Below, piece after piece: positions 1 through 34,654 of a stretch of 34,654 nt of DNA; positions within the stretch are counted from its first letter, which is position 1; the number at the start of each line of letters is the position of its first letter. Origin of the DNA: a virus; the IMG/VR virus record IMGVR_UViG_3300021091_005167, positions 1-34,654 of that record. One strand, given 5' to 3'. Both the position numbers and the translations under genes were made by a program. The notes beneath the pieces are model-generated. The model was not told the origin of the DNA, made no database searches, and worked only from the letters and a program-made list of their open reading frames with translations.

Positions 1-2951
1 CCATTTTTCCATCCAATATCTCCTTTTTGAGATCTGCCGTTACTTCCATTTAATTTAGGTACAATTTCATAATCGACTAAACCTTCTATAGGGCCCTCTG
101 AAATAATATCTAATATAGAGATATTAGTTAATGACGTTATACCAATATCTTTTGATGCTAATAAATTATTTTTATATCTAAATCCATAATTTGCTTTTGT
201 TTGAACATCTCCAGCTCTACTTACTACTGTTCCTCCTGCGCAAGGTATGGCAGCAGATGTTGCGGTTCTATTCTCTGTTCTTGTTACTCTTCCTTTTGGC
301 ACGCATCCTTTAGCTGTAACTTGACAACATCCTCCTTTACCGCATCGTATAGACCCAATTTTAGGTCCGCTACTATAGCCCATGTTATGAACAAAAACAT
401 CATCTACAATATATGTATTATATCTTTCAACTTTAATATTGTAAGTAAATTCATATCCATCTTTTTCTATAGAAATAATTTTAAGCTCTTTCCAATCGTA
501 AGATATTAATGAATCGCCCACTTCAAAATCAAATAATGGTCGAAATTTACCGTATTTATTTAGGAATGGATGTTCTAATGTACATCTAAGGGTTTTTCCG
601 TTATCTAATTTTACTTTATAAATCGGTACTTCTTCTTTATTATGATTAAATATTTTTTTAATTTTAGATGTTTTTATATTTAAATATTTATCAAAACATG
701 TGACTTCGTCATTTATTTTTAATTCTTCTATATTCTTATATCCATTAGGAGTTAATACTTTAGTTTTCTTTGCAAAACAAGTCGCTGTATAGCTGCAAGC
801 GAATACATCTCCTGCTCTAACTGTTCCATATGTTCCAATCCATGAAGTAAAGCTTGGCACTTCTGCTATACTATTTCCATGATTAAAAGCACAAGTATCT
901 ATAAAAATAACTTTAAAATCATAAGTTCCATTTTTAGAAGGTATTCCATTTGGATATTTTAGAAATCCACTTTTACTTAATCTAGATTTTGCTACAGCAG
1001 ATGTTGTCTCCAAAGATCCTCCATCTCTGGGCGTAGAAAATAAGACCTGATGTGCTATATTTATTCCTGATCCTCCACCTGATATACTAACTCTTGGTAC
1101 ATTATCTGCTGGATTTGCGCTCCATCCACCCATCGCTGTATTTGTACATGTAACGTCTAGCTGTTCACTATCTGGTGTTGATACAGGCCCTAATGTTCCA
1201 TCTGGACTATAGCAAGCATTTCCAAGTCCATCAATTCTTCCTCCTACATTTTTTTCTATGATGCATTTGCCGATAACAGTTAATTCCCATGCACTAACGC
1301 CTCTAGTTAATGATCTTGGATCATCTATTTGCATCCAAAAGGCTGTATTTTTTTCATCTCCAAGGCCTGGGTTAAAAATTAAATCGTTAGAAGATAAAAT
1401 TTTATCTGATGGGTTTGTATATTCTGTAACTTTATTCTTACTGTTATCTATATTAAATGCTTTTACAGATCTTCCAATGCTAAGGTTAGATCCTTGCCAA
1501 ATTTTACCATCTGGCCTATTATATTTTCTAATATTTTGAATTTCTGAGACGTCAATTTTTTTGTATTGGATTACTTCATAATCATTACTAGAAAAATTAA
1601 ATGTAAATTTATTATTTTTAATAACATTTAACGATCCTCTTGGCAAATTAATTCTTGTTGGATATGTTCCTGCGTCAGGCTTATTATTGTCTGAATAAGA
1701 GCCTATGATAAAAATAATCTGCACTACCGCTGTCGAAGTATTTTCATTAGATGCGCTTGCATATGCGATATGTCCAGATCCACTAGTGGCATGTACTGGT
1801 GCACCTGTAATCTTATTATTTGTCGCATCATATGATATGCCTTCTGGAAGATTAGATATACTTACAATTTTTTGTTTACCATTTAGACCAGATATAGATT
1901 CATTAATAGCTTTTCCTACTGTTCCTTTGATAGTTTTTCCTGATATTGTGGGGGCGGTAATAGTTGTCTTTCTTGCTCCAATAACTGCTCCTAATGTAAA
2001 ATCTATAGAATTTCCTTGTTCTGCATCTGGACCTTGAATTGTAAATTTTAAATTTTCTATATGTATTTCGCTTGTGATTGCGGAAGATACATAACCATTA
2101 GGAGCATATATTCTTTTATTTGTTGCATCCCAAGCCAGGTTTAGATTTTCTATTATATTTTTTGTTGTTGTTGTCGGATAAATTTGAGCTCTTGAAGAAT
2201 TAATATTAAAATTATATGGAGTAAATGGTTGTCCCTTAAATATATGTATTGTTGGTGCACTTCTTACGTGAACTTTTAAATCTCCATAAGTATCTCTTAC
2301 AACAACTGTTAAACTTTTTTTCGCTACGGATGATTCAAGATGTTCAACTTTACCTGCTCGAACTATTTTTGCTCCATATAAAGTTGAAACTATTGTTCCG
2401 GTAAAAAAACCAACTTTAGATAAACGACTTTTAAACATGTTTGTAACTGTAGATCTTGGCTCTGGAATCGATAACCCATTAGAGAAATCAGATGGAAATC
2501 CGCTAGTTGTTATTCTCGAGGTAAGTTGATCTGTGGTTATATTAAAAGAAAATTGATTTGCTACTTTATAATTATTATCCGTATAACCTGCGCTTGTTAT
2601 TGCTGCGGATGTAACATGATTATTTGAGGCTTTTTCGCCGTAAGCTATTAAACCCTCTGATAGACTCCATACAAACCAAAAACCTTGGGTAGCGTCCATG
2701 CCTTGTATATCTATATCCATTACTCTATCTGCAAGACCTTGTATTGTTTTTGGACTAAACATAGGATTATGAGCGTCTAACATGTCTTCTACATTTGCTT
2801 CCATGGATGTCGTTGGATTTCCGTTGCTATCGTAAGGTTGTCCAATATCGTTATATTTTATAAATCCATCAAATGAATGTCCATGAGCGCCCCGATAAGC
2901 AAGTCCTTCAATATATTTATTTGGATCACAATCTTTACATTTTTTAGCCAT
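1..2951 (-). CDS. Lambda gpJ-like tail tip / host-specificity protein with long N-terminal extension and Hint domain (partial, 3' end outside window)
   Basis: The reading frame is open from the ATG at 2951 to the window edge (983 codons) and continues outside. The start follows the I gene stop by 1 nt and has AAGGAG 9 nt upstream. Residues about 325-415 look like a putative-Ig (He_PIG) domain with an LPEGISYD-type motif. Residues 725-856 form a Hint (intein-like) domain. At about residue 942 the sequence ISILDILSEGPIEGLVD begins, which matches the conserved start of lambda gpJ, the central tail fibre that binds the receptor. In lambda that motif lies near the N-terminus, so about 940 residues precede it here. 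KSRLSK-GF occurs twice in the extension (about residues 168 and 665). Gene order I-then-J agrees with lambda. The J assignment is strong from context and motif. The role of the extension is unknown; cleavage at the Hint domain could release the J part. Confidence 0.85.
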   Translation of the reverse strand, partial: MAKKCKDCDPNKYIEGLAYRGAHGHSFDGFIKYNDIGQPYDSNGNPTTSMEANVEDMLDAHNPMFSPKTIQGLADRVMDIDIQGMDATQGFWFVWSLSEGLIAYGEKASNNHVTSAAITSAGYTDNNYKVANQFSFNITTDQLTSRITTSGFPSDFSNGLSIPEPRSTVTNMFKSRLSKVGFFTGTIVSTLYGAKIVRAGKVEHLESSVAKKSLTVVVRDTYGDLKVHVRSAPTIHIFKGQPFTPYNFNINSSRAQIYPTTTTKNIIENLNLAWDATNKRIYAPNGYVSSAITSEIHIENLKFTIQGPDAEQGNSIDFTLGAVIGARKTTITAPTISGKTIKGTVGKAINESISGLNGKQKIVSISNLPEGISYDATNNKITGAPVHATSGSGHIAYASASNENTSTAVVQIIFIIGSYSDNNKPDAGTYPTRINLPRGSLNVIKNNKFTFNFSSNDYEVIQYKKIDVSEIQNIRKYNRPDGKIWQGSNLSIGRSVKAFNIDNSKNKVTEYTNPSDKILSSNDLIFNPGLGDEKNTAFWMQIDDPRSLTRGVSAWELTVIGKCIIEKNVGGRIDGLGNACYSPDGTLGPVSTPDSEQLDVTCTNTAMGGWSANPADNVPRVSISGGGSGINIAHQVLFSTPRDGGSLETTSAVAKSRLSKSGFLKYPNGIPSKNGTYDFKVIFIDTCAFNHGNSIAEVPSFTSWIGTYGTVRAGDVFACSYTATCFAKKTKVLTPNGYKNIEELKINDEVTCFDKYLNIKTSKIKKIFNHNKEEVPIYKVKLDNGKTLRCTLEHPFLNKYGKFRPLFDFEVGDSLISYDWKELKIISIEKDGYEFTYNIKVERYNTYIVDDVFVHNMGYSSGPKIGSIRCGKGGCCQVTAKGCVPKGRVTRTENRTATSAAIPCAGGTVVSRAGDVQTKANYGFRYKNNLLASKDIGITSLTNISILDIISEGPIEGLVDYEIVPKLNGSNGRSQKGDIGWKN
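384..779 (-). other. Hint / bacterial intein-like (BIL) domain inside the J-like protein, no endonuclease
   Basis: This in-frame domain of 132 residues (725-856 of the J-like protein) begins with Cys in CFAKKTKVLTPNG. It has a block-B TLEH motif, a block-F VERYNTYIV motif and ends VFVHN. The residue after the terminal Asn is Met, so the Cys/Ser/Thr nucleophile needed for canonical splicing is absent, as in many bacterial intein-like domains. There is no room for a homing endonuclease. Expected chemistry, from the family, is N-terminal Cys acyl shift and Asn cyclisation, giving cleavage or non-canonical splicing. The sequence aligns end to end with the Hint domain in the neighbouring I gene. 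Confidence 0.88.
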
Positions 2952-2952
2952 A

Positions 2953-4257
2953 TTAACTTGCTCCTTGTAAAGACGATGTAGATAAGCTGTTTCCTTCTGT
3001 ATCTACCATATCTATTGGATATCCTTCATGAGTAAAATAATAACTTTTAGTTGGATAATTTTCTTGCCCAGCGTCTGCGGGTGGTGTACTTCCAGAATAT
3101 ACATTCTTTCTTGATTGTATGCGGTATAATTGATCATACGAACTAAAGACTTGATGACTACCTATCAATAGTCTTCCATATCCTAATGGTACTGGCCCGC
3201 CTTCTCCTACAGTATTGACTGGTCCAGAGAACAAATAAGATGGTTCGCCTCCTCCATCTCCAGGAGCAGCCTCAAAATCCGCAGATGGGTTAGCTATTTG
3301 TTGTGGACTAACCATTGGTGGTGGTTTCATAAGAAGCATTGATACTCCTAAAGCAACTAAACCCAAAATAGCTGGCGCTAACTGTGCAAGTGTTAAGCCT
3401 AACAATGGCCCACCAAATGGTATTAATAATAAACCTAAAAATATAGCGAATATACCTTTAACAGAACTCATTCCTCCCTTGCCACCGCTACTCTTGCCTC
3501 CGCCTCCATTATGAACGAATATATCTTCTGCTATATAAGTGTGATATTTTTCTACGTGCATGTTATATGTTTTTTCTTCGCCATCTTCTTCTATATTTTC
3601 TATTGGTAATACGTCGCCAGTTTGATGAATTAATACATCTCCGATTTTAAAATTTTCTAATGGAGTAAATCTATTATATTCATTTAAAAACCAATGATTT
3701 CCTGTAGCTCTAATTGTTTTGCCACCCCATAAAGTTATCTTTAATATTTTATTTTTATCATGGCTAAACGTTTCTGAAATCTTTGATGTATGTATTTTTT
3801 TATCTTTATCAAACGCTATAACTTCATCTCCTTCTTTTAAATCTTCAATATTTTTTAGTCCTGTTGGAGTCGAGATCTTTGTTCCTGCGGGAAAACATCC
3901 TTGAGATCCGCCTCCTCCTCCACCACCCGCTCCCTCAATGACAGGAACAATGTCTATTGTTTCTAATTTTTTACCTAAATTCATGCACATTTCTGATTGA
4001 CAAAGAGAGGTATAATGTTCTTTTTTTATCTCTTTATTCTCTTGAGGTAATTTATCCGCATTTGGAACCCATACAGGTCGATTATTTATTAATATTTCAT
4101 ATTTTGCGTTTTTCTCGGCTTGATCTATTAAAATTTTATTAAATTTTTGAGTATTTGCTTCAATAGCTCTAAAAGCTTCTGCAACGGAACTTACTTCTAA
4201 TTCCCATTCCTTGCCTAGCTCTTCTCCCAAATAGCCATGTAAATTAACCTTTACCAT
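2953..4257 (-). CDS. Lambda gpI-like tail assembly protein interrupted by a Hint domain
   Basis: The protein has 434 aa, against roughly 220 for lambda gpI. Residues 1-105 resemble the ubiquitin-like N-terminal part of the lambda tail assembly protein I family. A poly-glycine stretch (109-117) then leads into a Hint domain (121-250), followed by a second Gly/Ser-rich stretch. Next is a hydrophobic, membrane-like segment (about 268-312, rich in Leu/Gly/Ala). The C-terminal segment contains the family hallmark FSGPVNTVGEGGPVPLGYGR. The start has AGGAG 11 nt upstream and lies 1 nt after the K stop. Removing or cleaving the Hint domain would rejoin or separate two glycine linkers. In lambda, I is needed for tail-tip initiator assembly between K and J, and the neighbours here are the same. 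The I assignment is strong. The fate of the Hint domain is inference. Confidence 0.88.
   Translation of the reverse strand: MVKVNLHGYLGEELGKEWELEVSSVAEAFRAIEANTQKFNKILIDQAEKNAKYEILINNRPVWVPNADKLPQENKEIKKEHYTSLCQSEMCMNLGKKLETIDIVPVIEGAGGGGGGGSQGCFPAGTKISTPTGLKNIEDLKEGDEVIAFDKDKKIHTSKISETFSHDKNKILKITLWGGKTIRATGNHWFLNEYNRFTPLENFKIGDVLIHQTGDVLPIENIEEDGEEKTYNMHVEKYHTYIAEDIFVHNGGGGKSSGGKGGMSSVKGIFAIFLGLLLIPFGGPLLGLTLAQLAPAILGLVALGVSMLLMKPPPMVSPQQIANPSADFEAAPGDGGGEPSYLFSGPVNTVGEGGPVPLGYGRLLIGSHQVFSSYDQLYRIQSRKNVYSGSTPPADAGQENYPTKSYYFTHEGYPIDMVDTEGNSLSTSSLQGAS
3508..3897 (-). other. Hint / bacterial intein-like (BIL) domain inside the I-like protein, no endonuclease
   Basis: The domain spans residues 121-250. 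It starts CFPAGTKISTPTG, has a block-B motif TGNH, a block-F motif VEKYHTYIAED, and ends IFVHN. The following residue is Gly, so no Cys/Ser/Thr nucleophile follows the Asn. Gly-rich linkers flank it on both sides (GAGGGGGGGSQG before, GGGGKSSGGKGG after). The 130-residue length leaves no endonuclease. Key autoprocessing residues (Cys1, the block-B His, and the terminal His-Asn) are present, so cleavage activity is plausible, whereas standard splicing is not. Confidence 0.9.
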
Positions 4258-4258
4258 A

Positions 4259-5005
4259 TTATAGACAACTCCTATGCCTTAAAACATAACTGGTATGTTT
4301 TTTAAAAAAGTTATCATATATATTTACACAGGAAAAAGAATTAAAGGGCTGATGCAAAATTGTATTATCTCCTAGATAAACTGCTGCATGTGTAGGGTAT
4401 TTATCTGATACGTTTGGGAATAACATCATTAATCCATCAGATTTTTTTAATTCTGTGCCTTTGGTTAATTTGATAAAGCCCGCATCAATAAAGTTCTTTT
4501 CATACATGTCGTTAATATCTTCTAAAGACCTTGGATAATTTAGTGCATTAGGAAAATTAATTGTTATCTTATGTTCTCTATATGCATACTCTTTCATTAA
4601 CGTAAAACAATCTGATTTTCCTAGTATAAATGGTCTACCAATATAATTATTTGAATGCTCGTTTGGGGAATAAAATTTAAATATATCAAATTTTACATTA
4701 TATAATAGATAATATATATTATATAAATTACTATTATTAGTGTCTATTTGACTAAACTCTAAATTATCATTTGAGTGAGAATGATAACATGCTGTAATTT
4801 TGCCTAATTTTGAGCAACTTAAATAATCTTGCGGAGATATAATAAAGCTATCGTTCTTATTTTTTGCTCTATTTTTGCATGAAAATATATCAAACCTATA
4901 AGTTTCTTGATTAAAATATATTAGTCCGCAGATCTCTTTAGGAAACATTTTAATCGCCTCTTTTTTAATTATATTTTTTATTTGAGAGTTGAACTCGATA
5001 TTCAT
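4259..5005 (-). CDS. Lambda gpK-like tail protein: JAMM peptidase plus NlpC/P60 domain
   Basis: I chose the ATG at 5005, 1 nt after the L stop, giving 248 aa. The open frame extends to a TTG at 5053, but that would lie inside L. The N-terminal half is a Mov34/JAMM metalloprotease-like domain with Glu24 and the zinc motif H75-x-H77-x7-S85-x2-D88, so the catalytic set looks complete. The C-terminal half is NlpC/P60-like, with Cys133 in GKSDCF, His206 in THAAVYLGD and His218/Gln219 as possible third residue. This pairing is the architecture of lambda gpK, a tail-tip protein thought to cut peptidoglycan peptides during entry or to act in tip assembly. Neighbours L and I support it. Confidence 0.9.
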   Translation of the reverse strand: MNIEFNSQIKNIIKKEAIKMFPKEICGLIYFNQETYRFDIFSCKNRAKNKNDSFIISPQDYLSCSKLGKITACYHSHSNDNLEFSQIDTNNSNLYNIYYLLYNVKFDIFKFYSPNEHSNNYIGRPFILGKSDCFTLMKEYAYREHKITINFPNALNYPRSLEDINDMYEKNFIDAGFIKLTKGTELKKSDGLMMLFPNVSDKYPTHAAVYLGDNTILHQPFNSFSCVNIYDNFFKKHTSYVLRHRSCL

Positions 5006-5006
5006 G

Positions 5007-7331
5007 TTAGCTAGAAGATTGTGGCCCTTGTTGAGATTGGTATTTTCCTTCAACAGATGGGTAACCTCCGAAAGGAAGCACGCCGATTAATTGACGGTTT
5101 TCTCTATCTCGTGGAGAGGCAGTTTTATAAGCAATCATCTCATCTTGTTTTATTTGTATTCCATTAGTTTGGAGTGAGTACCCAGAATATTCATATACTC
5201 CGGCAACAGTTATTGTAGGAAAATTTGGATTCTCCTTCCATCTTAATCTGCATCCTTTTAATGTCTTGGAGCATATATCTGCAATCCAAAAGTTTACATT
5301 TGGAGGAGAATTCACTGATGAGGATAAGTGATCTACTTTCGCTACAAAATAATAAAATATACCATTCTTTTCTACAACTACAAAATTATTTCTTTTATAT
5401 ACAATATCTTTTCCCCAATAACCTTTATCTATAAAATTCCTTCTATCATTAGGAACGATAATTTCATCTGTTTCTGTAGCTACAGGAGGGGCCGTTTTTA
5501 AACCTAATATTCTCTGATCTGCTCTTATAGAATGTATTGGCAAAGTATTTGCACTATCTAATGGATAAAAATTACCTGCAACCTCACCATAGACTCCACT
5601 GTGAGCATATGTAATTCTCGTTTTTCTTTCATAGCAGCATCCTTCTCCCCGATAAGTAAGTGGACAATTTTTAGAAAGCAGAAGTCTTCCAGGTAGTTTA
5701 ATTCCTTCGATGTCTAATAAAGATGCAAGCTCATATACAACATTCATAGAGTCTTCTTGAACTTTCCTATCGATATAAAAAATATCTGGGCTTAGCTCGA
5801 CTTCAAATATTTCTGGTTTTACTTTATCAATTCTTTCTCGATGTTCGTCAAAAGAGCTTTTTAATCCGACAAAATTTGAAGAAAATATTTGAGCATTTCC
5901 CGTTGGAGTTTCTTCATCCATCATATAATCTGTTGCTAAAATATTAATATTATATTCATTTAGTGACGTATTATTTAATGTATGCGCTACAAACGTACAT
6001 CCTGTAGAAGAAATATCTTTTATATAAAAATTATTATTATCTGGATTAAAATTCGTATAAGAAGCGTTATATATAAACTTTGGAGTATAATCAAAAGTTG
6101 TTCCAAAAGATATCGAAAATTCTCCAGAAGAGTTCGATCCAAAATTTCTATATATTTTTTGTACGGACATTTTAACGTCATCTTGAGTAAATGGATTAAT
6201 TCCCGTATAAATACCGGTAGGAATAGTTAGGTAATTAATATTCAATGATGTTGTTATTGGTTTAGATAAATTAATTCTTAAACTATTTTGATTCTGCGTA
6301 TTAATTGAATATTCACCATTGTATCCCTCACCTTCAACTAAAGATTGGAAAGAAATAAACGAAACTAAACTTTCCCTTGGCTCTGAAAATGTTAATGGAT
6401 ATGAAATTGTATTTGTACTGCCTCCATCAAAAGATGAAATGTTTTTATTTGAACATAAAATTTTTACTTTATTATTCAAACTATTTCTAAATTCATTAGA
6501 GTCTATATGAATAATTGAACTATAATTTGTATTACTTCCACTAATCATTAGAATATCTGTGGTAAATACATCTTGTATATCTGTAGATAGATTAATAGAT
6601 TCATCTATATGAAGCTGTGCAAAGTCTAAAGAATTAATAAAATAATTTTGTTTTTGAATTTTTGAATTTAAACTTCTTGACCTATCATCCGTCTTAAATG
6701 AAGTAAATATCTTTGAATTACTATAATTAGGCCTTAGATAATAAACAATCCATTTAGAGAAAGTCGATGGGACATTTTTTAGAGTCCTAATTGTTAAAGT
6801 ATCTCCATCTCTTGTCGCCCAAGGAGTATCAGTGAAATTATTAAATGGATTTACATCTCCTTCAAAATTATCTGGACTTAAATATCTAATAAATGTTTTT
6901 CTTCTTGTAACTTTTGATCCGACCACGTCCTTGAGATCATTGATTTGCATGCGAATATATTTATAAAAAGAATTGTATTCATCATCTAAAAATTGACTTG
7001 AAAATTTAACTTTTGGCGTTGGTATGGTTCCATTTGATGTTACGTCAAATTGTTCTCCATATACAGGAAATGGATAATAATAATTACCCTTCCATTTTAT
7101 GATTCCTCTGTTTACTTTAAATAAGTTAAAATCATTATGTATCCTAATTACTCCATCTTTTATGGGGCCTTGGATCAAACCATAATCATTTGCGGTGCCA
7201 GGTTTAATTTCATTTAAATCTATTTCAAATAAAAATATTGGTGTTGTAGGTTCGATCTCATGTATATGAGTATTAATTGCCCTTTGAGACTCTAAAGCCT
7301 GCAGAAAGTAATCACTAGGTTGTATTGCCAT
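5007..7331 (-). CDS. Lambda gpL-like tail tip protein with Fe-S-type cysteines, enlarged by lectin-like insertions
   Basis: The protein has 774 aa, against about 230 for lambda gpL. Residues 1-160 align with the lambda L N-terminus (FLFEIDLNEI, then YYPFPVYG, then VGSKVTRRKTFIRYL). The L sequence resumes near 514 (PDIFYIDRK) and reaches the cysteines C556 in CPLTYRGEGC, C565/C566, C687 and C694 in CSKTLKGC. In lambda, four such cysteines bind an iron-sulfur cluster. Residues about 160-510 are an insertion holding two H-type-lectin-like sandwich modules (about 310-375 and 403-468). A second insertion, between the two Cys pairs, contains a WGKDIVY...FYYFVA...W segment resembling a CBM5/12 carbohydrate module. 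The start overlaps the M stop as TAATG, with GAGG about 10 nt upstream. The L identity is strong. Glycan binding by the insertions is inference. Confidence 0.87.
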   Translation of the reverse strand: MAIQPSDYFLQALESQRAINTHIHEIEPTTPIFLFEIDLNEIKPGTANDYGLIQGPIKDGVIRIHNDFNLFKVNRGIIKWKGNYYYPFPVYGEQFDVTSNGTIPTPKVKFSSQFLDDEYNSFYKYIRMQINDLKDVVGSKVTRRKTFIRYLSPDNFEGDVNPFNNFTDTPWATRDGDTLTIRTLKNVPSTFSKWIVYYLRPNYSNSKIFTSFKTDDRSRSLNSKIQKQNYFINSLDFAQLHIDESINLSTDIQDVFTTDILMISGSNTNYSSIIHIDSNEFRNSLNNKVKILCSNKNISSFDGGSTNTISYPLTFSEPRESLVSFISFQSLVEGEGYNGEYSINTQNQNSLRINLSKPITTSLNINYLTIPTGIYTGINPFTQDDVKMSVQKIYRNFGSNSSGEFSISFGTTFDYTPKFIYNASYTNFNPDNNNFYIKDISSTGCTFVAHTLNNTSLNEYNINILATDYMMDEETPTGNAQIFSSNFVGLKSSFDEHRERIDKVKPEIFEVELSPDIFYIDRKVQEDSMNVVYELASLLDIEGIKLPGRLLLSKNCPLTYRGEGCCYERKTRITYAHSGVYGEVAGNFYPLDSANTLPIHSIRADQRILGLKTAPPVATETDEIIVPNDRRNFIDKGYWGKDIVYKRNNFVVVEKNGIFYYFVAKVDHLSSSVNSPPNVNFWIADICSKTLKGCRLRWKENPNFPTITVAGVYEYSGYSLQTNGIQIKQDEMIAYKTASPRDRENRQLIGVLPFGGYPSVEGKYQSQQGPQSSS

Positions 7332-7885
7332 TATGCCGAAACCTCTTCAATCTTAGCTTTAATAGAATAATTTTCTTTAAAAGTAAAATTCGTTTCCCAT
7401 TCTCTTACTACATATCTTGTTCTATAAAACGTATCGGAATATATTCCTGGAGGATTGTATATGAAAGATTTTGATCCTTGGCGAGATTTAAAGAAATGAA
7501 CGATTGCTCTAGCTTCATGCTCTGTTCTTTGGTCGAATGTCAATTGAAATGTTTTTAAGTCTGGATTAATTGTTTTGCTTATTCTTTGCTCGTATCCATT
7601 ACCAAATCTAATTTGAGTAATCGATGGCTTATGCTGAACCGTTGATGTATAAGACGGTATCCATATAAAAAATGGCACTTTTTCTAAGTTAGGTAGAGAG
7701 ATTACTCCTCCCCAAAATGAATTTCCAGATATGGTTCCTGGCTCTGTTGTGTTCGCTTTTTTAGTATGATCTTTTAAAGAATACCAAAAATTGCCTTTGT
7801 ATCTAACAATATCATTCTTAATAAAATTATGAGTATTATTTGGATACGAATCCCAGCGGGCAATTATATCATTAATAGAAGCCAT
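7331..7885 (-). CDS. Lambda gpM-like minor tail protein with N-terminal CBM-like module
   Basis: The protein has 184 aa, against 109 for lambda gpM. Residues about 75-184 match the phage minor tail protein M family, with ITQIRFGNGYEQR (compare RKVRFGDGYSQR in lambda), LKTFQLTF, KSFIYNPP and a beta-rich end. Residues 1-62 are extra, with aromatic spacing WDSYP...DIVRYKGNFWYSL...FWGG reminiscent of CBM5/12 modules. An AAGG Shine-Dalgarno lies about 7 nt before the ATG. It is the first gene of the leftward tail-tip operon and is read divergently from the fibre genes. In lambda, M acts between the tape measure (H) and L. No tape measure gene is seen next to it here. Confidence 0.87.
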   Translation of the reverse strand: MASINDIIARWDSYPNNTHNFIKNDIVRYKGNFWYSLKDHTKKANTTEPGTISGNSFWGGVISLPNLEKVPFFIWIPSYTSTVQHKPSITQIRFGNGYEQRISKTINPDLKTFQLTFDQRTEHEARAIVHFFKSRQGSKSFIYNPPGIYSDTFYRTRYVVREWETNFTFKENYSIKAKIEEVSA

Positions 7886-7907
7886 AATTTACCTTATTCC
7901 TTTTATA

Positions 7908-7916
7908 TATTTACAC
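7908..7916 (-). promoter_or_regulatory. Candidate phage late-promoter element (GTGTAAATA) upstream of tail-tip operon
   Basis: GTGTAAATA lies 22 nt before the M gene ATG, with AAAAGG and AAGG motifs between. The same element, GTGTAA(A/T)T(A/T), precedes the two plus-strand genes at 7953 and 8791 with 19 and 18 nt spacing. The position fits a -10-like element with a short leader. There is no good -35 box. Promoter function is inferred from the recurrence only. Confidence 0.4.
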
Positions 7917-7924
7917 TTAATGCT

Positions 7925-7933
7925 GTGTAATTT
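7925..7933 (+). promoter_or_regulatory. Candidate phage late-promoter element (GTGTAATTT) upstream of the 268-aa structural gene
   Basis: GTGTAATTT lies 19 nt before the ATG at 7953, followed by AAAAGGTAAAAGGA, which contains the Shine-Dalgarno. It is one of three similar elements at structural gene starts and forms a divergent pair with the minus-strand copy at 7908-7916. It also argues for the start at 7953 rather than the ATG at 7920, since the earlier start would place the element inside the gene. Confidence 0.4.
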
Positions 7934-7952
7934 ATATCAAAAGGTAAAAGGA

Positions 7953-8759
7953 ATGTTATCTAGATTAACAAGAGAATTCAATAATATATTTATAGATAAT
8001 TCTCCAGTAACAGGAGCTCAATCTATTGTATCAAGTTATGGCTTTCCTCTTGAGAACGTTAAATATATAGGCTCTAATAATAACGATCTAAAAAATGTAC
8101 CCGTTGGCATCTACGTTGGGGCTTTAGAGCTAAATTCTCTATTTCTTAATAATGACCAATTTATTAGATATACTGGCGATTTAGGAGCAAATGTACAGAT
8201 AAATTATGGCAATAATCAATATATTATGAATAGCGGCTTTTTAACTGATTATGCTTTTACATGTAACGTTGGCGCTATTCCAGGCATAGCAACTAAATGG
8301 AATTTTTATGGTGAATTTGGAAGTGGGATTTCTCCAAAAAAGAACTTCAATATTGATGATTCTAAGTTAAATATTGTTGCACCTGGAGACATCGAAATAT
8401 CTTTTAATGATATATCTACAGAAAAAATTAACAGTATAACATTAGGAATAACTTGCCCAAGACTACCTTTATTTGATTGCACGAATATTAAGCCTGTAGA
8501 TGTTAAATTACAATATCCATTAGATATTAAATTAGCGTTTAATATATCATTAAATGAATATAAATTAAAGAATCTGTTTGATTACCCTCAGAAGTATAAT
8601 TCTCAAAATATAGCAATATATTTAAAGAAACATAATACGTCAAATTTAATTAATTATTATAGTTTTAATAATATGTCTTTATTAAGAGAAGATTATAACT
8701 TAGATATTGATGGGAGTGTCGTAGTCCAATTAACATATGGTACTACTATACATAGATAA
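7953..8759 (+). CDS. Structural protein, tail-tube-like domain (hypothetical)
   Basis: I chose the ATG at 7953 (268 aa) because it has AAGG 8 nt upstream. An in-frame ATG at 7920 lacks a ribosome site. There is no signal peptide or membrane segment, and the protein looks beta-rich. Near residue 100 it has a SGFLTDYAF...IPGIATKWNF stretch whose spacing resembles stretches in the next two proteins (CYLNNYSLKVEPNNVITAQ and TGYIKSHSVRMAPHNPIAC). This suggests a shared domain, perhaps tail-tube-like. It opens the rightward operon, 18 nt before the gene at 8791 once the control element is counted. I do not recognise a named family. A virion structural role is inferred from neighbours and fold-like pattern. 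Confidence 0.6.
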   Translation: MLSRLTREFNNIFIDNSPVTGAQSIVSSYGFPLENVKYIGSNNNDLKNVPVGIYVGALELNSLFLNNDQFIRYTGDLGANVQINYGNNQYIMNSGFLTDYAFTCNVGAIPGIATKWNFYGEFGSGISPKKNFNIDDSKLNIVAPGDIEISFNDISTEKINSITLGITCPRLPLFDCTNIKPVDVKLQYPLDIKLAFNISLNEYKLKNLFDYPQKYNSQNIAIYLKKHNTSNLINYYSFNNMSLLREDYNLDIDGSVVVQLTYGTTIHR

Positions 8760-8763
8760 GATA

Positions 8764-8772
8764 GTGTAATTT
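8764..8772 (+). promoter_or_regulatory. Candidate phage late-promoter element (GTGTAATTT) upstream of the 271-aa structural gene
   Basis: GTGTAATTT sits in the 31-nt gap after the previous stop, 18 nt before the ATG at 8791. AAGGTATAAGG between them supplies the ribosome-binding site. It is the third copy of the element seen at 7908-7916 and 7925-7933. Promoter activity is inferred. Confidence 0.4.
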
Positions 8773-8790
8773 CAATAAGGTATAAGGTAT

Positions 8791-9606
8791 ATGTCAAGAA
8801 TATATTATGATCAATGCGAGATTAGGATAAATAATACAGGATTATTAGCTCTAACAGTTAATCTAAACTCTGATATTACTCTTGGGCCTGTATATACTTT
8901 AGGTAAAAGAAAACCTTTCAAAAAACAAATAACAACTGGCCCAAGAAATACTACGTTTCAGATACAATATGTTATTAATCCGACTGGCGATCCAGCCTTT
9001 CGGACATTGTCTGAAATAAAAAATTTTGTAGCTGCCCCTAGTAGTTATAATGGCGTAACTATAGCATTCGCTGGTGTAACCGGACAAAAATGTTATTTAA
9101 ATAATTATAGTTTAAAAGTTGAACCTAATAATGTAATAACTGCGCAAGCCTCTTACATAACATATCATCCATTAATATCAAATAGTTTATTTTCTACGCC
9201 AAGAATTATAAATAATCCAAATAATGCTTCTGCTGACAGCATTGCTCATAGTTCAAGAAGTAATATTATTTCTGGTAGAAATAGATTTGATAATACATAT
9301 TCTGATGTCTACAATCTGACTTATGCTTTTGCATGTAATTTAAATCCAATATATACATTAGGAGAACCGTCGCCAATTGAAGTAAAACCTATAAGAGCTC
9401 AAGAGACTGTGACAATGACGGAGAATTTATTTCAAGACCTTGTTTATACTGGGGAAAATATACCTTTAAAGATTAACATGTCAGGAATTTTAGATAATAA
9501 TAGTTTCACATTAGAAATGCCTGACGCATACATAAATAACACAACAATGCAAGCTAGTTTAGATGACATAATCCGAACAACAAAAACTATCGTACAGTAT
9601 TACTAA
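8791..9606 (+). CDS. Structural protein with two tail-tube-like domains (hypothetical)
   Basis: This beta-rich protein of 271 aa has no signal peptide. The ATG has AAGG 10 nt upstream. Residues 1-128 form one domain (IYYDQCEIRINN, then TLGPVYTLG, then CYLNNYSLKVEPNNVITAQ), with a layout like the N-terminal domain of the 920-aa protein downstream. Residues about 172-271 look like a second related domain (FACNLNPIYTLGEPSP, ending in NNTTMQASLDD). The repeated YTLG-x-P pattern suggests internal duplication. The next gene starts 1 nt after the stop. The likely role is a tail or fibre-base structural protein, judged from context; the sequence does not identify a known family to me. Confidence 0.6.
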   Translation: MSRIYYDQCEIRINNTGLLALTVNLNSDITLGPVYTLGKRKPFKKQITTGPRNTTFQIQYVINPTGDPAFRTLSEIKNFVAAPSSYNGVTIAFAGVTGQKCYLNNYSLKVEPNNVITAQASYITYHPLISNSLFSTPRIINNPNNASADSIAHSSRSNIISGRNRFDNTYSDVYNLTYAFACNLNPIYTLGEPSPIEVKPIRAQETVTMTENLFQDLVYTGENIPLKINMSGILDNNSFTLEMPDAYINNTTMQASLDDIIRTTKTIVQYY

Positions 9607-9607
9607 T

Positions 9608-12370
9608 ATGTTTTATCAAGGAAAAAATATTTTACTTAAAGTAAATGATCAGGAAATTCTTTCCACCGAAGCTCAGCTAACTTATGAAGCGCGCGTCAGT
9701 CCTTATCTAGAGATTGACCAAAATCAAGCTTTATCAGTTGCTCCAGAAAATACAATACAAGGATCTTTATCTTTCTCTTACTATTTTACTGGAGAAGATC
9801 CAATTAAAAATTTGTTATCTTTAAACAATGGGATTAAATTTGACTTTGGTGGACTAGTACAGACAGGTTATATAAAATCTCATAGCGTTAGAATGGCTCC
9901 TCATAATCCAATAGCATGTAATGCTGAGATAATATTTTTTCGTTCTCCTCTTGGGATTTTTACCCCAAGCTATAATAATGAATCAAATACTGCGCCTATT
10001 GTTCATTTAGATTCTCTAAGTATTTCAAATTTTAATAATCAATTTATTACTGGTAATTACCTTTCCGCAAACTTGACTTATAGTACAGATATAACACCTG
10101 AAATAGTTGTTGGTGAATATCAAGAGAGACGTGGAGTTTTTGGTATCAAAGAAACTACATTAAATATTGTATTAGATAATTTAAATCCTGTCCTAGAAAT
10201 CTCGGGTCAAAAAGCTGGAGTAATTTTTGGAGTAAGTCCTTTAGGTTCGAATTCTCCATCCGAAGCTTACGGCGTCACAGGATTTTTAGTAAAAAAATCT
10301 ATTGGCGCTAAGATAGATGATTTATTAACTAATGAAATTACGATTAAACAGTATAGTTTATTTCCAGAACCTAAGATTACAGGATTTGTTCCTACTAGCG
10401 GAACCCATGGAGATCGTGTAGATATTCTTGGCGAAGGATTAGGGTTTGTAGCAAATGTATTCTTTGGGGAATATCAAGCGAATAGATTTAGAATTATTAA
10501 TGACAGAAGAATTAGGACTAACGTTCCTAGAATATATAAAAAATTTGATAATGAAATAAAAGTTTTAGGGGTTGGTGGCCTTGGAGTATCTTCTGGTTTA
10601 TTTAAATATATTCCTCCTATGCCAGAGATAAATAGAACATCCACAATTACAGGTAATATGGGAGATCTAATTAATATCTTTGGCAGAAATCTTGATTATG
10701 TAGATAATTTATTATTTGCAGAACAAGATATTAATTTTAATCTAGACCGCCGAAATAGGATCTCATTTCTCGTGCCAGAGAATCCAGACACAGGTTTATT
10801 AAGAATTTCTTCCAACCTTTTTAATATTCAGCCAAAGAATACTTTAAATTTCTATCCAATATTTACAATTGAAAATTTCACACCAAAGAATGGCCCAGAC
10901 AACTCAGTAATTTCTATATCTGGCAAAGTTTTAACATCTATAGAAACTGGATACATATACATAAATCCATTTTTAGATGATAAAGATTATGTATTAACTG
11001 AAGGTACTGGTATTTATTCGTTAGGTAGTCAAAGAGCGATATCTGCAAATGATATAGCTTTCATAACAAATATCAATAAAGATCGAGGATATAACGCTTT
11101 CACATTAGTCGATGTGGGCATACAAAATGAGATTAGTGGCAGACCATTTTTAGTTCAATATAAAAATAGCATATCAAATAAAACTGCGGATAACCATATA
11201 TTTCTATTCCCAAAGATATCTAATAATTATATGAAAGTGGATAGATTTACTAAATCTTTTGAAAGTAGTGGATATGATATAGCTACAGTTAGTTTACCAA
11301 CATCATTCTCAGACACTGGATATGCAGTATTTACTACATTAGTATTTGATCATACTGGAGATGGAAATTATTCTACAAAAAATACTTATATTGAAACTAA
11401 AACAACAGGTGATTTCACTGTTAATTCTTGGGAAGAAATATATAGTTCTGGTTATATTGATTACTTAGCAATAAAATACGGAACAGGACATTATGATAGT
11501 GGCTATTACGAATGTGGTAAAAAAATAATTTTTTCAAACCAGCTAGATTGGGAAATACCCTTCCAAAAAAGATATGAATATCCACCGTTTTTAATGGTCG
11601 GAATAGAGTCTTTATACACTGGTACGCCAATAACTGAAGAAGAAATAAATGAAGCTTATAGCGGCATGCTTTGGTATTCTTATCAGAGCAATATTTATAA
11701 TCTAACAGAGACTGGGTTTAATATTAATTTTCCTAGTGGAGCGATCACTGGAGAGCTCTATGATATCGAAAACAATTTTCTAGGAACAAAAATATTCACA
11801 GGGTCATTCATAGTAAATTATTTAGCTATTGAAAATCCTTCTGCAAACTTATCGACATTTGAATATGATGGAAGAATTTCATATTATAAACAATATGAAA
11901 TTGTTTCTGGAAATGAAGACAGTATTAACACAAAAATTGAGCTAAAAAATATACAAAAGATCAATAAAAATCAAATTAATTTTTCTCTTCCCAAGACTCC
12001 GTATCATATTGATGGTAAAATACAGTTATTAAATAATCTTAACATATCCAAAACATCAAATGATTCATTTATAGAGACTCCATTGGCAACTGGAGTTTTC
12101 CCAAAGTCGGCGTATAAAGGGGATACAATTCTTATATCAGGATTGAGCTTCAAAAAACCAATATTAAATGATGGTCAGGGATTTAATGCTGTGAATGTTA
12201 AATTTAGATATTTAGAGAATTTGTATCCTGGTAAAATAAATGGTTTTGATATTAATTGTAGATTATTAGATGTAAATACATTAAGCGGTAAATTGCCAAT
12301 AGGCAGTTTATCTAGCGGAAGGTATGCTATACAGATGATTACTGAAAGAGGAGATGTGATAGAAGAATGA
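9608..12370 (+). CDS. Large virion adhesin/fibre protein with IPT/TIG domains and lectin-like modules
   Basis: The protein has 920 aa. Residues 1-118 are a tail-tube-like domain related to the preceding protein and may anchor it to the tail. IPT/TIG Ig-like domains follow at about 255-338 (ITGFVPTSGTHGDRVDILGE), 340-417 and 420-520 (FTPKNGPDNSVISISG), with another near 830-920 (FPKSAYKGDTILISGLSF). Two H-type-lectin-like sandwiches lie at about 555-630 and 645-745, each ending in a YLAI motif. There is no signal peptide. The stop overlaps the next ATG as ATGA, suggesting coupled translation with the 1873-aa protein, whose N-terminus continues the TIG series. The likely function is glycan or receptor contact at the tail. 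Domain calls are from motifs only. Confidence 0.7.
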   Translation: MFYQGKNILLKVNDQEILSTEAQLTYEARVSPYLEIDQNQALSVAPENTIQGSLSFSYYFTGEDPIKNLLSLNNGIKFDFGGLVQTGYIKSHSVRMAPHNPIACNAEIIFFRSPLGIFTPSYNNESNTAPIVHLDSLSISNFNNQFITGNYLSANLTYSTDITPEIVVGEYQERRGVFGIKETTLNIVLDNLNPVLEISGQKAGVIFGVSPLGSNSPSEAYGVTGFLVKKSIGAKIDDLLTNEITIKQYSLFPEPKITGFVPTSGTHGDRVDILGEGLGFVANVFFGEYQANRFRIINDRRIRTNVPRIYKKFDNEIKVLGVGGLGVSSGLFKYIPPMPEINRTSTITGNMGDLINIFGRNLDYVDNLLFAEQDINFNLDRRNRISFLVPENPDTGLLRISSNLFNIQPKNTLNFYPIFTIENFTPKNGPDNSVISISGKVLTSIETGYIYINPFLDDKDYVLTEGTGIYSLGSQRAISANDIAFITNINKDRGYNAFTLVDVGIQNEISGRPFLVQYKNSISNKTADNHIFLFPKISNNYMKVDRFTKSFESSGYDIATVSLPTSFSDTGYAVFTTLVFDHTGDGNYSTKNTYIETKTTGDFTVNSWEEIYSSGYIDYLAIKYGTGHYDSGYYECGKKIIFSNQLDWEIPFQKRYEYPPFLMVGIESLYTGTPITEEEINEAYSGMLWYSYQSNIYNLTETGFNINFPSGAITGELYDIENNFLGTKIFTGSFIVNYLAIENPSANLSTFEYDGRISYYKQYEIVSGNEDSINTKIELKNIQKINKNQINFSLPKTPYHIDGKIQLLNNLNISKTSNDSFIETPLATGVFPKSAYKGDTILISGLSFKKPILNDGQGFNAVNVKFRYLENLYPGKINGFDINCRLLDVNTLSGKLPIGSLSSGRYAIQMITERGDVIEE

Positions 12371-15300
12371 GTGCAATAATTACATTATTACAGTCTGCTC
12401 CAACTATTCTTTCTTCGGATTTTGTCGCAAGACCTGGAGAAAATATATTAATTTCTGGATTAGAATTTAAGAAGGATATTGTTTATATAGCTGTATATGG
12501 AATAAGTGCGGATTACTACTATGATGCTCACGGTTCTGGATTTAAAAATGTTAGTGGAATCAATAATACTCTTAGCGATAATATTGTAGGTTTTACAGTC
12601 CCAGAGAGTGGGTATGGTAGTAGCGTTAATACTAACAATTCTAATCCTCCAATTTCTTTATCTGGTAGATATCAATTAGAAGTAGGAAATACAAACGGAG
12701 GACAATCAGTTAATTCTGTGCCTATATGGATTGTGCAGAAACCAACCGTAAATTATATCAGTCATCAGTCTGGAGCATTACCTTACGATTATATAAGAGT
12801 TTCTGGTTATAACCTTTACCCTGATCCAAAAGTTTATTTCGTTGATGAATCCAATAATAAGGTTCCGGCTCTGAGTATAGATAGTGGCATATATAAAATA
12901 ACTGGGGTAGAAATTATATCTGGTGGTCAATACTCTTTGGGTGACGAATATTTATTTATAGATCAAAGATTAGAGGGTTTTAAATTATTTGATAATAATT
13001 CTGCATCCTCGGGTTTATTAGAGGTTCACTCTGCTGGTCGAGGTGGAACTGTTGGTGCAATTAGTATTGAATCTAGTGGCCAATTTACTTTAGTTAATAC
13101 TGGTGTTTTAAATCTAAATTATACGGGATATTATCCTGGAGGATTATTTAATTATATATCAGGATTACAAATAAGATTATTATACTCTAAATCTGAATAT
13201 AATAATTCTTATAATGATTTTATTAATATACCCAACTTCCTAGAAGTTCAAGTACCACCACATCTTACTAAGAAACAAAGCATCTTATTCGAAAATCTAA
13301 AGTATAAAAATAATGAAGGATATTTATATACAGGGTTTTTAGTTAATGGTGTTCCTAAGATACATACAATTAATAAAAATATTGTGTATGCAAATTCTGG
13401 CGTTTTAATAGTAAGTGGAGATAATCTAGATTATGTATCAAATGTAAAAATTGGAAATATTAACATACCATTTGCTTATTCTGGAGATAATAAAATCGCT
13501 TTTATTATACCCGATTTAATTGAAAGCAATCCAATCTTTGTCTCTGGTCAATATGGTGTAGATACATCAAAAGATTCATTAAATGTATTATATTTTGCAC
13601 TAAGCGCTTCTGGCTTTAGTCCTAACAATATTTTATTAGAGACTGGCGCGCAAATAAAAATATCTGGGCAATATCTGCATAGAACTAATTACGTAAATAT
13701 AGGCACGCAAAATATACAAAGAAATAAACTTAAGATAAATAGTCTTGGCACAGAATTAACATTTCCATTGCCAAATACTATAGATAGTGACAAGGTATAT
13801 CTATATCAAAAAGATTACCCTGGTACAGGCATATACGTAGCATCGCCTCCATACAATTTGCTCAATACAACAACAAAATTAGATACAAACCTTATAAATA
13901 TAAATTATTTGTCTGGTTTCGATGCTGCAAAATATTTAGATGATGTAGAATTTTATGTGTCTCGGTTAGAAGGTTTTAATGATTCTGGTTTGTATGATTC
14001 AGATATCTTTTTTACAACACCTACAGGTAATATATACTTTAATGAGAGTTATATAATCAGTGGAATTAAAACTTTTAATAACATTACTGGAATAAAAATT
14101 AAACTACCTAGAGAAATAAAAAATCCTCAGTCTCAAATAAAAATTAGAAGAAATAAATTTAAAGATGAATATATTTTACCTTTCGAGAAAGTCGTTAATG
14201 TTTTGCCCTCTATAGCATATATATCTCAATCTAACACAACGTTTGATAATCTAGGATCAGTCATTGTCTCTGGAATAAATGCTTCAAATATTAATATAGT
14301 ATATTTTAGTGGACATTCTGGCACCAAAAATATTTTAGGATTTAAAAACATAGATATAACCGATGTTCCTATAATAGAAAAAGATCTTTTTAATCTAACT
14401 GGGAATAAAGAGCAACAATTAACTGCATATTCCAAAATTTCAACTGAGATTGGTGGGGATATCTATGGATCAGGTAAAGTATTCTTATGGAATACGTTTT
14501 TTAATACAGGCCTTGGTTATGAAAATCATATTTTATCAAATAATTCTGTTAGGGTTTTACCATTAAGCGGATTTAAACCACCAAATTCAGATATATTTAC
14601 AAGTCCCGCTTTTATTTATTCTCCTTTAGATGAGCCATTCTTCTATGCGATAACTACCAACTCTAGAGCCTCTAAATTTAGTTTTGAATATACAAATTTT
14701 AATGGAGTTGATTATGGAGATGCTCCTCCTTCTCAAGAGGGATGGAAAATAAATTCTGCAAACCAACTACAAGGTGTTCCTACTAGTGGTGGTACTTTTT
14801 ATTTTAAAATTAAAGCAATTGATGGCGATAGACCAAATGAAGGAATGATTTTATGGGCAAACTTTGGAGTATCTGGGAGATCTTTGACTGGCCCAGGAGT
14901 TGTTTATAGAGGCGATTTTGATCCAGATAAAAAATATGTTGGAAATAATCTACGTAGAGATATTGTTAAACATAGAGTGCAGAATGTGCAATATTGGTAT
15001 GCAGCTTTTTCAAGTAGTGGATCGTATCCAGCCCTTGGTAATTCAAACTGGTTGCCATTTACGAATGAGTTTGGCTCTACGGCTACTCAGCTCTTTCTCT
15101 CAGAGAGTTCAAATATTACAAGTGATTTAAATATTGGTCAAGAGGGCTTATATTCTGGATATATAAAAACTCCAAATGATATTAATGTTGACGAGGGAAG
15201 CGGATTCTATTTAGGTTATGATAATAGATATAATGTAAATCGGCCAAAATTTAGAGTTGGAAATGAGTTTAATTATATTAAATTTGATGGCGTTGGTTTA

Positions 15301-17988
15301 GATGTTGTGGGACCTCTATCTGGGGTAGTAACTACTTCTAGAGATATTAACTCTAGAAATACAGTAAATTCATCTTTTGCTGTTGCTTTAGGAGAAGCAA
15401 ATTCAATATTGGGCATTAGTAATAATGCCTTAGCTTGCGGATCAACAAACTTTTTAAGTGGAGCAAGGAGATCGGCTGTATTAGGCGGAAAAAATAATAT
15501 AATTACAAAATTACAAACTTTTGAGGCCAATGATTCAACAATCGTGGGTGGAAGTAATAATTTAATCATTGGTGCCTACTGCAATATAGCCGGTGGATCA
15601 ATGAACAAGATTGATGCAAGCCAAACTGGTCTATCATCGATTGCAGATCAAATCTTTATAGCAACGTTCACCGGAACTGGTGTGCCGCCAAGTAATGGTA
15701 GGACTAATTTTGAATTAATTTATCCACAAGAAATTTTTACTAATAAATTAGCTATATTTAATACTGTTAATATATTCAAGAATCAAATTTATGTAGATAA
15801 ATATTATCCTATTCAAACATCTGGATATATTATAGGCTTAAATTCTGGTCTATATGAGGGACAAATTTTCAAGATTCATTCTTGGGTTAGTTTAACCTCT
15901 CCTAGTCTATTCTCTGGAAGCTTTGAGAATAGAAGTAATAATCAAATTTGTGAGTTTAAAGTATTAAAATCTGGTTTTAATAAAGGACTAACTGTATACC
16001 CTATACTATTTACAACACCATTTTTTGATACGAGTCTTAATAGTTCTAGCATATCTATACTTTCGAATATATATATTGAAGATGGAAATAAAAAAGGAGA
16101 AAGTCTATCAGAAAAATATACTATCCAAAATCTTAATGTAACTGGATTTGAAGTAAGATTTACTGGAGTTCTTAATGAAAATGCAATAGGTAATTTTTTC
16201 ATTGGAGAAACTGGATTTTTTAGTGGGTTAGAATTCAATGTTTCAAAAAATTTAGAAGTTGGAAAAATTCATCCTTTACAAAATTTACATATTGGTAATG
16301 ATGTAAATTTTAATATTGGCGTCCGAACTGGAACAGCAATATCATTTCTAGAAATAAATCGACCATATTCTAATAATTTTTATTTAAATAGCATTACTGA
16401 TACTTTACCAAATGCGTTAAAATTTAAATTAAGTAAAGATATAAATATAGAAGACGAATTCTTATATGTTGATTTCTTAGGATATACTGGATTTTTTACT
16501 GGCAATCGTAGCCCAGATCCAAATACTTACCGATATCAAATATTTAGGGTAAGTCTTCCACAAGGATATCAAACTCACAACATCGATCTTCCCGCGCAGT
16601 TTCCAGGAAATTATGGATCTAATTATGCTGTAATAATTAATCAAATAAGCGGTGGTGATAATTATTATCACTATAACATAACTGGAAGAGAAAACAATAG
16701 ATTTAAAATTAATTTTACAGATCGTTTGCTAGAAAATGCTCATTTCAATATTGGTATTTATAAAACGGGAATTTATACCGAAGATTCTGTAAGATACGAT
16801 GTTAGAGTGTATGATATCACTGGGACTACCATAAAAACAAGCTTATATGATATTCCATATGGTGATTATCCTTCTGCCGTTTTTTCAACGGTGGAAAATA
16901 TTAATTCTGATAATCATTATAGTTCTCATATTCATTCTTATAATCAAACCGGCTTTAAAATTAGTTTATCTAAACCACTGAAGAATCTGGAATCTATTAG
17001 GCTTCATGTAGTGACCGCAAGAAATACGGGTATTTATACAAGAACATCATTAGATAGGTTTACAATTGCAGATCAGAATTTAAAAATTAGCGGTTATTTT
17101 GACATCCCATTAAGAAATAATATTATTAAAAAACACACTCTTTTTGCAAGTGCATATACAAATAACCCCGCTTCTCCCTATGTGCGTAGAGTATTTAACA
17201 CTAATTTATTTAATTATAGAAGTAATGATTTTTATTCTATTTCTTTGACCGGTGCGAATCCAGTTCAACAATTAAGTGGGCTAATTATTGATTATGTTGC
17301 TACAGATATGGAACTTGATAAAAATATAGCTAAAGTTGTTCTTGAGGATTATGACTATGCTCGTTTGGCTTCGTTTGGATTTGAAGATGTTGGAAGTAAT
17401 ACTGTCGCAGGAGGAACTGGAAATTATATTAAGGGCGTTGTTTCTAATATTGCAGGGGGCACAATTAATTCGATATTTGGTGATTTTAACACGATTGCTG
17501 GTGGAAGAAGTAATAACGTTATCGATGCTATCGCACAAGAAACAAAATATCCACAGGTTGCATTTTCTAATATAGTTGGCGGATATTCAAATACAATTAG
17601 CGGTAATATACAATTTTCCAATATTCTTGGTGGATCTGGAAATTATATTTATAATGCAAATAGAAATACAAACAGGATAAGTTCTAGTATTTTAGCAGGT
17701 ACCAATAACTTAGTTTCTGGGTCTTATTCTTATGTGCTTGGAAGAAATGTGCAGAACCTTAAAGATGGAACTTCAATAATCACAGATTCAACTACTGGAA
17801 TAAAAAATACATTTCAAGATAATACTATGGTATTATTTTTCTCTGGGGGAGTTTATATAACTGGAAATGCTGCGAATATGTCTCCAATTGTTTTAGATAT
17901 TACTAAGCTCCCCCAACACACTAACACATCTAGTCTTCCAATAGGTGGAATATATAGAAGTGGAAACTATTTAATGATCAAAAATTAA
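12367..17988 (+). CDS. Giant tail fibre/adhesin: TIG domains, CBM-like and lectin-like modules, YadA-like beta-roll repeats
   Basis: The protein has 1873 aa. The N-terminal third is a series of IPT/TIG Ig-like units (e.g. RPGENILISGLEF near 22, FSPNNILLETGAQIKISG near 417, GSVIVSGINASNINI near 633). A putative-Ig domain follows (about 747-835, ending GVPTSGGTFYFKIKAIDGD). A CBM5/12-like YW...W segment lies near 875-900. Two blocks of N-x-I-x-GG-x-x-N repeats (about 1002-1085 and 1672-1799) resemble YadA-type trimeric beta-rolls. Between them are three H-type-lectin-like sandwiches (about 1395-1472, 1481-1560 and 1585-1650). The C-terminus, LPIGGIYRSGNYLMIKN, resembles endings of phage fibre proteins. 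It was probably added to the virion as a trimeric fibre; receptor specificity is unknown. The start overlaps the previous stop (ATGA), with GAGGAG 13 nt upstream. Confidence 0.75.
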   Translation: MSAIITLLQSAPTILSSDFVARPGENILISGLEFKKDIVYIAVYGISADYYYDAHGSGFKNVSGINNTLSDNIVGFTVPESGYGSSVNTNNSNPPISLSGRYQLEVGNTNGGQSVNSVPIWIVQKPTVNYISHQSGALPYDYIRVSGYNLYPDPKVYFVDESNNKVPALSIDSGIYKITGVEIISGGQYSLGDEYLFIDQRLEGFKLFDNNSASSGLLEVHSAGRGGTVGAISIESSGQFTLVNTGVLNLNYTGYYPGGLFNYISGLQIRLLYSKSEYNNSYNDFINIPNFLEVQVPPHLTKKQSILFENLKYKNNEGYLYTGFLVNGVPKIHTINKNIVYANSGVLIVSGDNLDYVSNVKIGNINIPFAYSGDNKIAFIIPDLIESNPIFVSGQYGVDTSKDSLNVLYFALSASGFSPNNILLETGAQIKISGQYLHRTNYVNIGTQNIQRNKLKINSLGTELTFPLPNTIDSDKVYLYQKDYPGTGIYVASPPYNLLNTTTKLDTNLININYLSGFDAAKYLDDVEFYVSRLEGFNDSGLYDSDIFFTTPTGNIYFNESYIISGIKTFNNITGIKIKLPREIKNPQSQIKIRRNKFKDEYILPFEKVVNVLPSIAYISQSNTTFDNLGSVIVSGINASNINIVYFSGHSGTKNILGFKNIDITDVPIIEKDLFNLTGNKEQQLTAYSKISTEIGGDIYGSGKVFLWNTFFNTGLGYENHILSNNSVRVLPLSGFKPPNSDIFTSPAFIYSPLDEPFFYAITTNSRASKFSFEYTNFNGVDYGDAPPSQEGWKINSANQLQGVPTSGGTFYFKIKAIDGDRPNEGMILWANFGVSGRSLTGPGVVYRGDFDPDKKYVGNNLRRDIVKHRVQNVQYWYAAFSSSGSYPALGNSNWLPFTNEFGSTATQLFLSESSNITSDLNIGQEGLYSGYIKTPNDINVDEGSGFYLGYDNRYNVNRPKFRVGNEFNYIKFDGVGLDVVGPLSGVVTTSRDINSRNTVNSSFAVALGEANSILGISNNALACGSTNFLSGARRSAVLGGKNNIITKLQTFEANDSTIVGGSNNLIIGAYCNIAGGSMNKIDASQTGLSSIADQIFIATFTGTGVPPSNGRTNFELIYPQEIFTNKLAIFNTVNIFKNQIYVDKYYPIQTSGYIIGLNSGLYEGQIFKIHSWVSLTSPSLFSGSFENRSNNQICEFKVLKSGFNKGLTVYPILFTTPFFDTSLNSSSISILSNIYIEDGNKKGESLSEKYTIQNLNVTGFEVRFTGVLNENAIGNFFIGETGFFSGLEFNVSKNLEVGKIHPLQNLHIGNDVNFNIGVRTGTAISFLEINRPYSNNFYLNSITDTLPNALKFKLSKDINIEDEFLYVDFLGYTGFFTGNRSPDPNTYRYQIFRVSLPQGYQTHNIDLPAQFPGNYGSNYAVIINQISGGDNYYHYNITGRENNRFKINFTDRLLENAHFNIGIYKTGIYTEDSVRYDVRVYDITGTTIKTSLYDIPYGDYPSAVFSTVENINSDNHYSSHIHSYNQTGFKISLSKPLKNLESIRLHVVTARNTGIYTRTSLDRFTIADQNLKISGYFDIPLRNNIIKKHTLFASAYTNNPASPYVRRVFNTNLFNYRSNDFYSISLTGANPVQQLSGLIIDYVATDMELDKNIAKVVLEDYDYARLASFGFEDVGSNTVAGGTGNYIKGVVSNIAGGTINSIFGDFNTIAGGRSNNVIDAIAQETKYPQVAFSNIVGGYSNTISGNIQFSNILGGSGNYIYNANRNTNRISSSILAGTNNLVSGSYSYVLGRNVQNLKDGTSIITDSTTGIKNTFQDNTMVLFFSGGVYITGNAANMSPIVLDITKLPQHTNTSSLPIGGIYRSGNYLMIKN
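15370..15620 (+). repeat. YadA-like beta-roll repeat block 1 (protein level)
   Basis: Within the 1873-aa protein, short repeats of about 14-16 residues recur: SAVLGGKNNIITK, STIVGGSNNLIIG, CNIAGGSMNKID. The pattern N-x-I-x-GG-x-N-x-I is typical of the head repeats of trimeric autotransporter adhesins and some phage fibres. Confidence 0.65.
17380..17765 (+). repeat. YadA-like beta-roll repeat block 2 (protein level)
   Basis: This is a longer second set near the C-terminus: NTVAGGTGNYIKG, SNIAGGTINSIFG, NTIAGGRSNNVID, SNIVGGYSNTISG, SNILGGSGNYIYN, SSILAGTNNLVSG, SYVLGRNVQNL. The regular spacing and Gly-Gly turns indicate a trimeric beta-roll just before the C-terminal tip. Confidence 0.7.
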
Positions 17989-17997
17989 ACTTTTTTT
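17970..17997 (+). terminator. Weak intrinsic terminator-like hairpin at the convergent junction
   Basis: TTTAAT and ATTAAA form a 6-bp stem with an 8-nt loop, followed by C and a run of seven T. It covers the last codons and stop of the fibre gene. The stem is entirely A-T, so termination strength is doubtful. It is nevertheless the only terminator-like signal where the two transcription blocks meet. Confidence 0.3.
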
Positions 17998-18764
17998 ATT
18001 CTTTCAATTAATTCAAATACTTTACTTTTAGGAACATCTTTAACGGAGTTAAAATTATCTGCATTTTCAAACTTTTCTTTAACTAACTTCTTCTTTAGAG
18101 TGTCAAAAGTTATACCTTTTTCTTGCATGATTTTCTCTAAAAGAACCGTTGGATTCATTGGATTCTCTTTTTCAGAATCCTCTTTTGCAACAAGACCAAG
18201 TTTTGCATCTCCTAACTCTTCCTGAGATACAATATTAATTTTTAAAAAATTGCGGACACAGCGAACAAAGGCCCTATTTTCTGCTATCGCAGCTAGAAAA
18301 TAACGAGCAAAATCTTTCGTATTAACAAGAGAAGCGTCTGCTAAGGCTTCGAATATTACTGGGCGATTTTCTGTTTCATAATTAGGAACCCATGTAATTC
18401 TGCAAGAAGTAGCGAAATAATTATCTGTAGCACTTATTACATTATATTCTACGCTAGTGAATCCTCTAATCTGCGCTAACTCTTTAATTCCTCCAAGTAA
18501 AATTAATAGATCTTTATCCTCCAATTTGGAGACATCTGTTTCTTGTGTTTTCTGCCTATTTGGTACTAAGTATTGGGTTTTCACCATAGCTCTCCAGTTG
18601 ATAGACCCATCTTCATTAAAGATATAGTTTATATTATCATTCTCTAGAAGGCCATAAGAATTTCTTCTAAAGACTTTAGGTGGCACAATTTTATCCGATT
18701 GTTCTACTGTGAAACTAGGCATTTTTGCTAGCTCTGTACTGTTAATAGATTTTGATTCTTCCAT
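17985..18764 (-). CDS. Putative ssDNA-annealing / recombination protein (Rad52-like group, uncertain)
   Basis: The protein has 259 aa. The core (about 95-180) has RGFTSVEYNV, then a CRITWVPN strand, then FEALADASLVNT and AIAENRAFVRCVRNFLKI. This resembles the pattern in Rad52/Sak-type phage annealing proteins, where an A-DAS-x-N-T motif precedes a helix with AETRA-x-x-RALR. The C-terminal 50 residues are a Lys-rich helical tail (about 208-259), which in such proteins often contacts other replication factors. It stands alone behind its own promoter and ends overlapping the fibre gene stop by 4 bp. The family assignment rests on motif resemblance only; it could be another DNA-metabolism protein. 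Confidence 0.45.
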   Translation of the reverse strand: MEESKSINSTELAKMPSFTVEQSDKIVPPKVFRRNSYGLLENDNINYIFNEDGSINWRAMVKTQYLVPNRQKTQETDVSKLEDKDLLILLGGIKELAQIRGFTSVEYNVISATDNYFATSCRITWVPNYETENRPVIFEALADASLVNTKDFARYFLAAIAENRAFVRCVRNFLKINIVSQEELGDAKLGLVAKEDSEKENPMNPTVLLEKIMQEKGITFDTLKKKLVKEKFENADNFNSVKDVPKSKVFELIERIKKV

Positions 18765-18770
18765 TTAAGA

Positions 18771-18799
18771 ATAGTACTATAATTTTAGTATTATGTCAA
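18771..18799 (-). promoter_or_regulatory. Sigma70-like promoter, predicted leaderless, for the annealing-protein gene
   Basis: TTGACA, 17-nt spacer, TACTAT, then 6 nt to the ATG at 18764. The -35 overlaps the last two codons of the preceding gene. A start site about 7 nt past the -10 would fall on or beside the A of ATG. There is no Shine-Dalgarno. It shares this geometry with three other gaps in the block. Confidence 0.55.
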
Positions 18800-19960
18800 C
18801 TTAAATAAGTATAAATATTTTGATTCTTCCCAAAACTCTATTGTGTCTATAACTTTTATAGGATTACCTTCATAAGGAATTTTATTTAGATAAGCGGCTT
18901 TTGAGTTGTATATTTTACCCATACTTATAGTCAACTTATTAGATTTATACAATATATTATTTAGATCAATATTAGCGATCTCCTTAATATCTTCTTTTTT
19001 AGCTTTCTCTATCTTTACAATACTTGTTAAATCCATATACTGTAGTTTTATTCTTTTAATAAAATCTTGATCTTTTTGAGTAGAGACGACGAATGGTTTC
19101 CCTAATTTTCTCAAATTTTTTACAAAATTTACATCATGACTTTCGTCAATTTCATATATTATTTGAGCTATATTATCTTTATACATTGTCAAAATATCAT
19201 TACTTATTGGTTTAGATGTAACAATAGAACAATTATTTCTTTTTAATTGCTCCCCTAACACTTCTTCATTAAAATGATAATCTAGTCTCATAATCAATGA
19301 CTGAACATTTAGCTTGCTTATATCAGCTATTACTGAATCTGGTACTGATTCTATTAGTTTTCTAGAATATTCTTGTCCAATATATAAAGATTTAATATTA
19401 AGCATATTTTCACCTAGTAGTTCAAGAATGTAATTTGCTATGTCTATTGGATCAATTTCATTAATTGTCTTTGGACTTTCTGTGGCAGAATAACTTGGCC
19501 TTCTATTAGATTTATCTGCTTCTAAAATTCTTGTTAGATGTTTATCACCAAAATATGGTCCAGCATTTTCTGGTCTACTATTAGAATATAAAGATACTAT
19601 TGGTTTATTATAACTGCTTGCTACATGGACCCCAAAACTATCTGCACCAAAATGAAGAATTGCCCCTTTAATTAAATAGGCTGCTTGATTTATATTAGTT
19701 TTGCCTTGTAAATGATAACATCCCTCAATTGGTTTTTCATCTTTTCCACCTATTTGAACGATATGGATATCTTTGCTTTTTAGATACGGAGATATCAAAG
19801 ATATAACTTCTCCCCATAAATCATAGCTTTTAGCTTCATATTTACTGCAAGGCTGAAAAGATATATATTTCTCAAATGGAATTGGGCAATATTTTTCATA
19901 AATGAATGGTTTACCTATCTTTAAGCCACAATTAAGCGCGTATGTTTCAACTAGATGCAT
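18791..19960 (-). CDS. C-terminal half of a GT9 glycosyltransferase plus unknown domain
   Basis: The protein has 389 aa. Residues 1-190 match the C-terminal, nucleotide-sugar-binding half of GT9 (ADP-heptose transferase-like) enzymes: ISFQPCSKYEAKSYDLW, IHIVQIGG, NQAAYLIKGAILHFGADS, GVHVASSYNKPIVSLY. The N-terminal half of the same fold is at the end of the upstream gene in a different frame. The HLVETY at the very start of this protein fits directly after that half. The ATG at 19960 overlaps the upstream stop by 14 bp and has no clear ribosome site. Residues 190-389 are unrecognised, with alternating strands and helices. It is either one half of a two-chain enzyme, the product of a +1 frameshift, or a broken gene. 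Confidence 0.65.
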   Translation of the reverse strand: MHLVETYALNCGLKIGKPFIYEKYCPIPFEKYISFQPCSKYEAKSYDLWGEVISLISPYLKSKDIHIVQIGGKDEKPIEGCYHLQGKTNINQAAYLIKGAILHFGADSFGVHVASSYNKPIVSLYSNSRPENAGPYFGDKHLTRILEADKSNRRPSYSATESPKTINEIDPIDIANYILELLGENMLNIKSLYIGQEYSRKLIESVPDSVIADISKLNVQSLIMRLDYHFNEEVLGEQLKRNNCSIVTSKPISNDILTMYKDNIAQIIYEIDESHDVNFVKNLRKLGKPFVVSTQKDQDFIKRIKLQYMDLTSIVKIEKAKKEDIKEIANIDLNNILYKSNKLTISMGKIYNSKAAYLNKIPYEGNPIKVIDTIEFWEESKYLYLFKLT

Positions 19961-21866
19961 ATTTATAGTCCTTGTAAGCTATCTTTGTTTTACCATTGTG
20001 AAGATATGTCAAAACTCTTTGGGTTTGCGTATATGGTAAAAATGCTATCTCAAAATATCCTGTATGATTTCCTATTCCCTCCAACCACACTAAACTATCC
20101 ATTTGGGGAATATATTGTATTACTTTATGTACATACTCATTGCCTTCGAGGATTTCAAAATATTCTGGTTTTGTAGCAACGTATAGATTATATTCTGGAT
20201 ATTGCTCTTTTATTGATTGAAATAAACTCGTAGATAAAAATACATCACCTATGCTTTCTGGCATTACATATAATAATCTTTTTCCGTTATCGTTTTTATC
20301 TAAAAGATCTTCAAATTGGGCGGATTTATTCTTTGCATTCTCTTGCAAGGCAACATTACGAAAATAATTTTCTATGTCTATTCTTTTGGTGCCTTTCTTA
20401 ATTTCATTCATCCAATATTTATGGCCATCGTCATTTTGATCAACCGTATGCATTTTTAATATATTATGATACATAAATATCAACCATTCTGAATCATCAT
20501 TAATTTCTGGGATCGTTGCGTATGGATCTTTTTCATCTATTTTAAAAATTAGATCTTTATCTATAGTTTTTGATGCGTCTGCAAAATTTTCTATAATTTT
20601 CCCAATTGTTTCTACGGAAAAATTATCAAGTGTCCATTTTCTGGCTTCTAGTCCAAGTCTTAGTCTTTCTTCTTTATGCATAGTGAAAGCTTTATTTATG
20701 TTATCTGCTATGGATTTAGGACTTGTAGATGCTTTAATAAATTCTGTTCCGTGCTCTCTGTATTCAGACCAATCGAGAGCCAAGCTATGAGCTTCTTCTT
20801 TGCACATTTCTTCTCCGCAAGAATAGTTTGTGACTAAAGTAAGAAGTCCTGCTAATTTAGCTTCTTGAATTGGTATTTCTTGTCCTCCGCTTGTAAACGG
20901 ATGACAATAGACATCCATTAAATTATATATCTCATTTAATTGTTCTTCTGTGACTCCTATTGACACATTTGTTGTCGTTTGTGTCTTTTGAGCTCCGCAA
21001 TGCTTGCAGTCTAGATCTTGTCCTGTAAAGTTCTTGACTTCATATTCTCCACAATTTTTACATACATAAGTCGTATATATATCTTTATGATCTATGCCAT
21101 ACTCATTTGCCAGTTTTAATATATTCCATCCCTCTCCAAAATGAGTATGAAGTAGAAGCCCAGAGTTTTGTATATTATTCTGTTTTTTCCACAAAGCATA
21201 TCCCTCTAAAAGATTGGGCACGCTTTTTCTTAATTGATTTCTAAATACAAATCCGATTATAAATTTGTTTGGATCAATATTTAGCTTTTTTCTTAATTCT
21301 AATTTTTGGTCTTGCTCTAAAGGGAAAAAATTTTGTGTATCGAGCGCTCCATGAATGGTTTTTACATGAGTTTGACCAAGTTTATGCAAAGCTTGGGTTG
21401 CGAAATCGCTCCATATCCAATAGTTTTTAACTTTTGGCGCACATTTTACTGCTGAGTCTAATATGGGCAATGAATCTAGTGTCGTCCATATTACTGAATT
21501 TATTTTGTTAAACCATGGCTTGTCTATTGCAAAATCTACGCCCCAAATATCTTGAACCGCTATGTATATATCTGGTTTTTCTTCTTTGATAACTTCATCA
21601 ATTAAATAGGCTCCATAACTAGCCATTCTCGCTAAATGAGGATCTTTATTTAATTTTTCTAAATCTTGCTGTGTATTAGGTAATGATCCTATGCTTTTCC
21701 ATGGAGTTCTTTCTAGCTGTAGATTTCCCTTTTGCATGCCGCAACAATAATGTACAATCTCATATTTATTAGTATTGTATAAATATTTTAATATTGCCTT
21801 AGCGTTTCTGCCAAATCCAGTTTTCGCTAAAGCAAAATCAGATTGAAATAGAATCTTCTTCCGCAT
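19947..21866 (-). CDS. GT4-type glycosyltransferase with zinc ribbon, DUF4214-like linker and N-terminal half of GT9
   Basis: I chose the ATG at 21866 (639 aa), 5 nt after the upstream stop; a TTG at 21878 would overlap it. Residues 1-430 form a GT4 (GT-B fold) retaining glycosyltransferase, with KTGFGRNAKAIL near the start and the donor-site motif SGGQEIPIQEAKLAG near 326-340. An inserted CxxC...CxxC zinc ribbon lies at about 269-290. Residues about 460-510 resemble a DUF4214 unit (FMYHNILKMHTVD...YW). From about 530, LLYVMPESIGDVFLSTSL begins the N-terminal half of a GT9 domain, which stops after KIAYKDYKYASS. The rest of GT9 is in the next gene. It probably transfers sugars to a phage or host glycan; the substrate is unknown. 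Confidence 0.75.
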   Translation of the reverse strand: MRKKILFQSDFALAKTGFGRNAKAILKYLYNTNKYEIVHYCCGMQKGNLQLERTPWKSIGSLPNTQQDLEKLNKDPHLARMASYGAYLIDEVIKEEKPDIYIAVQDIWGVDFAIDKPWFNKINSVIWTTLDSLPILDSAVKCAPKVKNYWIWSDFATQALHKLGQTHVKTIHGALDTQNFFPLEQDQKLELRKKLNIDPNKFIIGFVFRNQLRKSVPNLLEGYALWKKQNNIQNSGLLLHTHFGEGWNILKLANEYGIDHKDIYTTYVCKNCGEYEVKNFTGQDLDCKHCGAQKTQTTTNVSIGVTEEQLNEIYNLMDVYCHPFTSGGQEIPIQEAKLAGLLTLVTNYSCGEEMCKEEAHSLALDWSEYREHGTEFIKASTSPKSIADNINKAFTMHKEERLRLGLEARKWTLDNFSVETIGKIIENFADASKTIDKDLIFKIDEKDPYATIPEINDDSEWLIFMYHNILKMHTVDQNDDGHKYWMNEIKKGTKRIDIENYFRNVALQENAKNKSAQFEDLLDKNDNGKRLLYVMPESIGDVFLSTSLFQSIKEQYPEYNLYVATKPEYFEILEGNEYVHKVIQYIPQMDSLVWLEGIGNHTGYFEIAFLPYTQTQRVLTYLHNGKTKIAYKDYKYASS

Positions 21867-21871
21867 TATTT

Positions 21872-22456
21872 CTACCAAAGATCGTCTTCTTTATCTGATA
21901 ATTCTGCGTCCTCTTCAATATCTTCTGATATATCTTTCTGTTTCCTATTTTCTAAAGCCTTTGATTTTGCATTTTTTAATCTTTTAATTTCTTCGCTTCG
22001 TTCTGTAGCGAAAATATGGCCTAATCCAAATTTAATATATTCTGCCACCATTCTAGATTCAGCAAATGTAAAACCAATTAGAAAGCTAACTGGAGGTTGA
22101 GTTGTTTGGGTTTTTGAGTTTTTAATTACATTTAAGCTATATCCAATCTGCTTGTCTTCTCTAATATAAGGAGAAAATTTAATTCCTAATTTTTGATTCT
22201 CTGAGTTATGAAAAAAGTCTGCGGTTCTATTATTGTCTAGAGCATCTAAAATGCCACAAACTTCGATTTTTGATAATTTAACAACGACTTTCTTTTCTGG
22301 ATTTTGAGCGTTTTCTGAAAAGTTGCCTATCTTTTTTTGATCATTCCATGAGGCTTGTTTAATTAAATTTAAATAAAAATTACCATCTATATTATTAAAT
22401 GAAAAACTACAAGCGGTACCAGTATTACGAGGTGTAGGTTTATAAATCTGTATCAT
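21872..22456 (-). CDS. Putative single-stranded DNA-binding protein with acidic C-terminal tail
   Basis: The protein has 194 aa. The core (1-150) is predicted beta-rich: GTACSFSF, then SWNDQKKIGNF, VVVKLSKIEVCGILDAL, KLGIKFSPY and IGYSLNVI, then a helix FAESRMVAEYIKFGL. The C-terminus is a Lys/Arg-rich linker followed by an acidic tail ending ELSDKEDDLW, like the protein-docking tails of bacterial SSB and phage ssDNA-binding proteins. It is the first gene after a strong promoter and lies next to the polymerase. No other SSB candidate is seen in the block. No OB-fold signature is obvious, so a Whirly/PC4-like fold is equally possible. The function is inferred. Confidence 0.5.
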   Translation of the reverse strand: MIQIYKPTPRNTGTACSFSFNNIDGNFYLNLIKQASWNDQKKIGNFSENAQNPEKKVVVKLSKIEVCGILDALDNNRTADFFHNSENQKLGIKFSPYIREDKQIGYSLNVIKNSKTQTTQPPVSFLIGFTFAESRMVAEYIKFGLGHIFATERSEEIKRLKNAKSKALENRKQKDISEDIEEDAELSDKEDDLW

Positions 22457-22463
22457 ATATTAT

Positions 22464-22492
22464 ATATTATCAATTATTAATTAATAAATCAA
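22464..22492 (-). promoter_or_regulatory. Sigma70-like promoter, predicted leaderless, for the SSB-like/glycosyltransferase operon
   Basis: TTGATT, 17-nt spacer, TAATAT, then 7 nt to the ATG at 22456. The -35 begins 1 nt after the polymerase stop codon. The region before the ATG is entirely A and T except for one G, so there is no Shine-Dalgarno. The geometry matches the other three promoters in the block. Confidence 0.5.
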
Positions 22493-22493
22493 G

Positions 22494-25034
22494 TTATTTT
22501 TCTTTAATTTCTCCTAGTTTCATAAATATCTTATGATCTTGTATAGCTATAATATCTGCAAATACAGAATCCTCACTCTTCTTTTTCCCTCTTATGATAA
22601 CTATATTATTTTCTACTGGTAGGCTATTATTCATTTCTTTGCATTCTTCTATCTTATCATTAAAAATCAAAGTATTTATGGTAGAATTTTCGTCTTGAAC
22701 GTTTAATCTTAGATATCTTGTTTTTTTACTGTTATTAGCAACACCTAAATAATTATCTTTAATTACTCCTATAAATAATACTGGCAAGCCATTTGGGGCA
22801 TCATTTACCTCTCTGATATTTAATAAATCCGGCTTTTGATCAGAAAATATATCTTTTAGATTTGTGTTGTATGTATAGCCAAGAAGCTTATTTTCATAAT
22901 ACCAATTAGCAAACCTTTCATTCTTACTGTTTTGTTCATAAATCTTTTTATAAGGCGCGTAAGATTTTCTAATCGTTTCTAGCCTAGAGTCTTTGACTAT
23001 AATTTTTCCTTTATCGTCTTTAGTCGTATTCAAAAATTTGATTATTTTAAATAGATCGTAATCAAACTTCTCTCCATACATCATCGCATATTTTTGTTCA
23101 TTTTGATTTAAAATATTCCAAAGTTGGGCTTCTAATACTACTTTACTCCTAGATTGTTTAAAGTTCTCAAGCGCGCCAGCTTGGATTAGAGGAGATAATA
23201 CTCTGATTGATAGCTTTGCTTGTTGCGCAGATTTAAAAACATCAAATTTTGTTGCATATTTATTTCTAAAATTATTTAGCCTTTCAATCGATTTATCTGA
23301 AATGCCCTTGATAGATAATAATCCAAATCTTATATCATTTTCTTCAACACTGAAATCCATCTCAGATTTGATAATATGAGGTGGTAATAGTTTTATATTA
23401 AATAAATCCATTTCTTTATGTATTTTTGATATCTCGCTGATAGGGTCAGGTTCAAATCTCGTCATTCTTAGCAGTGATAAAAAGAATTCTTTAGGGTATT
23501 TAAATTTTAAATATATTGTAATTGCAGCTAGTGCCGCATAACTTTGACTATGACTTGCGTTAAACGAATAATTTGCTGAGTCTTCTAAAATTTTCCATAA
23601 TACTTCACTTACTTCTTTAGGAAGATTATTCTTGATGCATTTCTTTTCAATCTTTTCTTTCCAAGATTTAATTTCATCAACCTTCTTTTTACCGACTATT
23701 CTTCTTAATATCTCGGCTTCATCAAGCGTAAATCCTATCTTATGTGCCATTTGCATAAGCTGTTCTTGATATAGTGCAACTCCGCCTGTACGTCTTAGAA
23801 TATCATCAAAAAATGGATGGATAGATTGAAATTCTCCAGTTTCTACGTATTTAGCATATTGATCTACGAACTGTAATGCTCCAGGTCGTGCTAGAGCTAA
23901 TACGGCACTTAACTCTTCTGAATTCCGAGGCTTTACTTTTTTGCAAACTTTAAAATTCGTATCTGCTTCAATTTGAAACAGACCATGAGGACTTTTTAAG
24001 TTTTGTAGCTGTTGATATATAAATACATCTTCTATATCTATATCTTCTATTTTTTTATTAATCATTTTACATACATCATAGACTACTGAAACACTTCTTA
24101 ATCCTAAGAGGTCTAATTTTACGTTAAATTGACTAATATCATTCATGTCAAAAGCGCTTACTTGCTCTTTATCTGACGAAAGTTCTAAGGGACATGTTCC
24201 TGATAAAGGGGTGTGTGAAATTTGTATGCCCGAAGGATGAATCCCTTTATTTTTAATTAAGTTCCTTAATTTAAGAGCTATATTATATATCCCTGGATTT
24301 TCATCACACCATTCTTTAAATTTTTCTACATCATCATAGGCTTCAGAAATATCTTTAACTTGCCCAAATATTTTAGGTATTAAAGAGCTTACGCTAGTCA
24401 TTTCTGATTCACTTTTTTCTTCTACAATTTTACCGCACTCTTTAATTAAAAGTTTTCCACTAAGAGTGTTAAATGTTAATATTTTGCTAATTCTATTTGG
24501 AAATATATCGTTAAGAAAATCAATTACTTTGTGACGATTATAATAGCAAATATCCAAATCAACATCACACATCAAGCTTCCGTCAAGATAAGTTACTCCA
24601 TCAACAACTTGTTTTTTTGCTCGAATTTTAGATATAAATCTTTCGAAATACAAATTGTGCTTTATCGGATCTACTTTTGTTACTCCTATTAAGAATAGGA
24701 TAAGGCTTCCGGCAGCACTTCCTCTACCTAGACCTGTTGGAATCTCATTTTCTTTACAGTAATTAATAACGAGCCAAACTAATATTATATAATCTATAAA
24801 TCCTAAATCTTCTATAACATCAAATTCGTGGTCTAAGCGTTTTTTATAATCTTTATTATTAGGTAAATTAGAGTAGGCAAGCTTTTTCAAAAAGTCTATA
24901 TTTGATGCGTCCTCAGATAAACCCAGAGATCTTTTATGTTCGGGTTTTACCTTAAATTCTGGAAGTCGAACTCCATAAAGAGGTAGTGAAATCTTTTGAA
25001 AAGAATTAATATAATCAGATATCTTCGTCGTCAT
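22494..25034 (-). CDS. dnaE: C-family DNA polymerase III alpha-type catalytic subunit lacking its PHP domain
   Basis: The protein has 846 aa; bacterial DnaE is about 1160. It begins where the palm begins, with LGFIDYIILVW and GLGRGSAAGSL (about 100-110). The metal-binding aspartates lie in CDVDLDICYYNR (D157, D159). Then come ALARPGALQFVDQY, YQEQLMQMAHKIGFTLDEAE with GKKK, and NASHSQSYAALAA. HhH and OB-fold regions close the protein (about 700-830, VLFIGVIKDN...TRYLRLNVQDE). The PHP domain is encoded separately at 25936-26697, with a proofreading exonuclease and a small gene between. It is the replicative polymerase of the phage. It overlaps the upstream 83-aa gene by 20 bp. Confidence 0.93.
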   Translation of the reverse strand: MTTKISDYINSFQKISLPLYGVRLPEFKVKPEHKRSLGLSEDASNIDFLKKLAYSNLPNNKDYKKRLDHEFDVIEDLGFIDYIILVWLVINYCKENEIPTGLGRGSAAGSLILFLIGVTKVDPIKHNLYFERFISKIRAKKQVVDGVTYLDGSLMCDVDLDICYYNRHKVIDFLNDIFPNRISKILTFNTLSGKLLIKECGKIVEEKSESEMTSVSSLIPKIFGQVKDISEAYDDVEKFKEWCDENPGIYNIALKLRNLIKNKGIHPSGIQISHTPLSGTCPLELSSDKEQVSAFDMNDISQFNVKLDLLGLRSVSVVYDVCKMINKKIEDIDIEDVFIYQQLQNLKSPHGLFQIEADTNFKVCKKVKPRNSEELSAVLALARPGALQFVDQYAKYVETGEFQSIHPFFDDILRRTGGVALYQEQLMQMAHKIGFTLDEAEILRRIVGKKKVDEIKSWKEKIEKKCIKNNLPKEVSEVLWKILEDSANYSFNASHSQSYAALAAITIYLKFKYPKEFFLSLLRMTRFEPDPISEISKIHKEMDLFNIKLLPPHIIKSEMDFSVEENDIRFGLLSIKGISDKSIERLNNFRNKYATKFDVFKSAQQAKLSIRVLSPLIQAGALENFKQSRSKVVLEAQLWNILNQNEQKYAMMYGEKFDYDLFKIIKFLNTTKDDKGKIIVKDSRLETIRKSYAPYKKIYEQNSKNERFANWYYENKLLGYTYNTNLKDIFSDQKPDLLNIREVNDAPNGLPVLFIGVIKDNYLGVANNSKKTRYLRLNVQDENSTINTLIFNDKIEECKEMNNSLPVENNIVIIRGKKKSEDSVFADIIAIQDHKIFMKLGEIKEK

Positions 25035-25266
25035 TCTTTCTTTTTTTACGTTTTTTATTATACTTGTTGATGGATTTATCTAGATTTCTTTGAAACTCTG
25101 ATAAACCTTCTTTTAAGGCTGCGAATGATTTTTCTTCATTATTCAATGCATAAAATACGTCAGCCTTGCTATTTGTTTTGCCATGCTGTAAGGTTATTAA
25201 CAGGTAGTCGATATTTTCTTTCTCAAATTTATTGAGAATATCATATATAAAATCCATTGATGCCAT
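25015..25266 (-). CDS. Small hypothetical protein in the polymerase operon
   Basis: I chose the ATG at 25266 (83 aa), with AAAAGGA about 12 nt upstream; a TTG further up would overlap the exonuclease. The middle is helical, with a possible coiled-coil (FEKENIDYLL, then EEKSFAALKEGLSEFQRNL). The C-terminus is a strongly basic run, NKKRKKRK, followed by NDDEDI. It lies between exonuclease and polymerase genes and overlaps the polymerase start by 20 bp, so it may be a small replisome factor that holds polymerase and exonuclease together. I do not recognise a family. Confidence 0.6.
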   Translation of the reverse strand: MASMDFIYDILNKFEKENIDYLLITLQHGKTNSKADVFYALNNEEKSFAALKEGLSEFQRNLDKSINKYNKKRKKRKNDDEDI

Positions 25267-25301
25267 AATTAAATTATATCCTTTTCTTATGTATAATGCA
25301 A

Positions 25302-25943
25302 TCAAATATTAATCATATATTTTATTTTATTCCATACTTTAAAATTTAACTCTAAATCTGATAAGGCGTCGTGCAAAGAATCATAATCATGATTTATATC
25401 TAGATCTTTTCCTGCCGCAGTTAAATTAGTTTTAACATTTTTAACTTTTGTATGGTATAATTTATACATATATTCTGGTAAAGTTTCTTTTTTCGAGTCA
25501 AATACTGTTGAGGTTTTTATGCCTTTGTATAAAAGATTAGTATCAATACTTTTAGATATAAAATCTAAGGGTTCCTGCTTCATAAATTTATAGTATTCAT
25601 TAATTATGTACAGATCAAATCCTACTATATTATGTCCTACTATATAATCCGCCTTCTCTATCCAATCTTTTAATGTTGGAAAAAATGCTTCTGGACTAAT
25701 ACCATTTTTTTCTATTTTTTTTGGGTCAAATCTAGTTATCCTAGCCGCGTCTTTGCTTATTTTTAAATGCGTATCCCACTTGATGCAGACATCTTTAGAA
25801 TCAATAATTTTATCTCCTTGGCATTTAAGCATAGCGATTTGCCAAGGTAAATTATGACAATAGTTTAAGCATAGATTAAATGTTTCGCAGTCTATAAATA
25901 AAAATGTTTTATCTTTATTAAATCTTAATAAATGCTCATCCAT
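25302..25943 (-). CDS. DnaQ-like 3'-5' proofreading exonuclease (DEDDh)
   Basis: I chose the ATG at 25943 (213 aa) because GGAGG lies 10 nt upstream and it overlaps the PHP gene stop (ATGGATGA). The open frame extends to 25979, inside that gene. Motif Exo I is FLFIDCETF (Asp/Glu), Exo II is VGHNIVGFDLY, and Exo III is HDALSDLEL, giving the DEDDh set. Lying between the two parts of the polymerase, it most likely serves as the epsilon-type proofreading subunit, acting in the cytoplasm at the fork. No clamp-binding peptide was identified. Confidence 0.88.
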   Translation of the reverse strand: MDEHLLRFNKDKTFLFIDCETFNLCLNYCHNLPWQIAMLKCQGDKIIDSKDVCIKWDTHLKISKDAARITRFDPKKIEKNGISPEAFFPTLKDWIEKADYIVGHNIVGFDLYIINEYYKFMKQEPLDFISKSIDTNLLYKGIKTSTVFDSKKETLPEYMYKLYHTKVKNVKTNLTAAGKDLDINHDYDSLHDALSDLELNFKVWNKIKYMINI

Positions 25944-26697
25944 GATTTTGCTCCCTCCAACTTTCCATACAAAATTCATTACTCGACATATGCTCTATCT
26001 CAGGTTTATTTAATGTAGTTCTATTGTTAATGCATCTAAAAGTAAGATAGCTTTTAAAATCTTTCCTTTCTTTATAATAAATGCTTTTTGTTTTAATGAC
26101 TTCGAGTTTATTTGATTCACTAAACTTTAGCATTTTATTTTTAAGAATATTATCAAAAATCAATTGATTATCTTCTACAAATATCGTTGGTTTATAATTT
26201 TCTATAAATGATATACATTGATATCCTTTAAATGCATTATTGAACATAAAATTATCATAGAATGGTATTGCTAGTTTTATACCTTCGTTAAAGTGCGTCT
26301 TTAAAATTTGCATATCTAATCTTGGAGTGTAGTAGAACCCTTCTGTACTGGCTTTTGTCCATAATTTAATTAATGTTTTATACCCCTCATTCCCGTTAGC
26401 GAATATAATTAACTTATGATGTTTTTTAAGTTCTTCTTCATTCTTATTGTTAATGTTCTCGCAAAAAACAAATTTAATGCCAAAAATCAAATCAATATTA
26501 TTTTGTTTTAAATTTTTATAAGCTTGAAGAAAACCACTGAAACAATCTTCTACTAAGAAGACTTTCTTTAATTTGTTCTCTTTTGCGATCTCGATAATAG
26601 AATCTGGTCCATTTTCTTCTGGACTCTCGTCTTCAAGAGTCAATATGCTTTTCCCGATAGAAAAATGGCTTTTAAACAATGGAATAACTTTATGCAT
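25936..26697 (-). CDS. Stand-alone PHP domain of a split DnaE polymerase (active site degenerate)
   Basis: The protein has 253 aa. The overall order matches the DnaE N-terminal PHP domain: a first strand with SHFSIG, a helix SIIEIAKENKLKKVFLVED, IDLIFGIKFVF, and especially HHKLIIFANGNEGYKTLIKLWTKASTEGFYYTPRLD (positions 26280-26430), which is close to the DnaE consensus for that stretch. The usual metal-binding HxH near the start and the TDH motif are replaced (SHFS, LVED), so phosphoesterase activity is unlikely. It probably binds the polymerase and exonuclease structurally. It is the first gene of its operon, directly after a promoter, with no Shine-Dalgarno. Confidence 0.8.
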   Translation of the reverse strand: MHKVIPLFKSHFSIGKSILTLEDESPEENGPDSIIEIAKENKLKKVFLVEDCFSGFLQAYKNLKQNNIDLIFGIKFVFCENINNKNEEELKKHHKLIIFANGNEGYKTLIKLWTKASTEGFYYTPRLDMQILKTHFNEGIKLAIPFYDNFMFNNAFKGYQCISFIENYKPTIFVEDNQLIFDNILKNKMLKFSESNKLEVIKTKSIYYKERKDFKSYLTFRCINNRTTLNKPEIEHMSSNEFCMESWREQNHG

Positions 26698-26703
26698 TTA
26701 ATA

Positions 26704-26732
26704 TTTATACTTTATATTATATATAATGTCAA
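26704..26732 (-). promoter_or_regulatory. Sigma70-like promoter, predicted leaderless, for the polymerase operon
   Basis: TTGACA, 17-nt spacer, TATAAA, then 6 nt to the ATG at 26697. The -35 shares bases with the stop codon of the preceding gene. The sequence before the ATG has no purine-rich ribosome site. This is the best consensus match of the four promoters in the block. Confidence 0.6.
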
Positions 26733-27721
26733 GATAAATCGTTAAAATCATCTTTTGTTGTTGAGGACATTTCTTCTAATATATCGTTTGTAGACTGGTT
26801 TATAGAAACATTATTAAACCTTGGACACCCTGCGTATTGCCTTTTTTCAATTTTAAATCCTTCGATATTTTTAAATTCACCATTGAAATTGGATTCAATA
26901 ATCTCATTCTTTTCATTTAATTTTACATAATATTCAAAAGAATCTTTATAGGGACATTTCCAATTGCCAACTCCACACATCCATTTGTTTTTGGGATTAT
27001 CTGCGGCAAAATTTGATTCAGCACTATTTATATCAAAATTATTTATATGAGTATTAACATATTCAAGATAGTATTCAAATCCTTTAATTTGATTTTCGTC
27101 AAATTCAAGTTCTTGGATTGGTTGTTTTGGAAATCTTAAAAATAGAAACCTTACTATAGGCTTAAGTTTAGGCCATATCTTCCTGCTCGCTAAACTGTAG
27201 GTCATGGCTTGAATATTAGCCTCCAAATCATCTCCCCTAAATTTAGCTTTGGAGCTTTTATAATCAATTATAAGCATTTTATTTTTCGTTTTAATAGGCT
27301 TATCGATAAATCCCTTAATATGATATTTAGGGCTATCGCTCTTTATCTCAAAAGCGTATTCTGGCGATACGATTTTACCGTCTTCACCATAAAAATCATG
27401 TTTTAATCCTACTAAAATCATATCATCAATAATTTCAAAATTGCTTATATCTAGTGGAGCTTGATTAATTAATTTTTTAGTCAATCTTTCAATCGCTCTG
27501 CTTCCTTTGATAGAGTTGCTTTTGATAATTGATGTAAAATGCTTCTTATGCTTTTTATTCAATAGGATTTCAAATATCTTATGACAAACTGTTCCTCTTA
27601 GAGCTCCGTCATTTTGAGTTTGTGGAATTTTAGTATGATAATTATTCCAATACACCCACGAGCAGGTCTCAAGAGTTTTAATTCTAGAGGCTGATAATAC
27701 TTTTAAAGGTTTATTTTCCAT
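26729..27721 (-). CDS. Cas4/RecB-like PD-(D/E)XK nuclease with probable Fe-S cysteines
   Basis: The protein has 330 aa. N-terminal motif SASRIKTLETCSWVYW has the family first Cys. RGTVCHKIFE follows, then GFIDKP (Asp), LIIDYKSSK (D-x-K) and EANIQAMTYSLA (Q-x3-Y), the ordered signature of RecB/Cas4 nucleases. Three later cysteines (WMCGVGNWKC and AGCPRF) could complete an iron-sulfur cluster with the first. It overlaps the primase gene by 19 bp, so it is cotranscribed with helicase, ThyX and primase. Its role is probably end processing for recombination or host DNA turnover. No CRISPR array or other cas gene is present, so a CRISPR role is unlikely. Confidence 0.85.
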   Translation of the reverse strand: MENKPLKVLSASRIKTLETCSWVYWNNYHTKIPQTQNDGALRGTVCHKIFEILLNKKHKKHFTSIIKSNSIKGSRAIERLTKKLINQAPLDISNFEIIDDMILVGLKHDFYGEDGKIVSPEYAFEIKSDSPKYHIKGFIDKPIKTKNKMLIIDYKSSKAKFRGDDLEANIQAMTYSLASRKIWPKLKPIVRFLFLRFPKQPIQELEFDENQIKGFEYYLEYVNTHINNFDINSAESNFAADNPKNKWMCGVGNWKCPYKDSFEYYVKLNEKNEIIESNFNGEFKNIEGFKIEKRQYAGCPRFNNVSINQSTNDILEEMSSTTKDDFNDLS

Positions 27722-28611
27722 TGTTTAATTTCTTCTTTCGTCATTTCGCCAAAATCTTTTCTTATTGGCAATGCAATTCGTATTTGATGTTTATCAAAAT
27801 GTTTTAACAATTTTTCCTTGGTTTTATCTGCGGCTAAATTTCCTGCATTATTGTTTAGACAATCGTTATTAAATGATATATAAATCTTATTTGGATTTAA
27901 AATTAGTAAGCTATTAAGAATTCCTGTACTAAGATTTAATCCAAAAGTTACTATGCTATTTTTAATTCCAACATCCCATAACGCAAGCATATCTCCTATG
28001 CTTTCTACAAGAATAACGCTTTTTTCTTCAGATGGAATATCTGAATTTATTTGTAGTGGATATTTCCAGTTTACTTTATCTCCTACGAGTTTCCACTTGG
28101 GGCACATTTTTTCATTTCGATTTAAGATGTCTCGTCCTGCAACCCCTATTAATTGTCTTTCTTTATTAAATATAGGAAAAACATATCTTCCTTTCATTCT
28201 TCCTTCTTTAAGAATTCCTCCTTCAAATTGCTCCATTGTCTCATTGCTAATCCCTCTTTTATTCCAAAAGCTATGATCTTTGACTAATTTAAGTAAAACG
28301 TCCGGCGAATAACATTTTACTTGCTTAATTTCTGGTTTTTTATAAACAGTATAAGTATTTATTGTTGGCGCTTTTTGATTTATCCATTCTTTAGCTTCCA
28401 CATTGTTAGATAAATTTAATGTTATTCTGACTAAATCTTGTAGATTACCCGTGAGATTCTCTTTAAAGTCTACCCATTTTCCAGAATCTTTATATATTAC
28501 TAGAACATTTTCATTATCAGAATCTCTATATAATGGTCTTGTTCGATATTCTTTCGAATATTCTTTGAGATTGTATCCTAAATTAGATAAAATTTCTTTT
28601 ATGTTTTCCAT
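27703..28611 (-). CDS. DnaG-type TOPRIM primase, without zinc-finger cysteines
   Basis: The protein has 302 aa. The N-terminal 80 residues keep the shape of the primase zinc-binding module (PLYRDSDNENVLVIYKDSGKWVDF) but lack the CHC2 cysteines. The middle has KGRYVFPIFNKERQLIGVAGRDI, typical of DnaG. The TOPRIM core is VILVESIGDMLALW (conserved Glu) and IYISFNNDCLNNNAGN, where the usual first Asp of DxD is Asn. It would make RNA primers with the DnaB-like helicase encoded two genes upstream. Its start overlaps ThyX by 13 bp and it overlaps the nuclease gene downstream by 19 bp. No helicase-binding domain is obvious at the C-terminus. Confidence 0.82.
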   Translation of the reverse strand: MENIKEILSNLGYNLKEYSKEYRTRPLYRDSDNENVLVIYKDSGKWVDFKENLTGNLQDLVRITLNLSNNVEAKEWINQKAPTINTYTVYKKPEIKQVKCYSPDVLLKLVKDHSFWNKRGISNETMEQFEGGILKEGRMKGRYVFPIFNKERQLIGVAGRDILNRNEKMCPKWKLVGDKVNWKYPLQINSDIPSEEKSVILVESIGDMLALWDVGIKNSIVTFGLNLSTGILNSLLILNPNKIYISFNNDCLNNNAGNLAADKTKEKLLKHFDKHQIRIALPIRKDFGEMTKEEIKQWKINL

Positions 28612-29255
28612 TGTAATGTTTCGCTAATTAAAGGAAATTCTTTTACAAATATCTTTTTACATCTATCTGCGATTATTCTATGTTCTTTCTGCGTATTTTG
28701 CTCTGTTCTTAATTCAAGGTAATGAATCCAGCTTCTTAAAGATCCTTTCATATACATTGTTGTTTCTGTGGTCAGGGGTAATACCATTCTAGCAACTTCT
28801 TTAGCGACACCATTTTCAATCATAGTTTCATAGCAATGTTGAGATAATGCTATGGATTCTGCAATCAAATGGCTAATATTTTCATATGCGGGATTTGTAA
28901 CTGGCATGAGATTCTCACCTACTTGTCTATTTTTATCTCCTTGAAGTCTTAATTCAACATCTTCAAATTCGGTTGCCATGCTGTATCTTTGACTAAACTC
29001 TTGAAAGGAAAAGGACCTGTGCCTTAGAATTTGCGCTGCAATAGCTCTGCTCGTTTTAATTTCTACTGTCATATCGACTAATTCAAATGGAGACCAATGT
29101 TTATGTTTGATTAAAAATCCTAATAATTTTGGCGCAGTCTCTGTATTCATTTGATTAGATGGATTACTAACTCTAGCACAATAGGCAACGAGATCTTCAG
29201 CATTATTTATTCCATCAATATATGGTTGAGTTATAGATATTAATTTTACATTCAT
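28599..29255 (-). CDS. thyX: Flavin-dependent thymidylate synthase ThyX
   Basis: The protein has 218 aa. The ThyX motif RHRx7S is present as R78-H-R80 ... S88 (RHRSFSFQEFSQRYS). SPFELVDMTVEIKTSRAIAAQ precedes it. The C-terminal LRSWIHYLELRTEQNTQKEHR matches the substrate and FAD region. The enzyme makes dTMP from dUMP using methylene-tetrahydrofolate, FAD and NAD(P)H, supplying DNA synthesis. It overlaps the helicase stop as ATGA and has GGAG 7 nt before the start. The length is normal for the family. Confidence 0.95.
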   Translation of the reverse strand: MNVKLISITQPYIDGINNAEDLVAYCARVSNPSNQMNTETAPKLLGFLIKHKHWSPFELVDMTVEIKTSRAIAAQILRHRSFSFQEFSQRYSMATEFEDVELRLQGDKNRQVGENLMPVTNPAYENISHLIAESIALSQHCYETMIENGVAKEVARMVLPLTTETTMYMKGSLRSWIHYLELRTEQNTQKEHRIIADRCKKIFVKEFPLISETLQWKT

Positions 29256-30742
29256 ATTAATTCTCCGTCTTCATTTGTTCCGCCTTGGTCAAAATCTAAC
29301 CTTTCATTCTCTGCGTCTACAATTTCTCGTAAAGTTCCTCGTTCTTCTACATTAAAATTATTAACATCAAAATTAATATAGTTATTGAAATATTTAAATT
29401 CATTCTCGCCAACTCTTCTGCGGACAAGGTCGTGGTGACCTGCTCCTTCTCTGCCTTGAAATCTTGTTTTAATAGCTATTAGTTTATGTGTCCCGAACTG
29501 TTCTCCATCTACTTGTATTTCATCTTGAGTCTTTCTCCTAAAAATTCCTACAAATGACGCGAACCATTGCATACGATCTGATAGTGCAATTGCAGAACTG
29601 TCATCAGTAACTTGATTTGCACTTCTGTTAAAGTTTTCTCCTGTTCTATTCAACTGCATCGCAGTAATAACTGGGCATTTAATTTCTTCTGAGATTCTTT
29701 TTAATTTATCAATCTTATCGCCAATAGCTTGATGCTCTGCCCAATTTTGACTTACTTTTTCACCAGTCAATTTGATATAATCGTAAACTATGAGCGCTTG
29801 ATTTCCTCTGCCCACTTTTGTATAGTACCATCTTCTAATAATAGATGATACTTCATCTACATTTTTATTTGCTACATGATAATGGTAATGAGTCATTCCT
29901 TTAACTTTTGGCCAAGCATCCCTCACTTTTTGGATCATCTCTGGATTTTTTCTCCAGTTGCCAGTTTCAATAAACCAAAGTGGAACGCCAGATATACTTG
30001 ACACTAGTCTCATTTGAGTATCTAAAGTAGACATTTCAGTGTCTAAAATTAAAGCTTTTGTATTTTTATTATGAACGTTTGCTGTTTTATAGGCAATATC
30101 ATTAAGCCATGTACTTTTCCCTTGACCAGGCCTACTTACTATAGAATAAATATTCCCTTGTTTTAGACCTCCATATAGATTATTAAAATTATTATATGGA
30201 GTCTTTAGACCAGTTTCTTCTCTTGGGTTATTGCCTATTTCTTCAATAATACTTTCCATTTCCTCAAATAGATTAACTGGTTCTCCTTCGAGGTAATATT
30301 GACTAACTTTATTATTATAGATTTCATCTACTTTAGAAACGATAGAGTCAATTCCGTCTTCTGCATTTTCTTTAACAAATTTCTTTACATTTTCAGCTGT
30401 TTCAAAAAGCTCTCTCCGAACTTTAATCTTACTTAATTCTTTACAGGCGTTAATTGTGCCTTGAGTATTGATCTGAGTAAGAGCCAACGCATCAATGTAT
30501 GAAAATATATCTATTTCATCTTTAAAAGAAATTCCTAAGTTTTTAATTTTTTGCGCCAATAATATTTTATCAATCTTGTTGTTCTTATTTAACTCGTCTT
30601 TTATGCATGAAAAGATTGTGGTATGTACATCATTATAAAAATCTTTTTCTGAAATAAATTTTGATACATCAAAAAATACTTCTGGATTTCTAATGAGGCC
30701 ACCTAGAACATGGCGCTCTACTTGAACTGAATATATAGGCAT
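29252..30742 (-). CDS. dnaB: DnaB-like replicative DNA helicase
   Basis: The protein has 496 aa. The DnaB N-terminal domain starts at the very first residues (PIYSVQVERHVLGGLIRNP), which fixes the start. The RecA-like domain begins near 180, with Walker A SRPGQGKST (203-211), an acidic ILDTEMS, Walker B LIVYDYIKL, the H3-type motif ITAMQLNRTGE, and an Arg-finger region near TRFQGREGAGHH. It unwinds the fork as a hexamer and couples with the primase in the same operon. The gene follows a strong promoter with no Shine-Dalgarno before its ATG. Confidence 0.94.
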   Translation of the reverse strand: MPIYSVQVERHVLGGLIRNPEVFFDVSKFISEKDFYNDVHTTIFSCIKDELNKNNKIDKILLAQKIKNLGISFKDEIDIFSYIDALALTQINTQGTINACKELSKIKVRRELFETAENVKKFVKENAEDGIDSIVSKVDEIYNNKVSQYYLEGEPVNLFEEMESIIEEIGNNPREETGLKTPYNNFNNLYGGLKQGNIYSIVSRPGQGKSTWLNDIAYKTANVHNKNTKALILDTEMSTLDTQMRLVSSISGVPLWFIETGNWRKNPEMIQKVRDAWPKVKGMTHYHYHVANKNVDEVSSIIRRWYYTKVGRGNQALIVYDYIKLTGEKVSQNWAEHQAIGDKIDKLKRISEEIKCPVITAMQLNRTGENFNRSANQVTDDSSAIALSDRMQWFASFVGIFRRKTQDEIQVDGEQFGTHKLIAIKTRFQGREGAGHHDLVRRRVGENEFKYFNNYINFDVNNFNVEERGTLREIVDAENERLDFDQGGTNEDGELI

Positions 30743-30750
30743 ACAATATA

Positions 30751-30779
30751 ATTCTATTCTAGATTTAATTTTAAGTCAA
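30751..30779 (-). promoter_or_regulatory. Sigma70-like promoter, predicted leaderless, for the helicase-ThyX-primase operon
   Basis: TTGACT, 17-nt spacer, TAGAAT, then 8 nt to the ATG at 30742. The -35 directly follows the preceding stop. There is no ribosome site. Because the DnaB N-terminus is conserved from residue 2, the start codon is secure, so a leader of 0-2 nt is the natural reading. Confidence 0.6.
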
Positions 30780-31028
30780 CTAATCTTTTTTCTTGCGTTT
30801 CTTTTTGCTGAGGTCTGCAATATTTTGTATTGTGCATTCAATATTTAAAGAATTCATTGCTTCTGCCCAATAATTAACGTATTGCTGTAATGCCATTGCA
30901 TTTAATTGATTATCGAATTTTGTCATTACTTGAGGATCCCCTTCGGAATTAAAATTGAATAAAATAAATCCTCCAAATGAATTTTCGTTTAAAGCTTCGA
31001 GCAGCGAGTTAGGAAAATTTTTCTGCAC
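30780..31028 (-). CDS. Small hypothetical protein, basic C-terminus
   Basis: The protein has 82 aa. The first usable start is a GTG at 31028; no good Shine-Dalgarno is seen. The N-terminal half includes a hydrophobic GGFILFNFN strand, the middle is helical (LNAMALQQYVNYWAEAMNSL), and the C-terminus is SKKKRKKKD. A GTGTAAATT sequence lies a few bases before the start, at a different spacing from the structural genes. It ends exactly at the helicase promoter. It is not recognised; a small DNA-metabolism accessory is possible from context. Confidence 0.55.
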   Translation of the reverse strand: MQKNFPNSLLEALNENSFGGFILFNFNSEGDPQVMTKFDNQLNAMALQQYVNYWAEAMNSLNIECTIQNIADLSKKKRKKKD

Positions 31029-31041
31029 ATAAAAATTTACA

Positions 31042-31461
31042 CTAAAATATGTTTATATCGAAATTTTCTGAGAAGAAATTGGGAGATAAATTTTTCAAAT
31101 CTTTTTCATAAATTTCTATAAATTTAAAATTATTCTTTTCTAGCCATTGCGCTTTTTTACAATCTCTTTTAAGACTTTGCAGATAATTCATCCGCGAATT
31201 GGCGTGAAAAAATTCATTAAAACTTTCGTGCTGTTCTCCATTTACTTCTACTGCGATTTTTTTAGTTGCATTAAGTAGGTCTACTTTCATTAAAGATCCG
31301 TATACTGGAAACTCTTCGTAAACAATGTGATTTTGCCAATATTGCTGAAAAAATTTTTTTACATTAAATTGTATTTTACTTCTACTTGACTTATTCCAAT
31401 CTATCAAATACTTTGAAACATTTTTATTTACAAGTTTTCCATTTAGACTATATAATCTCAT
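31042..31461 (-). CDS. PD-(D/E)XK endonuclease-like protein (DUF559/Vsr-like)
   Basis: The protein has 139 aa. The core VDLLNATKKIAVEVNGEQH carries Asp, then E-V-N and His, typical of very-short-patch-repair-like and DUF559-type nuclease folds. A later helix NYLQSLKRDCKKAQWLEKN and strand FKFIEIYEKDL fit the same fold. It overlaps the RecA gene stop as ATGA. Its likely role is repair or recombination with the RecA-like protein. Catalytic Lys is replaced by Asn in the E-x-N position, as is common in this group. The exact substrate is unknown. Confidence 0.65.
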   Translation of the reverse strand: MRLYSLNGKLVNKNVSKYLIDWNKSSRSKIQFNVKKFFQQYWQNHIVYEEFPVYGSLMKVDLLNATKKIAVEVNGEQHESFNEFFHANSRMNYLQSLKRDCKKAQWLEKNNFKFIEIYEKDLKNLSPNFFSENFDINIF

Positions 31462-32600
31462 GCAGGAATAAGTTTTTTATATTTTTCAAATAAATATTCT
31501 GTAATCTTAGGGTTTTCTTCAAGATACTTCCTAAAATTATCCATGCCTTGGTGTTGCTTAGATAGCTCTAGATCTGCGCTCTTAAGCTCTTTAATAAGGT
31601 CATCTCCTACAGTAATCCATGCTCCTTTTGCTGTGACAAATTGCCAAGCGATGAGCTGATCAATAATTTCGTACTCTCTCCAGATAGATGTTCCGCTTTT
31701 GCGACCATGTTTAATTGGATATTCTACTTTATGATTTGTTGTTTCATTTGTAGACTTTTTAATTGTTAGTTTTGCTGTATGACCAATGATTTTATTCTTA
31801 ATTGGATCATATTTTTCATTGGGTTTTTCTAAAATGAGGTCTTTATTGAACCTTGGCTCAAATTCAATAATCCAGTTTGCAAAATGCAACAATGCATTTC
31901 CCCCCGTTGCGGTTGTTTGTCTTATATCTTTATTTGCTGCGTAAGGGTCTAGCTTAATATCTGATCTGACTTGACTAATAAAAATCGCCATATGGCCTCT
32001 CTTGGCAAGAGCAATAGACATTTTTTTCATTAAGACCGATGATATTACTGCTCCTCCTGCTACTTTCGTAGCGTCTGACAAAGACTTTGATGCATCATTC
32101 TTTGGCATTAATCCATCAACCGAATCCAAAATAAACAAATATTTTTTATTCTCTGGGTTATTCTTAACTAGTTCAAGCATAAGTTCTGATACTGTTTCAA
32201 AAATATTAGATTCAAAAACGAAACAGTTTCCATCATTCCATTGATCAGGGTCTGTAACATATTCTAATCCAGATCTATCTTGAATTTCTTTAGATAATCT
32301 GCCTTCCGCTTTGATTAGCACTCCTCTTGAGTTGGGAATAGTTTTAAGAAAGTTTCTCATAACTTCAAGTGCTTCTGAGGTTTTGCCACCTTCATTCATG
32401 CCTAAGAATCTGTGAAGCCCAGGACTAAAGCCTCCTCCCATTACAAAATCTAAATTTAAACTACCAGAAGACACTTTATAGTAAGTTTCTTCTTCAAAGT
32501 TATAGTGATCCTCTTTATTGTCTTTTAAGAAAGCCTTTAACCTATCATTTGATATAGGCCCTTGAACGACTTCTTCTTGAATTGATTTAGGTCTAGCCAT
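31458..32600 (-). CDS. RecA/UvsX-like recombinase
   Basis: The protein has 380 aa. Residues 42-62 (YKVSSGSLNLDFVMGGGF) precede Walker A GMNEGGKT (67-74). RGVLIKAEG, Walker B YLFILDSVDG and ISQVRSDI (L2 region) follow, then TTATGGNALLHFANWII. Strand exchange on ssDNA for recombination-dependent replication or repair is expected. A strong Shine-Dalgarno, GGAG, lies 7 nt before the ATG, within the last codons of the 110-aa gene. The downstream nuclease overlaps by 4 bp. It could equally be closer to UvsX than to RecA. Confidence 0.88.
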   Translation of the reverse strand: MARPKSIQEEVVQGPISNDRLKAFLKDNKEDHYNFEEETYYKVSSGSLNLDFVMGGGFSPGLHRFLGMNEGGKTSEALEVMRNFLKTIPNSRGVLIKAEGRLSKEIQDRSGLEYVTDPDQWNDGNCFVFESNIFETVSELMLELVKNNPENKKYLFILDSVDGLMPKNDASKSLSDATKVAGGAVISSVLMKKMSIALAKRGHMAIFISQVRSDIKLDPYAANKDIRQTTATGGNALLHFANWIIEFEPRFNKDLILEKPNEKYDPIKNKIIGHTAKLTIKKSTNETTNHKVEYPIKHGRKSGTSIWREYEIIDQLIAWQFVTAKGAWITVGDDLIKELKSADLELSKQHQGMDNFRKYLEENPKITEYLFEKYKKLIPA

Positions 32601-32925
32601 TTAAAAACTCCTTTAATGTTTTTGGTTTTCTTGTGATATGTTTATCAGTTCCAATTTTATCATCTTTTAGATTATATGTCATTTTAATATCTTTGTCAAC
32701 ATCTAATAAGGCTTTTTCTTTCAAAAGAAACTTTTTACCGTCATAAGATAATAACCAGTCTAGAGATTTTAATTCTTTTGATTTAATTTTAAACCAAAAT
32801 ATAGCTCTTGGTTCAAACTTAATTAATTTTTTCGCTTGATTTATTTCGTAGCCCCAAGGTATATTTTTTGATTTGACAAACTTTTTTATTATAAAAATGC
32901 ATAATTTGTGTCCAGATAGTTTCAC
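32593..32925 (-). CDS. Hypothetical 110-aa protein overlapping the GT17 gene by 107 bp
   Basis: It starts with GTG at 32925, preceded by AGGAGAG at 7 nt, an unusually good ribosome site that supports the long overlap. The N-terminus is helical and basic (CIFIIKKFVKSKNIPWGYEINQAKK). A middle segment with FWFKIKSKELKSLDWLL and a Lys-rich C-terminus (HITRKPKTLKEF) follow. It ends overlapping the RecA start by 8 bp, so it is coupled to recombination genes. I do not recognise a family; a DNA-binding accessory is only a guess from charge and context. Confidence 0.6.
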   Translation of the reverse strand: MKLSGHKLCIFIIKKFVKSKNIPWGYEINQAKKLIKFEPRAIFWFKIKSKELKSLDWLLSYDGKKFLLKEKALLDVDKDIKMTYNLKDDKIGTDKHITRKPKTLKEFLNG

Positions 32926-33802
32926 GTTTAGTCTCTCCTAATATAAGTTTAGCATACTTTTCTTGATTGTAAAATAAATATTTTGGAAATGAGTCTTTAT
33001 TTATTGAGATAGGAGTAAAAACATCTTCGGAATGAGACAGGTGAGAATGGCCCCTAGAAAGTCTATCTTTGACAAAATTAATATCATTATTTGGCCATTT
33101 ATTATATTCTCTATGAGAGAAAGACTCTAGTTTTAATATAATCTCTTCTGGCTCTCCAATTGAACTAAAGTGCCATCCAGCATTTTTAATCTTATTTGAA
33201 GATTTTTTTCTGCGAAAAGTCTCCATGTCTTGTATATATTTATATCTTGTTGCAACGCTACAATCATAGGGTTTGCAATTTGTGCATTTATTGTTTAATT
33301 TATAAGAAAATAAATCCATCTCGAATGCTACGTTTGGAACATCTTCTCCATAAATTTTATAAAAAGCTTCTATAACGCTAGAAGATTTTGGTATTTCGTC
33401 TAGATCGCTTAACATTATTAAATCATTTGGACTTGCTTTTTTTAATCCTTCGGATAATAAATTTCTTTGAATTTTTTCTGAATGCCAGGGGTCAGGAATT
33501 TTTATAAACTTTTTGTTACATATATAGATAATTTTATCCTTAAATTTGGCAAATCTTTCGTGGTCGAAATTAATTGATTTCTTTTTTTGCGTGAATGTAT
33601 ATTCTGATTCAACAATAATAAAATAATCTACAACCGAATCAAGTTCATGTAGCCTAACTTCTAATAAATCATTTTCATTAAAAAATAAAAAACAATCATA
33701 GATCTTTATATTTTCCTTCTTTTTGTATTTATTAAAATAATCTATTTTCTTATAGTTTTCCTTGTCAAAAAAGCGTATTAACATATTCTCTATAATATTC
33801 AT
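32819..33802 (-). CDS. GT17-family glycosyltransferase (beta-1,4-GlcNAc transferase-like)
   Basis: The protein has 327 aa. The GT17 pattern is clear: IYDCFLFFNENDLLEVRLHEL, then VDYFIIVESEYTFT and IKIPDPWHSEKIQRN. The acidic motif IMLSDLDEIP is the likely metal/nucleotide-sugar site. The C-terminus has RLSRGHSHL and an unrelated basic tail. It overlaps the dehydratase stop as ATGA, so nucleotide-sugar synthesis and transfer are coupled. The acceptor (phage protein or host glycan) is unknown. The last 107 bp also encode part of the next gene in another frame. Confidence 0.82.
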   Translation of the reverse strand: MNIIENMLIRFFDKENYKKIDYFNKYKKKENIKIYDCFLFFNENDLLEVRLHELDSVVDYFIIVESEYTFTQKKKSINFDHERFAKFKDKIIYICNKKFIKIPDPWHSEKIQRNLLSEGLKKASPNDLIMLSDLDEIPKSSSVIEAFYKIYGEDVPNVAFEMDLFSYKLNNKCTNCKPYDCSVATRYKYIQDMETFRRKKSSNKIKNAGWHFSSIGEPEEIILKLESFSHREYNKWPNNDINFVKDRLSRGHSHLSHSEDVFTPISINKDSFPKYLFYNQEKYAKLILGETKRETIWTQIMHFYNKKVCQIKKYTLGLRNKSSEKIN

Positions 33803-34654
33803 AATTTTAAATCTGATTCTACCATTCTTTTCACAAGCTCATGAAAAGATATTTTTGGAACCCATCCAAGTTCTCGTCTGGCTAGATCTGAGTCTCCTAA
33901 AAGTAGATTAACCTCTGCTGGTCTATAGAATTTAGGATTTATGTTCAGTAAAATATTCTTTTGGCCATTTATCATTGCGACAAATTTTTCACCTTCTGCT
34001 TCACCCGTTGCATTTTCCCATTGGCCTTGAATTCCAACTATCTGAAACGCTTTCTCAACAAACTCTCTTATGCTATGCGTTTCATTTGACGATAGAATAT
34101 ATTCTTTTGGATCAGTTTGATTTAGCATCATCCAGACTCCACGGACAAAATCTTCCGCATGACTCCAATCTCTCTTTGAGTCCAAATTGCCTAATTCTAT
34201 AGGTTCAAATGATTTATTTTCAATTATGGCTTTATATATTTTTGCTACTCCTTTAGATATTTTTCTTGTAACAAATTCTTCCCCCCTTCTTTCGCTTTCG
34301 TGATTATATAAAATAGAATGGATTGCAAAGAGATTATAAGAATCTCTATAGACTTTAGTTATATGTCTTGCCGCTGCTTTTGCGGCTCCATAAGGACTTC
34401 TTGGCCTTATAGGGTGATTAAGGTCTTGTGGAGAATATACTACATCTCCCATTTCTTCACTTGACCCTGCAGAATAAAACCTGCAATTTGAAGCATATTT
34501 TCTGATAGCTTCTAAACACCTAAGAACACCTAATGCTGTAGCATCAAAAGTTTGCAAAGGTATTTGCCAACTACTTCCAACAAAAGATTGGGCTGCAAAA
34601 TTTATAAAATAGTCAGGTTTTGTATCTTTTATTATTTCGTCTATTGAGTTGCTA
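33799..34654 (-). CDS. gmd: GDP-mannose 4,6-dehydratase-like SDR enzyme (partial, 5' end outside window)
   Basis: The frame is open to the right window edge (about 284 codons), so the true start and the Rossmann glycine motif are outside; an in-frame TTG at 34557 is not the start. Visible are NFAAQSFVGSSW, then FYSAGSSEEMGD with the catalytic Ser/Glu, YGAAK (Tyr-x3-Lys), RRGEEFVTRKI, LGNLDSKRDWSHAEDFV, and the C-terminal FYRPAEVNLLLGD and LGWVPKISF. These are typical of Gmd, which converts GDP-mannose to GDP-4-keto-6-deoxymannose, a precursor of fucose, rhamnose or perosamine. The GT17 gene follows with an overlapping stop/start. Related NDP-sugar dehydratases remain possible. Confidence 0.88.
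   Translation of the reverse strand, partial: SNSIDEIIKDTKPDYFINFAAQSFVGSSWQIPLQTFDATALGVLRCLEAIRKYASNCRFYSAGSSEEMGDVVYSPQDLNHPIRPRSPYGAAKAAARHITKVYRDSYNLFAIHSILYNHESERRGEEFVTRKISKGVAKIYKAIIENKSFEPIELGNLDSKRDWSHAEDFVRGVWMMLNQTDPKEYILSSNETHSIREFVEKAFQIVGIQGQWENATGEAEGEKFVAMINGQKNILLNINPKFYRPAEVNLLLGDSDLARRELGWVPKISFHELVKRMVESDLKL

Follow-up and report, generated by a model that had tools for sequence, protein, structure and literature searches.

Hint domains in the adjacent tail-tip proteins I and J of an uncultivated phage as candidate autoprocessing elements

What could two Hint domains do inside neighbouring proteins of a phage tail tip? The question is raised by the IMG/VR virus record IMGVR_UViG_3300021091_005167, which was analysed over its whole length of 34,654 bases (the window) and encodes a lambda-like tail-tip cluster M-L-K-I-J on the minus strand. 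As best explanation we propose, with a probability of roughly 60%, that the Hints are active endonuclease-free domains of the A-type BIL kind and that the halves of I and J are separated by autoprocessing. Activity, products, timing and benefit of such a processing are inferred from what the analysis shows, namely the domains, their active sites, location, conservation and predicted fold. BIL domains, phage inteins and a predicted processing of gpI are already known; among the open-licence PMC papers covered, none was found to describe gpI or gpJ with a Hint domain.

Hint domains in the tail-tip cluster

The first-pass annotation had described a pair of Hint domains without endonuclease in the adjacent proteins I and J. 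Their positions, their lengths of 130 and 132 amino acids, and Cys1, the TxxH motif and the terminal His-Asn were all confirmed, as were the residues following the Asn (position +1), which are Gly in I and Met in J and not the Cys, Ser or Thr that serves as criterion for class 1 inteins. The claimed relationship of the two domains was borne out by 52% identity over 134 alignment columns (E 2e-37). With the Pfam profile PT-HINT, I scored 52.6 bits and J 33.4 bits, both above the curated cut-off of 27.7. The J-Hint scored a little higher with Intein_splicing (35.5 bits), slightly under the cut-off of that profile (35.8). TIGR01445 (intein_Nterm) exceeded its cut-off in I and J, TIGR01443 (intein_Cterm) in I alone. 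At E values up to 10, PT-HINT matched nothing else in the window.

All features are listed in Table 1. Gene J is open at the window end; contig L003, which overlaps the window with 100% identity in the compared parts, carries the complete J frame of 1775 amino acids (stop to stop). In gene K the JAMM-type residues E, HSH, S and D (residue pattern from PMC300881) as well as the NlpC Cys and His are invariant in 15/15 sequences. The assignment of the N-terminal domain of I as Ub-like rests on the description of the lambda gpI family (PMC1779556).

Table 1. Features of the tail-tip cluster in the window
Feature	Position	Strand	Evidence
Gene M	7331-7885	-	
Gene L	5007-7331	-	
Gene K: JAB/MPN + NlpC/P60	4259-5053	-	Pfam profile matches
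Gene I with inserted Hint, 434 aa, tail tip protein like lambda gpI	2953-4257	-	phrog_32 E 1.8e-28; lambda gpI alignment
I N-terminal domain, residues 1-109	3931-4257	-	phrog_32 match spans 1-114
I Gly-rich linker preceding the Hint (AGGGGGGGSQG)	3898-3930	-	17-sequence alignment
I-Hint (BIL-like domain), 130 aa, residues 121-250	3508-3897	-	PT-HINT, AF2, Foldseek
I-Hint Cys1 (C121)	3895-3897	-	invariant in 17/17
I-Hint block B TGNH (185-188)	3694-3705	-	T185 and H188 invariant in 17/17
I-Hint terminal His-Asn (249-250)	3508-3513	-	invariant in 17/17
I Gly/Lys linker past the Hint, GGGGKSSGGKGGMS	3466-3507	-	Lys +5 (K255) invariant in 17/17
I C-terminal half, hydrophobic stretches and plug-like region (lambda gpI from ~101 on)	2956-3465	-	alignment, lambda structure
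Gene J, lambda gpJ-like, open at window end	3-2951	-	match of the L003 J core (overlapping contig) to gpJ-type proteins
J N-terminal extension, residues 1-724, beta-rich	780-2951	-	AF2, Foldseek
J-Hint (BIL-like domain), 132 aa, residues 725-856	384-779	-	PT-HINT, Foldseek
J-Hint Cys1	777-779	-	
J-Hint block B TLEH	570-581	-	
J-Hint terminal His-Asn	384-389	-	
Linker of J and beginning of the canonical gpJ core (SKDIGITSLTNIS..SEGPIEG)	3-383	-	J alignment; lambda J start

In the AF2 model of I, most block means of pLDDT within the Hint lay between 81 and 96 but fell to 67-71 at one point; outside the Hint, N-terminal domain included, the model is poor and the overall mean pLDDT is 50. The nearest solved structure by sequence was 2lwy, a BIL domain of C. 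thermocellum (E 1.9e-15 for I, 1.8e-24 with the profile), which we take to be an A-type BIL. The same structure came first in Foldseek with the I model (TM 0.87 to target), and a relationship to BIL domains is supported. Comparison of the I model with 2lwy gave a VIA Z of 21.0 and an rmsd of 1.6 over 132 aligned residues, with the DnaB mini-inteins tying. BIL2 of Tetrahymena BUBL took rank 2 for the I model, and gp41-1 was among the best PDB matches. For the J model, DnaB mini-inteins lead the Foldseek list and 2lwy follows at rank 6 (TM 0.86 to target). Beyond the Hint, the J model gave weak matches of low TM to Ig/cadherin-like folds.

Distribution and descent of the tail-tip Hints

The clade of close relatives comprises 24 related IMG/VR contigs. 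The I query matched 24 viral contigs and the J query 21; a query with the Hint-free C-terminal region of I recovered the same 24 contigs, so that the fixed presence of the I-Hint is not a query artefact. The search for I/J pairs with both Hints in viral sequences, suggested by the first-pass annotation, found the I-Hint in 23/23 contigs with readable I and the J-Hint in 15/24, and neither domain is therefore the isolated chance insertion which had been named as possible counter-evidence. One contig that contains just the end of I (L026) was left out of the former count. Fourteen J-Hints were called by Pfam and that of L004 by BLAST only, and J was unreadable in L016 and L021. The idea that the two are closely matched as a pair was not supported: seven of the 22 readable J are without a Hint, in which case the I-Hint occurs alone, and the two Hints are separate lineages. 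The contigs include near copies and are represented by 17 sequences for I and 16 for J (nine with Hint, six without and one split). A pair unique to the window genome is ruled out by these relatives. PT-HINT detected no additional Hint gene in the 24 clade records, although a divergent copy could escape this profile, which missed the J-Hint of L004.

In six Hint-less contigs J is continuous (L010, L017, L018, L020, L022, L024), so that in these the J halves either need not be separated or are normally ligated. The seventh, L023, has J in two ORFs: the extension ends with ...GDVYSCRYT and is followed by in-frame TAG AAT TAA, by AAGG and by an ATG, after which the J core begins. A single sequencing error is unlikely because there are two in-frame stops. 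This split near the Hint site suggests, for one contig, that J extension and core can act as two polypeptides. Among 14 aligned J sequences, C719 before the site is invariant and the C906 column after it nearly so, and both are kept in L023. A disulfide between Cys on either side that bridges the J cut is conceivable.

The wider family was sampled with the J core as a query that contains no Hint: at least 600 stretches matched, and the best 80 loci entered the comparison. Outside the clade, these loci (near copies included) contained a Hint in 0/62 complete I and in 4/70 J with an N-terminus, and in other phages with a Hint at the J start, I, where recognised, had none. A Hint query yielded 57 loci, 23 from the clade and 34 from outside. 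In 26 of the latter the Hint is located in the J-core frame, near the start and within a Gly-rich segment ('GAG-Hint-KGG', 'GSGG-Hint-GGGGK'). In six outside loci (L181, L183, L190, L191, L192, L194) the match is an intein or a Hint of a different protein and has Ser or Cys as the next residue, and two more (L184, L189) are truncated; the residue count excludes all eight. The tabulation covers 46 distinct tail-tip Hints (17 from I, nine from clade J and 20 from other J). Their borders were placed with a motif or an HMM, and none of the full-length tail-tip rows was excluded for a missing motif. Cys1, TxxH and HN are present in 46/46, which extends the claim of an intact active site to the entire family. 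Position -1 is Gly in 35/46, and position +1 is G in 23, K in 13, R in five, T in four and M in one, with C or S in none.

Related genes were also sought in hosts and in isolated phages. Among the genome contigs searched, the C-terminal region of I had no relative, and beside related Hints no tail HMM match was found at E 1e-3 (best 80 of 106 genome loci). In isolated phages the full I query gave Hint-only matches (8 records) and the J query none at E 1e-5; with other Hint-bearing J starts as queries, no Hint inside J was seen in the 18 rows of one search or in the 30 listed rows of another, which had 702 more.

The idea that one Hint is a recent duplicate of the other, or that gene conversion has acted between them, was rejected: the mean identity of I-Hint and J-Hint is 42.9% within the same genome and 42.6% across genomes (permutation p 0.30, 9 genomes). 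It is also opposed by the tree, in which each set forms one clade (98/98 and 99/98). In a smaller tree the divergent J-Hint of L116, with its long branch of 2.44, was placed among the I-Hints, a placement that disappeared with more rows. The larger tree, with a midpoint root only, places the tail-tip Hints apart from the sampled bacterial BILs (85/79, moderate support) and joins the I-Hints with J-Hints of other phages (83/85, moderate support), not with those of the clade; several of them share similar Gly/Lys flanks. This grouping makes it plausible that the I-Hint came from a J start in a different phage, with the Gly-rich tracts common to both as the route of transfer.

In a tree of K, Hint-free I and L, the J-Hint-bearing contigs L003, L004, L005/6 and L008/13 branch outside a mostly J-Hint-less subclade, which also includes the Hint-bearing L011/L019/L025; support is low at some inner nodes of this tree (48/59 to 48/66). 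Within the clade the J-Hint would accordingly have been lost several times, or lost once and regained. Both Hints are under purifying selection, with dN/dS values well below 1 (I-Hints 0.04-0.26 in eight chosen, overlapping pairs; J-Hints 0.08-0.30 in five pairs). In two of the eight I pairs the dN/dS of the Hint is about 3-4 times that of the flanks (L005/L006, 0.17; L008/L013, 0.26). Mean identity amounts to 80.0% for the I-Hints, 79.8% for the C-terminal and 74.8% for the N-terminal part of I.

Position of the Hints relative to lambda gpI and gpJ

The cluster shares with lambda gpI, gpK and gpJ the gene order, the gpI-family N-terminal domain, a Gly-containing linker and intact JAMM-type residues in K, whereas gpI and the gpJ start of lambda are without Hint. 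Aligned to NC_001416, the I-Hint follows residue ~101 of lambda gpI, with the Gly linkers loose by a few residues. In the cryo-EM structure of the closed lambda tail, gpI is resolved from residue 101 on and its N-terminal domain is unseen; the resolved part comprises two possible membrane helices and a plug (PMC11101478). This unseen domain may be just flexible and not removed. According to the alignment, the I-Hint is situated within a few residues of the invisible-to-visible boundary of lambda gpI. Iyer et al. (2006) described the gpI N-terminal domain as Ub-like with a Gly-rich linker, regarded its release by the JAB domain of K as probable and predicted the cut at the C-terminal Gly of the Ub-like domain (PMC1779556). 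A self-cutting domain at this boundary would be an independent and testable sign of a processing point in tail-tip assembly, and it touches the question of the fate of the lambda gpI N-terminal domain and its processing by the K peptidase.

The outgroup Hints adjoin the canonical gpJ start from upstream, where lambda J has no Hint. Since they stand just before this start, C-terminal cleavage would leave a protein starting much like lambda J.

Proposed autoprocessing and competing explanations

By the standard chemistry of Hints, Cys1 undergoes an N-S acyl shift and the terminal Asn cyclises (PMC8616854). In I, the end of the Gly linker that follows the Ub-like domain would be joined to Cys1 as a thioester, and the C-terminal half would be released once the last Asn cyclises, so that the Ub-like part is split from the hydrophobic and plug part, the part visible in the lambda tail. 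By the same chemistry, the N-terminal extension of J (~720 residues) would be separated from the gpJ core. With Cys, Ser or Thr absent at +1, cleavage at one or both ends would dominate and some ligation could occur, as has been reported for BIL domains. The products of BIL domains without a +1 nucleophile are predominantly cleaved (PMC7664689); A-type BILs are described as unable to ligate in one review (PMC7765530) and as splicing in some instances in another (PMC5874633). The conservation of the motifs cannot tell splicing from cleavage because both need an intact active site.

The tail-tip Hints and the A-type BIL 2lwy have the same fold, length, Cys1, TxxH and terminal HN, and both are without an endonuclease and without a fixed +1 nucleophile, position +1 being G, K, R or M in 42/46 and T in 4/46 of the former. 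A-type BILs occur in hypervariable regions of non-conserved bacterial proteins (review PMC7765530), whereas the tail-tip Hints are found at recurrent sites of conserved phage proteins. With the same I site used in 23/23, we consider the tail-tip Hint to work like an A-type BIL and to be an atypical variant of this kind. BIL domains would thereby gain a conserved phage structural setting, and the 46 distinct sequences, nearly all of them non-nucleophilic at +1, are of use to protein chemistry. To the PT-HINT pretoxin domains of polymorphic toxins, for which autoproteolytic release was proposed (PMC3482391), the likeness consists in the Pfam family match. These toxins carry a toxin domain downstream, whereas Pfam detected none in I or in the window's part of J, where the downstream parts are tail-tip proteins.

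Alternatively, the Hints might be mini-inteins which excise themselves with joining of the flanks, leave ordinary I and J behind and persist as neutral or parasitic insertions in tolerant linkers. We regard this as possible but rather unlikely. The insertion sites are Gly-rich and have recognisable empty counterparts (J of L116 with Hint, of L110 and L140 without), the tree indicates that the J-Hint was lost or regained inside the clade, and the J-Hint model is nearest to DnaB mini-inteins. Short J leaders (...RGAG) are moreover similar with or without a Hint, which fits religation or a recent insertion. Against splicing speak a +1 position that holds Cys or Ser in 0/46 and Thr in 4/46, and an I-Hint that is retained in 23/23 records. 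The Hints measure 130-133 amino acids and lack the endonuclease, and the I flanks are low-complexity Gly, for which an exact joining seems needless. They also occupy Gly-rich or variable linkers and not, as would be expected of a class 1 intein, a conserved motif of the host protein. Of the phage inteins, gp41-1 and the phiCbK TerL intein belong to the same superfamily; the latter is flanked by residues that show absolute conservation across 50 TerL proteins, and the next residue after it is Ser (PMC3556154), whereas the tail-tip Hints lie in linkers and lack Ser or Cys at +1.

It is improbable that the Hint drives a transfer, in which the Gly-tail thioester of the Ub-like domain would be passed to an amine, e.g., as isopeptide to a nearby Lys like in the ciliate BUBL BIL2. 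The architecture of I (putative Ub-like domain, Gly tail, BIL) fits such a reaction, and BIL2 of Tetrahymena BUBL1, which is reported to form Lys isopeptide bonds without ATP (PMC8616854), is close in fold. Lys +5, invariant in 17/17 I, is suggestive only: Gly/Lys segments are found at Hint-less J N-termini too (L110, L140, lambda J), and this Lys may therefore be native or a membrane-flanking charge, which weakens the idea of a special nucleophile. Furthermore, the Zn ligand H125 of BIL2 aligns with Asn in the tail-tip Hints (counted by eye). BIL2 adjoins a Ub-like domain; the I-Hint adjoins a domain that matches the gpI family and whose putative Ub-like fold is taken from the literature, its model being poor. 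BIL2 belongs to a eukaryotic polyubiquitin locus and the I-Hint to an assembly protein of a phage, in which one half is a hydrophobic plug. We likewise give little credence to the I-Hint as an E1-independent activator that would convert the Gly tail of the Ub-like domain into a thioester and hand it to Lys, a phage analogue of BUBL conjugation in ciliates with the K JAMM domain as deconjugating partner. Acceptor Lys of such an activator might be Lys +5 of the I linker or be part of J or of another tail or host protein.

That the Hints are inactive and retained as structural linkers, as the absent +1 nucleophile and an activity known from prediction would permit, is very improbable with three catalytic motifs intact in 46/46.

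A further observation concerns a regulation by Zn as in BIL2: counted by eye, H48 of BIL2 aligns with an invariant His of I (H166).

Filled, empty and divided J genes

Among viral contigs outside the clade, the J starts of L116:8591-8800, which contains a Hint domain, and of L110:1985-2100, which does not, are related. In L116 the Hint domain is flanked on either side by a GAGGGGG motif, an arrangement that resembles a duplicated target. In L023, a contig of the same clade with a Hint-free J, the sequence TAG AAT TAA, followed by AAGG and an ATG (7923-7950), splits J into two ORFs of the same frame, and this split point lies close to the position of the J-Hint in the relatives. Inteins with a +1 Ser interrupt ORFs of three further contigs outside the clade (L181 and L183:4954-6531, L190:4951-7122); in these ORFs the intein is adjoined by SGATPH/SGACPH, a putative subtilisin-like active-site motif.

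K peptidase and neighboring tail genes

Features of the window
Feature	Position	Strand	Description
K	4259-5053		JAB/MPN and NlpC/P60 both present; catalytic-type residues retained
Minor tail protein L	5007-7331		774 aa
1873-aa ORF	12367-17988	plus	

Given the domain composition of K and its retained residues, two routes, peptidase and Hint, may be directed at one and the same target in this phage, the linker of I. The L protein comprises 774 aa, whereas lambda L is encoded by a 699-base CDS; its middle part gave a weak Pfam match to the H-type lectin family (PF09458, E 0.0011), which is under the cut-off.

Remaining genes

For the 1873-aa ORF the Pfam search yielded nothing over the cut-off. 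The region 17985-34557 encodes an exonuclease subunit, a primase, a DnaB-like helicase and a UvsX-like recombinase, and a DNA polymerase III alpha-like sequence is spread over two ORFs. ThyX, a PD-(D/E)XK nuclease and, as sugar genes, three glycosyltransferases and a GDP-mannose dehydratase are likewise encoded there.

What the first reader, a model, noticed from the sequence alone, without database searches (positions are those of the whole stretch)
18771..30779. Four uniform promoters predict leaderless mRNAs across the replication block
All four gaps of more than 20 nt in the minus-strand block (at 18771, 22464, 26704 and 30751) have a TTGA-x-x -35, exactly 17 nt, a -10, then 6-8 nt to ATG. 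The -35 touches or overlaps the previous stop. None has a Shine-Dalgarno, whereas genes inside the operons (e.g. RecA GGAG, exonuclease GGAGG, ThyX GGAG, 110-aa gene AGGAGAG) do. This suggests early genes are translated from leaderless messages at operon heads, perhaps suiting an early infection state or a host with strong leaderless initiation.
Basis: partly seen in the sequence, partly recalled or inferred. Interest (0 to 1): 0.75.

Follow-up and report, generated by a model that had tools for sequence, protein, structure and literature searches.

The report
Leaderless early-gene promoters in lake phages
In a group of large, uncultured, AT-rich phages, the promoters of the replication genes sit so close to the start codons that the messenger RNAs should begin at, or within about three bases of, the AUG; the arrangement is conserved across relatives, but nobody has yet mapped the RNA ends.

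Summary
All four gaps over 20 nt in the minus-strand block hold TTGA(C/T)N, exactly 17 nt, a -10 hexamer, then 6, 7, 6 or 8 nt to ATG, without a Shine-Dalgarno (SD) sequence. One (22464) is weak on its own. Relatives settle it: 54/54, 37/43, 40/47 and 5/5 distinct upstream sequences of the four orthologous head genes keep a promoter ending 6-10 nt before ATG, against 0-3 for seven operon-internal genes. In the window and five related contigs, 86 TTGAC-type sites lie 6-10 nt before an ATG (7 with SD), 1 at 11-19 nt, 14 at 20-45 nt (9 with SD). T4, HTVC008M and SPBc2 (50 kb each) give 0, 0 and 1. The floor at 6 nt makes leaderless mRNA (0-3 nt leader) much the best reading. A second motif, GTGTAAT, with no -35, marks structural genes; sigma-like proteins of the relatives may read it. 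It too lies 7-9 nt before ATG without SD, or farther off with SD, so leaderlessness is not only an early-gene trait. Leaderless phage genes are known (phiYS40, lambda cI); new are the extent and conservation in an uncultured clade. TSS mapping is missing; the host is unknown.

The parts
18771..18799 (-). Promoter 1: -35 TTGACA 18794-18799, spacer 17, -10 TACTAT 18771-18776; 6 nt to ATG of the 259-aa gene
   Evidence: kept in 5/5 orthologues
17985..18764 (-). Head gene 1, 259 aa, no Pfam or PHROG match
22464..22492 (-). Promoter 2: -35 TTGATT 22487-22492, spacer 17, -10 TAATAT 22464-22469; 7 nt to ATG (weak alone, P about 0.11)
   Evidence: 37/43 orthologous upstreams have a strong promoter at 6-10 nt
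21872..22456 (-). Head gene 2, 194 aa, unknown function, conserved from residue 2 on
26704..26732 (-). Promoter 3: -35 TTGACA 26727-26732 (overlaps the stop of the nuclease gene), spacer 17, -10 TATAAA 26704-26709; 6 nt to ATG
   Evidence: 40/47 orthologues
25936..26697 (-). Head gene 3, PHP domain (separate N-terminal part of a DNA polymerase III alpha)
   Evidence: PF02811, 7e-14
30751..30779 (-). Promoter 4: -35 TTGACT 30774-30779, spacer 17, -10 TAGAAT 30751-30756; 8 nt to ATG
   Evidence: 54/54 distinct upstreams in relatives, TTGACT invariant
29252..30742 (-). Head gene 4, DnaB-like replicative helicase; start codon fixed by conserved N-terminus
31458..32600 (-). RecA/UvsX-like gene, internal, SD AAAGGAG here; in the close relative L002/G001 the SD is gone and a perfect TTGACA-N17-TATAAT-N6-ATG is present
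7925..7931 (+). GTGTAAT, candidate late promoter, 21 nt before ATG at 7953 with SD (leadered form; the gene probably starts at 7953, not 7920)
8764..8770 (+). GTGTAAT, candidate late promoter, 20 nt before ATG 8791 with SD (leadered form)

Best explanation
The four gaps are host-sigma70-type promoters fused to start codons. RNA polymerase starts at the A of the AUG, or 1-3 nt before it, and the head gene of each replication unit is translated from a leaderless mRNA by recognition of the 5'-terminal AUG, without SD pairing. Genes downstream in the same unit use SDs or translational coupling. This is the default form of the sigma70-type promoters in the whole clade. Shown: sequence, spacing, conservation, absence of SD. 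Inferred: TSS position, early timing, ribosome mechanism. A second, -35-less motif (GTGTAAT) serves structural genes, probably through phage-encoded sigma-like proteins (inferred), and has both leaderless and SD-led versions.
For: All four heads match. Relatives: 54/54, 37/43, 40/47, 5/5 at 6-10 nt, versus DnaE 1/46, PDDEXK 0/54, ThyX 0/58, primase 0/56, GT1 0/44, GT9 3/40, exonuclease 2/44. Over 81 sequences, distance counts 6:84, 7:64, 8:44, 9:36, 10:22, against 11 at 0-5 and 24 at 11-19; the reversed motif gives 4 at 6-10. G005: 38 genes at 6-10, none at 0-5 or 11-15; G004: 36, 0, 1; controls T4 0, HTVC008M 0, SPBc2 1; phiYS40, known leaderless, 5. A strict pattern gives about 60 matches in nine contigs and 0 with the pattern reversed. 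SD in 7/86 at 6-10 nt but 9/14 at 20-45 nt. ATG start in 98/105. At distance 7 the 7th base is T in 18/25, pushing the TSS onto the A of ATG. Spacing is kept where the gap is 60 nt or more (22 cases). DnaB promoter: TTGACT and the T1, A2, T6 of the -10 are invariant in 54 distinct sequences. Conserved protein begins right after the ATG.
Against: No 5'-end, ribosome or proteome data exist for these phages. Promoter matches as such are common in AT-rich DNA, and promoter 2 in the window is weak (P 0.11). The 80 loci share ancestry and are not independent. Read-through from upstream units could give leadered copies, since no terminators lie in the gaps. The close relatives of the window have few strict sites (G001 4, G002 3).
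Confidence: 0.88

Rival explanations
1. Genome compaction: ordinary promoters are squeezed into the shortest possible gap; closeness to ATG is a by-product and the head genes are mainly translated from read-through transcripts by coupling or an AT-rich, unstructured start region.
For: Gaps are 26-37 nt and the -35 abuts or overlaps the previous stop; no terminators in the gaps; median gap 35-42 nt before such genes in relatives.
Against: In G004 and G005, 18 of 69 such genes have gaps of 60 nt or more, yet the promoter still ends 6-8 nt before ATG. Leadered sigma70 sites with SD exist in the same genomes, with almost nothing in between (1 site at 11-19 nt).
Confidence: 0.08
2. Chance TTGA/TATA look-alikes in 31% GC DNA; true promoters lie elsewhere.
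For: Promoter-like matches in the block do not exceed shuffles; promoter 2 has P about 0.11; at a loose threshold, coding DNA before recA in relatives mimics a promoter.
Against: Invariance of TTGACT in 54 distinct upstreams at down to about 61% protein identity; reversed-motif controls; three other AT-rich phages lack the pattern.
Confidence: 0.03
3. Leaderlessness is simply how the (unknown) host expresses many of its own genes; the phage copies host promoters and it has nothing to do with infection timing. This concerns why, not what, and does not exclude the best explanation.
For: The structural-gene motif also has a leaderless form. PEP-CTERM and autotransporter-repeat proteins in relatives hint at Verrucomicrobiota, some of which are listed as SD-scarce (PMC10783764).
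Against: Host not identified: no GTDB genome was found to hold a close relative, so host leader lengths could not be measured.
Confidence: 0.5

Closest known systems
Thermus phage phiYS40 leaderless middle/late mRNAs
   Same: Large lytic phage, many leaderless transcripts from promoters next to start codons; SD-led genes coexist. The same scan gives 5 such genes in 50 kb.
   Different: There the middle/late class is reported leaderless, with IF2 up and IF3 down (PMC3594737). Here the sigma70-type replication/early-like class is almost wholly leaderless and the late-like class is mixed. No close sequence relationship was seen.
Lambda cI from PRM (leaderless; own knowledge)
   Same: Host sigma70 promoter with TSS at the AUG of a phage gene.
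   Different: One regulatory gene, not tens of replication and accessory genes.
Promoter -10 adjacent to ORF in Deinococcus-Thermus, and TA-led genes of Actinobacteria (PMC12340547; PMC3160421)
   Same: A -10 about 10 nt or less before the start taken as the mark of leaderless genes.
   Different: Cellular genomes; here a phage clade with strong -35 boxes and 16-17 nt spacers.
T4-type late promoters (-10-like element, phage sigma; own knowledge)
   Same: GTGTAAT has no -35 and sits before structural genes; relatives encode sigma-like proteins.
   Different: Different motif; the link to the sigma proteins is untested.

Membership tests
Leaderless gene (5' leader under 8 nt) | -10 element ending about 6-10 nt before the start codon | tested here: met
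   6, 7, 6, 8 nt in the window; family-wide peak at 6-10
Leaderless gene (5' leader under 8 nt) | no Shine-Dalgarno before the start | tested here: met
   none at the four heads; 7/86 in the class
Leaderless gene (5' leader under 8 nt) | AUG as start codon | tested here: met
   4/4 in the window; 98/105 in the family against 614/733 of all called starts
Leaderless gene (5' leader under 8 nt) | mapped transcript 5' end at or within a few nt of the AUG | not testable with these tools
   no RNA data
sigma70-type promoter | TTGACA and TATAAT with 16-18 nt spacer | tested here: met
   8-11 of 12 matches, 17 nt in all four; -35 invariant at dnaB in relatives
phiYS40-like leaderless phage strategy | leaderless class is middle/late and host IF2/IF3 ratio shifts | not testable with these tools
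   timing and factor levels need infected cells; promoter class suggests early here
phage-encoded translation or sigma factors | phage IF3, bS21 or sigma | tested here: inconclusive
   no IF3 or bS21 match in 7 records; sigma70 region 2 in 5 of 7, over cut-off in 3; records may be fragments

The most novel reading that the evidence does not exclude
A widespread uncultured phage clade in which host-type promoters almost always yield leaderless mRNAs, while a phage sigma reads GTGTAAT late promoters that come in leaderless and SD-led versions, so that leader length is an evolvable switch of translation mode (as recA seems to have switched between close relatives) and lets phage genes be translated independently of SD competition.
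Probability: 0.35. Interest if true: 0.75.

Novelty: new variant of a known kind. Interest (0 to 1): 0.57.

Why it matters
Leaderless mRNAs in phages are usually known as single cases or from Thermus. Here a clade reaching 172 kb, with 80 loci fetched, appears to use them for its replication and accessory genes, with tens of predicted AUG-start transcripts per genome in the larger members. That gives a natural set of matched genes (the same gene SD-led in one phage, leaderless in a close relative) for asking when and why leaderless initiation is chosen. It also gives a simple rule (-10 box plus 6-8 nt) for fixing start codons and temporal classes in uncultured phages, and a candidate late promoter, GTGTAAT.

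Tried and rejected
Promoter-like density as evidence: rejected, not above shuffles. RecA as a fifth conserved leaderless head: rejected for most relatives, because the TTGCCA...TAGAAT match looks like the coding end of the preceding gene; it holds for G001/L002. Host search through genome contigs with DnaB: only three 22-24% matches. Reaching Verrucomicrobiota genomes with the genome search: not possible without a genome handle. Cultured relatives: best DnaB 28% and terminase 27% identity. Phage IF3 or bS21: none found. The single-subunit RNA polymerase search is uninformative, as no control rang. The phiYS40 primary paper is not held. Structure prediction was not needed.

Full report
What was checked. 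The window is a whole IMG/VR record of 34,654 b, an end-less fragment of an AT-rich (31% GC) tailed phage. The minus-strand block 17985-34557 holds a DnaB helicase, ThyX, a Toprim primase, a PD-(D/E)XK nuclease, a PHP-domain protein, an RNase T-like exonuclease, a DNA polymerase III alpha core, two glycosyltransferases and a UvsX/RecA-like protein. Its only same-strand gaps over 20 nt are the four named. Each holds TTGA(C/T)N, exactly 17 nt, a -10, then 6, 7, 6 or 8 nt to ATG, with no SD.

Chance within the window. Dinucleotide shuffles of 45 nt upstream reach the observed score with P = 0.003, 0.11, 0.001 and 0.004. The second promoter would not stand alone. Promoter-like matches as such are not enriched in the block (49 against 70 in shuffles), so the case must rest on position and conservation.

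Relatives. The DnaB protein found 140 relatives in IMG/VR; 80 loci were fetched (61-98% identity). Nearly every one shows TTGACT, 17 nt, TATCAT-like, and a short run to ATG. In 54 distinct upstream sequences the six bases TTGACT and the T1, A2 and T6 of the -10 are invariant, while the flanks drift. The conserved protein begins right after the ATG, so the start codon is secure. For the other three heads, 37/43, 40/47 and 5/5 distinct orthologous upstreams keep a promoter 6-10 nt before ATG. Internal genes (DnaE, PDDEXK, ThyX, primase, GT1, GT9, exonuclease) do so in 0-3 cases each.

Whole contigs. Five contigs of 91-172 kb were read in full. With TTGACA-like (5/6) and TAnnnT-type (4/6) boxes 16-18 nt apart, the distance to the next ATG-opened ORF falls at 6-10 nt for 38 genes in G005 (none at 0-5 or 11-15), 36 in G004 (0 and 1), 15 in G003 (3 and 1), 4 in G001 and 3 in G002. 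T4, HTVC008M and SPBc2 (50 kb each) give 0, 0 and 1; phiYS40, a phage with known leaderless mRNAs, gives 5. A strict pattern finds about 60 sites in nine contigs and none when reversed. The floor at 6 nt is what a TSS placed on the A of ATG requires.

Internal tests. (a) SD and leader length trade off: SD in 7 of 86 TTGAC sites at 6-10 nt, but in 9 of 14 at 20-45 nt; only one site lies between. (b) ATG is used in 98 of 105. (c) At distance 7 the 7th base after the -10, the usual TSS, is T in 18 of 25, which would shift the start onto the A of ATG; at 8-10 it is mostly a purine, giving leaders of 1-3 nt. (d) The spacing holds in the 22 genes with 60 nt or more of free upstream space, so compaction alone does not explain it. 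(e) recA has AAAGGAG and no promoter in the window and most close relatives, but in L002/G001 (91% identity) it has a perfect TTGACA-N17-TATAAT-N6-ATG and no SD.

A second promoter class. GTGTAAT is 71-fold enriched within 40 nt of gene starts with a free gap and is commonest in the structural blocks of G003 and G005, where sigma70-type sites are rare. It has no -35 (TTGACA-like in 1 of 92). Distances split into 7-9 nt, mostly without SD (7 of 47 with SD at 10 nt or less, summed over G001-G005), and 14 nt or more, often with SD (22 of 38, window included). Both copies in the window, at 7925 and 8764, are leadered with SD. The relatives encode sigma70-region-2 proteins, one in the early-type region and one near the structural genes in G004 and G005; that these read GTGTAAT is inference. 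So leaderlessness is nearly universal in the sigma70-type class and optional in the late-type class.

Host. Unknown. No GTDB genome was found to hold a close relative of the DnaB. All five large relatives carry a tmRNA, and some encode PEP-CTERM and autotransporter-repeat proteins, which suggests Verrucomicrobiota (a guess, about 0.5). Some Verrucomicrobia are listed as SD-scarce with an intact anti-SD (PMC10783764), which would fit. That the samples are mostly lakes is likewise recalled from the contig numbers, not tested.

Compared with the known. Leaderless phage mRNAs are not new: phiYS40 middle/late transcripts (PMC3594737), lambda cI (own knowledge). A -10-like signal about 10 nt before the start is an accepted sequence sign of leaderless genes (PMC3160421; PMC12340547, abstract). 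What is new is the extent, the conservation and the probable early class in an uncultured clade, and the two-mode late motif. The literature search covered open-licence PMC papers only.

Limits. No RNA data; loci share ancestry; start codons outside the four heads come from a simple caller; thresholds are consensus counts, and at 9/12 coding DNA can mimic a promoter (recA case). 'Early' is inferred from gene function and host-type promoters.

Noticed in passing
L095:17160-17547, L088:14725-15112, L106:10338-10725, L098:8701-9117 (also G002:28928-29347): Every large relative encodes a full tmRNA with an unusual tag, e.g. AKTAKYKGHISARVSLVEETASVA. Phage tmRNAs are uncommon and this one may point to the host.
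   Followed up: partly
window 7925-7931 and 8764-8770; 92 sites in window and relatives: GTGTAAT, a -35-less, probably late promoter motif, 71-fold enriched before gene starts, with leaderless and SD-led versions.
   Followed up: yes
window 22494-25034, 25302-25979, 25936-26697: DNA polymerase III alpha is split: PHP domain, exonuclease and polymerase core are separate genes.
   Followed up: no
window 2953-4257 and 3-2951: Tail-assembly protein with an intein/Hint-like stretch (CFPAGTKISTPTG); both genes match phrog_21587 over about 100 aa.
   Followed up: no
L096:96-2903, L098:13722-16415, L084:8550-11760, L106:847-3342: Phage-encoded proteins with PEP-CTERM sorting signals and autotransporter-type repeats.
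   Followed up: partly
G005:89104-89703 and 17395-18078; G004:78837-79436 and 141968-142651: Two small sigma-like proteins per phage, one in the early-type region, one near structural genes.
   Followed up: partly
L095:4675-5667, L095:6271-7374: Relative G005 carries adenylosuccinate synthetase and IMP dehydrogenase; the IMPDH gene itself has a leaderless-type promoter.
   Followed up: no
window 7920-8759: The first ATG at 7920 is probably not the start; GTGTAAT plus SD point to ATG 7953.
   Followed up: partly

Follow-up and report, generated by a model that had tools for sequence, protein, structure and literature searches.

Split C-family polymerases in known systems

The described members of the DnaE class carry the PHP, palm, thumb and fingers domains in one polypeptide (PMC3666897, available part of the text). 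According to the same part of that source (Barros et al., PMC3666897), the PHP fold stabilises the polymerase, and in bacteria the loss of PHP ligands accompanies a separate proofreading exonuclease. An active proofreading PHP domain has a nine-residue metal site, HHDHEH[C/H]DH, as given in the available part of PMC12926913. In a search of paper titles and abstract openings, mainly of open-access literature, none was found that describes a phage replicase with PHP as a gene of its own.

A split between PHP and polymerase nonetheless has precedents in phage genomes, so a dismantled DnaE is not unique to the phages considered here. Microbacterium phage Anakin (gp56/gp57) and Arthrobacter phage Wollypog (gp56/gp59) both have separate genes for PHP and for a PHP-less polymerase. 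Anakin gp56 is matched at 90% identity or more by 32 records, Anakin included, and from this similarity these records may share its split. For a wider view, 26 distinct reference phage records were taken from 1291 with a polymerase match (Pseudomonas phage Y1 was left out of the analysis): in 18 the polymerase is a single long ORF (967-1429 aa), in five it is interrupted internally, and two are divided at the PHP/palm border. The arrangement described below is a variant of this known split, conserved across many contigs.

The locus

The window, i.e. the whole stretch of viral DNA that was analysed (34,654 nt, IMG/VR record IMGVR_UViG_3300021091_005167), contains four ORFs on the minus strand within 22494-26697. 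These are the PHP protein, exonuclease, small protein and polymerase that a first-pass annotation had placed there, and they are surrounded by a replication cassette with DnaB, primase and nuclease genes:

21872..22456, minus strand: protein directly downstream of the polymerase, possibly a Whirly-type ssDNA-binding protein (weak Pfam Whirly match)
22494..25034, minus strand: C-family DNA polymerase without a PHP domain, 846 aa (DNA_pol3_alpha, finger, HHH_6)
25015..25266, minus strand: small protein, 83 aa (start and core conserved in relatives)
25302..25943, minus strand (longest ORF to 25979): DEDDh 3'-5' exonuclease, 213 aa from its likely start (RNase_T, phrog_192)
25936..26697, minus strand: stand-alone DnaE-type PHP protein, 253 aa (Pfam PHP, Taq DnaE match, AF2 model)
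26729..27721, minus strand: PD-(D/E)XK nuclease upstream of PHP, same cassette (Pfam PDDEXK_1, E 3e-15)
27703..28611, minus strand: Toprim/DnaG-like primase, same cassette (Toprim_2, E 1e-5; phrog_47 DNA primase, E 4e-23)
29252..30742, minus strand: DnaB-like replicative helicase, same cassette (DnaB_C, E 4e-25; phrog_19, E 6e-56)

The primase has a DNAG_N match only below the cut-off, and the Whirly match of the downstream protein (E 0.0013) is likewise under the family cut-off. Of the first 26 relatives, most have the latter gene next to the polymerase; L023 and L025 lack it there. The position of the PD-(D/E)XK nuclease gene is kept in relatives; together with a RecA-like gene it makes up a set of recombination-type genes near the locus.

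PHP, exonuclease and polymerase

The PHP protein matches Pfam PHP (E 7e-14) and residues 83-254 of Taq DnaE (E 6e-7). Its AF2 model (pLDDT 86.6) aligns over the whole chain with Taq DnaE 5-259 at a VIA Z of 21.2, the best match outside polymerases reaching 11.6; the modelled fold is accordingly of the polymerase kind and corresponds to a whole DnaE PHP domain. On 7pu7 and 5lew the model extends to residues 274 and 273, respectively (entry numbering), and residue 10 of the polymerase aligns with chain position 294 of 7pu7 and 288 of 5lew, where a tag may offset entry from chain numbering. The split between the two proteins therefore falls near the domain border.

As the first-pass annotation proposed, this separate 253-aa protein has lost its metal-binding residues: by alignment, the window PHP has a ligand in 0/9 metal-site columns. 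Among PHP representatives, 0/51 carry the ligand in seven of the nine columns; columns 3 and 7 are poorly aligned, with D at column 3 in 15/51. In the one-chain references all nine ligands are present in 8/13 and not all in 5/13. From the alignment we infer that the PHP protein is catalytically inactive. It may, however, have a rearranged metal site, because an invariant His11 is two columns away from ligand column 2, and 32/51 rows have a His in the column just before ligand column 6.

The exonuclease matches RNase_T (E 1.8e-11), and its best PHROG is phrog_192, 'DNA polymerase exonuclease subunit' (E 6.8e-22). The sole sequence match found among solved structures, a weak one (E 0.0027), is to the PolC exonuclease of T. 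maritima. Residues D18, E20, D110, H191 and D196 are invariant in 17/17 aligned rows, so that the DEDDh signature is present. The most likely start is the ATG at 25943, which gives 213 rather than 225 aa; it has GGAGGG upstream and makes an 8-nt overlap with PHP. The longer reading frame is open in L003-L005, L010, L013 and L014, and is not open in L001, L006 and L007.

The polymerase matches DNA_pol3_alpha (E 9e-55), DNA_pol3_finger (E 2e-32) and HHH_6 (E 4e-19), with the fingers and HhH domains after the palm in the expected order, and aligns with Taq DnaE 387-951 (E 8e-77). These matches agree with the earlier description of an 846-aa protein starting at the palm; its first residue lies just before that domain. 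Nine structure chains were matched, all of them Pol III alpha and none PolC. D157, D159 and D308, invariant in 14/14 sequences, align with the matching Taq residues, which we take to be the catalytic aspartates of DnaE. In the polymerase of some relatives there are intein-like halves, elsewhere than at the PHP/polymerase break.

A second complete DnaE elsewhere in the genome would have spoken against the dismantled enzyme. The DnaE palm (PF07733) gave one match per contig in 20/20 long related contigs, which are possibly incomplete genomes. The bacterial-type beta clamp (PF02767) had no match in any of these 20 contigs.

Conservation of the arrangement in relatives

Relatives were found by scans with short conserved patterns, each yielding up to 80 loci, and the counts are thus those of a sample: at least 432 loci with both PHP and polymerase were listed, nine of them on MAG contigs. 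Since the same contig recurs under several locus ids, the number of distinct sequences is 263. A further 22 of 445 viral loci had no PHP or no polymerase match and were excluded from the 432; most are short contigs or have cut ends. In one of the relatives, L437, the 4.1 kb upstream of the polymerase gave no match to PHP or to the exonuclease.

The order PHP, exonuclease, polymerase is kept in 432/432 listed loci, which argues that the arrangement does not reflect chance; the DEDDh gene that the first-pass annotation saw between the two parts of DnaE is there in every case. One polypeptide with PHP, palm, thumb and fingers, the mark of the DnaE type, is found neither in the window nor in any of the 432. 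Fused versions were looked for as ORFs matching both the PHP and the polymerase profile, and there are none among the listed loci (0/432). The loci L489 and L490, 27% identical to the query, contain single ORFs whose polymerase match starts at residue 305 and 264, respectively; they look fused and distant, and stand outside the 432 because the PHP profile gave no match.

Gene spacing varies. The genes had been described as coupled by overlaps or short spacing, and this is so in the window, where adjacent genes overlap by 8 nt (PHP/exonuclease) and 20 nt. It does not extend to all relatives: the gap between PHP and exonuclease exceeds 200 nt in 183/422 listed loci, often with unrelated genes, and in many relatives the extra genes amount to as much as about 2 kb. 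Tight coupling of PHP and exonuclease is therefore not required. The PHP/exonuclease overlap was also considered as a frameshift fusion, a reading rejected on account of these intervening genes.

In an unrooted tree, in which some of the one-chain rows (a label taken from ORF length and the position of the polymerase match) had branches flagged as long, the split rows form one group (31/31, support 100/100). A second tree had 10 split, 17 one-chain and two actinophage rows, with L315, the longest branch, left out; Anakin and Wollypog fall outside the window's group.

Covariation was scored by mutual information in 100 loci (37.8 effective) and 156 loci (63.5 effective). The top PHP-polymerase pairs scored slightly above the controls and did not stand clear of them, with values in one example of 9.5 for PHP-polymerase, 9.2 for PHP-primase and 8.7 for PHP-helicase. 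Most top PHP-polymerase pairs involve PHP residues 220 and 224, which we read as clade markers.

The small protein

For the small protein the most likely start is 25266, which gives 83 aa. Its model is helix-strand-strand-helix (pLDDT 77, pTM 0.48). Considered as a possible theta-like third subunit of an E. coli-type core (alpha-epsilon-theta), this model gave no confident fold match with either Foldseek or VIA-align (best VIA Z 4.9, to its long helix). There was no convincing Pfam or PHROG match; the best (E 0.0012, 7/37 members) is to a family of unknown function. The first-pass annotation had called it a small basic protein and counted it as the fourth part of the core polymerase. The ORF is indeed present between exonuclease and polymerase, but its basic tail is not conserved: the window and its close relatives have a basic tail, many other relatives an acidic one, and a few, such as L098 and L168, again a basic one. 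Moreover, the gene is present in only 204/432 listed loci. On both counts the four-part reading is weakened. The best explanation for the small protein is that of an optional accessory in part of the clade.

A probable replicase core assembled in trans and its alternatives

What survives of the first interpretation is the separate PHP protein, its lost ligands, the DEDDh gene between and the single palm. We think it likely that these belong to a replicase core assembled in trans from a dead PHP scaffold, a DEDDh proofreader and the polymerase. The phage lineage would then make its C-family replicase core in pieces, with the 846-aa protein performing polymerisation. The dead PHP subunit would sit against the palm and thumb, as does the N-terminal PHP domain of an ordinary DnaE, and the exonuclease would do the proofreading, probably attached to the PHP subunit or close to it, like epsilon in E. 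coli. Mutual binding of the parts, editing by the exonuclease for the 846-aa polymerase and the identification of the complex as the phage replicase are inferences. A more specific proposal, for and against which we see about equal weight, is that PHP is a dedicated dead docking subunit that brings the DEDDh proofreader to the PHP-less polymerase in trans, which would make proofreading and polymerisation modular and PHP occupancy open to regulation.

Are these genes simply the fragments of an ordinary enzyme? Neutral gene fracture would spread an otherwise unchanged enzyme over several genes, without any new logic of subunits. Such breakage does occur, since the PHP/palm splits of Anakin and Wollypog arose in another lineage and 5/26 reference records have breaks inside the polymerase. 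Against it, the split here is common to one group (31/31 rows, support 100/100), the exonuclease lies inside in 432/432 listed loci and the PHP ligands are lost, whereas both actinophages have intact ligands and no DEDDh gene between. We regard neutral fracture as rather unlikely to be the whole account, although it is partly compatible with the trans-assembled core.

Alternatively, the PHP protein acquired a different function once it was free, and the polymerase works without such a part. In favour of this, the window PHP lacks all nine ligands by alignment, the covariation signal was not clear, PHP is often separated from the rest by further genes, and a pyrophosphatase role has been claimed for the E. 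coli PHP (PMC4822814, available part). Yet PHP precedes exonuclease and polymerase in 432/432 listed loci, and in the window it has the full length and fold of a DnaE PHP, which fits a structural partner better than a relic; a new role is thus improbable. Slightly more improbable still is that the exonuclease serves recombination or end processing, its position being a chance of operon order. The nearby PD-(D/E)XK nuclease and RecA-like genes would suit such a function, but the exonuclease is between PHP and polymerase in 432/432 listed loci, and both the name of its best PHROG and its weak match to the PolC exonuclease point to a polymerase. Finally, joining of the pieces into one chain by frameshifting or protein splicing, for which the 8- and 20-nt overlaps and the intein-like halves of some relatives might speak, hardly deserves credence because unrelated genes separate PHP and exonuclease in many relatives at variable spacing, and a check for Hint/intein domains gave no match at E up to 1 in the window PHP, exonuclease, small protein or polymerase.

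For the trans-assembled core, the interest lies in a large, as yet uncultivated group of phages that has a bacterial-type polymerase as separate proteins instead of the usual single chain. The scaffold role of PHP is poorly understood, and here a natural cut near the PHP border was retained. As PHP is naturally separate, it can be removed or added without deleting part of a large protein. This makes testable the need for PHP in polymerisation, the docking of the exonuclease and the assembly of a C-family core from parts. If the docking-subunit reading is true, an entire phage clade has a multi-subunit C-family replicase as its fixed state and, taken with the actinophages, the PHP/palm link was severed on at least two occasions, with opposite solutions for proofreading.

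Comparison with known systems

Several phages divide or order these genes otherwise. In Bacillus phages G and KLEB27-3, Rossellomorea phage phiT1, Cellulophaga phage phi13:1 and Lactobacillus phage Satyr the C-family polymerase is in at least two genes, but the break is inside the polymerase, unlike that in the window; where PHP was detected (phiT1, KLEB27-3 and, by PHROG match, G) it stays with the first polymerase part. Pbunavirus LBL3 and Wifcevirus WFC have an exonuclease gene directly upstream of a one-chain DnaE, that is, outside and not between. In each, the polymerase match falls within a single ORF, starting at residue 259 and 244, respectively, which places the N-terminal part in that one chain.

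Anakin and Wollypog are cut near the same border as the window. Their PHP proteins have all nine ligands, against none in the window; in Anakin the PHP and polymerase genes are adjacent with no DEDDh gene between, and in Wollypog a 76-aa ORF and an HNH gene, again no DEDDh gene, intervene. With PHP ligands intact and no DEDDh gene between, the actinophages offer a matched comparison. PolC and the window share the order PHP, exonuclease, palm; in the window, however, the genes are separate and the exonuclease follows a complete, contiguous PHP rather than being inserted within it. In its parts the window agrees with an E. coli-type DnaE plus epsilon, namely palm, fingers, HhH, a PHP without ligands and a separate DEDDh exonuclease, and it differs in having PHP as a gene of its own, with the exonuclease gene placed between this and the polymerase gene.

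Gene boundaries in the replication cassette

A minus-strand replication cassette surrounds the split polymerase genes of this 34,654-base virus record; it comprises a DnaB-like helicase, ThyX, a Toprim primase, a PD-(D/E)XK nuclease, PHP protein, exonuclease, small protein, polymerase, and a possible Whirly-type ssDNA-binding protein. The identities of the four separate pieces proposed in the first-pass annotation were borne out, with corrected starts for the exonuclease and small protein. The most likely assignments are:

26697 to 25936, minus strand: PHP ORF
25943 (start), minus strand: exonuclease, with GGAGGG upstream
25266 (start), minus strand: small protein
25034 (start), minus strand: polymerase

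The exonuclease thus overlaps the PHP stop by 8 nt, and the polymerase overlaps the small protein by 20 nt. In some relatives the frame stays open back to a longer alternative exonuclease start at 25979; in related loci L001, L006 and L007 it is closed. Flanking the cassette (18791-21878 and 32819-34557) are several glycosyltransferase-like genes and a GDP-mannose dehydratase-like gene. Elsewhere, an 1873-aa plus-strand ORF (12367-17988) matches nothing in Pfam or PHROG at E 0.01, and a minus-strand tail assembly protein (2953-4257) matches phrog_32 at its start and phrog_4554 near its end, with a Hint/intein domain mid-protein.

Fold and metal site of the PHP protein

Is the PHP protein a whole domain or a remnant? 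A structure model built from 51 aligned rows (pLDDT 86.6, pTM 0.86) superimposed residues 1-253 on residues 5-259 of Taq DnaE (2hpi; Z 21.2, rmsd 3.1, 233 aligned). Z was 21.2 for M. tuberculosis 7pu7, 18.7 to 20.4 for E. coli Pol III and 17.7 for PolC (3f2b), whereas the best non-polymerase PHP gave 11.6. By these scores the protein is a complete DnaE-type PHP domain. The polymerase starts at about the point where this domain ends: the model ends at residue 273 of 5lew and 274 of 7pu7, and polymerase residue 10 falls at chain positions 288 and 294, respectively, in two numbering schemes that may differ by a tag.

The PHP metal motif is HHDHEH[C/H]DH in the excerpt of PMC12926913 consulted. 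Its columns were mapped using 13 one-chain DnaEs (PHP and polymerase in a single ORF), of which 8 have all nine ligands, the other 5 lacking at least one. The loss of metal-binding residues noted earlier is seen in this alignment: none of the nine columns is filled in the window. Seven columns lack a ligand in all 51 representatives, columns 3 and 7 being poorly aligned. His11, two columns from ligand column 2, is invariant (51/51), and a His directly precedes column 6 in 32/51; these residues count against simple loss of the site. The exonuclease residues D18, E20, D110, H191 and D196 are kept in 17/17. Absence of the PHP ligands and retention of the exonuclease catalytic residues suggest that the PHP protein most likely does not proofread and that the exonuclease should be able to.

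Distribution and gene order

IMG/VR was scanned with the window polymerase, with polymerase and PHP profiles, and with proteins of more divergent members; one genome-contig scan was added. At least 432 loci (263 distinct by sequence) hold both genes. Among the matches listed, none of the 432 has a PHP-polymerase fusion and all 432 have the exonuclease gene in between, an order that also holds in L302 and L303, whose best segments share 43% identity with the window polymerase. The small protein occurs in 204 of the 432 listed and in none of 94 newly numbered loci from two of the relative scans; near relatives of the window and a few of the rest have a basic tail on it, and many others an acidic one. 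Neither 'small basic protein' nor 'four-part core' therefore suits the family. The dismantled DnaE itself stands as an observation, with corrected starts; its interpretation is partly supported, the four-part core being weakened.

In an unrooted tree of 31 split representatives and 18 rows taken as one-chain, with long branches flagged, a branch supported at 100/100 keeps all 31 together on the same side, and the split polymerases form one group. No record in the phage collection matched the window polymerase at ≥60% identity, and that collection thus lacks a close cultured relative of the group. Two polymerase ORFs (L255:7248-10580 and L367) carry a 250-residue N-terminal extension, which in L255 has no Pfam match. 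The contigs that carry clade polymerases L298-L307 were assigned to MAGs of Flavobacteriaceae, Saprospiraceae, Halobacteriovorax and others, a possible pointer to hosts, though binning is unreliable for phage contigs.

A search of 20 long contigs (91 to 205 kb) gave a single DNA_pol3_alpha match apiece, so the second complete DnaE that would have told against the first-pass reading did not appear in them. Pfam PHP matches at most once per contig; in the five with no match the family profile still places PHP beside the polymerase. No bacterial-type beta clamp matched in the 20. Since these contigs are not rated complete, the counts argue only weakly against a second replicase.

Frameshifts and inteins

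A general frameshift fusion of PHP and exonuclease is ruled out by foreign genes in the junction, where the gap exceeds 200 nt in 183/422 loci; genes found there encode cupins, an IMPDH/GMP-reductase-like protein and members of several families of unknown function. The junction is an insertion hot spot for unrelated genes (e.g., L025:6380-7354, L016:6672-7070, L001:6538-7089). The L022 PHP has a C-terminal extension related to these inserts, and the L026 PHP is equally long.

The polymerase gene itself is broken by apparent split inteins, the N half closing one ORF and the C half opening the next, in L465:8004-11006, L304:5974-8958, L345:7995-11042, L416 and L417:7935-11416, and L468. In L465 and L416 the intein matches from Pfam fall short of curated cut-offs, and the L417 and L468 readings come from ORF patterns only. 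The breaks lie at two sites, one in SANYSFN/SHS and the other in GRG/SAAGS; L484 has a contiguous intein-like element at the first, and L416 also has NUMOD4/HNH.

Comparison with known replicases

Among 26 distinct reference phage records drawn from 1291 with a polymerase match, two have a PHP/palm break of the same kind and five others a break inside the polymerase.

Reference phages with a PHP/palm break
Microbacterium phage Anakin (L495): gp56, 345 aa, PHP; adjoining gp57, 767 aa, polymerase
Arthrobacter phage Wollypog (L496): gp56, 308 aa, PHP; 76-aa ORF; HNH gene; gp59, 739 aa, polymerase

The break is thus already present in deposited genomes; in the literature searched, such a break in a phage replicase is not announced. 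A single family, phrog_11165, spans almost the full length of each PHP-less polymerase, and Anakin gp56 is matched at ≥90% identity in 32 records, Anakin included. Unlike the window PHP, which by alignment has none of the nine ligands, both phage PHPs keep all nine, and the tree places the pair outside the window's group.

In the part of Barros et al. (PMC3666897) drawn on here, PHP stabilises Pol III, loss of its ligands accompanies a separate proofreader, and PHP may position that proofreader; an excerpt of PMC3919608 has E. coli epsilon binding PHP. Covariation scores for PHP-polymerase pairs did not stand clear of those for control pairs. The window fits the same scheme as Pol III and epsilon, with PHP cut free as a separate protein and the parts presumably binding one another.
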